DNA from: Acidimicrobiia bacterium
Lineage (GTDB): Bacteria > Actinomycetota > Acidimicrobiia > Acidimicrobiales > Bin134
NCBI GenBank assembly: GCA_022821445.1
Contig: JAJEDQ010000170.1
Span: 1-53,394 of the forward strand
Direction: 5' to 3'
DNA length: 53,394 nucleotides
Shown: positions 1-53,394 of the stretch, one piece after another
Layout: every line of letters begins with the position of its first letter
How positions within the stretch are numbered: position 1 is the first letter of the stretch
The notes under the pieces: generated by a model
What the model was told of the DNA's origin: nothing
The model's input: the letters and a program-made list of their open reading frames with translations, nothing else
Database searches by the model: none
Translations under genes and position numbers: made by a program

Positions 1-1
1 G

Positions 2-316
2 GCCATTTTCGGATTGATGGGCGCCCTTGCCGCCTTGTACTTGGTGCAAGGGGTGGGCCTGTTCCAGACGCCGATCGGCCCAATCCTGGCTGTCAACCTG
101 GTAATCAGCTTCACCGTCCCATCGGTCTCCCTGGGCGGCCATCTAGGCGGCCTGGTCGGCGGGCTGATCGTGGGGGCGGCTGCGGCCCAGTCCATTCGCC
201 GACAGCAGTACACCACCATGATTCCGGTGATGGTGGCGATCGCGGTGGCGGCGGCTTCCTTTGTCGGTGCCCAATGGGCGGCCAGTCGCTCTACCGTGGT
301 CCTGATAGTCAGCTAG
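2..316 (+). CDS. Rhomboid family intramembrane serine protease, C-terminal part
   Basis: The reading frame is open from the first bases of the window, so the gene starts upstream and only the last 104 residues are visible. They are strongly hydrophobic, with at least three membrane segments. An N-terminal AIFGLMGAL stretch resembles what follows the catalytic GxSGAIFG serine motif of rhomboids, and HLGGLVGGLIVG carries the expected catalytic histidine in its membrane helix. The serine itself would be just outside the window. The stop overlaps the convergent SRPBCC gene by four bases. Family assignment is good; the substrate is unknown. Confidence 0.75.
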   Translation, partial: AIFGLMGALAALYLVQGVGLFQTPIGPILAVNLVISFTVPSVSLGGHLGGLVGGLIVGAAAAQSIRRQQYTTMIPVMVAIAVAAASFVGAQWAASRSTVVLIVS

Positions 317-747
317 TCGAACTTGCTGCGCAGCGTGCGCAGGTTGCGCCGCCACACCCATTCGAGGACGCGGGCTCCGATGATGTCGCCCAGCAGGCCC
401 CCCATCCACCAGGGGAATCGGAGCTCCTCGGTCCAGCAGAACTCGGTGCGGTCGGTGCCTGCGGGGGAGAGGGTGAAGCGCCCCTCGCCGGTGACCAATC
501 CGGTGTGGCGCACGCCGATGGCCTCCTTATCGGCCCATTCGGTAACCACCATGGCGTCGTTGAGGCGGAGCGGGCCCAGCTTGGTGAGGCAATCGAAGGC
601 GGTGCCCACGCCCTCGGTCTGGGCGCTCTGGAAGGAGATCGACTCGGCGTCGGCCATCCACTCGGTGTGGCTGTCGATTCGGCGAACGTACTCCCACACC
701 GCCTCAAGAGGCGCTTCGATGGTGGTGGAAACCCTGATTCTGGCCAC
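313..747 (-). CDS. SRPBCC (START/polyketide cyclase-like) family protein
   Basis: A 144-residue protein beginning ARIRVSTTIEAPLEAVWEYV, the usual first strand and helix of the SRPBCC hydrophobic-pocket fold, followed by alternating strands and a C-terminal amphipathic helix (residues about 115-140). The family binds lipids or other hydrophobic ligands; no catalytic residues can be assigned. It has no signal peptide. It runs convergent with the rhomboid gene and divergent from the reductase at 802, with 54 bases between the two starts. The specific role is unknown. Confidence 0.7.
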   Translation of the reverse strand: MARIRVSTTIEAPLEAVWEYVRRIDSHTEWMADAESISFQSAQTEGVGTAFDCLTKLGPLRLNDAMVVTEWADKEAIGVRHTGLVTGEGRFTLSPAGTDRTEFCWTEELRFPWWMGGLLGDIIGARVLEWVWRRNLRTLRSKFD

Positions 748-801
748 ATCCTGAGTCTAAAGCGACTCGTGGGACTTGCTAGAGGGCCGTAGGATTGGAG
801 G

Positions 802-1458
802 ATGACCGACGCCGACATCGAATTCTTTTGGGATCCGATTTGCCCGTTCGCGTGGCTCACCTCCCGATGGGTCACCGATGTCGCCCGTCAGCGTGACTAC
901 GCCGTGGACTGGAAGCTGATTTGCCTGTCGATCCTCAACGAGGACAGCGACTACGACGACTTTCCCGAGGGCTATCAGGAACTGCATCACAAGGGCCGGC
1001 GAATGCTGCGGGTGGCCCATGCGGTTCGCGACGAGCATGGCGCGACCGCAGCCGGTGAGCTCTACACCTCCTACGGATCCACCATCTGGAATCCCGATGC
1101 GGATGTCCGCTCGACGATAGGCGAGGTGGCCTCCGACCAGCATTTGAAGGCCGCCTTGGAGCGCGCCGGCCTACCTTGCGAGCTTGCCGACCGGGCCGAG
1201 GACGAGTCGCTGGATGAAGCCCTGCGGGAGTCCACCATGGAGGCGTTGAGCCGCACCGGACGGGACGTGGGCACCCCGATCATCTCCTTCCACCACAACG
1301 GCGACACGACATCGTTCTTCGGTCCGGTGGTGAGCCAGATTCCGCCCCCAGAAGAGGCCGTGCGCCTATGGGATGCGGTGGTGACCCTGGCCGAGTGGCC
1401 GTCGTTCGCCGAGCTTAAGCGCTCCAAGCGCGACGATCTGGTGTTCCCCAAGGTATAG
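802..1458 (+). CDS. DsbA-family oxidoreductase, mycothiol-dependent nitroreductase-like (Rv2466c type)
   Basis: A 218-residue thioredoxin-fold protein with an inserted helical domain. The N-terminus FFWDPICPFAWLTSRWV matches the actinobacterial Rv2466c-type family, which reduces substrates using mycothiol. The redox motif here is C14-P-F-A17: the first cysteine is kept and the second, resolving position is alanine, so it would work as a monothiol enzyme or depend on a small thiol. TPIISF near residue 155 supplies the cis-proline loop. The FrnE/2-hydroxychromene-2-carboxylate isomerase branch is an alternative. Cytoplasmic, no signal peptide. Confidence 0.65.
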   Translation: MTDADIEFFWDPICPFAWLTSRWVTDVARQRDYAVDWKLICLSILNEDSDYDDFPEGYQELHHKGRRMLRVAHAVRDEHGATAAGELYTSYGSTIWNPDADVRSTIGEVASDQHLKAALERAGLPCELADRAEDESLDEALRESTMEALSRTGRDVGTPIISFHHNGDTTSFFGPVVSQIPPPEEAVRLWDAVVTLAEWPSFAELKRSKRDDLVFPKV

Positions 1459-1479
1459 AGGGAAGCGGGAGGATCGGCA

Positions 1480-2622
1480 ATGGCCCCCGAGAGGATTGCC
1501 TACCTTGACAACGCGGCATCCACCCCGCTGTGCCCCGAGGCAGTGGAGGCTATGGCACCCCTGCATCGGGAGTTGTATGCCAACCCGACCGGGGCGCACC
1601 GGATGGCCCGGGACACCCGCCGCGGCATAGACGATGCCCGCGATTTGATGGCGGAGGCTCTGGGCTCAGAGCCGGGGGAGATCGTGTTCACCGGCGGGGG
1701 CACCGAGGGCGACAACATGGCGGTGGTCGGACGCCATATGCAGGTGGGTGGGGTGACGGTGTGCTCGGCCATCGAACACCATGCCGTGCTGGAGCCGGTG
1801 GAGCACTTGGGGGGACGGGTGGTAGCGGTAGACGCCGCCGGGGTCGTTGACCTCGATGCGCTGGCCGCGGCCCTCGACGACAGCGTGACCGTGGTGTCGG
1901 TGATGCTGGCCAACAACGAGACTGGCATGGTCCAGCCCTTGGGGAAGGTGGCCGATGTGGTCCGCTCGTCGGCCTCCAATGCCGTACTCCACACCGATGC
2001 GGTGCAGGCCTTCCCCTGGTTGGACGTGGCTTCGCTGGCGGAGGACGCCGATCTGATCTCGGTAAGTGCCCACAAGTTCGGCGGTCCCAAGGGGGTGGGC
2101 GCGCTGGTGGTGCGCGAGGGAGTAGAGCTGTCGCCGCTGATGTTGGGGGGTGGCCAGGAGCGAGGACTGCGCTCGGGCACCCACAACGCCGCGGGAATCG
2201 CGGGCATGGCCGCGGCCGCCGAGGTGGTGCTGAAGAGCCGGGCTGAGCAGGTGGAGCGCCTGGCCGGGTTGCGGGACCGTCTGGCGGACGGGATTCTGGC
2301 TGCGGTGCACGACACGGTGGAGACCGGAGAGCGGTCGGGCAAGGTGGCCGGGTCGGCCCACCTGTGCTTCGGGGGCATCGAGTCGGAGGCGCTGCTGTTT
2401 CTGCTCGAGGATGCCGGGGTGTATGCATCGGCGGCATCATCGTGCTCTAGCGGGGCGCAGGATCCGTCTCATGTGCTGGCCGCTATGGGCTACGACCGGA
2501 TGCTGGCCGGGGGATCGCTGCGGCTTTCTCTGGGCTATGAGACCGCGGATATCGATATCGATCAGGCGTTGGCGGTTATCCCCGATGCGGTGGCCCGGCT
2601 GCGGGCCTACGGCAAGGGCTGA
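1480..2622 (+). CDS. Cysteine desulfurase (NifS/IscS family)
   Basis: A 380-residue class V aminotransferase that would move sulfur from L-cysteine to an enzyme persulfide. The N-terminus YLDNAASTPL is typical, SAHKFGGPKG carries the PLP lysine (K199), and ASSCSSGAQDPS carries the catalytic cysteine (C322). Only 17 bases separate it from mnmA, which needs persulfide sulfur for tRNA 2-thiolation, so the two probably form a sulfur relay operon. The ATG is preceded by a GGGAGGA ribosome binding site. No IscU or other Fe-S scaffold gene is adjacent, which favours a tRNA role. Confidence 0.9.
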   Translation: MAPERIAYLDNAASTPLCPEAVEAMAPLHRELYANPTGAHRMARDTRRGIDDARDLMAEALGSEPGEIVFTGGGTEGDNMAVVGRHMQVGGVTVCSAIEHHAVLEPVEHLGGRVVAVDAAGVVDLDALAAALDDSVTVVSVMLANNETGMVQPLGKVADVVRSSASNAVLHTDAVQAFPWLDVASLAEDADLISVSAHKFGGPKGVGALVVREGVELSPLMLGGGQERGLRSGTHNAAGIAGMAAAAEVVLKSRAEQVERLAGLRDRLADGILAAVHDTVETGERSGKVAGSAHLCFGGIESEALLFLLEDAGVYASAASSCSSGAQDPSHVLAAMGYDRMLAGGSLRLSLGYETADIDIDQALAVIPDAVARLRAYGKG

Positions 2623-2639
2623 GGGGGACGGGCCGAGAG

Positions 2640-3668
2640 ATGCGAGTTCTGGCAGCCATGTCGGGGGGCGTGGACTCCTCGGTGGCGGCCGCCATGCTGG
2701 CCGAGCAGGGCCACGAGGTGGTGGGAGTGACCCTCAAGCTGTGGGGCGGCGAGTCTGACACCGGCTGCTGCTCGGTGTCAGATGTGGAGGACGCCCGCCG
2801 GGTGGCCGACCTTCTGGGCTTGCAGCACCACGTGTTCAACTTCGGTGATGCCTTCGACAGTCGGGTGGTAGCCCCCTATGTGAACGACCATGCTGTTGGG
2901 CTGACCCCCAACCCGTGTATCGAGTGCAACCGCCACATCAAGTTCGACAAGCTGATGGTGCGGGCCGAGGCTCTCGGTTTCGACGCGGTGGCCACCGGCC
3001 ATCACGCCCGACTGGAAGCCACGGGCGAGGGATTCCGTGTGCGGCGGGGCGTGGACGACGCCAAAGACCAGTCCTATGTGCTCTACATGCTGGGCCAAGA
3101 GCAAATGGCCCGGCTGCTGCTGCCCATCGGCGACCTGACCAAGGCCGAGGTTCGCGAGCGGGCAGCCGAGTTGGGCCTGCGGAACTCGGCCAAGCCCGAC
3201 AGCCAGGACGTGTGTTTCATCGCCAATCGAGCCGGGGGACGGCAGGGCTTCCTATCCCGCCGCCTGGGCCAGTCGCCCGCCACCGTGGTGGACGCCGACG
3301 GCACGGAGCTGGGCACAGTCGAGGCCGTGCAGGCGGTGACCATCGGCCAGCGTCGGGGCCTCAACCTCGGCGGCACCGACGAGCCGCGCTATGTGACCGA
3401 CGTGGATATTCCTGCGGGCCGGGTGACCGTGGGCCGACGAGAGGATTTGTACACCCCGACCCAGGATGTAGTCAGCATCCAATGGGCCAACGGAGCAGTC
3501 GAGGGCCCGGTAGGCATCCAAGTGAGCGCCCACGGCACCCCCGCGTTCGGCGTGGTGGACCAAGCCAGCAGAGTCAACTGGGAAGAGCCCCAGCGCCGAG
3601 TAGCCCCCGGCCAGGCGTTGGTCTTCTACCAGGGCGATATGGTAGTCGGAGGCGCGGTAGCGGCCTGA
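2640..3668 (+). CDS. mnmA: tRNA-specific 2-thiouridylase MnmA
   Basis: A 342-residue enzyme that 2-thiolates the wobble uridine of tRNA-Lys, -Glu and -Gln using ATP and persulfide sulfur. The PP-loop AMSGGVDSSVAAAM is at residues 6-19. The two catalytic cysteines are C96 in NPCIECNRHIKFD and C192 in SQDVCFI. The C-terminal beta-barrel region (about 200-342) includes TIGQRRGL. Length is normal for the family. It follows the cysteine desulfurase closely and is probably co-transcribed with it. Confidence 0.95.
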   Translation: MRVLAAMSGGVDSSVAAAMLAEQGHEVVGVTLKLWGGESDTGCCSVSDVEDARRVADLLGLQHHVFNFGDAFDSRVVAPYVNDHAVGLTPNPCIECNRHIKFDKLMVRAEALGFDAVATGHHARLEATGEGFRVRRGVDDAKDQSYVLYMLGQEQMARLLLPIGDLTKAEVRERAAELGLRNSAKPDSQDVCFIANRAGGRQGFLSRRLGQSPATVVDADGTELGTVEAVQAVTIGQRRGLNLGGTDEPRYVTDVDIPAGRVTVGRREDLYTPTQDVVSIQWANGAVEGPVGIQVSAHGTPAFGVVDQASRVNWEEPQRRVAPGQALVFYQGDMVVGGAVAA

Positions 3669-3750
3669 ACTCAGCTGCGGCGGCCGTGATCGCAGCCATT
3701 TGCCATTCATATTACTGGGAAGAACCAACATCGTAGATAATTGCTCCACG

Positions 3751-3784
3751 ATGTAACTGTGAAGTAGCTATTATGTAGCTGTGA
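3751..3784 (+). promoter_or_regulatory. Operator-like direct repeat upstream of the AlbA_2 gene
   Basis: The 190-base gap 3669-3858 is AT-richer than its surroundings and holds two 12-base copies, ATGTAACTGTGA (3751-3762) and ATGTAGCTGTGA (3773-3784). They differ at one base and are spaced 22 bases apart, close to two helical turns. A repeat on one face of the helix 75 bases before a gene encoding a DNA-binding protein suggests an autoregulatory site. This is inferred from spacing only. Confidence 0.35.
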
Positions 3785-3858
3785 TGATGTCTCCGGATCC
3801 AGGGAGAACGCGGCTACAGCCCGATTGTCTTTGGGTGCCAACAGGAAGAAGGTGAGCT

Positions 3859-5721
3859 ATGGAGAGCAGCCTGCAAGAACAACTGGATGGACTGCTGCCC
3901 CGGCTGCGGAAGGCAGGAACCGACCTCCAGCGCGTCGAAGTAAAAGACGGTAAGGGTGGGCTTCCAATCAGCGTACTGAAAAGTGTCTCGGCATTTGCCA
4001 ACGGCTCGGGCGGCTTGATCGTGCTCGGGTTGGAAGAGCCGGGCTTTACTCCCACCGGGGTGGATGCCGACAAATTGGCATCGGATCTGTCTGACCAGTG
4101 CGACAGCAATCTCGAACCGAGGATTCTGCCGGAGATCGAAATATGTGAAGTAGACGGGCAGCCGGTGGTGGTGGCTGCGGTCGACGAGTTGGATGCGAAC
4201 CAAAAGCCGTGCTTCGTCCTTGAGAAGAAACAGCGGGACTATGCATATCTGAGGTCACACGACGGCAACCGCCGCCTTACATCCTATGAGTACCACGCCG
4301 TGGAGGCCGCCAAAGGGCAACCAGTTGACGATCAAGAGCCGGTCGAGGGCACTGGCATAGACGATCTTGACAGCGATGCCGTGCAGACATTGCTGCGACG
4401 GGTTCGAGAGTTGAAGGGACAGGTGTTCAGAGACGCCAACGACAACGAGGTTCTCCGCATGCTCGGGGTGCTCATCAACTCAGACGCTGGAGATGCAGTC
4501 ACCGTGGCGGGGCTGTTTGCCCTGGGCCGTTACCCTCAACAGTTCTTTCCAAGGCTGAACATGAGTTTTGCGGCCTATCCGACGGTGACGGGCGACCCCC
4601 TTGAGGATGGAACCCGGTTGCTGGATAATCAGCCGATCGATGGCTCAATCCCGGTGATGCTTCGAGGCGCCTTCGACGCATTGCGGAGGAACATGAGTCG
4701 ACGCGCGGTGGTCAGTGACATGGGTCGCGAGGATCTCTGGGACTACCCGCTGGAGGCAGTCCGAGAAGTTGTGATCAATGCCCTGATGCACCGCGATTAC
4801 CATTCCTCATCTCGTGGACAGCCGGCGTTGATAGAGCTTTACCCGGATCGGCTGGTAGTCACCAGTCCAGGTGGCCTCTTCGGGGCCATTGACCCTGAGC
4901 GGCTGATGAACGAGCCGGTGACCGCGGCCCGTAATGCCCGACTGTCCAAGCTGCTTCAAGACGTAGTGATTCCGGGAACGAACGAGACGGTCTGTGAGAA
5001 TGTAGGGTCGGGCCTCATTGCAGTGGCCGCTCGACTTCGCAGTGCAGGCCTGGCTCCACCAGAAATCGGATTCACCCTCTCGACATTCAAGGTCGTGTTC
5101 CGAATTCACACACTGCTGGACGAGGAAACTGTGGAATGGCTAGGGCAGATCGGCCACGAAGACCTTAGTGATCGTCAGCGGCTGGCGATGGCCTATGCGC
5201 GCCAACACGGGGAGATCGACAACCAGCGTTTTCGCGCACTATCGGGTTGTCAGGCTTACGAGGCCACACAGGAGCTGACCGATCTTGGAAGGCGCGACCT
5301 ATTGCGAAAGTCCGGCGATCGTCGTTGGACTACCTGGCACCTGCCGAATCACCTAAGGGTGCCCGGGCACCCGGTGTTGGGATTTCGATTTCCCACCCCG
5401 TTGAGGGTGGATAGCCACGAAACCGAGGGCGGGTCGACAACTCATCAAGGTAATCCAAGCCCATGGTGGATTCAGACGCCGATTACTCCGAGACAGGAGC
5501 AGGTTTTCTTGATTCTGGGTGAAGGCCCCATGTCAAGCTCAGAACTTGCAGAACGCCTTCAGGTGACTCGCGGTGCAGTGCACCAGCTACTTCGCGCTCT
5601 TGAAAGTCGTGGGTTGGTGAAGCCCACAATGCCAGGACGTAGAAGCCGAAATCAGCAATGGACTAGAACTGATGTTGTCGACTGGGAGACCGTTCCTATA
5701 TTTGGGGACGACCCAGAATGA
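3859..5721 (+). CDS. Schlafen/AlbA_2-type ATP-binding protein with C-terminal winged helix
   Basis: A 620-residue three-part protein. Residues 22-130 form an AlbA_2 (Schlafen-like) putative nucleic-acid-binding domain (RVEVKDGKGG, then FANGSGGLIVLG). Residues about 290-400 match the GHKL-like ATP-binding domain of this group (VREVVINALMHRDY, then ELYPDRLVVTSPGGL and ENVGSGL). Residues 557-586 form a winged helix-turn-helix (SSSELAERLQVTRGAVHQLL). Such proteins are annotated as transcriptional regulators or RecG-like helicases, but no helicase motifs are visible. They are common beside mobile or defence genes; the role here is open. It has its own upstream repeat at 3751. Confidence 0.75.
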   Translation: MESSLQEQLDGLLPRLRKAGTDLQRVEVKDGKGGLPISVLKSVSAFANGSGGLIVLGLEEPGFTPTGVDADKLASDLSDQCDSNLEPRILPEIEICEVDGQPVVVAAVDELDANQKPCFVLEKKQRDYAYLRSHDGNRRLTSYEYHAVEAAKGQPVDDQEPVEGTGIDDLDSDAVQTLLRRVRELKGQVFRDANDNEVLRMLGVLINSDAGDAVTVAGLFALGRYPQQFFPRLNMSFAAYPTVTGDPLEDGTRLLDNQPIDGSIPVMLRGAFDALRRNMSRRAVVSDMGREDLWDYPLEAVREVVINALMHRDYHSSSRGQPALIELYPDRLVVTSPGGLFGAIDPERLMNEPVTAARNARLSKLLQDVVIPGTNETVCENVGSGLIAVAARLRSAGLAPPEIGFTLSTFKVVFRIHTLLDEETVEWLGQIGHEDLSDRQRLAMAYARQHGEIDNQRFRALSGCQAYEATQELTDLGRRDLLRKSGDRRWTTWHLPNHLRVPGHPVLGFRFPTPLRVDSHETEGGSTTHQGNPSPWWIQTPITPRQEQVFLILGEGPMSSSELAERLQVTRGAVHQLLRALESRGLVKPTMPGRRSRNQQWTRTDVVDWETVPIFGDDPE

Positions 5722-5726
5722 CCAGA

Positions 5727-5800
5727 GCAGCGAGGAGCACTAATTCGCGCAAGGCGGTGAAGCCCACATCGGGAGACAGTGTGCCGTTCAGCAATTGAGA
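5727..5800 (-). pseudogene. Remnant of a second class I (LacD/YihT-type) aldolase gene
   Basis: Read on the minus strand this stretch encodes SQLLNGTLSPDVGFTALREL, clearly related to PQLLDGTLPPGVGFTAALEA of the intact aldolase at 5844-6692. Stops flank it and no longer frame exists. The DNA around 5757-5795 also matches 6447-6485 of the intact gene. It lies just 3' of the aldolase, so a duplicated or replaced copy has decayed. The rest of the gap 5722-5843 shows nothing else. Confidence 0.6.
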
Positions 5801-5843
5801 AAGCTATTTCCAGTTCTCCTCCTTCACATGAGGCAACGCTGGT

Positions 5844-6692
5844 TCAGACCACCAAATCGCGCAGCGCGGCGAGGCGGGGGGCGATCAGATCGGCGATGAC
5901 TGCGGGGCGGTCGGGGGGTGGGGCGAGGGCGGCTTCGCCCCATAGGGCTCGGCCGACGGTGAATCCGGCGCAGCCGGAGGCCATGGCGACTTCTAGTTGG
6001 GAGTGGTAGGTCTCGAAGGTGCCGCCGCCCGATAGCAGCGTCCAGGGCATGTCGCAGCGGGTGGAGATCTCCGAGCAGGCGGCGGCCCACCTGGCCCGGT
6101 CGGGGTCGTGGTGGGCATCGACGGGGAACGGGAGCTTCAGAACGTCGAATCCCATGGGGGCGAAGCGGTCCACGGTGTCGAGCACGATCTGGGGGCGAAC
6201 CGTTGGGTCGTCGAGGGCGTAAAACAGCGGCTCCACCAGCAGGGGGATGCCCACGCTCCGGCATTCGGACAGGATTTCGGCCGCGGCCTCCTCTTGGGCG
6301 ATGGCGTGGGGGCGGTCGGGGCGATACAACACGAGCAGCTTTGCCGCGGCCGCCCCGCTGTCGGCCGCGGCTTGCACCGACCAGCCCTCCAGCAGGGCGA
6401 CCGGCGAGGCTTCGGGGTCGGCCATGTACCCCTGGGCCTCTAGGGCGGCGGTGAAGCCCACACCGGGAGGCAGGGTGCCGTCGAGTAGCTGGGGGATGGA
6501 GTACTCCGGCTCCAGCATCACCCCGGTGGCTTGTTCGGCTAGGCCAGCCACTAGGTCGCGCTTGAGGTCGACGATGGCCTCGCTGGTTACCGAATCGGGA
6601 TCGTTTGGCGCGAGGACGGCCCGCAGCGAGTCGCGGTGGTCGATGGCCAGCACCGCGAACCGCCCGTTGCGGGCGAGGTCGGCCACTGTCAT
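5844..6692 (-). CDS. LacD/YihT-type class I aldolase, probable last step of the inositol pathway
   Basis: A 282-residue TIM-barrel protein. The N-terminal RFAVLAIDHRDSLRAVL resembles the start of tagatose-1,6-bisphosphate aldolase (LacD) and sulfofructose-1-phosphate aldolase (YihT). GFDVLKLPFPVD places the Schiff-base lysine at K186, and EPLFYAL is another conserved strand. It is the last gene of the inositol operon, 29 bases after iolB. No IolJ-type class II aldolase and no IolC-fused aldolase domain is present, so it probably cleaves 2-deoxy-5-keto-gluconate 6-phosphate to malonate semialdehyde and DHAP. Family is fairly certain; substrate is inferred from context. Confidence 0.75.
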   Translation of the reverse strand: MTVADLARNGRFAVLAIDHRDSLRAVLAPNDPDSVTSEAIVDLKRDLVAGLAEQATGVMLEPEYSIPQLLDGTLPPGVGFTAALEAQGYMADPEASPVALLEGWSVQAAADSGAAAAKLLVLYRPDRPHAIAQEEAAAEILSECRSVGIPLLVEPLFYALDDPTVRPQIVLDTVDRFAPMGFDVLKLPFPVDAHHDPDRARWAAACSEISTRCDMPWTLLSGGGTFETYHSQLEVAMASGCAGFTVGRALWGEAALAPPPDRPAVIADLIAPRLAALRDLVV

Positions 6693-6731
6693 ATCAGTTC
6701 TGGCATATCAGTTGAGGCATGTCAGTTGGAG
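6690..6731 (-). repeat. Three tandem 14-bp units across the iolB stop and aldolase start
   Basis: Three adjacent 14-base units (6690-6703, 6704-6717, 6718-6731) share the minus-strand core AACTGAYATG. The first contains the iolB stop codon, the last the aldolase ATG, and each supplies an ATG. Because 14 is not a multiple of three, only the last ATG is in the aldolase frame. The array looks like slippage duplication of a stop-start junction and has separated genes that would otherwise overlap. Confidence 0.7.
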
Positions 6732-7594
6732 GGCACTGCGCCGGCCACCGGGAGGGTCCATGCGCCGGCGCCCCAGTCGGCTTCGATCCAGGTGTGCTCG
6801 GCGGCGAAGCACGGGGGAGTGCGCCGCTCTTCGCCAATCAGCTCACCGGCCAGATAGTTCAGGAAGTACATGTTGGAGCTGGGGCAGGCCACCGACGTGT
6901 GGTAGCCCTTGGGCACGAGCACCGCATCGCCGTCGCGGGCCACCACTGCCTCGTCGAAGCCCTCCTCAGTTCGCCAGTTCCGGTGTATGCAGTAGCCCTC
7001 GGAGCGGTCCAGTCGGAAGTAGTACACCTCCTCCAGATAGGGGGAGCCATCCCGGCCGTCGTGGCAGTGAGGCGGCCACCCCGACCAGGTGCCCCGGGGG
7101 ACGAACACTTCGTAGAGAATGAGCTTTTCGGCGGGAAGCGGATGGGCCAGCGAGTGGACCACTTGGCGGTAGGCCTGGCCGCCGCCGCGGATCTCTACCT
7201 TCATTTCCGAAGGCTCGAAGACCCGGGCCGGGTAGCGGCCCTCAGCCGGGGCAGAGCCCACCGCGGCCGTCAGCGAGCCATCGGTTGAGATCTCATAAGG
7301 CGTACCCGGCGGCAGGTAGACGATTCGCCCCAGCTCCTCGAACACCGATGTGCGGCTGATGGGGGTGTCAATCTCCCCAGCTAGGACCCGGCCAGCACCA
7401 GAGAGGGGGATGATGGCGGTCTCCCGATCGGACTCGACTCCCGACCACGGATCAGAAGGGGTGGGCTCCACCACAGAGAAGGCCACGTTGTCCCAACCGG
7501 CTGTTTCCGGGGTGATGTTCAGGATTCGCCCTGGCCCCGGCTGGGGGCGGATGGGGCCTGATGCGGATGCGGTGGGGGTGTCGGCCATGGTCAT
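6722..7594 (-). CDS. iolB: 5-deoxy-glucuronate isomerase IolB
   Basis: A 290-residue bicupin of the KduI/IolB family that isomerises 5-deoxy-D-glucuronate to 5-dehydro-2-deoxy-D-gluconate. The C-terminal cupin holds the expected metal ligands: WSGWPPHCHDG (two His), YLEEVYYFRL (Glu) and VPKGYHTSVA (His). The start overlaps the end of the upstream SDR gene by four bases, so the two are translationally coupled. Length is normal. It acts between IolD and IolC. Confidence 0.92.
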   Translation of the reverse strand: MTMADTPTASASGPIRPQPGPGRILNITPETAGWDNVAFSVVEPTPSDPWSGVESDRETAIIPLSGAGRVLAGEIDTPISRTSVFEELGRIVYLPPGTPYEISTDGSLTAAVGSAPAEGRYPARVFEPSEMKVEIRGGGQAYRQVVHSLAHPLPAEKLILYEVFVPRGTWSGWPPHCHDGRDGSPYLEEVYYFRLDRSEGYCIHRNWRTEEGFDEAVVARDGDAVLVPKGYHTSVACPSSNMYFLNYLAGELIGEERRTPPCFAAEHTWIEADWGAGAWTLPVAGAVPSN

Positions 7595-8589
7595 CCTCCT
7601 GTTGCTGTGTCTGTTCCGGTGATCGCCGGCACCAGATCGCCGGCATCCATCTCTTGTTTGAATCGCTCCAGCAGCGCCCGAGTGCCCAACGGCTCATAGC
7701 CCAAGACCTCCCTGGTGCGAGGCGTGGCCAGGGAGCTGTCGTAAGGGATGCGGGCGCCGCCTAGCGATGCCATCATCCCTGGGTCAGGCGGTACCGACCG
7801 CAGCAACGACGGATCGTGGCCGAACACGTCGCAGGCCGTTCGGGCCAGCTCCATGCGACCCACTGGCTCGGCCCCGCAACAGTGGAAGATGCCTTCGGCG
7901 TCGGGGTTTGCGGCGATCAGCCACATGGCCTCGGCGCACTCGCTGGCCAGGCTCGAAGTAGCCGTCATGTTGATGTCGTCGCTCTCCCACACCCCGAAGG
8001 ACTCGCCCTGCGACACGGCGTTGAGCACTGTGGTCACGAAGTAGCCGAAGCCGGGGTCTTGGCCTCGGGGCATCTCGGACCGGGCCCAGTGGACACCGTT
8101 CACCGCCGACACCCGGGCCACCGCAGCCTGATCGGCCCGCAGCAGGGCGGCCTGCTCGCTGATGGCCTTGAGCACGCCGTAGTAGTTCACCGGGTTGGGG
8201 GGAGTGTGCTCATCTGCGCTGGCTTGGGTGCCGTCGAACACCCAGTCGGTAGACACCACAATCAGCTTGGCCCCGGACCGGTTGGCCGCCTCGGCCAGAG
8301 TGAGCGTGGCATCCACGTAGCTGCGCCAGGCCAGTTCCCGCTGGGCGTAAATGCCGTCGAGGTCGTTGAGGATCATGGAGTGGACGATCACGTCGGGATC
8401 GAAGCGGGCGACGCTGTCCTGCGCGGCCTCGGCGTCGAGCAGATCGAGCGGCTCGGTGGTGTAGCGCTGGGGACCGTCGGGGACGAAGGAGTGGACCGGG
8501 CAGTGGACTGTCGCGCCGTGGCGCTGGGTGAACACCTTGACGATGTTGGAGCCGATGAAGCCGGTGCCTCCGGTGACGTAGGCCCGCAT
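7591..8589 (-). CDS. Extended SDR, RmlD-like NAD(P)-dependent sugar oxidoreductase
   Basis: A 332-residue extended short-chain dehydrogenase/reductase. The Rossmann motif VTGGTGFIGSN is at residues 5-15, STDWVFDG is at about 113-120, and the catalytic Tyr-Lys is in NYYGVLKAISEQAAL. It resembles dTDP-4-dehydrorhamnose reductase, but no nucleotide-sugar gene is nearby. It sits between iolG and iolB, 70 bases after iolG, so a role on a cyclitol or a ring-opened sugar acid is more likely, for example epimerising or reducing a non-myo isomer. It is not part of the standard iol pathway. Confidence 0.7.
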   Translation of the reverse strand: MRAYVTGGTGFIGSNIVKVFTQRHGATVHCPVHSFVPDGPQRYTTEPLDLLDAEAAQDSVARFDPDVIVHSMILNDLDGIYAQRELAWRSYVDATLTLAEAANRSGAKLIVVSTDWVFDGTQASADEHTPPNPVNYYGVLKAISEQAALLRADQAAVARVSAVNGVHWARSEMPRGQDPGFGYFVTTVLNAVSQGESFGVWESDDINMTATSSLASECAEAMWLIAANPDAEGIFHCCGAEPVGRMELARTACDVFGHDPSLLRSVPPDPGMMASLGGARIPYDSSLATPRTREVLGYEPLGTRALLERFKQEMDAGDLVPAITGTDTATGG

Positions 8590-8659
8590 CGCTCAGCCGA
8601 TCTCGCGGGGGCGGTCGGCGGTGGCCGCTGGTGGTCTCATGGGGTGCTCCATTTCCGGC

Positions 8660-9667
8660 TCAGCCGATCTCGTCGATGCGCACGGGGCGGTGCTCGCGGA
8701 CTGACTTCCACGCGGCCAGGCCGATCACCAGCGGGGCCCGGCCATCGGCCAGGGTGACCGGCGACGGTGCGCCCTCCATCATCTCCACGAACGCGTCCCA
8801 CTCGGCCAGATACGAGGGGATATACCGCTCCAAGAAGAAGTAGGGCAGCGTCGGCGCTTGGGTGCCGCCGGCGGTTCGGGTTACCGCGGTTGCGGTCAGG
8901 GGGTTCTCCGAGGCGGCCATCCCTGCTGAGCCGAACGCCTCCACCCGCTGGTCGTAGCCGTAGACTGCCTGTCGGCTGTTGTCGATGGTGCTGATGGCGC
9001 CGTTCTCGTGGGTGCAGACGATGACCGCGGTGTCGAGGTCGCCGACCTTGCCGATGGCCTGGTCGATCAGCACGGCGCCGGTGGCGTACACCTCGACAAC
9101 CTCGCTTGCGGTGATGAACCGGATCATGTCGAAGTCGTGGATGGTCATGTCGCAGAAGATGCCGCCTGACTCGTCCAGGTACATCAGCGGCGGGGGCGCC
9201 GGATCGCGGCTGGAGATGCGAACGAGGTGGACGTCGCCCACCTCTCCGGCCTCCACTCGGTGGCGCACATAGCGGTGGCTGGGATCGAAGCGCCGGTTGA
9301 ATCCCACCTGCACGGGGATGCCGGCAGCCTCGGCGGCGGCGATGCCGCGGTCGACATCGGCCAAATCAAGGGCCAGCGGCTTCTCCACGAAGACGGCCTT
9401 GCCGGCCTCGGCCGCCGCCACCAGCAGGTCGATATGGGTGTGGGTGGAGGAGCAGATGGCCACCGCGTCCACGTCGGCGGCCCCCAGAATCTCGGACGGG
9501 TCCGCGGCCTGGCTCACCCCGAGTTCGCCGGCCAGGGCCGCCGAAGCATCGGCCACCACGTCGTAGACCGCCGTCACCACGGCGTTGGGCACCTGCTTGG
9601 CGATCAGCTCGGCGTGCATCCGCCCAATCCGCCCACAGCCCAACACTCCTATGCGCACCGGGCTCAT
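8660..9667 (-). CDS. iolG: Inositol 2-dehydrogenase (Gfo/Idh/MocA family)
   Basis: A 335-residue NAD-dependent dehydrogenase. GVLGCGRIGRMHAELI is the Rossmann loop (residues 8-23), VEKPLALDL carries the conserved catalytic lysine, and CDMTIHDFDMIRF carries the Asp/His pair of inositol dehydrogenases. It oxidises myo-inositol (or an isomer) to a keto-inositol, the substrate for IolE. The start overlaps the end of the oxygenase-Rieske gene by four bases, so the two are probably translated together. Confidence 0.88.
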   Translation of the reverse strand: MSPVRIGVLGCGRIGRMHAELIAKQVPNAVVTAVYDVVADASAALAGELGVSQAADPSEILGAADVDAVAICSSTHTHIDLLVAAAEAGKAVFVEKPLALDLADVDRGIAAAEAAGIPVQVGFNRRFDPSHRYVRHRVEAGEVGDVHLVRISSRDPAPPPLMYLDESGGIFCDMTIHDFDMIRFITASEVVEVYATGAVLIDQAIGKVGDLDTAVIVCTHENGAISTIDNSRQAVYGYDQRVEAFGSAGMAASENPLTATAVTRTAGGTQAPTLPYFFLERYIPSYLAEWDAFVEMMEGAPSPVTLADGRAPLVIGLAAWKSVREHRPVRIDEIG

Positions 9668-11094
9668 ACTCCGGACTCCTCGGATTCAGCTTTCAGGCTT
9701 GAGACCACACGGCCGTTCCGTATCTCCACGGGGTACAAGGTAAGGGGGTCGGTGGCCGGATACCGAACCGCTTCCCCGGTGCGGAGGTCGAAGCGGCCGT
9801 TGTGCTTGGGGCACTCCACCAGGCAGTCGAGCACCACGCCCTCGGCCAGGTAGGCCTGGCCGTGAGTACACAGCCCCTCGGTACACACCAATGTGCCGTC
9901 TCCCAGGCGGAACAGGGCGTAGGCCTCGTCGCCCAATTCAACTTGCCGGGCCGATTCGGGGGCGAGCGCGTTGGCCGGCCCGAGGTCGATCAGGCCGTCG
10001 TGGCGGTTGCCGGCCCACACGGTGTGCCCGGTGTTGACAAAAGAGCGACCGCCGTCGGAAGCCGCGGGCAGATCGCCGCGGGGCTCCTCGTAGGCCGAGT
10101 CGCGCCACTGGCGGCGCAGGGTGGACAGGATCTGCCGATAGGCCGACCAGGTGTTGGGCGACGCTGGGGCCAGGTAGCCCTTCACCTCTTGGTGCAAAGC
10201 GGGCAGGGAGTAGTAGGGCACGGTGGGGAATATGTGGTGTTCCACGTGGTAGTTCATATTGGAGTACAAGAACCGGAAGACGGGGTTCATATACACGGTG
10301 CGGGTGTTGAGGCGGTGGTCGAGCACGTCCTCTCGCAGTCCGGCGTGCTGGGTGATGGCGAAGAACGCCATCAGCCAGGCGCCATAGACGGTGGGCAGGC
10401 CGACGTAGAGCAACGGCACGATGGACCAGATGGCGATCGACCAGGCCGTCACGCCGGCCAGGATGGCGATATAGGCCCGAGACTCCCACTTCAGCTTGCC
10501 CAGATCGTCGGCAGGAATGAAGGAGCGGGCCTCGTCGTCAATGTGCCCGATGGCGTGCTTGGCGGCACGGGATACCAGCCGGGGCACGTTCACCAGGGGC
10601 AAGAAGACCAGTGCTGCTCCCGTGGGGGAGGGGGGGCGGGGGAAGATGATCTCGGCGTCGCGTCCCACCACGATGGTGTCGGTGTGGTGGCGGACGTGCG
10701 ACCAGCGCCACAGGGTGGGCTGGCGCAGCAGCATGAACGAAGCCAGGTAGTACACCGCATCGTTGAGCCATTTGGTTCTGAAGGCCGTGCCGTGGCCGCA
10801 CTCGTGCCAGCGGGAGTCGCCGGCGCCCCCGTAGAGCGCGCCGTAGGCGGCGAAGGCGGGGATGGCCCACCAAGTGCCCAGCGAGAGGAACGCCAGATAG
10901 CCGAACCCAGCCAAGAGCCCGAGCCATGCGATCGTGTCGATGGCGGCCCGGGCGTTTCCCCTGACTTGCAGCTCGCTCAGGCGCTCAGGATTGATGGGCG
11001 GGCGGAACCACTCGGCTTCCACCAGGCCAGCGGCGGCGGCCCGGTCAGCCTCGGGGCCGCCGACCCGGTAGTCGCGCGTGCTGGGTGTCACCAT
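9664..11094 (-). CDS. MocD-MocE-like fusion: membrane di-iron oxygenase with C-terminal Rieske domain
   Basis: A 476-residue two-domain protein. Residues 50-340 form a membrane fatty-acid-desaturase/hydroxylase fold with three histidine boxes, HECGH (97-101), HVRHH (133-137) and HVEHH (283-287), plus TQH near 250. Residues about 365-465 form a Rieske [2Fe-2S] domain with ligands C409-x-H411 and C428-x-x-H431. In rhizobia, MocD (oxygenase) and MocE (Rieske ferredoxin) are separate proteins, with MocF as reductase, proposed to demethylate the inositol derivative rhizopine. Here both electron donor and oxygenase are one chain inside an iol operon, overlapping iolD and iolG. A lipid desaturase is the alternative. 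No reductase gene is seen. Confidence 0.8.
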   Translation of the reverse strand: MVTPSTRDYRVGGPEADRAAAAGLVEAEWFRPPINPERLSELQVRGNARAAIDTIAWLGLLAGFGYLAFLSLGTWWAIPAFAAYGALYGGAGDSRWHECGHGTAFRTKWLNDAVYYLASFMLLRQPTLWRWSHVRHHTDTIVVGRDAEIIFPRPPSPTGAALVFLPLVNVPRLVSRAAKHAIGHIDDEARSFIPADDLGKLKWESRAYIAILAGVTAWSIAIWSIVPLLYVGLPTVYGAWLMAFFAITQHAGLREDVLDHRLNTRTVYMNPVFRFLYSNMNYHVEHHIFPTVPYYSLPALHQEVKGYLAPASPNTWSAYRQILSTLRRQWRDSAYEEPRGDLPAASDGGRSFVNTGHTVWAGNRHDGLIDLGPANALAPESARQVELGDEAYALFRLGDGTLVCTEGLCTHGQAYLAEGVVLDCLVECPKHNGRFDLRTGEAVRYPATDPLTLYPVEIRNGRVVSSLKAESEESGV

Positions 11095-12977
11095 CCCACA
11101 CGCTGGTCGGCTTTGCCGGTGTCCATGGCGGATCGGGCGGCTCGCACATCGGGGCTGGCGCTCACCTCGGGCACGCCCACCTCCCAGAACGACCCGCCCT
11201 CAGTCCAGCGGTAGGCGTGGGTGTTCAGCGCGATCACATAGGTGCGGTCAGCGGCCCGGGCCCGACCGAAGGCGGCCTCGAGCTCGGCGATGGAGGTCAC
11301 GGTCTCGGCCTCGCAGCCCATGGAGGCGGCATGGGCCGCGAAGTCCACTGCGCTCACCTGCTGCACCCGGGAGTCGGCGATGAGGTTGTTGAACGGAACG
11401 CCGCCCTGGGCGAGTTGCAGGCGGTTGATCACTGCATAGCCGCCGTTGTCGCACACGATCACAATGAGCTTGTGGCCGGAGAGCACAGTGCTGTACAGGT
11501 CGCTGTTCATCATGAGGTAGGAGCCGTCGCCCACCAGCACCACGACCTCCCGGTCGGGGAGGGCCATCTTGGCCCCCCATCCGCCGGAGATCTCGTAGCC
11601 CATGCAGGAATAGCCGTATTCGCAATCGAAGGAATGGACGGCCTGGCCCCGCCATCCGTTCACCAGCTCGCCGGGGAATCCGCCGGCCGCGGCCAGCACA
11701 TAGGTTGACTCGTCGGCGACCCGGTCCACCACTCCCACCACCTGGGCATAGGTGGGCAGATCGGCGTCGGCCTCGGTGTCGCCGCCGGAGTGTTTGCCCG
11801 ACGTCACCGTGTCGGGGGCGGCGATCTTGTCGATGTAGGCGTGGTATTGCGAGGTCTCCGAAGAGGCCTGGTCTGACCACTCCTCGGGGGCCCGGCAATC
11901 GCCCAGGGCCGCTCCCAGCTCGGTGAGGCCCTCGCGGGCGTCGGCCACCAGCGGCAGCGAGCGATGCTTGGTGGCGTCGAAGCGGGCCGCGTTCAGACCG
12001 ATGATCTGCACGTCGTCGCCCCCGCCGAACACCGTCCACGATCCGGTGACGAAGTCGCCCAGGCGGGTGCCCACCGCCAGCACCACGTCGGCCTCGGCAG
12101 CCATGGCGTTGGCCGAGGTACACCCTGTGACGCCGATGGGGCCGCAATTCAGCCGGTGGTCGGCCACCAGCGAGGTGCGCCCGGCCACCGTCTCCACCAC
12201 CGGGATGTTGTGGATCTCGGCGAAGGAACGCAGCTCGTCTTCGGCCAGCGACCAGTGGACCCCGCCGCCGGCCACGATCAAAGGCCGCTCAGCGGTAACC
12301 AGCGCGGCCGCGGCCCGGCGAAGCTCGCGGGTGTCGGGCCGGGGACGGCGGATCTCGTGGATGGCCTCCTCGAAGAAACGGGCGGGGAAGTCGTAGGCCT
12401 CGCCCTGGATGTCTTGGGGCAGGCTGATGAAGGCCGGACCGCAGTCGCCGGGGTCGAGCATGGTGTTGACGGCGTTGGGCAGCGACTGGACCAGCTGCTC
12501 GGGCGCGGTGATGCGATCCCAGTAGCGGACCACCGGCCGGAAGGCGTCGTTTACCGTCACAGTCGGATTGTCGAAGTGCTCCACCTGCTGGAGCACGGGG
12601 TCGGGGATGCGGCTGTTGAAAGTGTCGCCGGCCAGCAGAAGCAGGGGCATCCGGTTGGCCATGGCCACCGCAGCCGCAGTCACCATGTTGGTGGCGCCGG
12701 GGCCGATGGAGCTGGTTGCGGCCATGATGCGGCGGCGGCGGTTGGCCTTGGCGTAGGCCACCGCGGCCAGGGCCATGCCCTGCTCGTTCTGACCCCGCCA
12801 GGTGGGCAGCGCCTCGCCGGCCTGCTCCAGCTCATGGCCCAGGCAGGTGACGTTGCCGTGGCCGAAGATGGCGAACACGCCCGCGAACAGGGGGACGGCC
12901 TGGCCGTCGACCTCGATGCGCTGGGCCGCCAGATAGCGCACCACGGCCCCGGAGGTTGTCAGGCGGATGGTTTCCAT
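11088..12977 (-). CDS. iolD: 3D-(3,5/4)-trihydroxycyclohexane-1,2-dione hydrolase IolD
   Basis: A 629-residue thiamine diphosphate enzyme that opens the cyclitol ring to give 5-deoxy-glucuronate. The N-terminal domain includes RGQNEQGMALAAVAYAK with the glutamate that activates ThDP. The C-terminal domain has the diphosphate-binding motif VGDGSYLMMNSDL. SSIGPGATNMVTAAAVA is a typical IolD block. It lies 13 bases after the upstream dehydrogenase and overlaps the oxygenase start by seven bases. Length and motifs are normal for IolD. Confidence 0.95.
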   Translation of the reverse strand: METIRLTTSGAVVRYLAAQRIEVDGQAVPLFAGVFAIFGHGNVTCLGHELEQAGEALPTWRGQNEQGMALAAVAYAKANRRRRIMAATSSIGPGATNMVTAAAVAMANRMPLLLLAGDTFNSRIPDPVLQQVEHFDNPTVTVNDAFRPVVRYWDRITAPEQLVQSLPNAVNTMLDPGDCGPAFISLPQDIQGEAYDFPARFFEEAIHEIRRPRPDTRELRRAAAALVTAERPLIVAGGGVHWSLAEDELRSFAEIHNIPVVETVAGRTSLVADHRLNCGPIGVTGCTSANAMAAEADVVLAVGTRLGDFVTGSWTVFGGGDDVQIIGLNAARFDATKHRSLPLVADAREGLTELGAALGDCRAPEEWSDQASSETSQYHAYIDKIAAPDTVTSGKHSGGDTEADADLPTYAQVVGVVDRVADESTYVLAAAGGFPGELVNGWRGQAVHSFDCEYGYSCMGYEISGGWGAKMALPDREVVVLVGDGSYLMMNSDLYSTVLSGHKLIVIVCDNGGYAVINRLQLAQGGVPFNNLIADSRVQQVSAVDFAAHAASMGCEAETVTSIAELEAAFGRARAADRTYVIALNTHAYRWTEGGSFWEVGVPEVSASPDVRAARSAMDTGKADQRVGW

Positions 12978-12990
12978 GGCTGCCCTCCTT

Positions 12991-14166
12991 TCAATCGGTC
13001 CTCAGCGATACCACATCTTCCCAGGCGCCGGTCTCCCAGCTCTTCAACATGGCCGCTTGCACGCTCACGCAGGCCAGCGCCTGCTCCATGCCCGCACTGT
13101 GGGGCCGCCCCTCGGCCACCGAGGCGAGGAACTCGTGGTCTTGGATGGCCACCATGTCCTCGAAACCGATGGAGTTGGCGTCGCCTGGCACGAAGGCGCC
13201 GTGGAAGGGGTGGCGGTCGCTGGCCCTTACGGTGGTGTAGCCCTGCTGGGGGTCGGACGCCCGGAAAAGATGAAGCTCGTTCAAAGTCTCGTGGTTCCAG
13301 CTCAAAGCCCCCTCGGTGCCGTAGACGTCGAAGGCCATTTGGCTTTGGGGGCCGATGATGGCCCGGCTGGCCTCCAACATCCCGTGGCTGCCGTTGGCGA
13401 AGACGGCCAGCGCACCGAAGTAGTCCTCGTTGGTGACCTCGCCGGAGGGGTCGCCGGGGTTGCCCCGGTCGTAGTGGGTCCCCGCCCCCGACGGCAGCGG
13501 GCGCTCCTTGATGAAGGTCTCGCCGATGCCCACCACCCGGGTGATGGGGCCGTTCAGCATCAGGGCCAGATCTACCGCATGGCTCAAGATGTCGGTGGTG
13601 GCGCCGTGCCCGGCTTGGTCGATGAGAAAGCGCCAGGAGAGCAGGCCCATGGGATCGGCCCCGTACATCGAGAAGAACCGGCCCCGATAGTTGGTGATCT
13701 GCCCCAGTTCGCCGGCGGCGATGAGCTCTTGGGCATAGAGCACCAGCGGGGCGAAACGGTAGTTGTAGCCCACCCCGGTAACGATCCCGGCCCGGCGGCA
13801 GGCTTGCTCGATCCGGGCGGTCTGGCCCGGGGTTCCCCCCACCGGCTTCTCGCAGAACACGTTCTTTCCGGCGGTGGCCGCAGCAATGGCCAAGGGCTCG
13901 TGCAGCATGTTGGGAGCGCAGATGATCACCGCATCGACGTCGGGGTGCTCGACGGCGGGCCGCCAGTCGTCGGTGGTCTCCCGGAATCCGAAGTCGCTCT
14001 CGGCAATATCTAGTCGGGCTTCCATGTTGTCGGAGCAGATCACCAGGTCAACGTCGTAGGGCCGGTCTTCGAACAGCGTGGGCAGCCGCAGGTAGGAGCG
14101 GGAGTGGGCTTGCCCCATCCAGCCGAATCCCACCACGGCAATGCCAAGGCGTCGCCGAGAGGTCAT
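12991..14166 (-). CDS. Second Gfo/Idh/MocA family dehydrogenase
   Basis: A 391-residue protein with Rossmann motif VVGFGWMGQAHSRSYL (residues 11-26) and the catalytic FCEKPVGG. It is longer than IolG and only distantly similar, with a C-terminal half containing GHGATTDILSHAVDLALML. Its start overlaps the upstream 2-hydroxyacid dehydrogenase by four bases. In an operon that already has an iolG-like gene, a second member usually handles another isomer (scyllo, chiro) or a derivative; MocA of the rhizopine pathway belongs to the same superfamily. The exact substrate cannot be read from sequence. Confidence 0.8.
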   Translation of the reverse strand: MTSRRRLGIAVVGFGWMGQAHSRSYLRLPTLFEDRPYDVDLVICSDNMEARLDIAESDFGFRETTDDWRPAVEHPDVDAVIICAPNMLHEPLAIAAATAGKNVFCEKPVGGTPGQTARIEQACRRAGIVTGVGYNYRFAPLVLYAQELIAAGELGQITNYRGRFFSMYGADPMGLLSWRFLIDQAGHGATTDILSHAVDLALMLNGPITRVVGIGETFIKERPLPSGAGTHYDRGNPGDPSGEVTNEDYFGALAVFANGSHGMLEASRAIIGPQSQMAFDVYGTEGALSWNHETLNELHLFRASDPQQGYTTVRASDRHPFHGAFVPGDANSIGFEDMVAIQDHEFLASVAEGRPHSAGMEQALACVSVQAAMLKSWETGAWEDVVSLRTD

Positions 14167-15143
14167 GAGGCGCGGGGGGTGTCGGCATGGGCGATTCTGC
14201 GGTCCACCGCGGGGTGGGCGGCCGCGGGGTCGAGCAAGTGCTCAGGAGTTCCGCCCCGCAGCCAAATGAGGGCCTGTTCCAGCGCCTGCCCCACGAGGCG
14301 GACAATGCCCACCGTGGTGGTTGAAGCCACATGGGGGGTGACGAACACGTTGTCGCGGCCCAGTAGCGGGTGGTTGCAGGGCAGCGGCTCGGGTTCGGTC
14401 ACATCGAGGCCTGCCCCGGCTACGTGGCCGGAGTCGAGGGCGGCCAGCAGGGCCTCTTGGTCTACCAACGCCCCCCGGGCGCAGTTGATGATGACAACGC
14501 CGGGGCGCATGGCAGCCAGGGAGTCGGTGTTGACGATGTGGCGGGTCTCCGCGGTGGCGGGGGCGTGCAGCGACACCACGTCTGACTCGGCCCAGAGCTG
14601 GTCGAGGTCGACCAGCCTGCCCATTGGCGCGGCATCCAAATACGGGTCGTAAACCAGCACGGTCATTCCCATCGCCTCGGCATAGTGCCCAAGAAGGCTG
14701 CCGATCCGCCCGCAACCCACCAGCCCCAAGCTTCGTCCGTCCAGCTCCAGAGCGCCGGGGCCGGCGAGCCTTCCCGGCCCGCCCGCGGTACCCGCAGCCA
14801 AGCGCGCCTCGGAGCCCTTGAGGCGCTTGGTCACCGCCAGTATCAGGGCCAGCGCGTGCTCGGCGGTGGAGACAGTGGGGGCGTCGGGGGTGTTGCAGGC
14901 CGCCACGCCGTGAGCGGCGCAGGCAGCAACGTCCACGTTGTCGTAGCCGATGCCCGAGCGGGCCACAACTTTGAGCAGGGGCAGCCGCTGACAGGCATCG
15001 TCGTCCCAGGGCCGATCGGCGGCCACCACCACGCCGTCGGCCTGCTCGGGGCCGTCAACCAGCTCCACGTCAGAGGGGATCTCGACCCCGGGCGGGGGTG
15101 TCCGGTCGATCCATATGCGGATTTTGGTGTTGGATCCGGTCAT
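14163..15143 (-). CDS. D-isomer-specific 2-hydroxyacid dehydrogenase family protein
   Basis: A 326-residue NAD-dependent enzyme. The nucleotide-binding motif is LVGCGRIGSLLGHYAEAMG, the catalytic arginine is in NCARGALVDQEALL, and the catalytic histidine is in VTPHVASTTT. The family reduces 2-keto acids or oxidises D-2-hydroxyacids (phosphoglycerate dehydrogenase and CtBP-like). It lies between iolC and the second MocA-like dehydrogenase. It is not a standard iol enzyme and may interconvert an acid formed from the ring-opened product or from a side substrate. Confidence 0.82.
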   Translation of the reverse strand: MTGSNTKIRIWIDRTPPPGVEIPSDVELVDGPEQADGVVVAADRPWDDDACQRLPLLKVVARSGIGYDNVDVAACAAHGVAACNTPDAPTVSTAEHALALILAVTKRLKGSEARLAAGTAGGPGRLAGPGALELDGRSLGLVGCGRIGSLLGHYAEAMGMTVLVYDPYLDAAPMGRLVDLDQLWAESDVVSLHAPATAETRHIVNTDSLAAMRPGVVIINCARGALVDQEALLAALDSGHVAGAGLDVTEPEPLPCNHPLLGRDNVFVTPHVASTTTVGIVRLVGQALEQALIWLRGGTPEHLLDPAAAHPAVDRRIAHADTPRAS

Positions 15144-15162
15144 GCTCTTGCCTCAGCGGGGG

Positions 15163-16143
15163 TCACTGGTGTGGGGCCAGCATCTCGTCGATCTCGGAAG
15201 GGGTCGGCATGGCGTGTGAACATGCCAGGCGACCGGCCACAATAGCTCCGGCTGCGTTGGCCCGGGTGACGATTGCCACCGGGTCGAGGTCGGCCAAGAG
15301 TCCGTCGGCCAACGAGCCCCCGAAAGCGTCCCCGGCGCCCAATCCGCACACCACCTCCACCGGTATGGGCGGCACCTCCGCCCTGCTCTCCGGGGTGGCC
15401 ACCAACACCCCGGCTTCCCCCTGCTTCACTATGGCCAGCGACACGCCCCGGTCCAGCAGCCGGTCGGCGGCGGCATGGGGGTCGGCGGTGCCCACGGCGA
15501 TCTCGCACTCAGTTCGGTTGCCCACCGCCACAGTGGCCAGCTCCACGGCCTGCCCGATGTGCTCGCCGGCCTCCTGGGAGGAAGACCAGAAGCTGGGCCG
15601 GTAGTCCAAGTCGAGCACAGTATGGGGTCGGCGGTTCCGGCGCTGGAGCACTTCCATCACGGTGGAGCGGGACGGCTCCTGGGCGAACCGGGACCCTGCC
15701 GTCCACAGCACCGGTACCGTGGCGGCGATGTCGGGGATGTCGTCGGGTACCAAGTTCATCTCCGGGCCCCGGGGCTCGCGGTAGAACAGCAGCGGCGGGT
15801 CGGTCGGAGGGTCGAGGGCGCAGAAGGCCAGGGCGGTGCGCAGTTCGGGGTCGGTGGACACATAGCGGCTCTCCACGCCGAACACCTCGGCCAGCTCGTT
15901 CCGGATGTACTCCCCGAAGCCGTCATCGCCCACCCGGGTCACCACCGCAGCCCGCCGGCCCAGCCGGGCACAGGCCACGGCCACGTTGGTGGGGGAGCCG
16001 CCGACTGACTTGGCAAACGACTCCACCCTGCTCAGCGGCACCCCGCTTTGCTGGGGATACAGATCGACGCTGACCCGCCCGATGGCGAGCACCTCGATAT
16101 CGGACGAATCGCGGGCGATGTCGGTCCCCGGTGTGTCAGTCAC
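15163..16143 (-). CDS. iolC: 5-dehydro-2-deoxygluconokinase IolC (PfkB family)
   Basis: A 326-residue ribokinase-family sugar kinase. The substrate-binding N-terminal part has SVGGSPTNVAVACARLGRRA, and the ATP/anion-hole motif CGLGAGDAFGGSLADGL carries the catalytic aspartate near residue 280. It lacks the C-terminal aldolase-like domain found on IolC of many proteobacteria, which fits with a separate aldolase at the operon end. It lies 32 bases after the ABC ATPase and 19 before the next gene. It phosphorylates the IolB product. Confidence 0.88.
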   Translation of the reverse strand: MTDTPGTDIARDSSDIEVLAIGRVSVDLYPQQSGVPLSRVESFAKSVGGSPTNVAVACARLGRRAAVVTRVGDDGFGEYIRNELAEVFGVESRYVSTDPELRTALAFCALDPPTDPPLLFYREPRGPEMNLVPDDIPDIAATVPVLWTAGSRFAQEPSRSTVMEVLQRRNRRPHTVLDLDYRPSFWSSSQEAGEHIGQAVELATVAVGNRTECEIAVGTADPHAAADRLLDRGVSLAIVKQGEAGVLVATPESRAEVPPIPVEVVCGLGAGDAFGGSLADGLLADLDPVAIVTRANAAGAIVAGRLACSHAMPTPSEIDEMLAPHQ

Positions 16144-16175
16144 GCAGAGATGTTAGTTGTGGCCAGGAGCGACGA

Positions 16176-16955
16176 CTACGTATCAGATCCAGCCAACTCG
16201 TGCTGGAGAGCTTCAAGTTCGGCGCCGCCGGCCATGAGCTGGGTCAGATCAGCCTGGGACAGCTCTTCTTTGGCCCAATTCCCCATGGACACTCCCCGGT
16301 TGAGGATCACAAAGCGGTCTCCCACGGGGTAGGCATGGTTGGGATTGTGGGTAATGAAGATCACCGCCAATCCCTGGTCTCGGGCCTCCACGATGCGCCG
16401 CAGCACTACTCCTGACTGCTTCACGCCCAGCGCCGAGGTGGGCTCGTCGAGGATCAGCACCCGAGCGCCGAAGTAGCTGGCCCGGGCGATGGCCACCGAT
16501 TGCCGCTCACCGCCGGAGAGTGTGCCAACGGGCTGCTCGACATCGCGGATGTCGATGCCCATCTTGGCCATCTCCTCTTTGGCGATTCGCTTTGCGCCCT
16601 CGATGTCGATCTGGCGGAAGGGCCAAATGCCGGTCTTGGGCTCCGACCCGAGGAAGAAGTTCCGCCACACCGACATGAGCGGCACCATGGCCAAGTCCTG
16701 GTACACGGTGGCGATGCCCCGGCCCAGCGCCTCGCGGGGCGAGTTGAATCGCACCTCCTCGCCCTCCATCAACAGCGTGCCCTCGTCGTACTGGTGTACG
16801 CCGGCCAGGATCTTGATGAAGGTGGACTTGCCCGCGCCGTTGTCGCCGAGCACGCAGGTGACCTCACCGGGATTCACCGTGGTGGTGACCCCGGTGAGGG
16901 CGATGATGTTCCCGTAGAACTTCGAGATGTTGTTGAGTTCGAGGAATTCAGCCAT
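16176..16955 (-). CDS. Sugar ABC transporter ATP-binding protein (single domain)
   Basis: A 259-residue ATPase with Walker [10 protein letters not shown] (residues about 37-45), signature [15 protein letters not shown], and Walker [12 protein letters not shown]. Ribose- and inositol-type importers usually use a double-length ATPase near 500 residues; this one has a single nucleotide-binding domain (FrcA-like), so the working transporter would need a homodimer. It is encoded with one permease and one lipoprotein and powers uptake of the operon's substrate, by context a cyclitol. Confidence 0.88.
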
Positions 16956-17007
16956 CAGCAGACCTCCTTGAGGGTTTTGGCTGTCGGAGCGGATTGCGAA
17001 GAACGGG

Positions 17008-19236
17008 TCATCGGACCTTCTCCGCTTGCGAGCGCACGTAGTTGTTGACCAGCACCGCCACCAGCAGCAGAGCGCCCAGCACCAAGAAGCGCCAGTCGCT
17101 GTTCCAGGTGGCGAAACCGATGCCGGAGGTGATCATGCCCCAGATCACGGCGCCGATGGCCGCGCCGATGGCCGATCCGTAGCCGCCGGTGAGCAGGCAG
17201 CCTCCGACCACCGCCACGATGATGTAGCGGAACTCGTTGCCGTCGCCCACGTTGGCCTGCACCGAGTTGAGCCGGAAGGCGATCACCATGCCCGTGATCC
17301 AGGCCGACGCCGACACCAGCATGAACAGCGTGGTCTTGGTGCGGGCCGCAGGAACACCCACCGAGCGGGAGGCGTCCTTGTTGCCGCCCACCGCGAAGAC
17401 CCAGTTGCCGAACTGGGTGCGGGCCAGCACCCAGGCGCCGAGCACCGCGAACGCCAGGAACAGCATGACACCCACGCCGAACCGGGTCTCGGCCCGAGTG
17501 TTCGCCAGCTCTTCACTGGTGATGAACATCAGTTTGGCCGCAATGCCCAGCATCACCGAGCCGAGACCGACGAAGACCAGGGACCGGCCCACGCTCTCGT
17601 CGGGGGTGAACAGGGTGCGGTAGAGGGTTGCCAAGGCAAAGACCGCGAAGGCGGCGATGCCTCCCTTGGCCACCGCCATGATGATGCTGTAGAGGATGCC
17701 GTCGCCGTCGGCCAATTCCAGGATCAACGACAACAGTCCTGCGACCAAGCCGACGGCTGTCCCGATTTGCCGCGCGAGCGGGCCGTGTATCGGTGGCGGC
17801 GGGGCGGTGGTGCGCCGGGCGGCGATCAACCGGGTGACTGCTGATGCGGCCAGCAGGAGCGCGATCAACAGCAGGGCGGTGAACAATTCCACCCGCAGCT
17901 TGCGGGAATCGGCTTCTGACTGGATGAAGAAGGCCAATCCTGCGACGGCCCCTGCGGTGAGCAGCGTGAACACCGCTGCCAGCCCGCGGCGTCTGGCGGC
18001 AATGCTGAGCACCACCACACCGGCGATGGCCAGCCCGCCGAAGAGGATGGCTCGGGCGCCCTGCACGGTGATCATGTAGCTGATTCCGGGGATGAGGGCG
18101 ATCACCGCCCCGATAGCCGGGTACCCCACGCTGACCCGGCCCAACGCGGCCAAAACCGCCAGCACACCGGTGGTGCCAATGCCGATGGCCAGGAAGACGC
18201 GTCCCGGAGTGCCGGTCAAGAAGTCGAGTCGGCTTTCGTTGTTGGAGTCCATGACCCAGGCGATGAGAATGGCCCCCACGATCGCCACCAACCCAACGAC
18301 GAAGTACTGGACGATACGCGGGTTTCGCTCCTCCTGGCTGGATTCCCGTTCGGCCGGTTGGTAGCGGGCCAGACACCAGCCGGCCACCGCCACCAGCACT
18401 CCCGCCCCGGTGATGATCCCGAAGACCCAGTTGGAGCCCTTCCCGTCCTGGTTGTGAAGCAGGATGTAGCCGATGGCCCCGACTGCGGCCCCCGCCGCAG
18501 AAATCAGGTAGCCGCCGCGGTTGGGGTGCTCCCGGCGGGCGTAGGCCAACTCCATGGTGCCCAAGATCAACACCACCGCGCCGATGATCAGCATTCCGCT
18601 CCAGGCCCAGTCTCGGTTGTCCCAAACGTGGCCGTTGCGAATCCAGGAGGCGCCGAAGATGTTGTCCCAGAACTCGTAGCCGCCCGACCGGTCGAGACCC
18701 TCGGCAATCACCTTGTTGGTGAATAGCTTGGTGAAGCCGAGTTTTGCTCCGATGAGGATGAAGAACGTGCCCAGGGTGACGATGAAGCTGGGCAGCGAGG
18801 TTTTGTCCACCAGCGTGCCGTTGAACCAGCCGATGGCCAAGGCAAAGGCCAGCGAGAGCGGCACCGCAAGGTGCAAGCTGAGCCCGGCGCCGCCCAACTC
18901 GGCGGTGTCGCTGCTCAACAGGACCACGATCACCGCGGTGGCGCCGGTCATGGAACCCGAAGAGAGGTCGAATTCACCCCCGATCATCAACAGGGCCACC
19001 GGCACCGCCATCAAGCCGAGGGTGGCGGCCACATCCAAGTAGTTGGCCGTGCCTCCTGCGGTTCCGAAAGGCGCCGAAACCAGCCAGAACAACAGCCAAA
19101 CCCCGACTGCGCCGATCAAGGCGCCAATCTCGGGTCTGGTCAGCAGCTGCTGGACCGGGCCCCGATGGGCTAATCGCTCGTCTTGTGCTGCTGGCGAATC
19201 AGTCGCAGAGTCATTCGTGGTGGTCACTTCGGCCAC
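17008..19236 (-). CDS. Sugar ABC transporter permease with large hydrophobic insertion
   Basis: At 742 residues this is about twice the usual 320-350 of ribose-type (BPD_transp_2) permeases. Residues 35-235 match the N-terminal half of the family ([32 protein letters not shown]) and residues about 605-742 match the C-terminal half ([33 protein letters not shown]). Between them lie roughly 370 residues with many extra membrane segments. No frameshift or stop interrupts it. It is encoded between the ATPase and the lipoprotein, 149 bases after the latter. Confidence 0.85.
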
Positions 19237-19304
19237 GAGAGTTCCCCCCTCTCAACCTGGGCGATGTACCCGATTAATGAATTTCGTTGACTGTAGACCA
19301 AATG

Positions 19305-19343
19305 AAAGGAGCGCTGCCCGGATACCCCGGACAGCGCTCCTTT
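19305..19343 (-). terminator. Strong hairpin between the lipoprotein and permease genes
   Basis: The arms AAAGGAGCGCTG (19305-19316) and CAGCGCTCCTTT (19332-19343) are perfect complements, and the inner bases extend the stem to 17 pairs with one mismatch around a five-base loop. On the minus strand it follows the lipoprotein stop by about 40 bases. The trailing T-tract is weak (TTTCATTT). It is probably a partial terminator or 3' stabiliser that keeps lipoprotein mRNA above permease mRNA. The rest of the 149-base gap shows nothing. Confidence 0.7.
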
Positions 19344-19385
19344 CTCATATGTGACGCGATCAGCGCCGCACGTCAGTTGTTGGGT

Positions 19386-20426
19386 TTAGCGGGTTCCCTG
19401 GGACACCAGTGCCTTGACCTCCGCCGCGTTGGCGGTGTCGACGAAGCCCGGACCGGTGAGGATGGGCAGGCCGCCGCCCGCGGTGTTCAGGTTGGTGGCT
19501 TGCAGGTGCATCAGGATGACCGGCAGGTAGCCCTGGAGGTACTGCTGCTGGTCGACGGTGAAGGCCACGTTGCCCGCCTCGATCTCATCGATGAGGTCGC
19601 TCGACAGGTCGAAGCCGCCGATGATGAGGTCCCTACCGGCTTGCTCACCGGCAGCAAGAGCCCGCAGAGGCAGGTTCGGACCCACGCCGAGCACGCCGTC
19701 GATGCTCTCATCGCCCTGGAGGATGGCGGCAATGGTGTTCTGCTGCTCATCGGGGGTGGCGTCGAGGCCGACGAACTCCGAGGTCACCTGACCGCTGAAG
19801 GTTTCGGCCAGACCGTTGCAGCGCTCTTCGAGAGCCACGTTGGTCTGCTCCTGGCGGGCGCAGAGCACGTGGGTGGCGCCCAGTGCATTGAACCGCTCGC
19901 CCGCGCCGTTACCGGCCACCGTCTCGGTTTGGCCGATGTGGGTGGTGGCGCCGAGGTCCTTGTAGTTGTTCACACCGGAGTTCAGCGTGTACAGCGGGAT
20001 GCCCGCGGCGACCACGGCCTCAGCAGCCGACTGGACACCGGCCGGGTCGGCCAGCGAGATGGCGATGCCGTCGGAGCCGGCGGCGATGGCCGCCTCAATC
20101 TCCTGGGCTTGCCTCAGAGCGTCGTTGTTGGAGCCGAAGTAGACCACGTCGCAGCCGATTGCTGCCGCGGCGTCGCGCACGGCCACCTCAACCACTGACC
20201 AGAAGGTTCCGGAGTCACCGTGGGTGATCACGTGGTAGGTCTTGTCGCAGCCCTGGGTTGGGTCTACTTCCACGACCTCGGTCGGCTCTGGTGCTTCAGT
20301 GGCAGGTGCCGCTGCTTCGGTTGGCTCACTGGATGCGGGCTCGCCGGTGTCGTCGTCGTTGCCGCATGCTGCGACTACGAGAGTGAACGCCAGAAGCAGT
20401 GCAAACAGCTTCCATATCTTTCTCAT
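19386..20426 (-). CDS. Sugar-binding lipoprotein of the cyclitol ABC importer
   Basis: A 346-residue periplasmic-binding-protein-1 family protein. The signal peptide ends in a lipobox (VVAAC) at residues 17-21, followed by an acidic linker rich in D, E, S and P to about residue 52. The mature domain has the two-lobe pattern of ribose/inositol-binding proteins (GSNNDALRQAQEIEAAIAAG, then VLGVGPNLPLRAL). It is anchored to the outer face of the membrane. It starts 15 bases after the IolE/MocC-like gene and is followed by a stem-loop that probably raises its expression. Confidence 0.9.
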   Translation of the reverse strand: MRKIWKLFALLLAFTLVVAACGNDDDTGEPASSEPTEAAAPATEAPEPTEVVEVDPTQGCDKTYHVITHGDSGTFWSVVEVAVRDAAAAIGCDVVYFGSNNDALRQAQEIEAAIAAGSDGIAISLADPAGVQSAAEAVVAAGIPLYTLNSGVNNYKDLGATTHIGQTETVAGNGAGERFNALGATHVLCARQEQTNVALEERCNGLAETFSGQVTSEFVGLDATPDEQQNTIAAILQGDESIDGVLGVGPNLPLRALAAGEQAGRDLIIGGFDLSSDLIDEIEAGNVAFTVDQQQYLQGYLPVILMHLQATNLNTAGGGLPILTGPGFVDTANAAEVKALVSQGTR

Positions 20427-20441
20427 TTTGGATTACCCCTC

Positions 20442-21368
20442 TCAAGGTAGGTTTTGTTGTTTGTGTGAGGCTCCGGCACCCGCGAGAACGGGTTCCAGAC
20501 TTCGCAGGAAATCGATGCTCTGGCAGGCGTCGAACCTTAGCCGAGCTATGGCGGAAGGATCTCCTTCCGCTATCGCTGCATCCTGCTCCAGGACGTACCA
20601 GAGGTCGCGCCCTGATTTTTCCAGTAGGTCGACGATCTCGGCAATCGGCAACCCTCCCTGGCCCAAGGGCGGGAAAAGGCCCTGCTGAACACCCTGCATG
20701 AGCGACAGCTCTCCCGCCGTGACCTGGGCTGCGATGCCCAGGTTCACGTCTTTGATGTGTACGAGCGCGACGCGATCCAGGTAGCGCTTGGCCGTCTCGG
20801 CCACGTCACCACCCCCGAGGAGGAGATGAGCGGTATCGAGAACCAGAGCGGTGTCACTGGCGCGCAGCACCTGCTCAATCTCCGTATTCGTCTCCACCAG
20901 CGACCCGAAATGGGGGTGGAAGGCTTGAATGAGGCCGTGCTCAGCTGCGATCCGTTCGACCTCGGCGAGGGTGTCCGCCACCGCGGGCCATTCGTGCTCA
21001 GCGGGCGGCGCCTGACGCCATTGGTCGGGATGGCTGACTGCGCAGGAGACGAAAAAGCGGCCGCCGCCGCTGGAAATGAGTTCCGCCGCCTCGATTGCTG
21101 CTTCTCGGGTGCTCTGGGTCTGCGAGGGGTCGTGCAGTACCAAGGGGACGAAGCCGCCTAGCAGCGACAGATCGTGCTGGCTGAGGATAGCCCTGAGCTG
21201 AGCAGGCTCAGGGGGCAGATAGCCGAGCGATCCCAGTTCGGTATGGGTGAACCCGGTGGCGGACATCTCTTTGAGCACAGCGTCAACGGGAAGCTGGTAT
21301 CCCCATCCCGGCATCTCGCAGACACCCCAACTGATGGGCGCGGTGGCAATTCGCTCTAGCAGTGTCAT
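20442..21368 (-). CDS. iolE: Inosose dehydratase-like TIM barrel (IolE/MocC family)
   Basis: A 308-residue sugar phosphate isomerase/epimerase-fold protein. The N-terminal TAPISWGVCEMPGWGYQLP is the hallmark of inosose dehydratase-like proteins and of MocC. Metal ligands are probably in FHPHFGSLVET, LVLDTAHLLLGG, VHIKDVNLG and YVLEQDAAI. It would dehydrate 2-keto-myo-inositol to the dione used by IolD. It begins the inositol operon if the candidate promoter at 21413-21440 is used. MocC rather than IolE function is possible given the MocD/MocE-like fusion downstream. Confidence 0.75.
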   Translation of the reverse strand: MTLLERIATAPISWGVCEMPGWGYQLPVDAVLKEMSATGFTHTELGSLGYLPPEPAQLRAILSQHDLSLLGGFVPLVLHDPSQTQSTREAAIEAAELISSGGGRFFVSCAVSHPDQWRQAPPAEHEWPAVADTLAEVERIAAEHGLIQAFHPHFGSLVETNTEIEQVLRASDTALVLDTAHLLLGGGDVAETAKRYLDRVALVHIKDVNLGIAAQVTAGELSLMQGVQQGLFPPLGQGGLPIAEIVDLLEKSGRDLWYVLEQDAAIAEGDPSAIARLRFDACQSIDFLRSLEPVLAGAGASHKQQNLP

Positions 21369-21412
21369 GTGCGCGCCCGCGGCTCCCCTTCTGACGCCCC
21401 TCCGAAACGACA

Positions 21413-21440
21413 GTCTTATGGCTGATTGCTAGGGGGTCAA
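21413..21440 (-). promoter_or_regulatory. Candidate promoter of the inositol operon
   Basis: On the minus strand TTGACC (21440-21435) and TAAGAC (21418-21413) are separated by 16 bases and lie about 45 bases before the IolE/MocC-like start. The -35 element overlaps the stop of the HAD gene. The match to a sigma70-type promoter is good for a high-GC genome but is pattern-based only. No regulator gene is encoded in the inositol operon. Confidence 0.4.
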
Positions 21441-22084
21441 GCCGTAAATTCGGCCAATATTCGGTCGAGTTCGGCCAGAGCGGGGACGATGTCGTCTCCC
21501 ACCAGTACACCGTGCATGCCGAGCTCTCGGGCCGCGGCCACGTTGGGCTCGAAATCGTCCAAAAAAGCGCTCGTTTCCGGTTGAGAAATCTCCAATTGCT
21601 GAAGGGCCAGTCGGTAGATCCTCGGATCGGGCTTGCGCATGCCCACCGCGCTGGAGTCGATCACCGCCTCGAACAACTCGTCCACCGGGATGAGGCTGCG
21701 CCACATATCGCCGAATTCCTTGGCGTTGTTGGTGATGATGGCCTGCCTGATGCCGGCCTCGTTCAACTCCCGCACTTTGGCCACCGCCATCTCGCGCCGC
21801 TCGTCGCTGCTGGTGCTGCTCATGGCCTTGAAAAAGCCCTCAGAGCTGAACCCCTCGATTCCGTCAGCCCGGCAGGCCTCATCCGCCGCCTCCAGCGCCT
21901 CAGCCAGGGTGCCCTCGCCCCGCTCCAGCCGGTGCCAGGGATGGTCGCCGTTGGCCTCGTAACGTCCGAACACATGCTCCAAGAGCCGCTCGTTGGTGGT
22001 GCCCAGCGAACGGGCATAGTCGTCGAGGTGAAACGGCGACCCGGTGAACACCCCGCCGAAATCCCAGAACACTGCTTCGATCAT
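21437..22084 (-). CDS. HAD family phosphatase (HAD-IA type)
   Basis: A 215-residue haloacid dehalogenase-superfamily hydrolase. Motif I is FWDFGGVFTG, motif II TNNAKEFG, the conserved lysine is in GMRKPDPRIY, and motif IV is FLDDFEPNVAAARELGM. The helical cap lies between residues 15 and 95. The second position of motif I is glycine, as in many HAD proteins annotated DFGGV. It lies 19 bases after ligA and 68 before the IolE-like gene. Substrate unknown; it could serve either neighbourhood. Confidence 0.85.
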   Translation of the reverse strand: MIEAVFWDFGGVFTGSPFHLDDYARSLGTTNERLLEHVFGRYEANGDHPWHRLERGEGTLAEALEAADEACRADGIEGFSSEGFFKAMSSTSSDERREMAVAKVRELNEAGIRQAIITNNAKEFGDMWRSLIPVDELFEAVIDSSAVGMRKPDPRIYRLALQQLEISQPETSAFLDDFEPNVAAARELGMHGVLVGDDIVPALAELDRILAEFTA

Positions 22085-22103
22085 GGCGACACTGAATCAT
22101 GGT

Positions 22104-24335
<2,232 letters not shown>

Positions 24336-25292
24336 CTAATCGCTGTCGTGAGAGAAGGCAGCGGGATCGGCCATACGGAGGAAGTCGTTTTCGTTGATGA
24401 TCTCAATGGCCGATCCTGACTCGTTGAGCTCCATCGCCTTCCGCAGCTTGGAAGACATTCCATCAGCACCGACTTTGGTATAGTCGGTCATTCCGATTAC
24501 CAGAAAGTGGGTACGTTTGGAAACCGAAGTGGAGGGCTCTCCACCCGAGTTGACCGTGGCTTGAAAGGCCGCATTGCGGGTCATTGAATCCAGGGTGCCC
24601 GTGAAGGCAATCCGCTTACCTAACAGCTGGCCATCTGGGTCGATTTCATCAACGGTTGGTTTGATGTCGGATATACGGGTACCTGTCGCGTTTGAGAAGG
24701 GTGCATAGCGGTGACTCGACAGGAGGCCAATTCTGTAGCCCAAGGTCTCGCACACTTCGATAACGCTTTTGCTGGTTGATTCGCACATGGCCATCAACAC
24801 CTTGGCGGCTGCACGCGCGTCCGACAGAGCATCATGATGGTTGAGGTCACCTATACCTAGCGCCTCGCACACATCAGGCAATCTCCATGATCCAAGATCT
24901 GGCCAGCAGCTACGCGCTAGACGGTACGTACATAGGAATGATGCTTCGGGAGGGGTGTAGTCGCAAGAGATCGCAGAGTGACGAACAACTGACATATCAA
25001 ACGCTGCGTTGTGAGCAACGAGCACACGATCTCCTATCAATGCAGTTGCTTGTGACCACACCTCATCGAATGCTGGGGCGTCCCTGGTGTCAGCAGCGCT
25101 GATCCCATGCAGCCAAGTATTGAAACCGTCGTATTCGTTATGTGGCGGTCGAATTAGCCAACTCTGCTCATCGACGATGAGTCCGTCATCAACAGCTGCT
25201 ATCCCCAGAGCACAAGCCGATGAGCGTTGGGCGGTGGCAGTTTCAAAGTCGATGGCTGCGAAGGAGGGGATTTGCTGATGGTGCGTGGGCAT
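24336..25292 (-). CDS. DEDDh exonuclease (DnaQ-like) with C-terminal BRCT domain
   Basis: A 318-residue protein. The N-terminal 3'-5' exonuclease domain has AIDFETATAQ (Asp/Glu), LVAHNAAFDMSVV and NHHDALSDARAAAKVL (His/Asp). The C-terminal BRCT domain begins near residue 225 (GKRIAFTGTLDSMTRNAAFQ). Such exonuclease-BRCT fusions are known in actinobacteria and bacilli and are linked to DNA repair. The start shares one base with the stop of the upstream HTH gene, and ligA follows after 6 bases, so nick processing and ligation may be co-expressed. Confidence 0.85.
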   Translation of the reverse strand: MPTHHQQIPSFAAIDFETATAQRSSACALGIAAVDDGLIVDEQSWLIRPPHNEYDGFNTWLHGISAADTRDAPAFDEVWSQATALIGDRVLVAHNAAFDMSVVRHSAISCDYTPPEASFLCTYRLARSCWPDLGSWRLPDVCEALGIGDLNHHDALSDARAAAKVLMAMCESTSKSVIEVCETLGYRIGLLSSHRYAPFSNATGTRISDIKPTVDEIDPDGQLLGKRIAFTGTLDSMTRNAAFQATVNSGGEPSTSVSKRTHFLVIGMTDYTKVGADGMSSKLRKAMELNESGSAIEIINENDFLRMADPAAFSHDSD

Positions 25293-25585
25293 CAGAGCTT
25301 CGCGCCGGTTTGTTCGATGAGCGTGCCGTAGCGCTGTTGTGCGGCTTGCGGTGATGTTCCCAGCATCTCTCCTACCCGGCTCCAGGTGATGCCCTTCGTC
25401 CGGGCCGCAGCAACGGCTTCTACGATATCTGCTTCGCAGCGAGCCCGGGCCATGACAGCTCGCTTCAACAAGTACTCCTCCACAGGCACTTCGTCGCCTT
25501 CTGTCGGTACGTAGTCTTCGAACCTCTGGGCCAGCTCATCGGCATGGTCGAGGATGTCTTGAATGGATCGGGGCATGGCGCTCAC
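25292..25585 (-). CDS. Small helix-turn-helix protein, antitoxin-like
   Basis: A 97-residue helical protein. The C-terminal part, ITWSRVGEMLGTSPQAAQQR, is a sigma/Xre-like helix-turn-helix, and the N-terminal half is acidic. It overlaps the upstream 73-residue gene by four bases and the exonuclease start by one. The order small unknown protein then HTH protein is typical of actinobacterial toxin-antitoxin-like pairs. Family not certain. A decayed copy of its last codons is seen near 27360-27387. Confidence 0.55.
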   Translation of the reverse strand: MSAMPRSIQDILDHADELAQRFEDYVPTEGDEVPVEEYLLKRAVMARARCEADIVEAVAAARTKGITWSRVGEMLGTSPQAAQQRYGTLIEQTGAKL

Positions 25586-25803
25586 TCCAGGAACCTAGGT
25601 CTTGCTGGCATAGCGTGAACAATGAACTCGATGCCCTCGCCCACGGCCACCCCCACCTCCAGCAGTCGAGCGGCCTCGTCGCCTCCTATAAGGATGACGA
25701 GGTCCCCGTCTTCGAAGACTCGGATCGGGTTGCGGTAGGCATGCAGCATACGTTGGTCAGAGATCCCGTGCCTCCGGGCGCTTTCCAGGATTACGGGATC
25801 CAC
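25582..25803 (-). CDS. Small toxin-like protein partnered with the HTH gene
   Basis: A 73-residue protein with the pattern ESARRHGISDQRMLHAYRNP, then VILIGGDEAARLLEVGV and a final FIVHAMPARPRF. I recall similar small proteins, annotated as toxin- or BrnT-like, next to HTH partners in actinobacteria. The gene ends four bases inside the HTH gene, so the two are translationally coupled. Toxicity is not shown by any motif and remains a guess. Confidence 0.5.
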   Translation of the reverse strand: MDPVILESARRHGISDQRMLHAYRNPIRVFEDGDLVILIGGDEAARLLEVGVAVGEGIEFIVHAMPARPRFLE

Positions 25804-25812
25804 GGGTTCAAG

Positions 25813-27180
25813 TTATCTTGACACATGGCTGACCCCTCTGTCAGGTGAGAGTGCCCTTGTGTCTAGGGGTTGGTGCAGGGTGATTCCCGGTGGGTGGTCG
25901 GTCGCATTGTCCGGGCTGCGAGCTTTGGTGCGAGGCGGTGGGCGAAGTTGGAATTGCCCCTCGGATTCCTGGACGACGATGTAGTCCTGTTTATGGACCT
26001 TCTTGTGGCACTTGGGGCAGAGCAGCACGAGGTTGGTGATATCGGTGGGGCCGTCGTTGTCCCACCAGGTGATGTGATGGGCGTCGCAGGCGCTGGCTCG
26101 CATGCCGCAGCCGATGCAGCGCTTGTCGCGGACGTAGAGGGCGAGCTTCTGGGCGTGGGTGACGGCTCGTTGTTTTCTTCCCATGTAGAGGGGCTGGCCG
26201 TCAGCAGCGAAGATGGCGGGCACAATTCCGGCGTCGCAGGCGATGTGTCGGAGTTCGTCGACTTCGATTGGGGTGCCGTCGATGAGCCCGGCGTTCTTGA
26301 GCTGACCGCTCAATGTGTCGTAGTCCACGGTGACGATCAACGTGGTGGCTTGCGGGGCGAGTTCGCCGCACCCCGATTGTTCATCACCGGTGTCACCGGT
26401 GTGACTGCCTTCACTGCTGGCATCGCTGCCAGCCTTGTCGGCTCTTTCGGGCTGTTGGGTGATGAGGGCGACCATGGCATCAGCGGTGCGCTGCTCATGG
26501 GTGCGGTCTGATCCGGTCTTGGCGTCTTCTCTGAACATTCGGTCGGCTAGGGCCAACAGAGACGTCTTGACTCGTTCGCCTGCGATTCGGTCGAACTCGG
26601 CGTGCAAGACAACCATGTCGTTGTCGCCGTCGAACACCTTGCCACTACGCCTTTGCCGCTGCCGTTCATTGCGGGTCAATCCGTCGTCGGCCTGGCGTTG
26701 GTCCTCGTCGCGAGCCACGGTCTTTTTGAACTCATCGAGATCCTCGGAGATTGCCGCGGTAATGAGTGCTAATTCTTGTTCGGGTGACAGCGGAGCCCGT
26801 TGGTTTGACTCTCCCATCGCTTGGGCATGGTCGATAGTGATCCATCCTTGTTTGGCTGCATCTAGCGTGTTGGGCAGAGCGTTGAGCGCGTTGGCGGTCT
26901 TGGCCTGTCGGCGGGCCCGGTGATGGCCGAGGCCGAACTGGCGACACAGTTCCTCTACTGCATCTTGGCCCTCCAAATCACCGAAACGGCCCAAGAGGGC
27001 AGTCAGATAGCCGTCCAGCTGACGCCTGGCGCTGTCGGTTTGGGGGATCAGCTTGACTAGATCGCCCGACTCCAAACCGGCAAAATCGGCCAACTCGACG
27101 CCCACACAACCGCCTTCGCGGACCGCGGGGCCATCGCCGTTCCGTGTGGTGTTTCCCCTGGTGAGAGCACCTGAATCCAT
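25813..27180 (-). CDS. DUF222 / HNH endonuclease domain protein (13E12 repeat family)
   Basis: With an ATG at 27180 the protein has 455 residues. An upstream TTG at 27306 lies inside a decayed repeat of the exonuclease gene and is unlikely to be the start. The N-terminal two thirds are the helical DUF222 region (LPNTLDAAKQGWITIDHA, ALITAAISEDL). The HNH motif is at about 357-398: CIGCGMRASACDAHHITWWD, then LVLLCPKCHKKVH. The family is repeated in actinobacterial genomes and behaves like a selfish nuclease element. It sits between the exonuclease module and a remnant of that module. Confidence 0.85.
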   Translation of the reverse strand: MDSGALTRGNTTRNGDGPAVREGGCVGVELADFAGLESGDLVKLIPQTDSARRQLDGYLTALLGRFGDLEGQDAVEELCRQFGLGHHRARRQAKTANALNALPNTLDAAKQGWITIDHAQAMGESNQRAPLSPEQELALITAAISEDLDEFKKTVARDEDQRQADDGLTRNERQRQRRSGKVFDGDNDMVVLHAEFDRIAGERVKTSLLALADRMFREDAKTGSDRTHEQRTADAMVALITQQPERADKAGSDASSEGSHTGDTGDEQSGCGELAPQATTLIVTVDYDTLSGQLKNAGLIDGTPIEVDELRHIACDAGIVPAIFAADGQPLYMGRKQRAVTHAQKLALYVRDKRCIGCGMRASACDAHHITWWDNDGPTDITNLVLLCPKCHKKVHKQDYIVVQESEGQFQLRPPPRTKARSPDNATDHPPGITLHQPLDTRALSPDRGVSHVSR

Positions 27181-27250
27181 ACCAACAAGTCTAACGGCGC
27201 CGGTGACAGTTTGATCTTGGATCTCCGGAAGGCGGAAATATGCTGGATGC

Positions 27251-27390
27251 CTAAACTGCCATCTCCTGAGCACAAGCAGATGAGCGTTGGGCGGTGGCAG
27301 TTTCAAAGTCGAGGGCCGCGAAGGAGCGGACCTGCTGATGGCACGCGTTCATCAGAGCTTCACCTAGGTTTGTTCGACAGCGTAGGCACT
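27251..27390 (-). pseudogene. Decayed duplicate of the HTH/exonuclease gene junction
   Basis: The minus-strand frame at 27251-27352 encodes FAALDFETATAQRSSACAQ and then stops, matching FAAIDFETATAQRSSACAL of the intact exonuclease. The DNA match covers about 115 bases, 27268-27380 against 25208-25325. It includes the last codons of the HTH gene with a one-base deletion, and has only scattered mismatches. It is therefore a truncated copy of the whole junction. Bases 27390-27475 show nothing recognisable. Confidence 0.8.
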
Positions 27391-27477
27391 TGACAGGTCT
27401 GTGGCCGGGGGTGTGGAGGCGGTCCGACGGATTGAGTTCCGGCTGCTGAGGACGATTTCCCAATTCTCGGTAATGTT

Positions 27478-27498
27478 GTCGTACAAGTGTCGTACACT
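27478..27498 (+). promoter_or_regulatory. Operator-like repeat before the VapB-type gene
   Basis: GTCGTACA occurs twice (27478-27485 and 27489-27496), 11 bases apart, and overlaps the perfect short palindrome AGTGT-CGT-ACACT (27486-27498). It ends 8 bases before the antitoxin ATG. Ribbon-helix-helix antitoxins usually repress their own promoter through such repeats, so this is a likely autoregulatory operator. Confidence 0.5.
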
Positions 27499-27506
27499 GT
27501 GTGGCA

Positions 27507-27749
27507 ATGACTACGAAATTGCTGACTGTGCGGGTGGAGACCGAGTTGTGGGACGCGGCTGTTCGCCGGGCTGAAGCATTGGGCACTTCGGTTTCACAGG
27601 TGGTGCGGGAGGCCTTGAGCGACGCGGTGGTAGCTCGTCCTCTGGGAGATCGTGTCGGCCTTCTCCGGGGCTTGATCCAAGCCGATACCGCCGACGCCCC
27701 CCAAGACGACTGGCAATCTGAAATACGCGCCCACAACTGGCGCTCGTGA
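27507..27749 (+). CDS. Ribbon-helix-helix antitoxin, VapB-like
   Basis: An 80-residue protein. LTVRVETELWDAAVRRAEAL followed by SVSQVVREALSDAV is a ribbon-helix-helix DNA-binding fold, and the acidic C-terminal tail (QADTADAPQDDWQSEIR) would bind the toxin. The ATG at 27507 is preferred over a GTG at 27501. The stop overlaps the toxin start as GTGA. It should neutralise the PIN protein and repress the operon through the repeat just upstream. Confidence 0.8.
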   Translation: MTTKLLTVRVETELWDAAVRRAEALGTSVSQVVREALSDAVVARPLGDRVGLLRGLIQADTADAPQDDWQSEIRAHNWRS

Positions 27750-28168
27750 ACACTTGGCTGGTCGATACTGGACCATTGGTCGCCTACCTCGATTCCAGCG
27801 AGATCGAGCATGACCAAGTCGGCGAGATCATGGACGGGTTCACGGGCATGCTGGCTACCACTGCCGCAGTGGTCACCGAAGCCATGCATTTCGTCCGCCG
27901 CGCCCGCTACGGAGCCATGGCCGTCAGCGAGTTCATCTCTCAAAGTGGAATGCAGGTACACGGGATGTGTGAGTCCGCGGACATCCAGGCTGCCACCGAG
28001 CTGATGCAGCGCTACGCCGACACTCCCATGGACTTTGCCGATGCCACCCTGGTGCTGCTGGCAGAGCGGCTGGCTGTGCCAAACATCCTCACCTTGGACC
28101 GCAGGGGCTTCAACACGTACCGCTTGCCCGACGGCACTCCCTTCATCCCAGTTCTAGACAGTCTCTAG
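27746..28168 (+). CDS. vapC: PIN-domain ribonuclease toxin, VapC-like
   Basis: A 140-residue PIN-domain protein starting with GTG inside the antitoxin stop. The acidic metal-binding residues are D7 (LVDTGPLVAYLD), E45 (TEAMHF), D96/D99 (MDFADATLV) and D118 (ILTLDRRGF). VapC toxins cleave specific tRNAs or rRNA. All key residues are present, so it is probably active. The flanking decayed repeat and DUF222 nuclease suggest this is an accessory region. Confidence 0.85.
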   Translation: MNTWLVDTGPLVAYLDSSEIEHDQVGEIMDGFTGMLATTAAVVTEAMHFVRRARYGAMAVSEFISQSGMQVHGMCESADIQAATELMQRYADTPMDFADATLVLLAERLAVPNILTLDRRGFNTYRLPDGTPFIPVLDSL

Positions 28169-28187
28169 ACCCGGTGGTGGTCACTCG

Positions 28188-29123
28188 ATGCGCAAGAGAA
28201 AGGCTGGTTTTGGTCTTGGAAGAGGAGATGCTGTAGTGGGGTGGGTGAGGGGTCTGTGGGGGGATCGAGTTTGGGCCTGGGTGGTGCGGGTGTGGTGGGC
28301 GGCGTTGCCGTTTACTGCTGGGCCGGTGTTGGCCGATGGACTGCACGAGACCGCCGCGGCTTGGCGCTCGACTGCTTCAGTGGGGCTTTGGGTGCTGTGG
28401 GGCGTGGTGCTGGTGGGCTCTCTGTTGGTGCATCCGGCCACCCTGGTCATTGTCCGATTGGCCGTACCCGCCGGGGTGGTGGCCCTGGTTTGGGCGGGGA
28501 GGCAGGGTGCCGACTGGGGTGAGGTCGCGTTGGTGGCGGCCGTCACCGCCGCGGTAGCCGCAGTGGCGCTGAGCGCGCCGGTGGGCCATGGGTTTGTGAA
28601 CGGCGTCTCCTACGGCGACGAAGTCCGGCTCCTATTGCGGCCACCGGCGCTGCTTTTGGCCGGGCCGGTGCCGGTGGCGGCCGCGATCACGGTGGGCGGC
28701 ACCGTCAGCGGACCGCTGCTGTTGGCTGCCGAGCATTGGGCGGCTGGAGTGGCCGTCACAGTGGCAGGCGGTGCGCTGGCGGTGGTCGGGGCACGATCGC
28801 TTTACTCACTCACGAGGCGATGGCTGGTGTTCGTTCCCGCTGGCGTCGTGCTTCACGACCACCTTGCTGTCCAAGACCCCGTGCTGCTCCGTCGTCGAGC
28901 AGTAGCCAACTTCGGTCCAGCCCAGCGGGAGTCTGAAGCCCTAGACCTCACGCAGGGCGCGGCTGGGTTGATCTTGGAATTGACCATGAACCAGCCGATC
29001 ACCCTGTCTCCGCCCACCCGGAGAAAGCGCAAAGGCAGCGAGGTCCAAGCCGGCGCGGTCCTGATAGCGCCGTCCCGCCCCGGCCAAACGATCACCCTCG
29101 CCCGCCAGCGACAACTCGCCTAG
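28188..29123 (+). CDS. Unrecognised integral membrane protein
   Basis: A 311-residue protein that I do not recognise. Residues 30-210 hold about six hydrophobic segments (for example VGLWVLWGVVLVGSLL and ALLLAGPVPVAAAITVGG). The last 100 residues are soluble, with strands such as WLVFVPAGVVLHDHLAV and GAVLIAPSRPGQTITLAR that could form a PH-like or beta domain. There is no signal cleavage site. It starts 20 bases after vapC but faces no related gene. Confidence 0.5.
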   Translation: MRKRKAGFGLGRGDAVVGWVRGLWGDRVWAWVVRVWWAALPFTAGPVLADGLHETAAAWRSTASVGLWVLWGVVLVGSLLVHPATLVIVRLAVPAGVVALVWAGRQGADWGEVALVAAVTAAVAAVALSAPVGHGFVNGVSYGDEVRLLLRPPALLLAGPVPVAAAITVGGTVSGPLLLAAEHWAAGVAVTVAGGALAVVGARSLYSLTRRWLVFVPAGVVLHDHLAVQDPVLLRRRAVANFGPAQRESEALDLTQGAAGLILELTMNQPITLSPPTRRKRKGSEVQAGAVLIAPSRPGQTITLARQRQLA

Positions 29124-29161
29124 GGCCACCCCCTATTTGTCGGATTGGGAGTCCCTGAGCG

Positions 29162-29269
29162 CCGACAACACTTAGAAACTAAGATACCGAGCACTGATCC
29201 CACACCTTGTGCGCCAGCGCCCCGGCTGACAGCCCGACAACACTTAGAAACTAAGATACCGAGCACTGA
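29162..29269 (+). repeat. Two identical 36-bp repeats, 36 bp apart, upstream of the second catabolic operon
   Basis: The 36 bases at 29162-29197 recur without a mismatch at 29234-29269, with exactly 36 unrelated bases between. Each copy contains the inverted repeat CTTAG-AAA-CTAAG, similar in shape to MarR/SlyA operators (TTAG-n-CTAA). The second ends 24 bases before the cupin ATG. The operon's last gene encodes a MarR protein, so these are probably its binding sites. The rest of the gap 29124-29293 shows nothing else. Confidence 0.75.
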
Positions 29270-29293
29270 AGCAACTAGGGGGGAGGGACGAGC

Positions 29294-29773
29294 ATGGCGA
29301 GTCAGTTCACTGATGCTGAATTCTCCGAGCATGTCCAGCGGTACGGGAGCAAAGAACTGGACTGGGAGCCGTTTGCCGCCCAAGGGGACCTGAAGGAGGA
29401 ATACCGCCGGGCCCACGTGCGAATGGTGGGGGCGAGCATTACCGGCAAGCACCACGAGCCCGGAACGGTCACGGCCGACAACTTCACTTTGTCGGTGATG
29501 ATGATGCCCCCCGGGGCCGTGGCCCCGTCGCATGCCCACGAGGTAGAAGAGGTCTTCTTCGTGGTCAAGGGGGAGCTGACCGCATGGTGGGAGGACGACG
29601 ACGGGCGGATCGTCGACACGGTCCTGGGAGAACGGGAGATGATCTACAGCCCCGCCGGGATAATGCACGGTTTGCGCAACCACACTGATAAGGAAGCCCT
29701 GGTACAGGTGGTGATCGGCGTCGGACGCCCGCAGAAGCCCACCTACCTCGACGCCACTCTCACCGACCTCTGA
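29294..29773 (+). CDS. Cupin domain protein
   Basis: A 159-residue single-cupin protein. VAPSHAHEVEEVFFVVKGEL supplies the first motif with two His and a Glu, and SPAGIMHGLRN supplies the last His, so a metal site is likely. It follows a good ribosome binding site (GGGGGGAGGG) and is the first gene of the operon, seven bases before the creatininase-family gene. Cupins in sugar operons are often isomerases or sugar-acid binding proteins; the reaction is unknown. Confidence 0.75.
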   Translation: MASQFTDAEFSEHVQRYGSKELDWEPFAAQGDLKEEYRRAHVRMVGASITGKHHEPGTVTADNFTLSVMMMPPGAVAPSHAHEVEEVFFVVKGELTAWWEDDDGRIVDTVLGEREMIYSPAGIMHGLRNHTDKEALVQVVIGVGRPQKPTYLDATLTDL

Positions 29774-29780
29774 GGCGCCC

Positions 29781-30548
29781 GTGCGACTGGGAGCGATGAG
29801 TTGGACGACTCTGGGCGAGCGGTTCGAACAAGGCCCGCTGGATGTGATGATCCCGCTGGGCGCCTTGGAGCAGCACGGTCCTCATCTACCCCTGGATACC
29901 GACGCCCTCATCGCTGAGGCAGTGGCCGACCGGGCGGCCCTTCAAGCGGGGGAGTGCGTGGTGGTGCCCTGCCTTCCCGTTGGTGCTTCCCATCACCATC
30001 TGGCATTTCCCGGAACGGCCAGCCTGAACGACACCACTCTTCAGGCGGTGCTTGCGGAGGTGATCCGAACCCTGCTGAGCCACGGTTTCCGGAGCGCCTA
30101 CCTGGTTACTGGCCATGCCGGAAATGTGGGGGCAATGGCCGCAGCAATGGCCGAGTTGGAACCCACCGAGCAGAGCCGAGTGGTCTCGTTCGACGACTGG
30201 CCCGCCCAACGGGATGCCGTCCATCGGGTAGCCGAGGATCAGCTCAGTTTGGATCGAGAGCTGGTTGGAACCCATGGAGGGCATTTCGAGACCAGCATCA
30301 TGCTGGCCATCGCCCCCGATCGGGTGGACATGGCGTCGGCAGTCGCCGGTCATGTGGGGCCGGCCGCGCCGGCCAGTGCCAAGCTGCGCTCTGAGGGCAT
30401 GGCCGCTCTTTCGCCGGTCGGCGTCATCGGCGACCCCCGGGGATCCACGGCCGACGCCGGCGAGCTCTATCTCGACGCGTTGGTCAGCCTGGTAGTCGAG
30501 GGCATCACTGCCCACCGCAGCCGATCAAACGATCGGGTGGCCCCATGA
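29781..30548 (+). CDS. Creatininase family amidohydrolase-like protein
   Basis: A 255-residue protein starting GTG; an ATG 15 bases later is also possible. The metal-binding residues are seen in PLGALEQHGPHLPLDTDALI (Glu, His, Asp), VTGHAGNVGAM and THGGHFETSIMLAI (His, Glu). The family includes creatinine amidohydrolase, MftE and enzymes acting on lactams or sugar derivatives. Nothing nearby suggests creatine metabolism, so hydrolysis of a lactam or lactone of the operon's substrate is a guess. The stop overlaps the permease start by four bases. Confidence 0.8.
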   Translation: MRLGAMSWTTLGERFEQGPLDVMIPLGALEQHGPHLPLDTDALIAEAVADRAALQAGECVVVPCLPVGASHHHLAFPGTASLNDTTLQAVLAEVIRTLLSHGFRSAYLVTGHAGNVGAMAAAMAELEPTEQSRVVSFDDWPAQRDAVHRVAEDQLSLDRELVGTHGGHFETSIMLAIAPDRVDMASAVAGHVGPAAPASAKLRSEGMAALSPVGVIGDPRGSTADAGELYLDALVSLVVEGITAHRSRSNDRVAP

Positions 30549-31690
30549 CCCAGCCTGCGGCCGCCATTGGCTGGGCCGGGATCCGGGTTGCCACTCCTCG
30601 GTTGGTGGAGGCCGGATTCGCGATCTTCGTGGTCGTCATCCTGGGCGCGGTGATGACCGTGAAGTCCGACGTGTTCCTGACCACTGGAAATCTTCAGAAC
30701 ATCCTGCTGCAAACATCATTTTTGGCCTGCGCCGCCTTCGGAATGACCCTGGTGATCATCGCGGCCGAGTTGGACCTGTCCCAGGGGTCGGTGTTGGCCC
30801 TGATCGGCGTGGTGGCGGCCGAGACCATGGTGCGCAATAACAGCATCGCGCTCGGCCTGCTGGCCGGCGTGGGCGTGGGTATTGCCGCCGGTCTGTTCAA
30901 CGGACTCGTAACTGCGGTGCTGAGAGTTCCCTCGTTCATCACCACCTTGGGGCTGCTGATCATGGCCCGAGGTCTGGCTCGGGAGATCACCGCGGGCAAC
31001 ACCGTGGGCAACCTCCCCGGCGGATGGAAGGCATGGTGGAGCGGAGAGTTCATCGGACTGCGGATGCCCATCTGGGTGGCTCTAGGCCTTGGCGTCGCCT
31101 ACCACATAATCCTTCGCTATTCCCGGTTCGGATTGCGGATCTACGCAGTGGGGGGCAACGCCGAAGCAGCCCGTCGAGCTGGCATCAACGTCACCCGGGT
31201 GCGGGTCACGGTGTTTGTTTTGGGGGGCCTGGCTGTAGCCGTCGGGGGCTTCACCTTGTTGGGGCGGGTCAATGTCGGCCAGCCCAATGCCGCGGTGCTT
31301 ACCGAGCTATACGCGGTGGCCGCCGTGGTGCTCGGGGGCACCAATCTGTTCGGAGGACGGGGCTCGATTCCCCGAACCCTGGCCGGTGTCCTATTGATCG
31401 GGGTGATTCGCAACAGCCTGAATCTGCTCAACGTGTCGTCAAACATGCAAGACGTCTGGCTCGGTGTCGTATTCGTGCTGGCAATGACCTCTCAGTTCTT
31501 GCGCCGCTACCTGGAGCGGTGGGCCAACCGGAGCGAGGACACCGCAATCGAAGTCGAAGTGGAGCACGAACTCGACGAAGAACGTCGCGCCATCGAGCTA
31601 GCCGAGCAATCGGCTCGCTCGGCAGACCGAGAACTCCAAGGCGTGGAGCGGGCCGAGCAATCGGCCCCCTCGACGTCGGAGCAACCATAA
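30545..31690 (+). CDS. Sugar ABC transporter permease (ribose type)
   Basis: A 381-residue BPD_transp_2 family permease with 8-10 membrane segments and the usual family blocks (AAELDLSQGSVLALIG, FNGLVTAVLRVPSFITTLG, AVGGNAEAARRAGINV). Unlike the permease at 17008 it has normal length, apart from an unusual C-terminal tail of about 45 charged residues (EVEVEHELDEERRAIELAEQ) containing two related EQSA repeats. It is followed by the binding lipoprotein; the matching ATPase lies at 40377. Confidence 0.9.
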   Translation: MTQPAAAIGWAGIRVATPRLVEAGFAIFVVVILGAVMTVKSDVFLTTGNLQNILLQTSFLACAAFGMTLVIIAAELDLSQGSVLALIGVVAAETMVRNNSIALGLLAGVGVGIAAGLFNGLVTAVLRVPSFITTLGLLIMARGLAREITAGNTVGNLPGGWKAWWSGEFIGLRMPIWVALGLGVAYHIILRYSRFGLRIYAVGGNAEAARRAGINVTRVRVTVFVLGGLAVAVGGFTLLGRVNVGQPNAAVLTELYAVAAVVLGGTNLFGGRGSIPRTLAGVLLIGVIRNSLNLLNVSSNMQDVWLGVVFVLAMTSQFLRRYLERWANRSEDTAIEVEVEHELDEERRAIELAEQSARSADRELQGVERAEQSAPSTSEQP

Positions 31691-31709
31691 GCACCCGGAG
31701 GGGAACACA

Positions 31710-32705
31710 ATGAAAACCAAAAAACTGTTGTTCAAGCTGCTAGCGCTGCTGTTGGCCTTTGGGCTGGTGGCACCGGCGTGCGGCAACGACGATGACGACG
31801 ACACCGCGTCGGGCGACGGGGGCTGCGAAGAAATCTACGAGGTGCGGTACGCCAACTTGGCCACCTTCATCTTGTACTTCCGCGACCTCGAAGCCGGGCT
31901 GCGCGACTTCGGCGCCCAGAACTGCTGGAACTTCGTCGCCGCGGATGCCGCGTACGTGATCGAAGACCAGGTGGCTCAGATTGAGGACTTCGTGACCCAG
32001 GGGGTTGATCTAATCATCGCCTCGCCGGGCGACCGCCAAGCGCTCATTCCCGCCTATGAGGCCGCCGCGGCCGCCGGCATTCCCATGCTGTCCACCGGCG
32101 ACAGCGTGCAGGAGGCTGCCCCGGAGATCGGCTTCATCGGCACCGATTGGGGTGTTGAGGGCACCAAGCAGAGCGAGTGGATGGTCGAGCAACTCGGCGG
32201 ATCGGGCAAGATCGCCCGCATCGGCGGCCCGGGTGCCAGCGAGTACGTGGAGAAGCGCCGCGATGGCTTCGAGCACACCATGGACAACAACACTGGCATC
32301 GAAGTGGTGTTCAACCAGAGCGCTAACAGCTTCACCGCCGAGGAAGGCCTCCGGCTGGCCCAAGACGCCTTGACCGCCAATCCCGACCTCGACGGCATCT
32401 GGGCCGACAGCGATGCTCTGGCATTGGGTGCGGCCACCGCTGTGGAAGAGGCTGGCATCGACCACGCCGACATCCTCATCAGCGGGACCGACGGCGAGCC
32501 CGCCGTCTTCGACCAGATCCGGGCCGGATCCGGCGTGGACATGACCATCGCCCTGCGGGGCTACCAGTGGGGTTGGCAGACCGCCGAGGTCGCTCACCAG
32601 TACCTCACTACCGGCAGCACCGGCCAGGAGTACTTCATCCAGGCGCCCACCTTCGTGGTGGATGTCGACACCATCGAAGGCATGACCAATGCCGATCTCC
32701 GGTAG
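31710..32705 (+). CDS. Sugar-binding lipoprotein of the second ABC importer
   Basis: A 331-residue periplasmic-binding-protein-1 family protein. The signal peptide ends in lipobox VAPAC (residues 20-24) and is followed by a short acidic linker (GNDDDDD). The mature domain includes VDLIIASPGDRQALIPAYEA and GTDGEPAVFDQI. It has the same ACGNDD start as the lipoprotein of the inositol operon but differs throughout the ligand domain, so the ligand is probably different. It lies 19 bases after the permease. Confidence 0.9.
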   Translation: MKTKKLLFKLLALLLAFGLVAPACGNDDDDDTASGDGGCEEIYEVRYANLATFILYFRDLEAGLRDFGAQNCWNFVAADAAYVIEDQVAQIEDFVTQGVDLIIASPGDRQALIPAYEAAAAAGIPMLSTGDSVQEAAPEIGFIGTDWGVEGTKQSEWMVEQLGGSGKIARIGGPGASEYVEKRRDGFEHTMDNNTGIEVVFNQSANSFTAEEGLRLAQDALTANPDLDGIWADSDALALGAATAVEEAGIDHADILISGTDGEPAVFDQIRAGSGVDMTIALRGYQWGWQTAEVAHQYLTTGSTGQEYFIQAPTFVVDVDTIEGMTNADLR

Positions 32706-32738
32706 GGGTACTCACCTTCCGGTAACCCACTAGCGAAC

Positions 32739-34349
32739 ATGACCTATCGGGCCGACGTCCTCATCATCGGCGCCGGTGCCTCCGGCGGGGTGGCGGCGCG
32801 CCACCTGGCCGAGCGAGGCTTCGATGTTGTCTGCCTCGAGCAGGGCGATTGGCCCGATAGGTCGGCGTTCCCCGGCGCTCGGCCCGACTGGGAGCTGGCC
32901 ATCCGCAAGGACTGGGCCATGAGCCCCAATGTGCGGAGTCGCCCGGAGGACTATCCGGTGGTCCATGACGACTCGGACATCGAGCCCCTCATGTACAACG
33001 CAGTGGGGGGCAGCATGATCATCTACGCGGGGACGTGGCCCCGGATGCTCCCATCGGACTTCCAGGTGCGGACCATGGACGGGGTGGCCGACGACTGGCC
33101 CATCGCCTATTCCGACCTGGTTCCCTATTACAACGCCATCGACCAGCAGATCGGTGTGTCCGGCTTGGCCGGAGACCCGGCCTATCCGCCCCACGACGGC
33201 TATCCGCTGCCGCCGCTGCCCCTGGGCGCGGCTGGGCGGCGGGTGGCCGAAGGGCACAACCGGCTGGGGTGGCACTGGTGGCCCGAGCCCAACGCCATCT
33301 TGTCCGCCCCCTATGACGGGCGGAGGCCCTGCGTGCAGCGGGGGGTGTGTACGTCGGGATGCGCCGAGGGGGCCAAGGCCTCCACCGACCTGACCCACTG
33401 GCCCAGGGCGACTGCCGCTGGCGCCCGGCTCATCACCGGGGCCCGAGCCAGCCGGATCACGATGGGCCCGAGGGGGCTGGCCACTGGGGCTGTCTGGCTG
33501 GATCGCTCCGGGGTCGAGCATCACCAGGAAGCCGAAGTGGTGATCCTGGCGGCCAATGCGGTGGGCACGGCGCGGCTGCTGTTGCTGTCGGCCGACGACC
33601 GCCACTGTCCCGACGGGCTGGCCAACTCCAGCGGCTTGGTGGGTCGGCGCTTGATGATGCACCCGTTCTCGGTGGTCACCGGGTGGTGGGACGACCAGGT
33701 AGAGGGCTGGCAGGGCCACTTCGGGGCCAGCATCACCAGCTACCAGTTCTACGAGACCGATCCCGACCGCGGATTCATGCGAGGGGCCAAGTGGGCCCTT
33801 TCGCCGGTCGGCGGCCCCCTCAACCACATATTGCCCATGCGGGCTGGCAACGAGGTGTGGGGCCCCGAACATCATGAGCTAATGGGTCGCACATTCGGAC
33901 GGGGGGCGAGCTGGGCCATCTTCGGAGAGGACCTTCCCGAGGAGTCCAACCGCGTGGAACTCGACCCGGAACGCACCGACAGCCACGGCATTCCCGCGCC
34001 CCGGGTGGGCTACCGAATCTCCGACCACTCACGGCGATTGATGGCCTTCCAGGAAGCCAGGGCTGAAGAGTCGCTGAGGGCATCGGGGTGCCGGGAGACC
34101 GCGGTGGCCAGCATGATCCCCTATTCGGGATGGCACCTCATGGGAACCGCCCGCATGGGCAACGACTCGGCCTCCTCGGTGGTCAACTCCCGCCAGCAGG
34201 CCCATGATGTGCCCAACCTGTACATCGCCGATGCCAGCGTGTTCGTAACCAGCTCCGGGGTGAACCCCACCAGCACGATCACCGCGCTGGCCTTGCGAAC
34301 CGCGGACCTATTGGTTCAGCACCGCAGCGAGCAGAAGGTCCCGGCATGA
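32739..34349 (+). CDS. GMC family oxidoreductase
   Basis: A 536-residue FAD enzyme. The dinucleotide-binding motif is LIIGAGASGGVAARHLAERG (residues 5-24). The catalytic His is in GWHLMGTARMG (about 465) and the partner Asn in SGVNPTSTITAL (about 508). The family oxidises alcohols or sugar hydroxyls; members with a small partner subunit act on gluconate, glycosides or pyranoses. It overlaps the following small subunit gene by four bases. There is no Tat signal, so it is probably cytoplasmic. Confidence 0.88.
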   Translation: MTYRADVLIIGAGASGGVAARHLAERGFDVVCLEQGDWPDRSAFPGARPDWELAIRKDWAMSPNVRSRPEDYPVVHDDSDIEPLMYNAVGGSMIIYAGTWPRMLPSDFQVRTMDGVADDWPIAYSDLVPYYNAIDQQIGVSGLAGDPAYPPHDGYPLPPLPLGAAGRRVAEGHNRLGWHWWPEPNAILSAPYDGRRPCVQRGVCTSGCAEGAKASTDLTHWPRATAAGARLITGARASRITMGPRGLATGAVWLDRSGVEHHQEAEVVILAANAVGTARLLLLSADDRHCPDGLANSSGLVGRRLMMHPFSVVTGWWDDQVEGWQGHFGASITSYQFYETDPDRGFMRGAKWALSPVGGPLNHILPMRAGNEVWGPEHHELMGRTFGRGASWAIFGEDLPEESNRVELDPERTDSHGIPAPRVGYRISDHSRRLMAFQEARAEESLRASGCRETAVASMIPYSGWHLMGTARMGNDSASSVVNSRQQAHDVPNLYIADASVFVTSSGVNPTSTITALALRTADLLVQHRSEQKVPA

Positions 34350-34789
34350 CGACGCCTACATCGCCCGCCCCGACGGCCGATATCGACATCGGCCGATTGA
34401 CCGCTCTCGCCGACGTGATGCTGCCCGCCGCCCACGGGATGCCCGCAGTCTCTGACGTGAAGGCAGTGGAGTCTTACCTGCCCCAAGTCTTGGGCTGGCG
34501 CAAGGATCTACACCAGCCTCTGGTCCGGGCGGTGGATGCGCTTGATCCGTCTTTATTCACCATCGATCGGCTGCCGGCGCTCCACGAGGAGGACGAAGAC
34601 GCCTACGTCGCCCTTACCACCGCAGTGGCGGCGTGCTATTACCTCAGCCCGGTGGTGCGCGAGCTGATCGGTTATCCGGGCCAAGTGGCCAAAACCTACG
34701 ATCCCTTCTCCTACACCGAGTGGGTGGCCGAAGGTCTGCTCGATCCGGTTGTCGACCGAGGCCCGATCTGGCGGGAGACCCCAGGATGA
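34346..34789 (+). CDS. Small partner of the GMC oxidoreductase (gluconate 2-dehydrogenase subunit 3-like)
   Basis: A 147-residue helical protein with RLTALADVMLPAAHGMPAVS near the start, and GYPGQVAKTYDPFSYTEWV followed by a short tail at the end. This resembles the subunit 3 family that accompanies GMC dehydrogenases and often assists their maturation or export; no Tat signal is visible here. It overlaps both neighbours as ATGA. Function is inferred mainly from its position. Confidence 0.6.
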   Translation: MTTPTSPAPTADIDIGRLTALADVMLPAAHGMPAVSDVKAVESYLPQVLGWRKDLHQPLVRAVDALDPSLFTIDRLPALHEEDEDAYVALTTAVAACYYLSPVVRELIGYPGQVAKTYDPFSYTEWVAEGLLDPVVDRGPIWRETPG

Positions 34790-35874
34790 GCCGGGCAGTG
34801 ATTTTGACGGACTACAGCCACGGCCCCGCGGTCGAAACCCTCGACGTGGGACCAGTCCCGCCAGGAGGCGCGCTGGTGCGGGTTGACGCCGCCACCGTGT
34901 GCGGCACCGACGTACACATCTGCGATGGCGTCTTCGAGCAGCTGGCCAGTCTGCCCTTGGTGATGGGCCACGAGGGCGCCGGCACGGTTATCGAACTGGG
35001 TGCGGGGCTGGAGCGCGACGCGCTTGGCCAGCCGCTTCGGCCCGGCGACCGCGTCGTGTGGGCTCACAATTGGTGCGGCCGGTGCTATTTCTGCGCAGTG
35101 GCCAAACAGCCCACCCTGTGCGAGAACACAATGGGCTATGGGTGGGGGCCCTATGAGGAGGGCGCCGTCAACGGAACGTTCTCCGAACACCTGCACGTCT
35201 CGCCCGATTCGCGGGTGCTGCGGGTGCCCGAGGGGGTATCCAGTCCGCTCGCATCGGCGGCCACTTGCGCCCTGCGCACGGTGATGCACGCCCTCGATCG
35301 CATGCCCCGCATCCGGTTCAGCGACTCGGTGGTAGTTCTCGGTGCTGGGCCGGTCGGGGTCCTGGCCGCAGCGGCGGCGCTGCGGAGTGGGGCCAGCCAG
35401 GTGATTCTCATCGGTGCGCCCGCATCCCGGCTGGCCGCCACCGAAGAGTGGGGCCTCACCTCTCGCATCGACATAGATCACACCGAGCCGGACGAGAGAA
35501 TCGAAGCGGTACGCAACATGACGCAAGGCCGGGGAGCAGACATCGTGCTCGAATGCGCGGGACCGCCCAACGCCTTCACCGAGGGAATGGAGATGGTGCG
35601 AGCCGGCGGCACGCTCATGGTGATCGGCCAGGCCCATGGCGAAACGGTGCCCGTGGCGACCACGGCCATGAAAGTTCGCCAACTCACGGTGAGAACCTCG
35701 CTTTCGGCCGACATCTCCCACTTCCACGATGCCCTCCGGTTCCTCGACCGGCATAGCGTCGAGTTGGGATTGGAATCGGCAGTGTGCTCAACCACCTATT
35801 CGCTGGATCAGGTGACTGACGCCTTGGCCGCCATGCGAACCGGTGCCGAGATGAAGCCGGTGATCGTCCCATGA
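34786..35874 (+). CDS. Zinc-dependent alcohol dehydrogenase family protein
   Basis: With ATG at 34786 (overlapping the previous stop) the protein has 362 residues, normal for medium-chain dehydrogenases. Catalytic zinc ligands are in TVCGTDVHICDG and MGHEGAGTVIELG. The structural zinc site is around residues 96-110 (WCGRCYFCAVAKQPTLCEN). The cofactor motif is LGAGPVGVLAAAAALRSGA. It would oxidise a secondary alcohol of a sugar or polyol with NAD(P). Expressed with the aldehyde dehydrogenase that follows. Confidence 0.88.
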   Translation: MSRAVILTDYSHGPAVETLDVGPVPPGGALVRVDAATVCGTDVHICDGVFEQLASLPLVMGHEGAGTVIELGAGLERDALGQPLRPGDRVVWAHNWCGRCYFCAVAKQPTLCENTMGYGWGPYEEGAVNGTFSEHLHVSPDSRVLRVPEGVSSPLASAATCALRTVMHALDRMPRIRFSDSVVVLGAGPVGVLAAAAALRSGASQVILIGAPASRLAATEEWGLTSRIDIDHTEPDERIEAVRNMTQGRGADIVLECAGPPNAFTEGMEMVRAGGTLMVIGQAHGETVPVATTAMKVRQLTVRTSLSADISHFHDALRFLDRHSVELGLESAVCSTTYSLDQVTDALAAMRTGAEMKPVIVP

Positions 35875-37352
35875 CTGCTGAACTGCTGGCCGCTGATCTC
35901 CGCGACCGCTATCCGCTACTGGTGGGCGACCGCGAGGTATCCGATGGCGACGTGATGGCGGCCATAGCCCCGGGCACCGGTGAGACAGTGGCCGAGGTGC
36001 CTCTGGCCGACGCCGCGGTAGTGGACCGCGCCGTCGGGGCAGCCGCCGAGGCCCAACCGGCGTGGGCGGCGCTCTCGGCGGCAGAGCGGGGCCGGTATCT
36101 GCGTGGCCTGGCCGATGCTGTGCGGTCGCAGGCCGAGCGTCTGGCCCGGATCGACGCCATGGACAGCGGCAATCCCGTGGCCGCCATGCGCAACGACGTG
36201 GCCTACGGGGCCGATGCCCTGGATTATTTCGCCGGCATCGCCCGAGAGATGCACGGGAAGACCCTGCCGGCGTCGGCCAACAGCCTCCATCTGACCCTGC
36301 GGGAGCCCTACGGCGTGGTGGCCAGCATCCTGCCTTTCAACCATCCACTGATGTTCACCCTGTTCCACTCGGCCGCGCCTTTGGCTGCGGGCAACACCGT
36401 TGTGGTGAAGGCTCCCGACCAAACCCCTGTTTCCCCCCTGGAGGTGGCCTATCTGGCGGCGGAGGTTCTGCCTCCCGGCGTGCTCACCGTGCTCACCGGA
36501 AACGGGGCCACCACCGGCGAAGCCCTGGTGGCCCACCCGGGCATCGGCCGCATCGGCTTCACCGGGCGGGGGACCACTGGACTGCGGGTCATGGAGGCGG
36601 CCGCCGCATCCGGTCGGGTGAAGCACGTGACGGTGGAACTGGGGGGCAAGAACCCCCTGCTGGTGGCACCCGACGCCGACCCCGCATTCGTGGCTGAGCA
36701 GGCCGTGGGGGGGATGAACTTCGAGTCTTCCCAGGGGCAGTCTTGCGGATCGACTTCCCGGCTCTACGCCCCTGCTCACCTGCACGACGAGATCGTGGAC
36801 GCAGTGGCCGCCCGGCTCGACCAGATCAGGGTGGGCGATCCCCTCGATACGGCCACCACCATGGGACCGCTGGTCTCTGAGCCTCAGCTCAGCCGAGTGC
36901 AAGGCTACGTGGAGTCTGGGCAGACCGAGGGCGCCCGGATGATCAGGGGAGGGGGCGCCCCCGAGGGCGCTCCCGAGGGCGGGTACTACCTGGCGCCGAC
37001 GCTGTTCGACCAAGTGGAGTCCAGCCACACCATCGCCGCAGAGGAGATCTTCGGGCCGGTGCTGTCGGTGCTGGAGTGGCGGGATCGGGACGATCTCATC
37101 GCCCAGGCCAATGCCACCCGCTACGGGCTGACCGCCAACATCATCACCAACGACTTGGACTGGGCCATGGACGCCGCCCGCCGCGTGCAGGCCGGGTGTG
37201 TGTGGATCAACGGGCGAGGCCAGCACTTCCTGGAAACACCGTTCGGGGGATACAAGGACTCCGGGCTGGGGTCAGAGGGTTCGATGGAGTCGCTGCTCAG
37301 CTATACCCGAACCAAGGTCGTTCACGTTCTCGACATCGGAGCACGACAATGA
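35871..37352 (+). CDS. Aldehyde dehydrogenase family protein
   Basis: A 493-residue NAD(P)-dependent aldehyde dehydrogenase. ELGGKNPLLV carries the general-base glutamate (about 256), SSQGQSCGSTSRLY carries the catalytic cysteine (about 292), and EEIFGPVLSV and ETPFGGYKDSGLG are conserved C-terminal blocks. It is not clearly IolA-like and is in the second operon, so it does not obviously supply the methylmalonate-semialdehyde dehydrogenase missing from the inositol operon. It overlaps both neighbours by four bases. Confidence 0.9.
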   Translation: MTAELLAADLRDRYPLLVGDREVSDGDVMAAIAPGTGETVAEVPLADAAVVDRAVGAAAEAQPAWAALSAAERGRYLRGLADAVRSQAERLARIDAMDSGNPVAAMRNDVAYGADALDYFAGIAREMHGKTLPASANSLHLTLREPYGVVASILPFNHPLMFTLFHSAAPLAAGNTVVVKAPDQTPVSPLEVAYLAAEVLPPGVLTVLTGNGATTGEALVAHPGIGRIGFTGRGTTGLRVMEAAAASGRVKHVTVELGGKNPLLVAPDADPAFVAEQAVGGMNFESSQGQSCGSTSRLYAPAHLHDEIVDAVAARLDQIRVGDPLDTATTMGPLVSEPQLSRVQGYVESGQTEGARMIRGGGAPEGAPEGGYYLAPTLFDQVESSHTIAAEEIFGPVLSVLEWRDRDDLIAQANATRYGLTANIITNDLDWAMDAARRVQAGCVWINGRGQHFLETPFGGYKDSGLGSEGSMESLLSYTRTKVVHVLDIGARQ

Positions 37353-38062
37353 GCAACAACACTGAGGCCATCGCGGTTCTCAAAGAGAAGATCGCCACCT
37401 CTACCCGGATATTGGTCCGCGAGCGGCTGATCGGCCCCTTCGGCCATCCCTCGGCCCGGATTCCGGGCACCGACTTGGTGGCGGTGCTGGGCCACACCCA
37501 TGACGACGTGAAGGACCTGGCCGAGACCGAGCCCAGCGACGTAGTGGTGATGGACCTGGAGGGCGAAGTGGTCGAGGGATCGATGGATGCCCCTGGTGAG
37601 CGGTTCATGCACACCGAGATCTACCGGGCCCGTCCTGATGTGGGGGCGGTGATCCACGCCCACCCCATGCACTGCATCGCGTTCTCGATGACCGATGTTC
37701 CCCTCGCCCCGGTCTGGCACCTGTGCACGCTGTTCGCCGACGGCGTGCCGGTGTACGACTCCGCGGTGCAGATCGACAACCCCGAGCGCGGCCGAGCGGT
37801 GGCCGCAGCCCTGGCCGAGCGGAAGGGCATCCTGTTGAAGGGCCACGGGCTGACTGTGGTGGGGTCGTCCATCGAGGAGGCCACTGTGAGCGCCGTCAAC
37901 CTCGAGCGCTCGGCCCGGTTGCAGATCATGGCCCAGGGCATCGGCTCGGTGGAGGCCATCGATCGTTCGGAGCTCACCGACGAACTGCTCACCGACGGCT
38001 TGACCCTGGAGGAGTACACCCATACCCAGTGGGACTACTGGGCCGTGGAGTTGGCCCGGTGA
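37349..38062 (+). CDS. Class II aldolase/adducin family protein
   Basis: With ATG at 37349 (in the previous stop) the protein has 237 residues. Zinc ligands are visible in IHAHPMHCIAF (about 104-114) and KGHGLTVVG (about 164), with the acidic residue in FMHTEIYRA. The family includes fuculose-phosphate aldolase, ribulose-phosphate epimerase and sugar-acid decarboxylases. It probably cleaves or decarboxylates the oxidised product of the preceding dehydrogenases. No kinase is encoded in this operon, so the substrate may be unphosphorylated. Confidence 0.85.
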   Translation: MSNNTEAIAVLKEKIATSTRILVRERLIGPFGHPSARIPGTDLVAVLGHTHDDVKDLAETEPSDVVVMDLEGEVVEGSMDAPGERFMHTEIYRARPDVGAVIHAHPMHCIAFSMTDVPLAPVWHLCTLFADGVPVYDSAVQIDNPERGRAVAAALAERKGILLKGHGLTVVGSSIEEATVSAVNLERSARLQIMAQGIGSVEAIDRSELTDELLTDGLTLEEYTHTQWDYWAVELAR

Positions 38063-40380
38063 GAACCCTTCGGCGCGAGGACCCCCGACTGCTGAGGGGC
38101 AACGGCCGCTATGTGGCCGACATCGAACTGCCGTCGATGCGCTACGCCGCGTTCGTGCGCAGCCCGGTGGCCCACGCCGATCTGAACGGGGTGGAGCTTC
38201 CCCCCGGCGTTGTCGGGTGGACAGGGGAAGACCTGATCGGGCGCATAGACACGATGGCCCCCAACGAGGCTGATGGCGGGGTTTACCAAGACAAACTGCT
38301 GGAATCCCTGGGCGACGACCGCCTCTTTGTGCGCCACGAGGGCCGCCCGCTTCTGGCGGTAGACCGGGTGCGGCACGTGGGCGACCCGGTTGCAGTGGTC
38401 GTCGCCGACACCCTCGGCGCGGCCGCCGACGCGGCCGACCGGGTGCTCCTCGACCTGATCCCCCGCCCGGCGGTGGTCGATCCCCTCGCCGCGCTGGCCG
38501 CCGACGCTCCCCGGCTATACGACCATTGGCCCGACAACCGCTCGCTGCTTGTTGCCGCCGGCTTCGGCGACATCGACTCCGCCTTCGCCGAGGCCGCCCA
38601 TGTGAGTCGCCGCCGGCTGCACTCGGGCCGGCTGGCCTGTCACCCCATGGAGCCCAGGGGCGTGGTGGCGGCACACGATCCCCGCACCGACCTGCTCACC
38701 GTGTGGAGCAGCACGCAGATTCCCCATCCGCTGCGCACCGCCCTGGCCAAGGCTCTGGGTCGGCCTGCCCACCGGATACGGGTGGTGGCTCCCGATGTGG
38801 GTGGCGGCTTCGGCGTCAAGGCCATTCCCTACGCCGAGGAGCTGATCATGGCCTACCTCGCCCTGGAGACAGGTGTCCCGCTGAAATGGGTGGAGCAGCG
38901 GAGCGAGCACGGACTGGCGGCCATTCAGTCACGCGACCAGATCCACGACATCGAGATCGCTCTCGATGTCGACGCCCGCATCCTGGGAGTACGCGACCGC
39001 TTCGTGGTGGACAACGGGGCGGCCAATCCCCTCGGGGTGGTCCAGCCCTACAACACGTTGGCCCACCTGTGCGGGTGCTACCGGGTGCCGGCGCTGGATG
39101 TGGAGGCTACTGCGGTGGTCACCAACAAGGCCCCGGTCTCCCCCTATCGGGGAGCGGGGAGGCCCGAAGCAGTCTTCGCCATGGACCGCATAATCGACGT
39201 GGCCGCCCGGGAGATGGGCATCGACCCGGTGGAGCTTCGCCGCCTCAATCTCATCACTGCCGACGAGATGCCCTATTCGGTGGGTCTCAACTACCGGGAT
39301 GGCACTCCCATGACCTACGACAGCGGCGATTTCTCCGGGTGCTTCGAAACGGCCATGGCGATGAGCGGGATGGACGATGGCCTCCGGGGAGGAGCACAGG
39401 ACGACAACGGCCGCTTGGTCGGCGTCGGGGTGTCCACCTATGTGGAGGGCACCGGGGTCGGACCCTTCGAGAGCGCCCGGGTGCGGGTGGACGAGACCGG
39501 CTGGGTTGAAGTGGCCACCGGCGCGTGTTCGCAGGGTCAGGGGCATGAGACCGTGTTCGCCGAAGTGTGCGCGTTGGCGCTGGGCGTCGACCCCGAGCAG
39601 GTGACGGTGATCGGGGGTGACACCGCTGCGGTAGAGCACGGCTGGGGCACGCTGGCCAGCCGCAGCGCGGTGGTAGCGGGCAGTGCGATCCACGAGGCGT
39701 CCGAGGTGTTGCGCGACCGGATTGTGGACGCGGTGGCGGAGCAGTGGGAGCTGGCCCCCGCCGACCTGTGCATCCGAAACGGCGAGGTAGAGGTAGTGGG
39801 AACGCCCACTCGGCGCATGGGGCTGGCCGAAGTGGCCGCAGGTTTCGCCCCCGGAGGTGTGTTTGCCAACGGCAGCAACGCCGGCTTGGACGAGGCGGTC
39901 TGCTTCGAGCCGCCCACGGTCACCTTTGCCGCTGGGGTGCATGTGGCCCGGGTGGCCGTCGATCCGTCCACGGGCGCGACGGAGGTTTTGGACTACGTGG
40001 TGGCCCATGACTGCGGACTGCTGCTTTCTCCCATGATCGTCGACGGCCAGGTCGCCGGGGGAGTGGCCCAGGGGATCGGAGCTGCGCTGTTCGAGCAGGT
40101 GGTGTACGACGCCGACGGCCAACCTCAGAATCCCAGCCTGGCCGACTACTTGGTGCCCGATGCCGCCGGGGTGCCCGAATTGGCCGTCGCCCATTTGGAG
40201 ACTCCGTCGCCGCTCAATCCGCTGGGCATAAAGGGCGTGGGGGAGGCGGGAGCAATCTCGCCGCCGGCTGCGGTGGCCAACGCCATTGAGGACGCCCTGT
40301 CCGAGCTGGGTGTCCAGGTAAACCGGGTGCCGGTAACGCCCGACTATCTGTTCGACCAATTGCTGGGAGCAGGATCATGA
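38059..40380 (+). CDS. Xanthine dehydrogenase family molybdopterin-binding subunit
   Basis: With a GTG start inside the previous stop the protein has 773 residues. GRYVADIELPSMRYAAFVRS is the typical N-terminus; molybdopterin-contacting blocks are DVGGGFGVKAIPYAEE (about 247), PYRGAGRPEAVFAMDR (about 361) and the catalytic glutamate in GVGEAGAISPP (about 730). It would hydroxylate an aldehyde or aromatic/heterocyclic carbon. The FAD and 2Fe-2S subunits that normally accompany it are not in the window, so electrons must be passed to proteins encoded elsewhere. Confidence 0.88.
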   Translation: MRTLRREDPRLLRGNGRYVADIELPSMRYAAFVRSPVAHADLNGVELPPGVVGWTGEDLIGRIDTMAPNEADGGVYQDKLLESLGDDRLFVRHEGRPLLAVDRVRHVGDPVAVVVADTLGAAADAADRVLLDLIPRPAVVDPLAALAADAPRLYDHWPDNRSLLVAAGFGDIDSAFAEAAHVSRRRLHSGRLACHPMEPRGVVAAHDPRTDLLTVWSSTQIPHPLRTALAKALGRPAHRIRVVAPDVGGGFGVKAIPYAEELIMAYLALETGVPLKWVEQRSEHGLAAIQSRDQIHDIEIALDVDARILGVRDRFVVDNGAANPLGVVQPYNTLAHLCGCYRVPALDVEATAVVTNKAPVSPYRGAGRPEAVFAMDRIIDVAAREMGIDPVELRRLNLITADEMPYSVGLNYRDGTPMTYDSGDFSGCFETAMAMSGMDDGLRGGAQDDNGRLVGVGVSTYVEGTGVGPFESARVRVDETGWVEVATGACSQGQGHETVFAEVCALALGVDPEQVTVIGGDTAAVEHGWGTLASRSAVVAGSAIHEASEVLRDRIVDAVAEQWELAPADLCIRNGEVEVVGTPTRRMGLAEVAAGFAPGGVFANGSNAGLDEAVCFEPPTVTFAAGVHVARVAVDPSTGATEVLDYVVAHDCGLLLSPMIVDGQVAGGVAQGIGAALFEQVVYDADGQPQNPSLADYLVPDAAGVPELAVAHLETPSPLNPLGIKGVGEAGAISPPAAVANAIEDALSELGVQVNRVPVTPDYLFDQLLGAGS

Positions 40381-41210
40381 CCGCAAGCCAACCCGGATCA
40401 GTCGTCGACGACCCCCGCCCTGAGGGCTCCCCGTCGTCGGACGTCGCGCTGAGCGTGTCGGGGATCCACAAGCGCTACGGCGGGGTGGTCGCGCTTCGGG
40501 ACGTGTCGCTGGATTTCCCCACCGGCACGCTCACCGCGATCGTGGGCGACAACGGGGCCGGCAAGAGCACCCTGTTGAAGGTGATCTCCGGAGCCGAGCA
40601 GCCCGACGCGGGACAGGTGGTGCTGCAGGGCGAGATTCGCCGCTTCCGGTCGCCGCTGGACGCCCGCACGGCCGGTATCGAAACCGTGTACCAAGACTTG
40701 GCCCTGGCCGACAACCTCGATGCCGCCCAGAACCTGTTCATGGGGCGGGAGCTCAAGGTGGGGTGGGGGCCGCTCACGTTCCTGCGGCGCCGGGCCATGC
40801 GCCGCGACACCGAGCAGATCATCCGCCGGCTCAACATCAAGATCCCCTCGGTCCGCATCCCGGTCCAGCACTTCTCCGGAGGCCAGCGCCAGGGCGTGGC
40901 CATCGCCCGGGCCATGAACTGGGGCAACGAGGTGATCATCATGGACGAGCCCACCGCCGCGCTCGGCATCGCCGAGACCGCACGGGTGGAAGACCTCATC
41001 ACCACGCTGCGAGAGCGCAATCTGACCATCGTGGTGGTGAGCCACAACCTCGAACAGGTGTTCCGGCTTGCCGACCGGATAGCGGTGATGCGCCGGGGCC
41101 AGCTCATCGAGCTGCTGGACGCCCACAGCACCGACGCCCAGAAGCTGGTGTCACTCATCACCGGCTTGGCCGCGTCTCACGATGCGGCGGATGGCCATGA
41201 AGGGGCGTGA
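40377..41210 (+). CDS. Sugar ABC transporter ATP-binding protein (single domain)
   Basis: A 277-residue ATPase with Walker [13 protein letters not shown], signature HFSGGQRQGVAIARA and Walker B VIIMDEPTAALG. It has a single nucleotide-binding domain, like the ATPase of the inositol operon. It lies 8.7 kb from its probable partners (permease 30545, lipoprotein 31710) but in the same unbroken operon. It begins four bases inside the molybdopterin subunit gene. Confidence 0.88.
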   Translation: MTASQPGSVVDDPRPEGSPSSDVALSVSGIHKRYGGVVALRDVSLDFPTGTLTAIVGDNGAGKSTLLKVISGAEQPDAGQVVLQGEIRRFRSPLDARTAGIETVYQDLALADNLDAAQNLFMGRELKVGWGPLTFLRRRAMRRDTEQIIRRLNIKIPSVRIPVQHFSGGQRQGVAIARAMNWGNEVIIMDEPTAALGIAETARVEDLITTLRERNLTIVVVSHNLEQVFRLADRIAVMRRGQLIELLDAHSTDAQKLVSLITGLAASHDAADGHEGA

Positions 41211-41211
41211 C

Positions 41212-41385
41212 ATGGCGCCAAGAGTGGGAGTGCAGATCCGCCCCGATCATGTGAGCTGGAACGAGATGGCAGCCGCTTGGCGGTACGCCGACCGCCTGGG
41301 AATCTACCCGCCATTCACGTTCACAGCCGCAGAGGTGGACCGAGTGGTCGAAACGATTGGAACTGTGCTTGAGGAGATGTCGTGA
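41212..41385 (+). CDS. Short chimeric ORF: LLM-type N-terminus joined to an unrelated C-terminus
   Basis: A 57-residue ORF starting one base after the ATPase stop. PRVGVQIRPDHVSWNEMAAA followed by WRYADRLG is the typical start of an F420-dependent luciferase-like (LLM) oxidoreductase. It then changes abruptly to IYPPFTFTAAEVDRVVETIG, which looks like the final helix of another enzyme, perhaps a class III aminotransferase. It seems to be the scar of an in-frame deletion that joined two genes. The stop overlaps the MarR start as GTGA, so it may still serve in translational coupling. Confidence 0.45.
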   Translation: MAPRVGVQIRPDHVSWNEMAAAWRYADRLGIYPPFTFTAAEVDRVVETIGTVLEEMS

Positions 41386-41909
41386 CCTACGACCGAGTTG
41401 ACTCGATTTTGAAGCAGTGGGCTGGCGAACGCCCTGATCTGGATGCCTCGCCTATCGGGATCTTCGGGCGGATCTCTCGCATCGACCGTTTGTTCGAACA
41501 GTCCATGGCGGAGTTCCTCCGTCCCCATGGCCTCACTTTGGGGTTGTTCGACGTGTTGGCGGCGTTGCGGCGGAACGGCGAGCCGTTTCAAGCCAAGCCG
41601 AGTGAGCTGGCGGCCATGACCATGCTCACTTCCGGGGGCATGACCGGGCGAGTGGACCAACTCGAGAATCTGAATCTGGTCCGTCGGGTGCCTGACCCCG
41701 ATGATCGCCGGGTCATGATGGCCCAACTCAGCCCGGAAGGCAGAGAGCTGATCGATCAGCTCATGGGCGAGCACCTAGAGCGCGAGCGCACCCGGCTGGA
41801 GTGGTTGCACGACGGAGAGTCGGAGGATTTCGCCGGCTACCTGCGCCGGCTGGAGGCGTCCCTTCGCTCCCTCGATGGGCAGATGCAGGGAGAAGGCCGA
41901 GCCAGTTAG
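41382..41909 (+). CDS. MarR family transcriptional regulator
   Basis: A 175-residue regulator starting GTG. The winged helix covers LTLGLFDVLAALRRNGEPFQ, then KPSELAAMTMLTSGGMTGRV (recognition helix) and the wing NLVRRVPDPDDRRVMMAQLS. N- and C-terminal helices would form the dimer. It closes the operon whose upstream region holds two palindromic 36-bp repeats, so autogenous control by a sugar or acid ligand is likely. It ends four bases inside the convergent hypothetical gene. Confidence 0.9.
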   Translation: MTYDRVDSILKQWAGERPDLDASPIGIFGRISRIDRLFEQSMAEFLRPHGLTLGLFDVLAALRRNGEPFQAKPSELAAMTMLTSGGMTGRVDQLENLNLVRRVPDPDDRRVMMAQLSPEGRELIDQLMGEHLERERTRLEWLHDGESEDFAGYLRRLEASLRSLDGQMQGEGRAS

Positions 41910-42325
41910 GACGCGGTAAAGCACCAGGAGATGGTGTCGGCCTCCGCGGGTCCCACGTCTTGGCGCCAGTAGGCCACTAGGGCGCAGTTCTGCTCGGCTT
42001 GGAGTCGCTCGATCACCCTGCCCTGATCGGGACGGAAGGTGAAGCGGTTGAGGCTGGGCAGGTGGCGTATCTGGTCGGGGGGGATGACCACTCCGTTGAT
42101 GGTCAGCCGGGCGTCGTAGCCGGGGGCGAGGTCGATGCCTACGGTTTCTTGGGCGAGGACCTCAGCGCTGCGAGGAGGTATGAGCTCGTCTACCGCGGTG
42201 TTGCCGGTAACGGTCACGTCGTTGTTGTCGGTGTCGGCCAGCAGCAGGGCCAGCACGATGGCCATGGCCCCCGCCATGGCGGCGAGGCCCAACAGCACCC
42301 GGCGCAGAACAACCGACTCCAGCAC
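41906..42325 (-). CDS. Hypothetical protein with one N-terminal membrane segment
   Basis: A 139-residue protein starting GTG. Residues 9-29 form a membrane anchor (LLGLAAMAGAMAIVLALLLA), followed by an extracytoplasmic domain with NGVVIPPDQIRHL and two cysteines (in EQNCALVAYW and ISWCFTAS) that could form a disulfide. I do not recognise the family. It is divergent from the PASTA kinase gene, with 81 bases between starts, so shared control or a link to envelope signalling is possible. Confidence 0.55.
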   Translation of the reverse strand: MLESVVLRRVLLGLAAMAGAMAIVLALLLADTDNNDVTVTGNTAVDELIPPRSAEVLAQETVGIDLAPGYDARLTINGVVIPPDQIRHLPSLNRFTFRPDQGRVIERLQAEQNCALVAYWRQDVGPAEADTISWCFTAS

Positions 42326-42406
42326 CTACCCAGTGTGCCCGCTGGCCAAGGCCGGAGACACCCTGAGTGGCGCGGTTCTGAATCGCTAGGCAAGTACCCT
42401 CAATGC

Positions 42407-44350
42407 GTGGCCAATGACCGCGGCGAGATCGGCCGAGTTCTGGGCGGGCGTTATCGGCTCGTAACCCACATTGGCGCCGGGCGGTTCACCAACGTGTACC
42501 TCGCCTACGACCTGTCCCAGTCGCGTCGAGTAGCGGTCAAGCTGCTCTCCGAGGACGTCCTGCCCGACGGATGGATTGGGGAAGGGGCCTTTGTCGGCCG
42601 TTTCCTGGAGGCTGCCGAGGAAGCCGCCGCAGTGAGCCATCCCCATGTGGTGGCCGCTCACAATTGGGGAGACTCCGACCTCGGTCTTTACGTGGCGAGC
42701 GACTACATGGAGGGCGGGAGTCTGCTGGGGATGATGGAGGCCGGGCACCTGCTGTCTCCATCGCAGGTGCTCATGGTCGGCCTGGACGCGGCTCGGGGAT
42801 TGGAGCACATCCACGTCCAGGGGATCATCCACGGCGACATCCGGCCCTCCAACATCTTGTTCTCGCGCCGCGGCCGAGCTCGGTTGGCTGATCTGGGCAC
42901 ATCATGGGCCTTGACTTCGACGGAGACCGGGGGGGCACTGATGGCGAGGTCGGTCTTCTCAGCCGTTGACGCGGTTCGCTACGCCTCCCCGGAGCAGGCC
43001 CAGGGCCTGACCCCCGACGACAAGAGCGACGTCTATTCCCTGGTTTTGGTGCTCACCGAGGCGCTGTCGGGCCGGGTGCCGTTCGAGTCTGACGACCCCG
43101 AGTACACCCAGATGGCCAAGATGAGCCGACAGCTCGACCTGGCCGGACAATTCTCCCGCCTGGGTCGGGTGTTGGAGCAGGCGGGACGACCGGAGCGGGC
43201 TGAACGCCCCACTGCTCGCGAGCTGGGCCATGGACTGCTGGCCGCGGCCGAGACCCTGCCTCGCCCAGCTCCGCTTCCTCTGATCAAGCCGGGGCCGGAG
43301 ATTCCCGACACCGGTGAGTCCGCCGCCGCAGCGGTACCCGACAAGCACTCAGAGGAGACTGCCCCAAAGGCGAAAGGCCGTATGGCATATCGGGAGGTCC
43401 GGTCCGCACCCCGGGAGGGCCGTTCGGCAGTCCGAAGGCTGCTGGCGGCGGTGGTGGCGCTTGTGGTGCTGGGGGCGGCGGGATTTGGGGCCTACGCCCT
43501 TTGGGACAGCCAGTTCGGCGCCGATCCCCTGCCGGTGCCCGATCTGGCCGAGGTTGGCGAGGCTCACTTGTCCCGCATTGTGGGCGAATCCGGCTGGGTG
43601 CTCGAACGCCTCGAACGGCGCCAAGACGGCACCGTGGCCGGCCAGATACTCGGCCAGGCGCCGCCGTCGGGAACTGGTCTCGAACGGGGAGAGACCGTCA
43701 CAGTGTGGGTGTCCTTGGGCCCTGAGCTGGTTGTGATTCCCGGCAACCTCGCCGGCCTTGCGGTGGAAGACGCCGAAGTGTCTCTGGCCGCCGTGGGCTT
43801 GTCGGTGGGAGATGTCAACGAGCGCTTTGACGAGACCGCGATAGAGGGAGTGGTGATCGAAGTGGACGAGCTGTTCTCCGAGGTCGAGCCGGGCAGCAGC
43901 GTGGATTTGGTGGTCTCGCTCGGGCCAGCGCCCCGCGTGGTGCCCGACATCGCTACCGGTTCATCGCTTGCGGTGGCTCGTGAGCGGCTGGAGGCTCTCG
44001 GCTTGGGCGTGCTCGAGTGGCAGGTGCCCGACAATGTGGTAGCAGCAGGCCGGGTGGTGAGGGTGGAGCCGTTGCCGGGAACCGAGGTGGCGGCCGATTC
44101 GGTAGTCACGGTGGTGGTCTCCGACGGGCCTGAGAAGGTGCGAGTGCCGTTACTCGCCACCCTTGGGGTGGGAGAGGCTTCGAACGTTCTCGAGCAAGCC
44201 GGCCTCTGCCTGGGCGAGGTGGACGGCCCGCTGGATTCCGAGATACTGGCGTCCAATCCGCCGGCCGACACCGTCGTGGACTTTGGGACGTGCGTGAGCG
44301 TGATTACCAGGCCTGAAGAGGGAGCGGAGCAGAGCCCGCAAGAAGGCTGA
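42407..44350 (+). CDS. PASTA-domain Ser/Thr protein kinase (PknB-like) with altered catalytic motifs
   Basis: With GTG at 42407 the protein has 647 residues: kinase domain (about 14-275), linker, one membrane helix (about 345-365) and four extracellular PASTA repeats (374-640). The glycine loop GAGRFTNVYLA and lysine K45 (VAVKLL) are present. The catalytic loop is HGDIRPSN rather than HRDLKPxN and the metal motif is DLG rather than DFG, so it is a non-RD kinase with Arg in place of the loop Lys. Activity may be reduced or differently regulated. PASTA kinases sense cell-wall fragments. No phosphatase or RodA/PBP genes are adjacent. Confidence 0.88.
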   Translation: MANDRGEIGRVLGGRYRLVTHIGAGRFTNVYLAYDLSQSRRVAVKLLSEDVLPDGWIGEGAFVGRFLEAAEEAAAVSHPHVVAAHNWGDSDLGLYVASDYMEGGSLLGMMEAGHLLSPSQVLMVGLDAARGLEHIHVQGIIHGDIRPSNILFSRRGRARLADLGTSWALTSTETGGALMARSVFSAVDAVRYASPEQAQGLTPDDKSDVYSLVLVLTEALSGRVPFESDDPEYTQMAKMSRQLDLAGQFSRLGRVLEQAGRPERAERPTARELGHGLLAAAETLPRPAPLPLIKPGPEIPDTGESAAAAVPDKHSEETAPKAKGRMAYREVRSAPREGRSAVRRLLAAVVALVVLGAAGFGAYALWDSQFGADPLPVPDLAEVGEAHLSRIVGESGWVLERLERRQDGTVAGQILGQAPPSGTGLERGETVTVWVSLGPELVVIPGNLAGLAVEDAEVSLAAVGLSVGDVNERFDETAIEGVVIEVDELFSEVEPGSSVDLVVSLGPAPRVVPDIATGSSLAVARERLEALGLGVLEWQVPDNVVAAGRVVRVEPLPGTEVAADSVVTVVVSDGPEKVRVPLLATLGVGEASNVLEQAGLCLGEVDGPLDSEILASNPPADTVVDFGTCVSVITRPEEGAEQSPQEG

Positions 44351-44361
44351 GGGCTTCGGGA

Positions 44362-44811
44362 TCAGCCCGATTCGAGTGCGGTTAGGGCCCGGAGCCGGGA
44401 TTGGGCATGGCGGGCGAAAGCGGCCTGCTCATCGGTCATGCCCTCTCCGAACAGGATGAGGACCAGGGCCAAGTCGCCGTCCACCCGCAGGGCGCCGGTC
44501 AGAAAGCCATGGGCCGCGATGTCGGGGTCGTCGGTCACGAATGCGGCCAGGGCTGCGGGGTAGTCGAGGATCACGGTGGCGTCGGGGTCGTCCAGGCGGC
44601 CCGATACCGGCAGCGGTCCTCCGGCCTCGGTGTCGATGTAGGCATGGAACTGGCCATCGACGAAGGGGGTGTCGGTAACCAAAAGATTGACTCTGGCGGT
44701 GCGAACGGCATCGGGCGCGGCCGATGCCAGCTCCTCTCGCAGCGCCATGGCCGCTTCGATCCACTCCGGGCTGAGAAATGGGTGCGGCCCCACCCCGGCA
44801 ACGTAGGCCAC
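44362..44811 (-). CDS. SCP2 sterol-binding-like domain protein
   Basis: With a GTG at 44811 the protein has 149 residues. [20 protein letters not shown] then [15 protein letters not shown] resembles the SCP2 fold, a hydrophobic ligand-binding domain. Longer frames upstream would run antisense through gatC and are rejected. It is convergent with the kinase gene (11-base gap) and divergent from gatC. Ligand unknown. Confidence 0.5.
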
Positions 44812-44853
44812 GCAGCGACTCCGGCGCGGGAATCCGGCAATTGGGGCGGTACC

Positions 44854-45171
44854 ATGCGCTTCGGTATGGGCCAGCAACGCATCACCCGGGCCGAGTGCGC
44901 CCATGTGGCCGCTTTGGCCCGCTTGGAGCTGACCGACGAGGAACTGGACCGTTTCACCGGTCAGCTCGACGAGCTGTTGGACCACGTGGCAGAGGTGGAG
45001 GCGCTGGACCTGGAGGCCCTTCCCCCGACGATGCACGCCCTTCCCATCGCCAACTTGCTTCGCCCCGACACTCCCGGCGAGGTACTGGACCGCGGCGAAG
45101 TTCTGGCGCAGGCGCCGTTTGCCGAGGAAGGCCAATTTCGGGTTCCCCCGGTTCTGGGGGAGGCGCCGTGA
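44854..45171 (+). CDS. gatC: Glutamyl-tRNA(Gln)/aspartyl-tRNA(Asn) amidotransferase subunit C
   Basis: A 105-residue protein with [20 protein letters not shown] and the helical [19 protein letters not shown], typical of GatC, ending FRVPPVLGE. An ATG at 44866 would shorten it by four residues; the first ATG is preferred because GGGGCGG lies 5 bases before it. The stop overlaps the gatA start as GTGA. GatC holds GatA and GatB together. Confidence 0.9.
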
Positions 45172-46583
45172 CCGCAGTCGAGATTGCCGCCGCCGTGCGA
45201 TCAGGGCAGCGGTCGGCCCGCTCGGTGGTCGATGAGCACTTGGATGCGATCGCCGGCGGTGACGCCGGCATCCATGCCTTCAACCTGGTGGCCGCAGCCC
45301 AGGCCCGGGCTCGGGCCGACGAGATCGACGGCGCAGTGGCCGCCGGCAGCGATCCCGGCCCCTTGGCCGGGGTGCCCGTCGCCCTCAAGGACAACCTGTG
45401 TACCCGAGGGCTGGCCACCACCTGCTCCTCTCGCATCTTGGAGGGCTGGGCACCGCCCTATGACGCCACCGTGGTGGAGCAGCTCCACAATGCCGGTGCC
45501 GTGGTGGTGGGCAAGACCAACATGGACGAGTTCGCCATGGGCAGCTCCACCGAGAACTCGGCGTTCGGCCCCACCCGCAACCCGTGCGACACCAGCCGCG
45601 TCCCGGGGGGCTCGTCGGGGGGCAGCGCCGCCGCGGTGGCCGCCGGGTTCGCCCCGGTGGCGCTGGGCAGCGACACCGGAGGGTCGATCCGCCAACCCGC
45701 CGCGCTGTGCGGGGTGGTCGGAGTCAAGCCCACCTACGGCCTGGTGTCCCGCTACGGCCTGGTGGCGTTCGCATCATCGCTGGACCAGATCGGCCCCTTC
45801 ACCACCACGGTGGCCGATGCGGCAGCCGTCCTCGACGTGATCGGCGGCCCCGATGCCCGCGACTCCACCAGCATCAGCGAACCCCAGCCCCCGGTGTCCG
45901 ACACGCTGGCCGACGGGGTTGACGGGCTGAGGGTGGGAGTGCTGGCCGAGTTGAGCGGCAACGGCATCGCCCCCGATGTGGCTGCTCGATTGAAGGCTGC
46001 GGTGGGAGCGCTGGAATCAGCCGGGGCCCGCGTCGCCGAGGCCAGCGTGCCGGCTGCGGTCTTCGGTCTGTCGGCCTACTACCTGATCGCCCCGGCCGAG
46101 GCGTCCAGCAACCTGGCCCGCTACGACGGCGTCCGCTACGGGTTGCGGGTGGACGGCCCCAGCACTCCCGACATGAACACCGCCACCCGCTCGGCCGGCT
46201 TCGGCGACGAGGTCAAGCGCCGCATCATGATCGGCACCTACGCCCTGTCGGCCGGGTACTACGACGCCTACTACGGGAAAGCCCAAAAAGTGCGCACGCT
46301 CATCATCGACGACTTCGCCTCGGTGTGGGAGCGGTTCGACCTGCTGGTGAGTCCCACGTCGCCCACCACCGCGTTTCCGCTGGGAGAGCGCACCGCCGAC
46401 CCTATGGCCATGTACATGAGCGACGTTTGCACCGTGCCGGTGAACCTCACCGGACAGGCCGCCATGTCGGTGCCCTACGGAGTGGGCGACGACGGCCTGC
46501 CGGTGGGCGTGCAGATCATGGCCCCCGCCCTGGGCGAACCGGTCATGTTCCGGGCCGCCGCGGTGCTGGAAGCGAGCTTGTGA
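45168..46583 (+). CDS. gatA: Glutamyl-tRNA(Gln)/aspartyl-tRNA(Asn) amidotransferase subunit A
   Basis: With a GTG start inside the gatC stop the protein has 471 residues. The amidase signature is complete: catalytic lysine in [27 protein letters not shown] with the cis-serine, and the nucleophile serine in [15 protein letters not shown]. It releases ammonia from glutamine for tRNA transamidation. It is followed by gatB with a one-base overlap. Length and motifs are normal. Confidence 0.95.
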
Positions 46584-48034
46584 TGAGCGACGAAGCCCAG
46601 ACCATCCCCGGACTCGGCGCCCCGGACGACACCGAGTGGGAGACAGTGGTGGGCCTGGAGGTCCACGCCGAGTTGGCCACTGCCACCAAGCTGTTCAGCG
46701 CCAGCCCCAACCGGTTCGGCGGCGAGCCCAACACCCACATCGACCCGGTGTCGCTCGGCTTGCCCGGTTCGCTTCCCGTGCTCAACGAGAAAGCGGTGGA
46801 ACTGGCCATTCGGGTGGGCCTGGCCCTCAACTGCCGGATCCAGCCATCGGTGTTTGCCCGGAAGAACTACTTCTACCCCGACATGCCCAAGGACTTTCAG
46901 ATCAGCCAATACGACCAGCCCATCAACGTGGACGGCTGGCTGGAGCTGCCCTCGGGCAAGCGGGTCGGCATCGAGCGGGCCCATCTGGAGGAGGACACCG
47001 GCAAGACCGTCCACATCGGCGGGGGTGGGCGCATCCACGAGGCCGGGTACTCGCTGGTGGACTACAACCGGGCCGGGGTGCCGCTCATTGAGATCGTGGG
47101 TCACCCGGAACTCAGATCGGCTGAGGAGGCCCGCCAATACGTTTCCGAATTGCGGTCCATCCTGGTGGCGGTGGGGGCGTCCGACGGCAAGATGGAGGAG
47201 GGGTCGCTGCGGGTGGACTGCAATGTGTCGGTGCGTCCGACGGGGAGCGACCGGCTGGGCACCCGGTGCGAGATCAAGAACGTGAACTCGCTGCGCTCGC
47301 TGGGCCGGGCTGTCGAATATGAGGCCCGCCGTCAGATCGACCTGTTGACCAGCGGGCAGGCCATAGAGCAGCAAACCCGGCACTGGAACGAGGACGACGG
47401 GCGCACCCACGCCCTGCGCTCCAAGGAGGAGGACTACGACTACCGCTATTTCCCCGAGCCCGATCTGCTGCCGCTCAACCCCAGCACCGAGTGGGTGGAG
47501 CAGATTCGCCATGCGCTGCCGTCGCTGCCCCGAGATCGCCGGCTGGGCCTGGCGGAGGCCGCCCCATCGGTGGACGTCGATCACATTGCGCTGGCCGTCG
47601 AGCGCTCGATGGACGAGCTGGCGTTGGCGGCCATCAGCGGGGGAGGGGCGCCAGAGCGGGTGATGACCCACATCGTCCAAAACCTGGCTGATGGCTCTGG
47701 AGAGCTCGCCCCGGAATCCCTCGCCGAACTGGTTGGCATGGAGGAGGCCGGCGATCTGACCGCTACCCAGGCCAAGAAGGTGCTGGCTGTGCTGGTGGAG
47801 GGCGGGGGGTCGCCTCAAGACGCGGCCCAGACACTGGGATTCGAGGCCATGGACACCGGCGAGCTGGAGTCTTTGGTCGACAGCCTCATTGCCGAGCATG
47901 CCGAGGAGTGGTCCCGCTTCTGCGATGGCGACGCCAAGCTCACCGGCTTCTTCGTCGGCCAGGTGATGAAGGCCACCAAAGGCCGAGCCGACGGAAAAGC
48001 CGTCACCCAGCTCCTCAACTCCCGCCGCGGCTAG
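46583..48034 (+). CDS. gatB: Glutamyl-tRNA(Gln)/aspartyl-tRNA(Asn) amidotransferase subunit B
   Basis: With ATG at 46583 (TGATG overlap with gatA) the protein has 483 residues. TVVGLEVHAELATATKLFS, YFYPDMPKDFQISQYDQPI and GVPLIEIVGHPELRSAEEA are GatB hallmarks, and the C-terminal YqeY-like domain includes LVEGGGSPQDAAQTLGFEAM. It phosphorylates the Glu or Asp on misacylated tRNA and amidates it. The presence of gatCAB suggests indirect Gln-tRNA and perhaps Asn-tRNA synthesis. Confidence 0.95.
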   Translation: MSDEAQTIPGLGAPDDTEWETVVGLEVHAELATATKLFSASPNRFGGEPNTHIDPVSLGLPGSLPVLNEKAVELAIRVGLALNCRIQPSVFARKNYFYPDMPKDFQISQYDQPINVDGWLELPSGKRVGIERAHLEEDTGKTVHIGGGGRIHEAGYSLVDYNRAGVPLIEIVGHPELRSAEEARQYVSELRSILVAVGASDGKMEEGSLRVDCNVSVRPTGSDRLGTRCEIKNVNSLRSLGRAVEYEARRQIDLLTSGQAIEQQTRHWNEDDGRTHALRSKEEDYDYRYFPEPDLLPLNPSTEWVEQIRHALPSLPRDRRLGLAEAAPSVDVDHIALAVERSMDELALAAISGGGAPERVMTHIVQNLADGSGELAPESLAELVGMEEAGDLTATQAKKVLAVLVEGGGSPQDAAQTLGFEAMDTGELESLVDSLIAEHAEEWSRFCDGDAKLTGFFVGQVMKATKGRADGKAVTQLLNSRRG

Positions 48035-48074
48035 AGGGCTGGTTTTCGGGGGATTGGATAGGGTGCAGGGCGGT

Positions 48075-49334
48075 ATGACGCTGCTGGAACGGTCGGCCCT
48101 AATCATCGACGATGGCGTTGATGAAGGGCAGCAGGCGATCCACCCCATGGACGGGTCGTTCCACGAGATTGCCGACGACGTAGCCATAGTGTGCGCGTTC
48201 TCGCATGTGTGGTCGGTGGCCACCGAAGAGGGGTTGGTGGCCATCGATACCTCGCTCCCGGCGTTCGCCCCCGTGGCGCTGGACCACCTCCGCCGGTGGA
48301 AGGGCCTGCCGGTCCACACCATCGTGTACACCCACGGCCACATGGACCACGTGGGCGGGGCTCCCGCCTTCGTCGAGCACGCCTTGCAACAGGGGAGGGC
48401 CGCTCCCCAGGTGGTGGCCCACGAGGCCGTGGATCGCCGGTTCGACCGCTACACCCTCACCCAGGACTACAACCGGCTCATCAACCGCCGCCAGTTCGGT
48501 CGAAGCGGCGTGATGGACATGTTCGCCGACGACTGGGTGCGCCCCACCGCCGACTACGCCGCTGAGCTGGAGTTGGAGGTGGGCGGTACGTCGCTGCGGC
48601 TCATACATGCTGAGGGGGAGACCGACGACCACACCCTGGTGTGGCTGCCCCACCAGAGGGCGCTGTTCGCCGGCGACCTGTTCATCTGGTACTTCCCCAA
48701 CGCGGGCAATCCCCAGAAGGTGCAGCGGTATCCCGCGGAGTGGGCCGCGGCCCTTCGCCGGGTAATCGACCTGCGGCCCGCGCTTTTGCTGCCGGCCCAC
48801 GGCCTGCCCATCGAGGGGGAGGCGCGCATCGCCATGGTGCTCGACGATGTGGCCACCGCGCTGGAGGGCTTGGTGGCCGACACGCTGGAGATGATGAACG
48901 CCGGGGCCCGCCTCGACGACATCATCCACCAGGTGCGGGTTCCCGACGACCTGATGGCCAAGCCCTACTTGCGGGCCGGCTACGACGAGCCCGAGTTCGT
49001 GGTTCGCAACATCTGGCGCCTCTACGGCGGCTGGTACGACGGCAATCCCGCCCGCCTCAAGCCCGCCCCGGATCAGGCGGTGGCTGCGGAAGTCGCCCGG
49101 CTGGCCGGAGGCGCCGGTGCTTTGGCCGCCCGGGCCGTCGAGCTCAGCGAATCCGGCGACCTGCGTCTCGCCTGCCACCTCGCCGAATGGGCCGCCCAAT
49201 CCGCGCCCGACGCCCCTGGCGTGCTCGAACAGCGTGCCGCGGTGTACCAGAAGCGGAGAGACCAAGAGCAATCCCTGATGTCCCGCGGCATCTACAACGA
49301 GGCTGGTCGCTCGCCGCGCGGAGCCGACGTGTAG
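48075..49334 (+). CDS. MBL-fold hydrolase, alkylsulfatase-like
   Basis: With ATG at 48075 (preceded by AGGGCGG; a TTG at 48054 is less likely) the protein has 419 residues. The zinc motif THGHMDHVGG is at about 86-95, with further ligands in EGETDDHT, FAGDLFIW and LLPAHGLPI. The C-terminal part has VVRNIWRLYGGWYDGNPARL, the alkylsulfatase dimerisation signature. It probably hydrolyses a sulfate ester or related substrate. It follows gatB by 40 bases but is functionally unrelated. Confidence 0.8.
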   Translation: MTLLERSALIIDDGVDEGQQAIHPMDGSFHEIADDVAIVCAFSHVWSVATEEGLVAIDTSLPAFAPVALDHLRRWKGLPVHTIVYTHGHMDHVGGAPAFVEHALQQGRAAPQVVAHEAVDRRFDRYTLTQDYNRLINRRQFGRSGVMDMFADDWVRPTADYAAELELEVGGTSLRLIHAEGETDDHTLVWLPHQRALFAGDLFIWYFPNAGNPQKVQRYPAEWAAALRRVIDLRPALLLPAHGLPIEGEARIAMVLDDVATALEGLVADTLEMMNAGARLDDIIHQVRVPDDLMAKPYLRAGYDEPEFVVRNIWRLYGGWYDGNPARLKPAPDQAVAAEVARLAGGAGALAARAVELSESGDLRLACHLAEWAAQSAPDAPGVLEQRAAVYQKRRDQEQSLMSRGIYNEAGRSPRGADV

Positions 49335-49349
49335 AGATTTATGCAGGGG

Positions 49350-49383
49350 TTATCTCATTAAGAGATAAACTCCATAACTTATG
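49350..49383. repeat. Two AT-rich palindromes downstream of the alkylsulfatase-like gene
   Basis: TTATCTC (49350-49356) and GAGATAA (49362-49368) pair perfectly around ATTAA, and CATAA-C-TTATG (49373-49383) is a second palindrome close by. The stretch is a clear AT-rich island in GC-rich DNA. It may be an operator, a recombination site or a weak terminator. The rest of the gap 49335-49593 holds only the hairpin at 49449. Confidence 0.5.
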
Positions 49384-49448
49384 ATAAACCCGGTAACTTT
49401 GAGCCCTGGTCTCACAGGATGGTGACCGACACAGCGGCTTCGTCCAGC

Positions 49449-49470
49449 GTTGTCAGTCCTTCGTGACAAC
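49449..49470. terminator. Hairpin between convergent genes
   Basis: GTTGTCA (49449-49455) and TGACAAC (49464-49470) form a seven-pair stem with an eight-base loop. It lies between the convergent alkylsulfatase-like and MATE genes, where a bidirectional terminator is expected, but neither side has a good T-run. Confidence 0.4.
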
Positions 49471-49593
49471 TATGAAAGGCACCGGAGTTGGAAAATTGTT
49501 ATTTCGGATTGCAGGGGGAATGTTGCTTTCGCGACCGAAGCAGAGGGGTGCCCGATAGTGGAGAGCAGCATTCCGACGGGTGGGTGATTCGGT

Positions 49594-50931
49594 TCAGCGG
49601 ACGGCGCCGGGGATTAGCCAGCGGGGGGTGGCGAAGCGCCAGAGGAGGGTGATTAGGCGGGCGGCCATGAGGGCCCACATGGCGCCCCACAGCCAGCCGA
49701 TGCCGGCGCCGGCGGCCATCACCCACACTGCTAGGGGGATGAACACCGCGGCGGCGCCGGCCATGGCCACCGCCAGGAACCGCATGTCACCGGCGCCGAT
49801 CAAAACGCCGTCGAGGGCGAACACCACTCCGTTCACCGGCTGGATGAACGCCAGGTGCAGCATCAGGAATCCCACGAGGGAGAGCACTGCCTCATCGCTG
49901 GAGAACACCAAGGGGAGCCACGGTCTGGTCGCCAGCAGCACAATGGTGGCCGCCAATCCGGTGGCCAATCCCCACTCGATCATGCGGCGGCCGGCGGCCC
50001 GAGCGTGGTGCAGCTCGTTGGCGCCGAGGAAGCGGCCGATCATGGCCTGCCCGGCGATGGCCACTGCGTCCAGAACCAGGGCCAAGAAGAACATGAGCTG
50101 GTAGATCACCTCGTGGGCGGCCAATTCGATGTCTCCCAAGCGGGCGGCTACCGCCACCGACATGGTGAACGAAGCCCGCAGTGCTGCGGTGCGCAGGAAC
50201 AGGTCCAATCCCACTACCGCCAAACGCGCAATCATCGAGCGGTCGGGGGACATGGTCACCCCGTGGACTTTCACGGCCTCGCGAATCCACCACACGTAGG
50301 CGCCCGCAGCGAGCCACTGGGCCACCACGGTTGACAGCGCCGAGGCGCCGATGCCGAAACCGAGTCCGTAGATCAGCACCAGCTCCAGGGCAAGGTTCAG
50401 CCCGGCGGTGAACACGGCCACCTTCAGCGGGCGCAGTGTGTCTTGCAGGCCTCTCAAATAGCCCACCCCGGCCAAGGTGATGAGCATTCCCGGCAGGCCG
50501 AAGAGGCTGATCCGCAAGTAGATCCGCCCCTGGGCCAGTACCTCGCCGTCGGCCCCGAGGACTTTGAGCAGGGGATCGGCGAACGCATAGGCCGCCGCGG
50601 CAAGCACCGCGCCGACGGCCCCGGCCAACCACAGCCCCTGCACCGCCTGCTGCGCGGCCCGGCGATGGTCACCCGCACCGATGAGCCGTCCCACCGCCGC
50701 GGTGGTCCCGTAGGCCAGGAAGATGAACAGCGACAGCGCCCCCAGCAGCACCTGCGAGGCCACCGCCAAGCCGCCCAAATGGGGGGTGCCCAGATGTCCC
50801 ACCACCGCGGTGTCGGCCAGGGTGTAGAGCGGCTCGGCAATCAGCGCGCCGAGGGCGGGAACGGCCAGGCGGGCTATCTCCCGGTCGAAGGGCGACTTGT
50901 GCAATCCCATTGGCCCTCTAATTCGCGCCAT
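49594..50931 (-). CDS. MATE family efflux transporter (DinF-like)
   Basis: A 445-residue protein with about 12 membrane segments. The N-terminal EIARLAVPALGALIAEPLYT and VVGHLGTPHLGGLAVA are typical of the DinF branch of MATE cation/drug antiporters. The ATG at 50931 is preceded by TAGGAG; an internal ATG at 50910 is an alternative. Substrate unknown. A 15-bp tandem repeat lies just upstream. Confidence 0.9.
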   Translation of the reverse strand: MARIRGPMGLHKSPFDREIARLAVPALGALIAEPLYTLADTAVVGHLGTPHLGGLAVASQVLLGALSLFIFLAYGTTAAVGRLIGAGDHRRAAQQAVQGLWLAGAVGAVLAAAAYAFADPLLKVLGADGEVLAQGRIYLRISLFGLPGMLITLAGVGYLRGLQDTLRPLKVAVFTAGLNLALELVLIYGLGFGIGASALSTVVAQWLAAGAYVWWIREAVKVHGVTMSPDRSMIARLAVVGLDLFLRTAALRASFTMSVAVAARLGDIELAAHEVIYQLMFFLALVLDAVAIAGQAMIGRFLGANELHHARAAGRRMIEWGLATGLAATIVLLATRPWLPLVFSSDEAVLSLVGFLMLHLAFIQPVNGVVFALDGVLIGAGDMRFLAVAMAGAAAVFIPLAVWVMAAGAGIGWLWGAMWALMAARLITLLWRFATPRWLIPGAVR

Positions 50932-50960
50932 GCCCGTTCTGCTCCTACCGAGCTGTCGCG

Positions 50961-50990
50961 ATGCCAGTTTTGGCCATGCCAGTTTTCGCC
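50961..50990. repeat. 15-bp tandem repeat between MATE and ilvD genes
   Basis: Two adjacent copies, ATGCCAGTTTTGGCC (50961-50975) and ATGCCAGTTTTCGCC (50976-50990), differ at one base. On the minus strand the unit contains AACTGGCAT, similar to the AACTGAYATG core of the tandem units at 6690-6731. It lies in the 82-base divergent region that should hold promoters for both genes. Confidence 0.65.
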
Positions 50991-51013
50991 ATGTTGCTAG
51001 ATAGCCTGTCGCT

Positions 51014-52690
51014 ATGAGCGATATGAAGCCACGTTCTCACGAGGTGACAACAGGGGCCGAGCGGGCGCCGGCGCGGGCCATGCTGCGGGCAGTGGGCATG
51101 ACCGACGACGACTGGGACAAGCCCCAGGTGGGGGTGGCGTCGTCGTGGAACGAGGTGACCCCGTGCAATCTGCCGCTGGACCGGCTGGCCAAGCGGGCCA
51201 AGCAGGGCGTTCGCGACGCCGGCGGCTTCCCCATCGAGTTCAACACCATCGCGGTGTCCGACGGAATCTCCATGGGCCACGAGGGAATGCGGGCCTCGCT
51301 GGTGAGCCGGGAGATCATCGCCGACTCAGTAGAGGCAGTGATGCACGCCGAGCGGTTAGACGCTTTCGTCAGCTTCGCGGGCTGCGACAAGTCGCTCCCC
51401 GGCATGTTGATGGCCGCGGCCCGCCTCAACCTGCCGTCGGTTTTCGTCTACGGGGGGTCCATCCTCCCCGGTCAGCACAACGGCCAGGTGCTCGACATCG
51501 TGAGCGTGTTCGAGGCAGTCGGGGCTCATGCGGTGGGCGACATCGACGACGAGGAGCTCGACGCGATCGAGCGCAACGCCTGTCCCACCGAGGGCTCTTG
51601 CGCCGGGATGTTCACCGCCAACACCATGGCGTCGATCGGGGAGGCGCTGGGGATGTCGCTGCCCGGCAGCGCCTCGGCCGCCGCGGTGGACCGCCGCCGC
51701 GACGACTACAGCTACGCCAGCGGGACCGCGGTGATCGGGCTTTTGCGGGACAACATCCGGCCCCGCACCATCATGTCCAAGGCTGCCTTTGAGAACGCCA
51801 TCGCGGTGACCATGGCCCTGGGCGGGTCCACCAACGCGGTGCTGCACTTGCTGGCCATCGCCTGGGAGGCCGGGGTGGAGCTGGAGCTCGACGACTTCAA
51901 CAAGGTGGCGGCCCGGGTTCCCCACATGGCCGACACCAAGCCCCACGGCAAATACCACATGGCCGACATCGACCGCATCGGCGGTGTCCCGGTGGTGATG
52001 CAGATGCTGCTGGACGATGGCCTGCTGCACGGCGACGAGATCACCGTCACCGGCAAGACCATGGCCGAGAACCTGGCCCTGCTCGACCCGCCCGGCCCCG
52101 ACGGAGACGTGATCCACGGCTTGGACGATCCGCTCCACGACATCGGCGGCATCGCCGTGCTCACCGGTTCGCTGGCCCCCAACGGAGCGGTATTGAAGGT
52201 GGCGGGCATCGACTTCGACCACTTCGAAGGCCGGGCCCGGGTTTTCGACGGCGAGGACGCGGCCATGGACGCGGTGTTGAACGGGCGCATCGAGGCCGGC
52301 GACATCGTGGTGATCCGCTATGAGGGGCCCAAGGGCGGCCCCGGCATGAGGGAGATGCTGGCCATCACCGGGGCGATGAAGGGCGCGGGCCGCGGGGGAG
52401 ACGCCGCACTGGTTACCGACGGCCGGTTCTCGGGGGGCACCCACGGGTTCTGCGTGGGCCATGTGGCTCCTGAGGCCACCGAGGGAGGGCCGATTGCGCT
52501 CGTGGCCGAGGGCGACACCATCCGCATCGATGTGCGGGACCACTCCATCGACCTGCTGGTGGACGAGGCCGCCCTGGCCGAGCGCCGGGCCAACTGGAAG
52601 CCGCCCGAGCCCCGCTACACCAAGGGCGTGCTGGCCAAATACGCCCGTCTGGCCCAAGGGGCGGAAAAAGGCGCCATCACCGAGGCCTAG
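51014..52690 (+). CDS. ilvD: Dihydroxy-acid dehydratase IlvD
   Basis: A 558-residue Fe-S dehydratase of isoleucine and valine synthesis. Cluster and substrate motifs include [15 protein letters not shown] (cysteine near 124), [17 protein letters not shown] (cysteine near 196), [14 protein letters not shown] and the C-terminal [13 protein letters not shown]. Length is normal. It converts 2,3-dihydroxy-3-methylbutanoate or -valerate to the 2-keto acids. A possible ilvB attenuator lies 0.6 kb downstream, so more of this pathway probably follows. Confidence 0.96.
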
Positions 52691-52699
52691 CCGTGCCCC

Positions 52700-53251
52700 T
52701 TAGGGGTCGGGGTTCGACCATGTGCCGGTGGCGTCGTCGAAGGCGCGGGCCGCGGCGGTCATCCACTCCAAACGGCCTTGGCGGGCGCCGGTGGACGACA
52801 CCGCGATCATCTCAGAGCTGATGTCCAGCGCCGCGCCGGCCGGCACCGGGAACGGCGGCCGGGGAGCGATGGCCAGGTCCAGCTCGAGCAGGGCCTCTAC
52901 CGCCCGGTCGCGGTCCGCGACCGAATCCCCGTAGAACGCCGGATCCAGCACTTGGGCCCACTTGTCGGCGCCCATCACCACCACGTCGTATCCCTGGGCG
53001 ATGTCGACGAGGAGCTGGTGGTCGGTCACCACCACCTCCAGACCGTCGACGTCGGCCACCGACGCCTCCAGCACGGCGATGCGGTCATCGAATGAGGGCC
53101 GCTCCACCGACGCCTTGCCCAGCGCCACCCGCGACACCGTCAAGTCCACCCGGTTGAGCCCCCGCTGGTCCCTGGCCGCCTCGGCGATGGCCAGATGGCC
53201 GATGGTGGGCGGGTTGAACGAGCCGGGGTACACACCTAATCGTCTTGTCAC
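52700..53251 (-). CDS. NadD-like nicotinate-nucleotide adenylyltransferase family protein
   Basis: A 183-residue nucleotidyltransferase-fold protein, starting GTG. LGVYPGSFNPPTIGHLAIAE is the nucleotide-binding motif with the GxFxPxHxGH pattern altered to TIGH, so the first histidine is threonine. VVVMGADKWAQVLDP resembles the NadD substrate loop. The C-terminal part ends SSTGARQGRLEW, where NadD usually has the SST-R motif. It may be an NadD paralogue with changed specificity. It is convergent with ilvD. Confidence 0.7.
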   Translation of the reverse strand: MTRRLGVYPGSFNPPTIGHLAIAEAARDQRGLNRVDLTVSRVALGKASVERPSFDDRIAVLEASVADVDGLEVVVTDHQLLVDIAQGYDVVVMGADKWAQVLDPAFYGDSVADRDRAVEALLELDLAIAPRPPFPVPAGAALDISSEMIAVSSTGARQGRLEWMTAAARAFDDATGTWSNPDP

Positions 53252-53274
53252 AGGCAGGCCCTAGCGTTCATACT
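53245..53274 (+). promoter_or_regulatory. Candidate promoter for the leader peptide
   Basis: TTGTCA (53245-53250) and CATACT (53269-53274) are separated by 18 bases and lie 11 bases before the leader ATG, which would make the transcript nearly leaderless. The -35 element overlaps the divergent GTG start of the NadD-like gene. Pattern-based only. Confidence 0.4.
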
Positions 53275-53285
53275 GGTGGCATCCT

Positions 53286-53333
53286 ATGAAGCGCCATCCC
53301 CACACCGGAGCGATTCTCGTAGTACGCCTATAG
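53286..53333 (+). CDS. Leader peptide, probable branched-chain amino acid attenuator
   Basis: A 15-codon ORF encoding MKRHPHTGAILVVRL. It contains consecutive Ile, Leu, Val, Val codons and is followed 37 bases later by a GC-rich hairpin with a T-run. This is the layout of ilvB-type attenuators, where slow reading of branched-chain codons favours an antiterminator. CGGTCCCGG and CCGGAGACCG (53338-53363) can form the intermediate hairpin. The regulated gene lies outside the window. Confidence 0.6.
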   Translation: MKRHPHTGAILVVRL

Positions 53334-53370
53334 CGCACGGTCCCGGCCGACCCGGAGACCGAGCGCTTCC

Positions 53371-53394
53371 GACCTCCCACACCGGGAGGTCTTT
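53371..53394 (+). terminator. Attenuator-type intrinsic terminator at the window end
   Basis: GACCTCCC (53371-53378) and GGGAGGTC (53384-53391) form a perfect eight-pair stem around ACACC, followed by TTT where the window ends. It lies in the right place to act as the terminator of the leader-peptide attenuator just upstream. Confidence 0.8.

Follow-up and report, generated by a model that had tools for sequence, protein, structure and literature searches.

Plants, algae and their polysaccharides commonly contain methylated inositols and sugars, and few routes for the removal of the methyl ethers have been established. In rhizobia, MocDEF is said to be the proposed rhizopine demethylase. The title of one cited paper also mentions a ferredoxin oxygenase complex. 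The part of another paper that names the genes for rhizopine use gives mocCABRDEF with iolD and iolA, with no aminotransferase among them, and inositol genes are reported there as needed for this use (PMC5789663). The same work describes higher expression of R. mesoamericanum mocDEF homologues with Mimosa exudate, in which pinitol was the most concentrated compound measured; its authors favour rhizopine, and pinitol is one of several components of the exudate (PMC5789663). An established oxidative route is that of a P450, ferredoxin and reductase set, which demethylates 6-O-methyl-D-galactose and yields formaldehyde (PMC10033563).

The locus described here lies in a stretch of 53,394 nucleotides from an Acidimicrobiia bacterium (contig JAJEDQ010000170.1), referred to below as the window, and its features are collected in Table 1. 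A gene coding for a MocD-like oxygenase fused to a MocE-like Rieske ferredoxin is found within a co-directional set that encodes an IolE-like protein, an ABC transporter, IolC, IolD, IolG, IolB and an aldolase. The fused protein is probably an oxidative O-demethylase that releases inositols from O-methyl-inositols and so feeds the iol pathway. IolG, IolD, IolB and IolC all score above their curated cut-offs, whereas the IolE-like protein falls below its own. The aldolase probably acts on the IolC product. The inositol operon of the preliminary description is present but extends further than was claimed, to the IolE-like gene. A HAD hydrolase gene and one for DNA ligase lie close upstream of the latter on the same strand, so that the transcript may begin further upstream. 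The words 'desaturase' and 'Rieske' do not occur in the main texts of a large inositol survey and of a paper on UBA5794 actinobacteria.

Table 1 Features of the inositol locus and of the fused oxygenase–Rieske protein
Feature	Coordinates	Strand	Basis
IolE-like inosose dehydratase, first of the inositol genes	20442..21368	-	TIGR04379 155 bits, below cut-off 290; AP_endonuc_2
Sugar/cyclitol ABC substrate-binding protein	19386..20426	-	NF052284 rhizopine SBP 195 bits, below cut-off 420
ABC permease, 742 aa	17008..19236	-	BPD_transp_2
ABC ATPase	16176..16955	-	ABC_tran
IolC, 5-dehydro-2-deoxygluconokinase	15163..16143	-	TIGR04382 342 bits, cut-off 300
D-2-hydroxyacid dehydrogenase, no role assigned	14163..15143	-	Pfam/NCBIfam profiles
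Second Gfo/Idh/MocA oxidoreductase	12991..14166	-	Best NCBIfam levoglucosan dehydrogenase 270 bits, below cut-off 650
IolD	11088..12977	-	TIGR04377 840 bits, cut-off 715
Fusion gene, MocD-like membrane di-iron oxygenase + MocE-like Rieske ferredoxin, 476 aa	9664..11094	-	ORF, Pfam, NCBIfam
FA_desaturase-type domain, residues 74-316	10147..10875	-	Pfam PF00487, E 4.5e-35
His box 1, HECGH 97-101	10792..10806	-	Motif; H97, H101 invariant in 44/44
His box 2, HVRHH 133-137	10684..10698	-	Motif; H133, H136, H137 invariant in 44/44
Q249-H250, candidate extra iron ligand	10345..10350	-	Invariant in 44/44
His box 3, HVEHH 283-287	10234..10248	-	Motif; H283, H286, H287 invariant in 44/44
Rieske [2Fe-2S] domain, residues 372-455	9730..9981	-	Pfam PF00355, E 2.9e-15; Foldseek
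Rieske ligands C409, H411 (CTH 409-411)	9862..9870	-	Motif; invariant in 44/44
Rieske ligands C428, H431 (CPKH 428-431)	9802..9813	-	Motif; invariant in 44/44
IolG, inositol 2-dehydrogenase	8660..9667	-	TIGR04380 412 bits, cut-off 355
RmlD-like NAD-dependent epimerase/reductase, no role assigned	7591..8589	-	Domain profiles
IolB	6722..7594	-	TIGR04378 206 bits, barely above cut-off 205
LacD/DeoC-type aldolase	5844..6692	-	DeoC 3.7e-17; PRK12858 172 bits, below cut-off 184

The fusion gene starts with ATG on the minus strand, and translation of the plus strand of the same interval gives no such protein. As had been described, it overlaps iolD and iolG, by 7 and 4 bases, respectively, and the ORF and Pfam matches place the three histidine boxes and the complete Rieske site exactly where they had been reported. 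The oxygenase part scores 122 bits against PF00487, for which the gathering score is 29.7. In an alignment of 44 fused homologues that we picked (32 two-domain and 12 longer), 14 positions are invariant in every sequence, namely nine histidines where at least eight were looked for (H97, H101, H133, H136, H137, H250, H283, H286 and H287) together with Q249 and the four Rieske ligands. The pair Glu271-His272 is an iron-ligand pair in AlkB, according to the part of the source that treats it (PMC10113152), and Q249-H250 is a candidate counterpart by analogy. The claimed likeness to MocD and MocE is borne out in that the best NCBIfam match of the Rieske part is MocE_fam_FeS (TIGR02377), yet at 83 bits this lies below the cut-off of 136, as does the match of the binding protein to the MocB rhizopine binding protein (195 of 420 bits). 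In a structure model of the whole chain (mean pLDDT 86.4, pTM 0.83), the Rieske domain resembles the ferredoxin of carbazole dioxygenase (TMt 0.89, Foldseek). No solved di-iron enzyme appears as a fold match of the membrane part among the 50 listed of 335 Foldseek matches (E up to 10); these 50 are Rieske proteins or domains except for two weak, long ones to the chloroplast motor complex subunits 8xks_K and 8xqw_M (TMq 0.45 and 0.46; rmsd 8.5 and 11.3). With a dN/dS of 0.124-0.183 against four close relatives, the gene is conserved and under purifying selection. A chance or misread ORF is ruled out by domain scores, conservation and selection.

A pattern search of genome contigs returned at least 593 stretches, of which 591 encode relatives of the fusion protein. 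The loci of the best 80 relatives were taken forward and their genes called with our own script; in five of them (L017, L051, L057, L065 and L073) no homologue was called. Across the 397 genomes of the order, a homologue is present in 60 and iolD in 78, and the two occur together in 44 (Fisher P 6e-24). When kinship is handled at the genus level, iolD is found in 15 of the 22 genera with a homologue versus 19 of the 181 without one (P 8e-9). In 33 of the 44 genomes with both genes, iolD lies upstream on the same strand, at most 4.6 kb away, and the place next to iolD is kept in several genera; in the other 11 the two were not found near each other. A homologue occurs without iolD in 16 of 60 genomes, and iolD without a homologue in 34 of 78. 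Among the 36 two-domain rows, 13 lack iol genes within reach, and some of these lie at contig ends.

The fusion protein is a member of a widespread bacterial family that has received little study and comprises separate, two-part and three-part proteins. The two-domain proteins of the Acidimicrobiia form one clade (34 rows, support 100/99), which belongs to the same family as rhizobial MocD but is separate from it in a tree built without a MocD from a rhizopine-tested strain (it also omits L038, L079 and the short duplicates L081-L084 and L088-L092). A longer form is found in Verrucomicrobiota, Bacteroidota, Acidobacteriota and Kiritimatiellota, and other bacteria have separate genes. These longer homologues have the oxygenase and then the Rieske domain, as here, but differ in that the four examined with Pfam (L037, L064, L067 and L076) end in an FNR-type NAD-binding reductase domain, and in having sugar or polysaccharide genes rather than iol genes as neighbours. 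Altogether 24 rows were called three-domain, the remainder by length and an alignment of 23; a structure model of the longer form (pTM 0.50) was set aside. The fusion had been presented as a feature of the actinobacterial iol operon; it is found there, but the fused forms of other phyla rule out that it is restricted to such operons. The oxygenase–Rieske–reductase form appears to be new to the literature. In a class-mate (L097), separate MocD, MocE and MocF genes adjoin iolB, iolE, iolC and iolD, and this MocD nests among the rhizobial ones in the tree: a second, independent recruitment of the family to inositol genes.

Outside iol operons, neighbours were counted as same-strand genes of at least 100 residues, up to four per side with gaps below 250 bases, excluding MocD/E/F homologues and leaving out L029, L039, L096, L098 and the second L035 copy. 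This gave 114 genes and 121 Pfam families, the 25 commonest of which are mostly sugar-related. Lipid or carotenoid gene contexts had been named as the finding that would speak against demethylation, and no such biosynthesis family is among these 25. At L067, the homologue follows P450, ferredoxin and reductase genes as well as corrinoid-protein, URO-D and RACo-type genes. A PanB-like protein was labelled in nine loci; it is divergent, the best PDB PanB giving 80 bits, and is a lead to a possible one-carbon sink. The chances are about even that MocD represents a large family of oxidative O-demethylases that spans several phyla and acts on methylated polyols and sugars, with the electron chain fused at least twice (oxygenase–Rieske in Acidimicrobiia inositol operons and oxygenase–Rieske–FNR reductase in the four phyla above) and rhizopine demethylation as one corner. 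If so, one oxygenase family serves many such methyl ethers, the three-domain form is a self-contained, one-chain membrane oxygenase needing only NAD(P)H and O2, and the 'fatty acid desaturases' annotated among sugar genes in many bacteria are explained and can be corrected.

We infer O-demethylation, the substrate class, its import and the electron route from domain architecture, ligand sets and gene context, the last of which strengthens the case for a reaction that feeds the inositol pathway. The substrate may be pinitol or another inositol methyl ether, which the neighbouring ABC transporter would import. The Rieske ferredoxin that the membrane di-iron monooxygenase carries with it would receive electrons from a separate NAD(P)H-ferredoxin reductase, with its gene elsewhere, and pass them to the di-iron site. 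Activated O2 would then hydroxylate the O-methyl group, and the hemiacetal would collapse to formaldehyde and free inositol, the ring of which would be broken down by IolG, IolE, IolD, IolB, IolC and the aldolase. This electron route is supported by the four longer homologues, because they hold oxygenase, Rieske and FNR-type reductase in one chain. A gene for a MocF-type reductase was not found in the window, nor labelled among the script-called genes of loci L001-L030; the only MocF-like protein that reaches E 1e-10 in the genome, encoded near a small ferredoxin gene, is a weak candidate. Formaldehyde would be oxidised elsewhere, plausibly by a mycothiol-dependent formaldehyde dehydrogenase, which the genome encodes (660 bits, cut-off 513). 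This lends weak support to demethylation because such a gene has other uses; its model finds matches in 13 of 14 control genomes, above the cut-off in only one, and the iolD model in three of the 14.

The iol context would also suit an enzyme, identical in chemistry as far as hydroxylation, that hydroxylates the cyclitol ring or a C-methyl group and removes no O-methyl group. C-methyl-inositols occur in marine invertebrates and algae, and the genus name of one relative, Poriferisocius, hints (by its reading only) at sponges, where the methyl ethers of legumes are less obvious. This reading is nevertheless unlikely, as the gene surroundings across the wider family are more in keeping with methylated sugars and polyols and the products would not obviously join the route from IolG to IolD. 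We regard demethylation of rhizopine-like O-methyl-inosamines, the role proposed for MocDEF in rhizobia, as improbable: resemblance to MocD and MocE and the best NCBIfam match of the binding protein, the rhizopine SBP, point that way, but that match is far below its cut-off and about equalled by PDB chain 4ru1, the best PDB match (191 bits), and no cluster of the mocR/mocBA/mocC type was recognised around the fusion gene. In the five genomes tried for the tree, no rhizopine SBP scored above the cut-off (best 367 of 420 bits). The lack of an aminotransferase, held against rhizopine in the preliminary description, is a weak argument, since the published gene list for rhizopine use has none in the part that names the genes (PMC5789663). 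Very improbable, finally, is a desaturase or hydroxylase of fatty-acyl chains or other lipids placed in the operon by chance, to which the Pfam FA_desaturase match and the neighbours unrelated to sugars (e.g., MFS, CoA-transferase or luciferase-like genes) of some two-domain relatives outside iol operons could be fitted, but not the conserved place beside iolD in several genera, the unfused MocDEF genes in the iol operon of L097 and the sugar contexts elsewhere.

As a proposed O-demethylase of inositol methyl ethers, the fusion protein can be set beside several known systems. The naturally fused AlkBG of Fontimonas thermophila likewise joins a membrane di-iron enzyme, AlkB, to its electron donor, but the portion of the source describing it gives a rubredoxin in place of the Rieske domain and an alkane substrate (PMC10113152). 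The 6-O-methyl-D-galactose system shares oxidative O-demethylation of a carbohydrate to formaldehyde, in the part of the paper that covers the reaction (PMC10033563), but uses a heme enzyme of unrelated fold; the P450 set beside the longer homologue at L067 may be a different one. In Rieske mononuclear-iron oxygenases such as the guaiacol and dicamba demethylases the arrangement is different: here the Rieske domain stands at the C-terminus, its partner resembles FA_desaturase, and Pfam places no catalytic mononuclear-iron domain after the Rieske domain. Bacterial iol operons share IolG, IolD, IolB and IolC with this locus, which adds the oxygenase, the hydroxyacid dehydrogenase, the second Gfo/Idh/MocA protein and the RmlD-like protein. 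Rhizobial MocD is of the same oxygenase family, with plasmid matches 42-51% identical to the fusion protein among the 40 listed of 477 records, many of them with separate MocD-type and MocE-type genes, and has a Rieske partner of the MocE type. If the proposed function holds, the rhizopine model can be tested directly on a protein of two domains or one chain, in place of a three-protein membrane system. The present locus differs from MocDEF in having no adjoining MocF gene, in joining oxygenase and ferredoxin in one chain, and in placing that fusion inside the iol gene set itself.

The MocD homologue is an accessory to inositol catabolism and not an obligatory component, as follows from counts across genomes. 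In a class survey of 148 genomes, a homologue (E up to 1e-40) was found in 6 and iolD in 18, with both present in 4 of the 6 homologue-bearing genomes. An order survey of 397 genomes gave a homologue in 60, a count that takes in a few MocD-only matches, and iolD in 78; both occurred in 44, the homologue only in 16, iolD only in 34 and neither in 303 (Fisher P 6e-24, a test that ignores deeper kinship). By genus, iolD is found in 15/22 with the homologue and 19/181 without it (P 8e-9, deeper kinship again being ignored). Where both genes are present, 33 of 44 genomes have them on the same contig and strand within 4.6 kb, always with iolD upstream, and the remaining 11 have them on different contigs. 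The 33 gaps comprise 16 under 70 bases, one of 161, 15 of 821-1048 and one of 4553. A gap of 821-1048 bases fits one gene, and a short-chain dehydrogenase is found there in loci L005-L008.

In the window, the inositol genes span 21368 down to 5844, and the fusion gene shares a few bases with each of its neighbours. Curated cut-offs were passed by the IolC, IolD, IolG and IolB models (IolB by one bit), while matches to the IolE, MocE and rhizopine-SBP models all fell below theirs. The transcript may begin further upstream, since a HAD hydrolase and a DNA ligase lie nearby on the same strand. The ABC permease at 17008-19236 has 742 aa, against 381 aa for the window's other sugar-type permease, and its relatives are of comparable length (cluster median 706). 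No reductase gene was seen among the window inositol genes; at the thresholds used, the genome carries one MocF-like reductase and a single copy of the fusion, three further matches being weak and confined to the Rieske part. Among 11 genome matches to mycothiol-dependent formaldehyde dehydrogenase, one is over the cut-off. A second gene set (29781-40380, plus strand) encodes a creatininase-like protein, a sugar-type ABC permease and binding protein, a GMC oxidoreductase, a zinc alcohol dehydrogenase, an aldehyde dehydrogenase and a molybdenum hydroxylase large subunit, perhaps another polyol or aldehyde route.

Features of the window and of loci with MocD homologues
Feature	Location	Strand	Details
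Fusion ORF	9664-11094	minus	476 residues
Inositol genes, upstream half			IolE-like, binding protein, permease, ATPase, IolC, hydroxyacid dehydrogenase
Inositol genes, continued			second Gfo/Idh/MocA protein, IolD, fusion, IolG, RmlD-like protein, IolB, aldolase
HAD hydrolase	21437-22084	minus	close upstream of inositol genes
DNA ligase	22104-24329	minus	close upstream of inositol genes
Candidate demethylation island	L067:45-12235		Labilibacter sediminis
One-chain oxygenase-Rieske-FNR protein	L037:9974-12235		Pfam-checked
One-chain oxygenase-Rieske-FNR protein	L064:9956-12247		Pfam-checked
One-chain oxygenase-Rieske-FNR protein	L067:9752-12235		Pfam-checked
One-chain oxygenase-Rieske-FNR protein	L076:5381-7621		Pfam-checked

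The wider MocD family has three architectures. A tree of 86 MocD domains holds 36 two-domain, 24 longer and 26 separate proteins, frequencies that are not population values because they come from the 80 best among at least 591 relatives, with further loci added; iol genes lie near 23/36, 0/24 and 1/26, respectively. One clade (100/99) unites 34 proteins of the two-domain type, each of which, judging by record titles, is actinobacterial or closely akin to the window; the Acidimicrobiia-type separate genes of L033, L060 and L098 branch immediately outside this clade. The longer proteins (689-827 residues), from Verrucomicrobiota, Bacteroidota, Acidobacteriota and Kiritimatiellota, form another clade (100/99) in which the two-domain L049 nests; the two-domain L042 (Chloroflexota) is placed apart. 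An FNR-type NAD-binding reductase part follows the Rieske domain C-terminally in 4/4 longer proteins checked with Pfam, the other 20 of 24 being classed by length and alignment, and such chains are apparently self-contained membrane oxygenases. The MocF protein checked from the separate systems has the Pyr_redox_2 fold, other than FNR-type, which argues that reductases were recruited more than once. In the titles, abstract openings and passages covered by a literature search, which take in few subscription papers, there was no description of the oxygenase-Rieske fusion or the three-domain form. Atypical homologues were also seen. In Candidatus Poriferisocius aerobius, an ORF (L079:9517-10854) begins as a HAD hydrolase and continues into the latter half of the fusion, no iol genes being seen nearby, and is either a deletion remnant or an assembly fault. 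Second homologues in two genomes (G496:C15:37101-38204 and G447:C10:1632-2663) align chiefly over the oxygenase part, and the match contains a single TGA.

Function is best informed by two results: an unfused set in locus L097 and the sugar-gene neighbours outside iol operons. The L097 genome shares its class with the window but belongs to a different family. Separate MocD, MocE and MocF genes are followed there by iolB, iolE, iolC, one unlabelled gene, a second Gfo/Idh/MocA gene, iolD and a short-chain dehydrogenase, labels assigned from likeness to proteins of the window and the cluster. Its MocD clusters with rhizobial MocD (100/97), and this placement, together with the gene set, indicates that MocD systems became associated with inositol genes on at least two occasions, in fused form on one and unfused on the other. 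For homologues that lie outside iol operons, 114 same-strand neighbours were counted: AP_endonuc_2 leads with 14, aldose epimerase and Gfo/Idh/MocA have 9 each, and MFS and sugar transporters, PanB-like proteins and glycoside hydrolases come next (ranking of the commonest 25 of 121 families). Counting against this sugar context, some two-domain Acidimicrobiia homologues adjoin genes unrelated to sugars. Small proteins adjoining longer homologues (L063:9099-9959, L036:7521-8381 and L069:10781-11710) had no Pfam match at 1e-5; from their sequences they give the impression of unnamed relatives of TIM-barrel sugar isomerases.

In L067 (Labilibacter sediminis), a P450, a 2Fe-2S ferredoxin and a ferredoxin reductase precede the longer protein, and before them lie a B12-binding protein, a URO-D family protein, CobW, a Met_synt_B12 protein and a RACo-type protein. 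This single locus appears to bring together three systems of demethylation type; for 6-O-methyl-galactose, oxidative demethylation by a P450 set is established (excerpts of PMC10033563). A divergent PanB-like gene (ketopantoate hydroxymethyltransferase family) shares the locus with a MocD homologue in L018, L019, L030, L053 (there on the opposite strand), L066, L077, L086, L087 and L093, and its product might take up the one-carbon unit that is set free. In L031, a two-domain homologue is followed, ~1.9 kb further downstream and after one intervening gene, by a gene of the trimethylamine-methyltransferase family (MTTB; L031:13260-14732).

Pinitol, ononitol and sequoyitol, the candidates of the preliminary description, are possible substrates. 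Pinitol is an ether of D-chiro-inositol, so an extra IolG-type protein resembling myo/D-chiro-inositol dehydrogenase would suit it; operons L018, L019, L021 and L030 encode a further IolG-type protein, and the one checked (L030) has that dehydrogenase as its best model, scoring 190 bits where the cut-off is 540. C-methyl-inositols occur in marine organisms, and marine methyl-inositols or C-methyl-inositols also deserve weight because one relative belongs to Candidatus Poriferisocius, a genus name that hints at a sponge host. Rhizobial MocDEF is proposed to demethylate rhizopine, and a title cited for mocDEF speaks of a ferredoxin oxygenase complex. According to excerpts of PMC5789663, Mimosa pudica root exudate induces mocDEF-like genes of R. 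mesoamericanum (59.7-79.3% identity), along with a mocB homologue and inositol genes; its authors take this to suggest rhizopine use, and pinitol was the most concentrated compound measured in the exudate (145 uM). These data, as excerpted, fit the methyl-inositol reading and are at least as consistent with pinitol as with rhizopine. The exudate being a mixture, the induction does not decide between them.

The fusion itself matches FA_desaturase at residues 74-316 and Rieske at residues 372-455 (Pfam). The translated ORF confirms the positions that the preliminary description gave for the histidine boxes (three) and the Rieske ligands (four). None of these ligands varies across 44 aligned fused homologues, a set of our choosing from those available, and neither do Q249 and H250. 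Its dN/dS is 0.166, 0.124, 0.170 and 0.183 against the homologues of L001-L004, respectively. The oxygenase part has nine invariant histidines, candidate iron ligands, and the di-iron site looks complete from the sequence. AlkB coordinates its iron pair with nine histidines and one glutamate (excerpts of PMC10113152); a ligand-by-ligand correspondence between the two sites is our inference.
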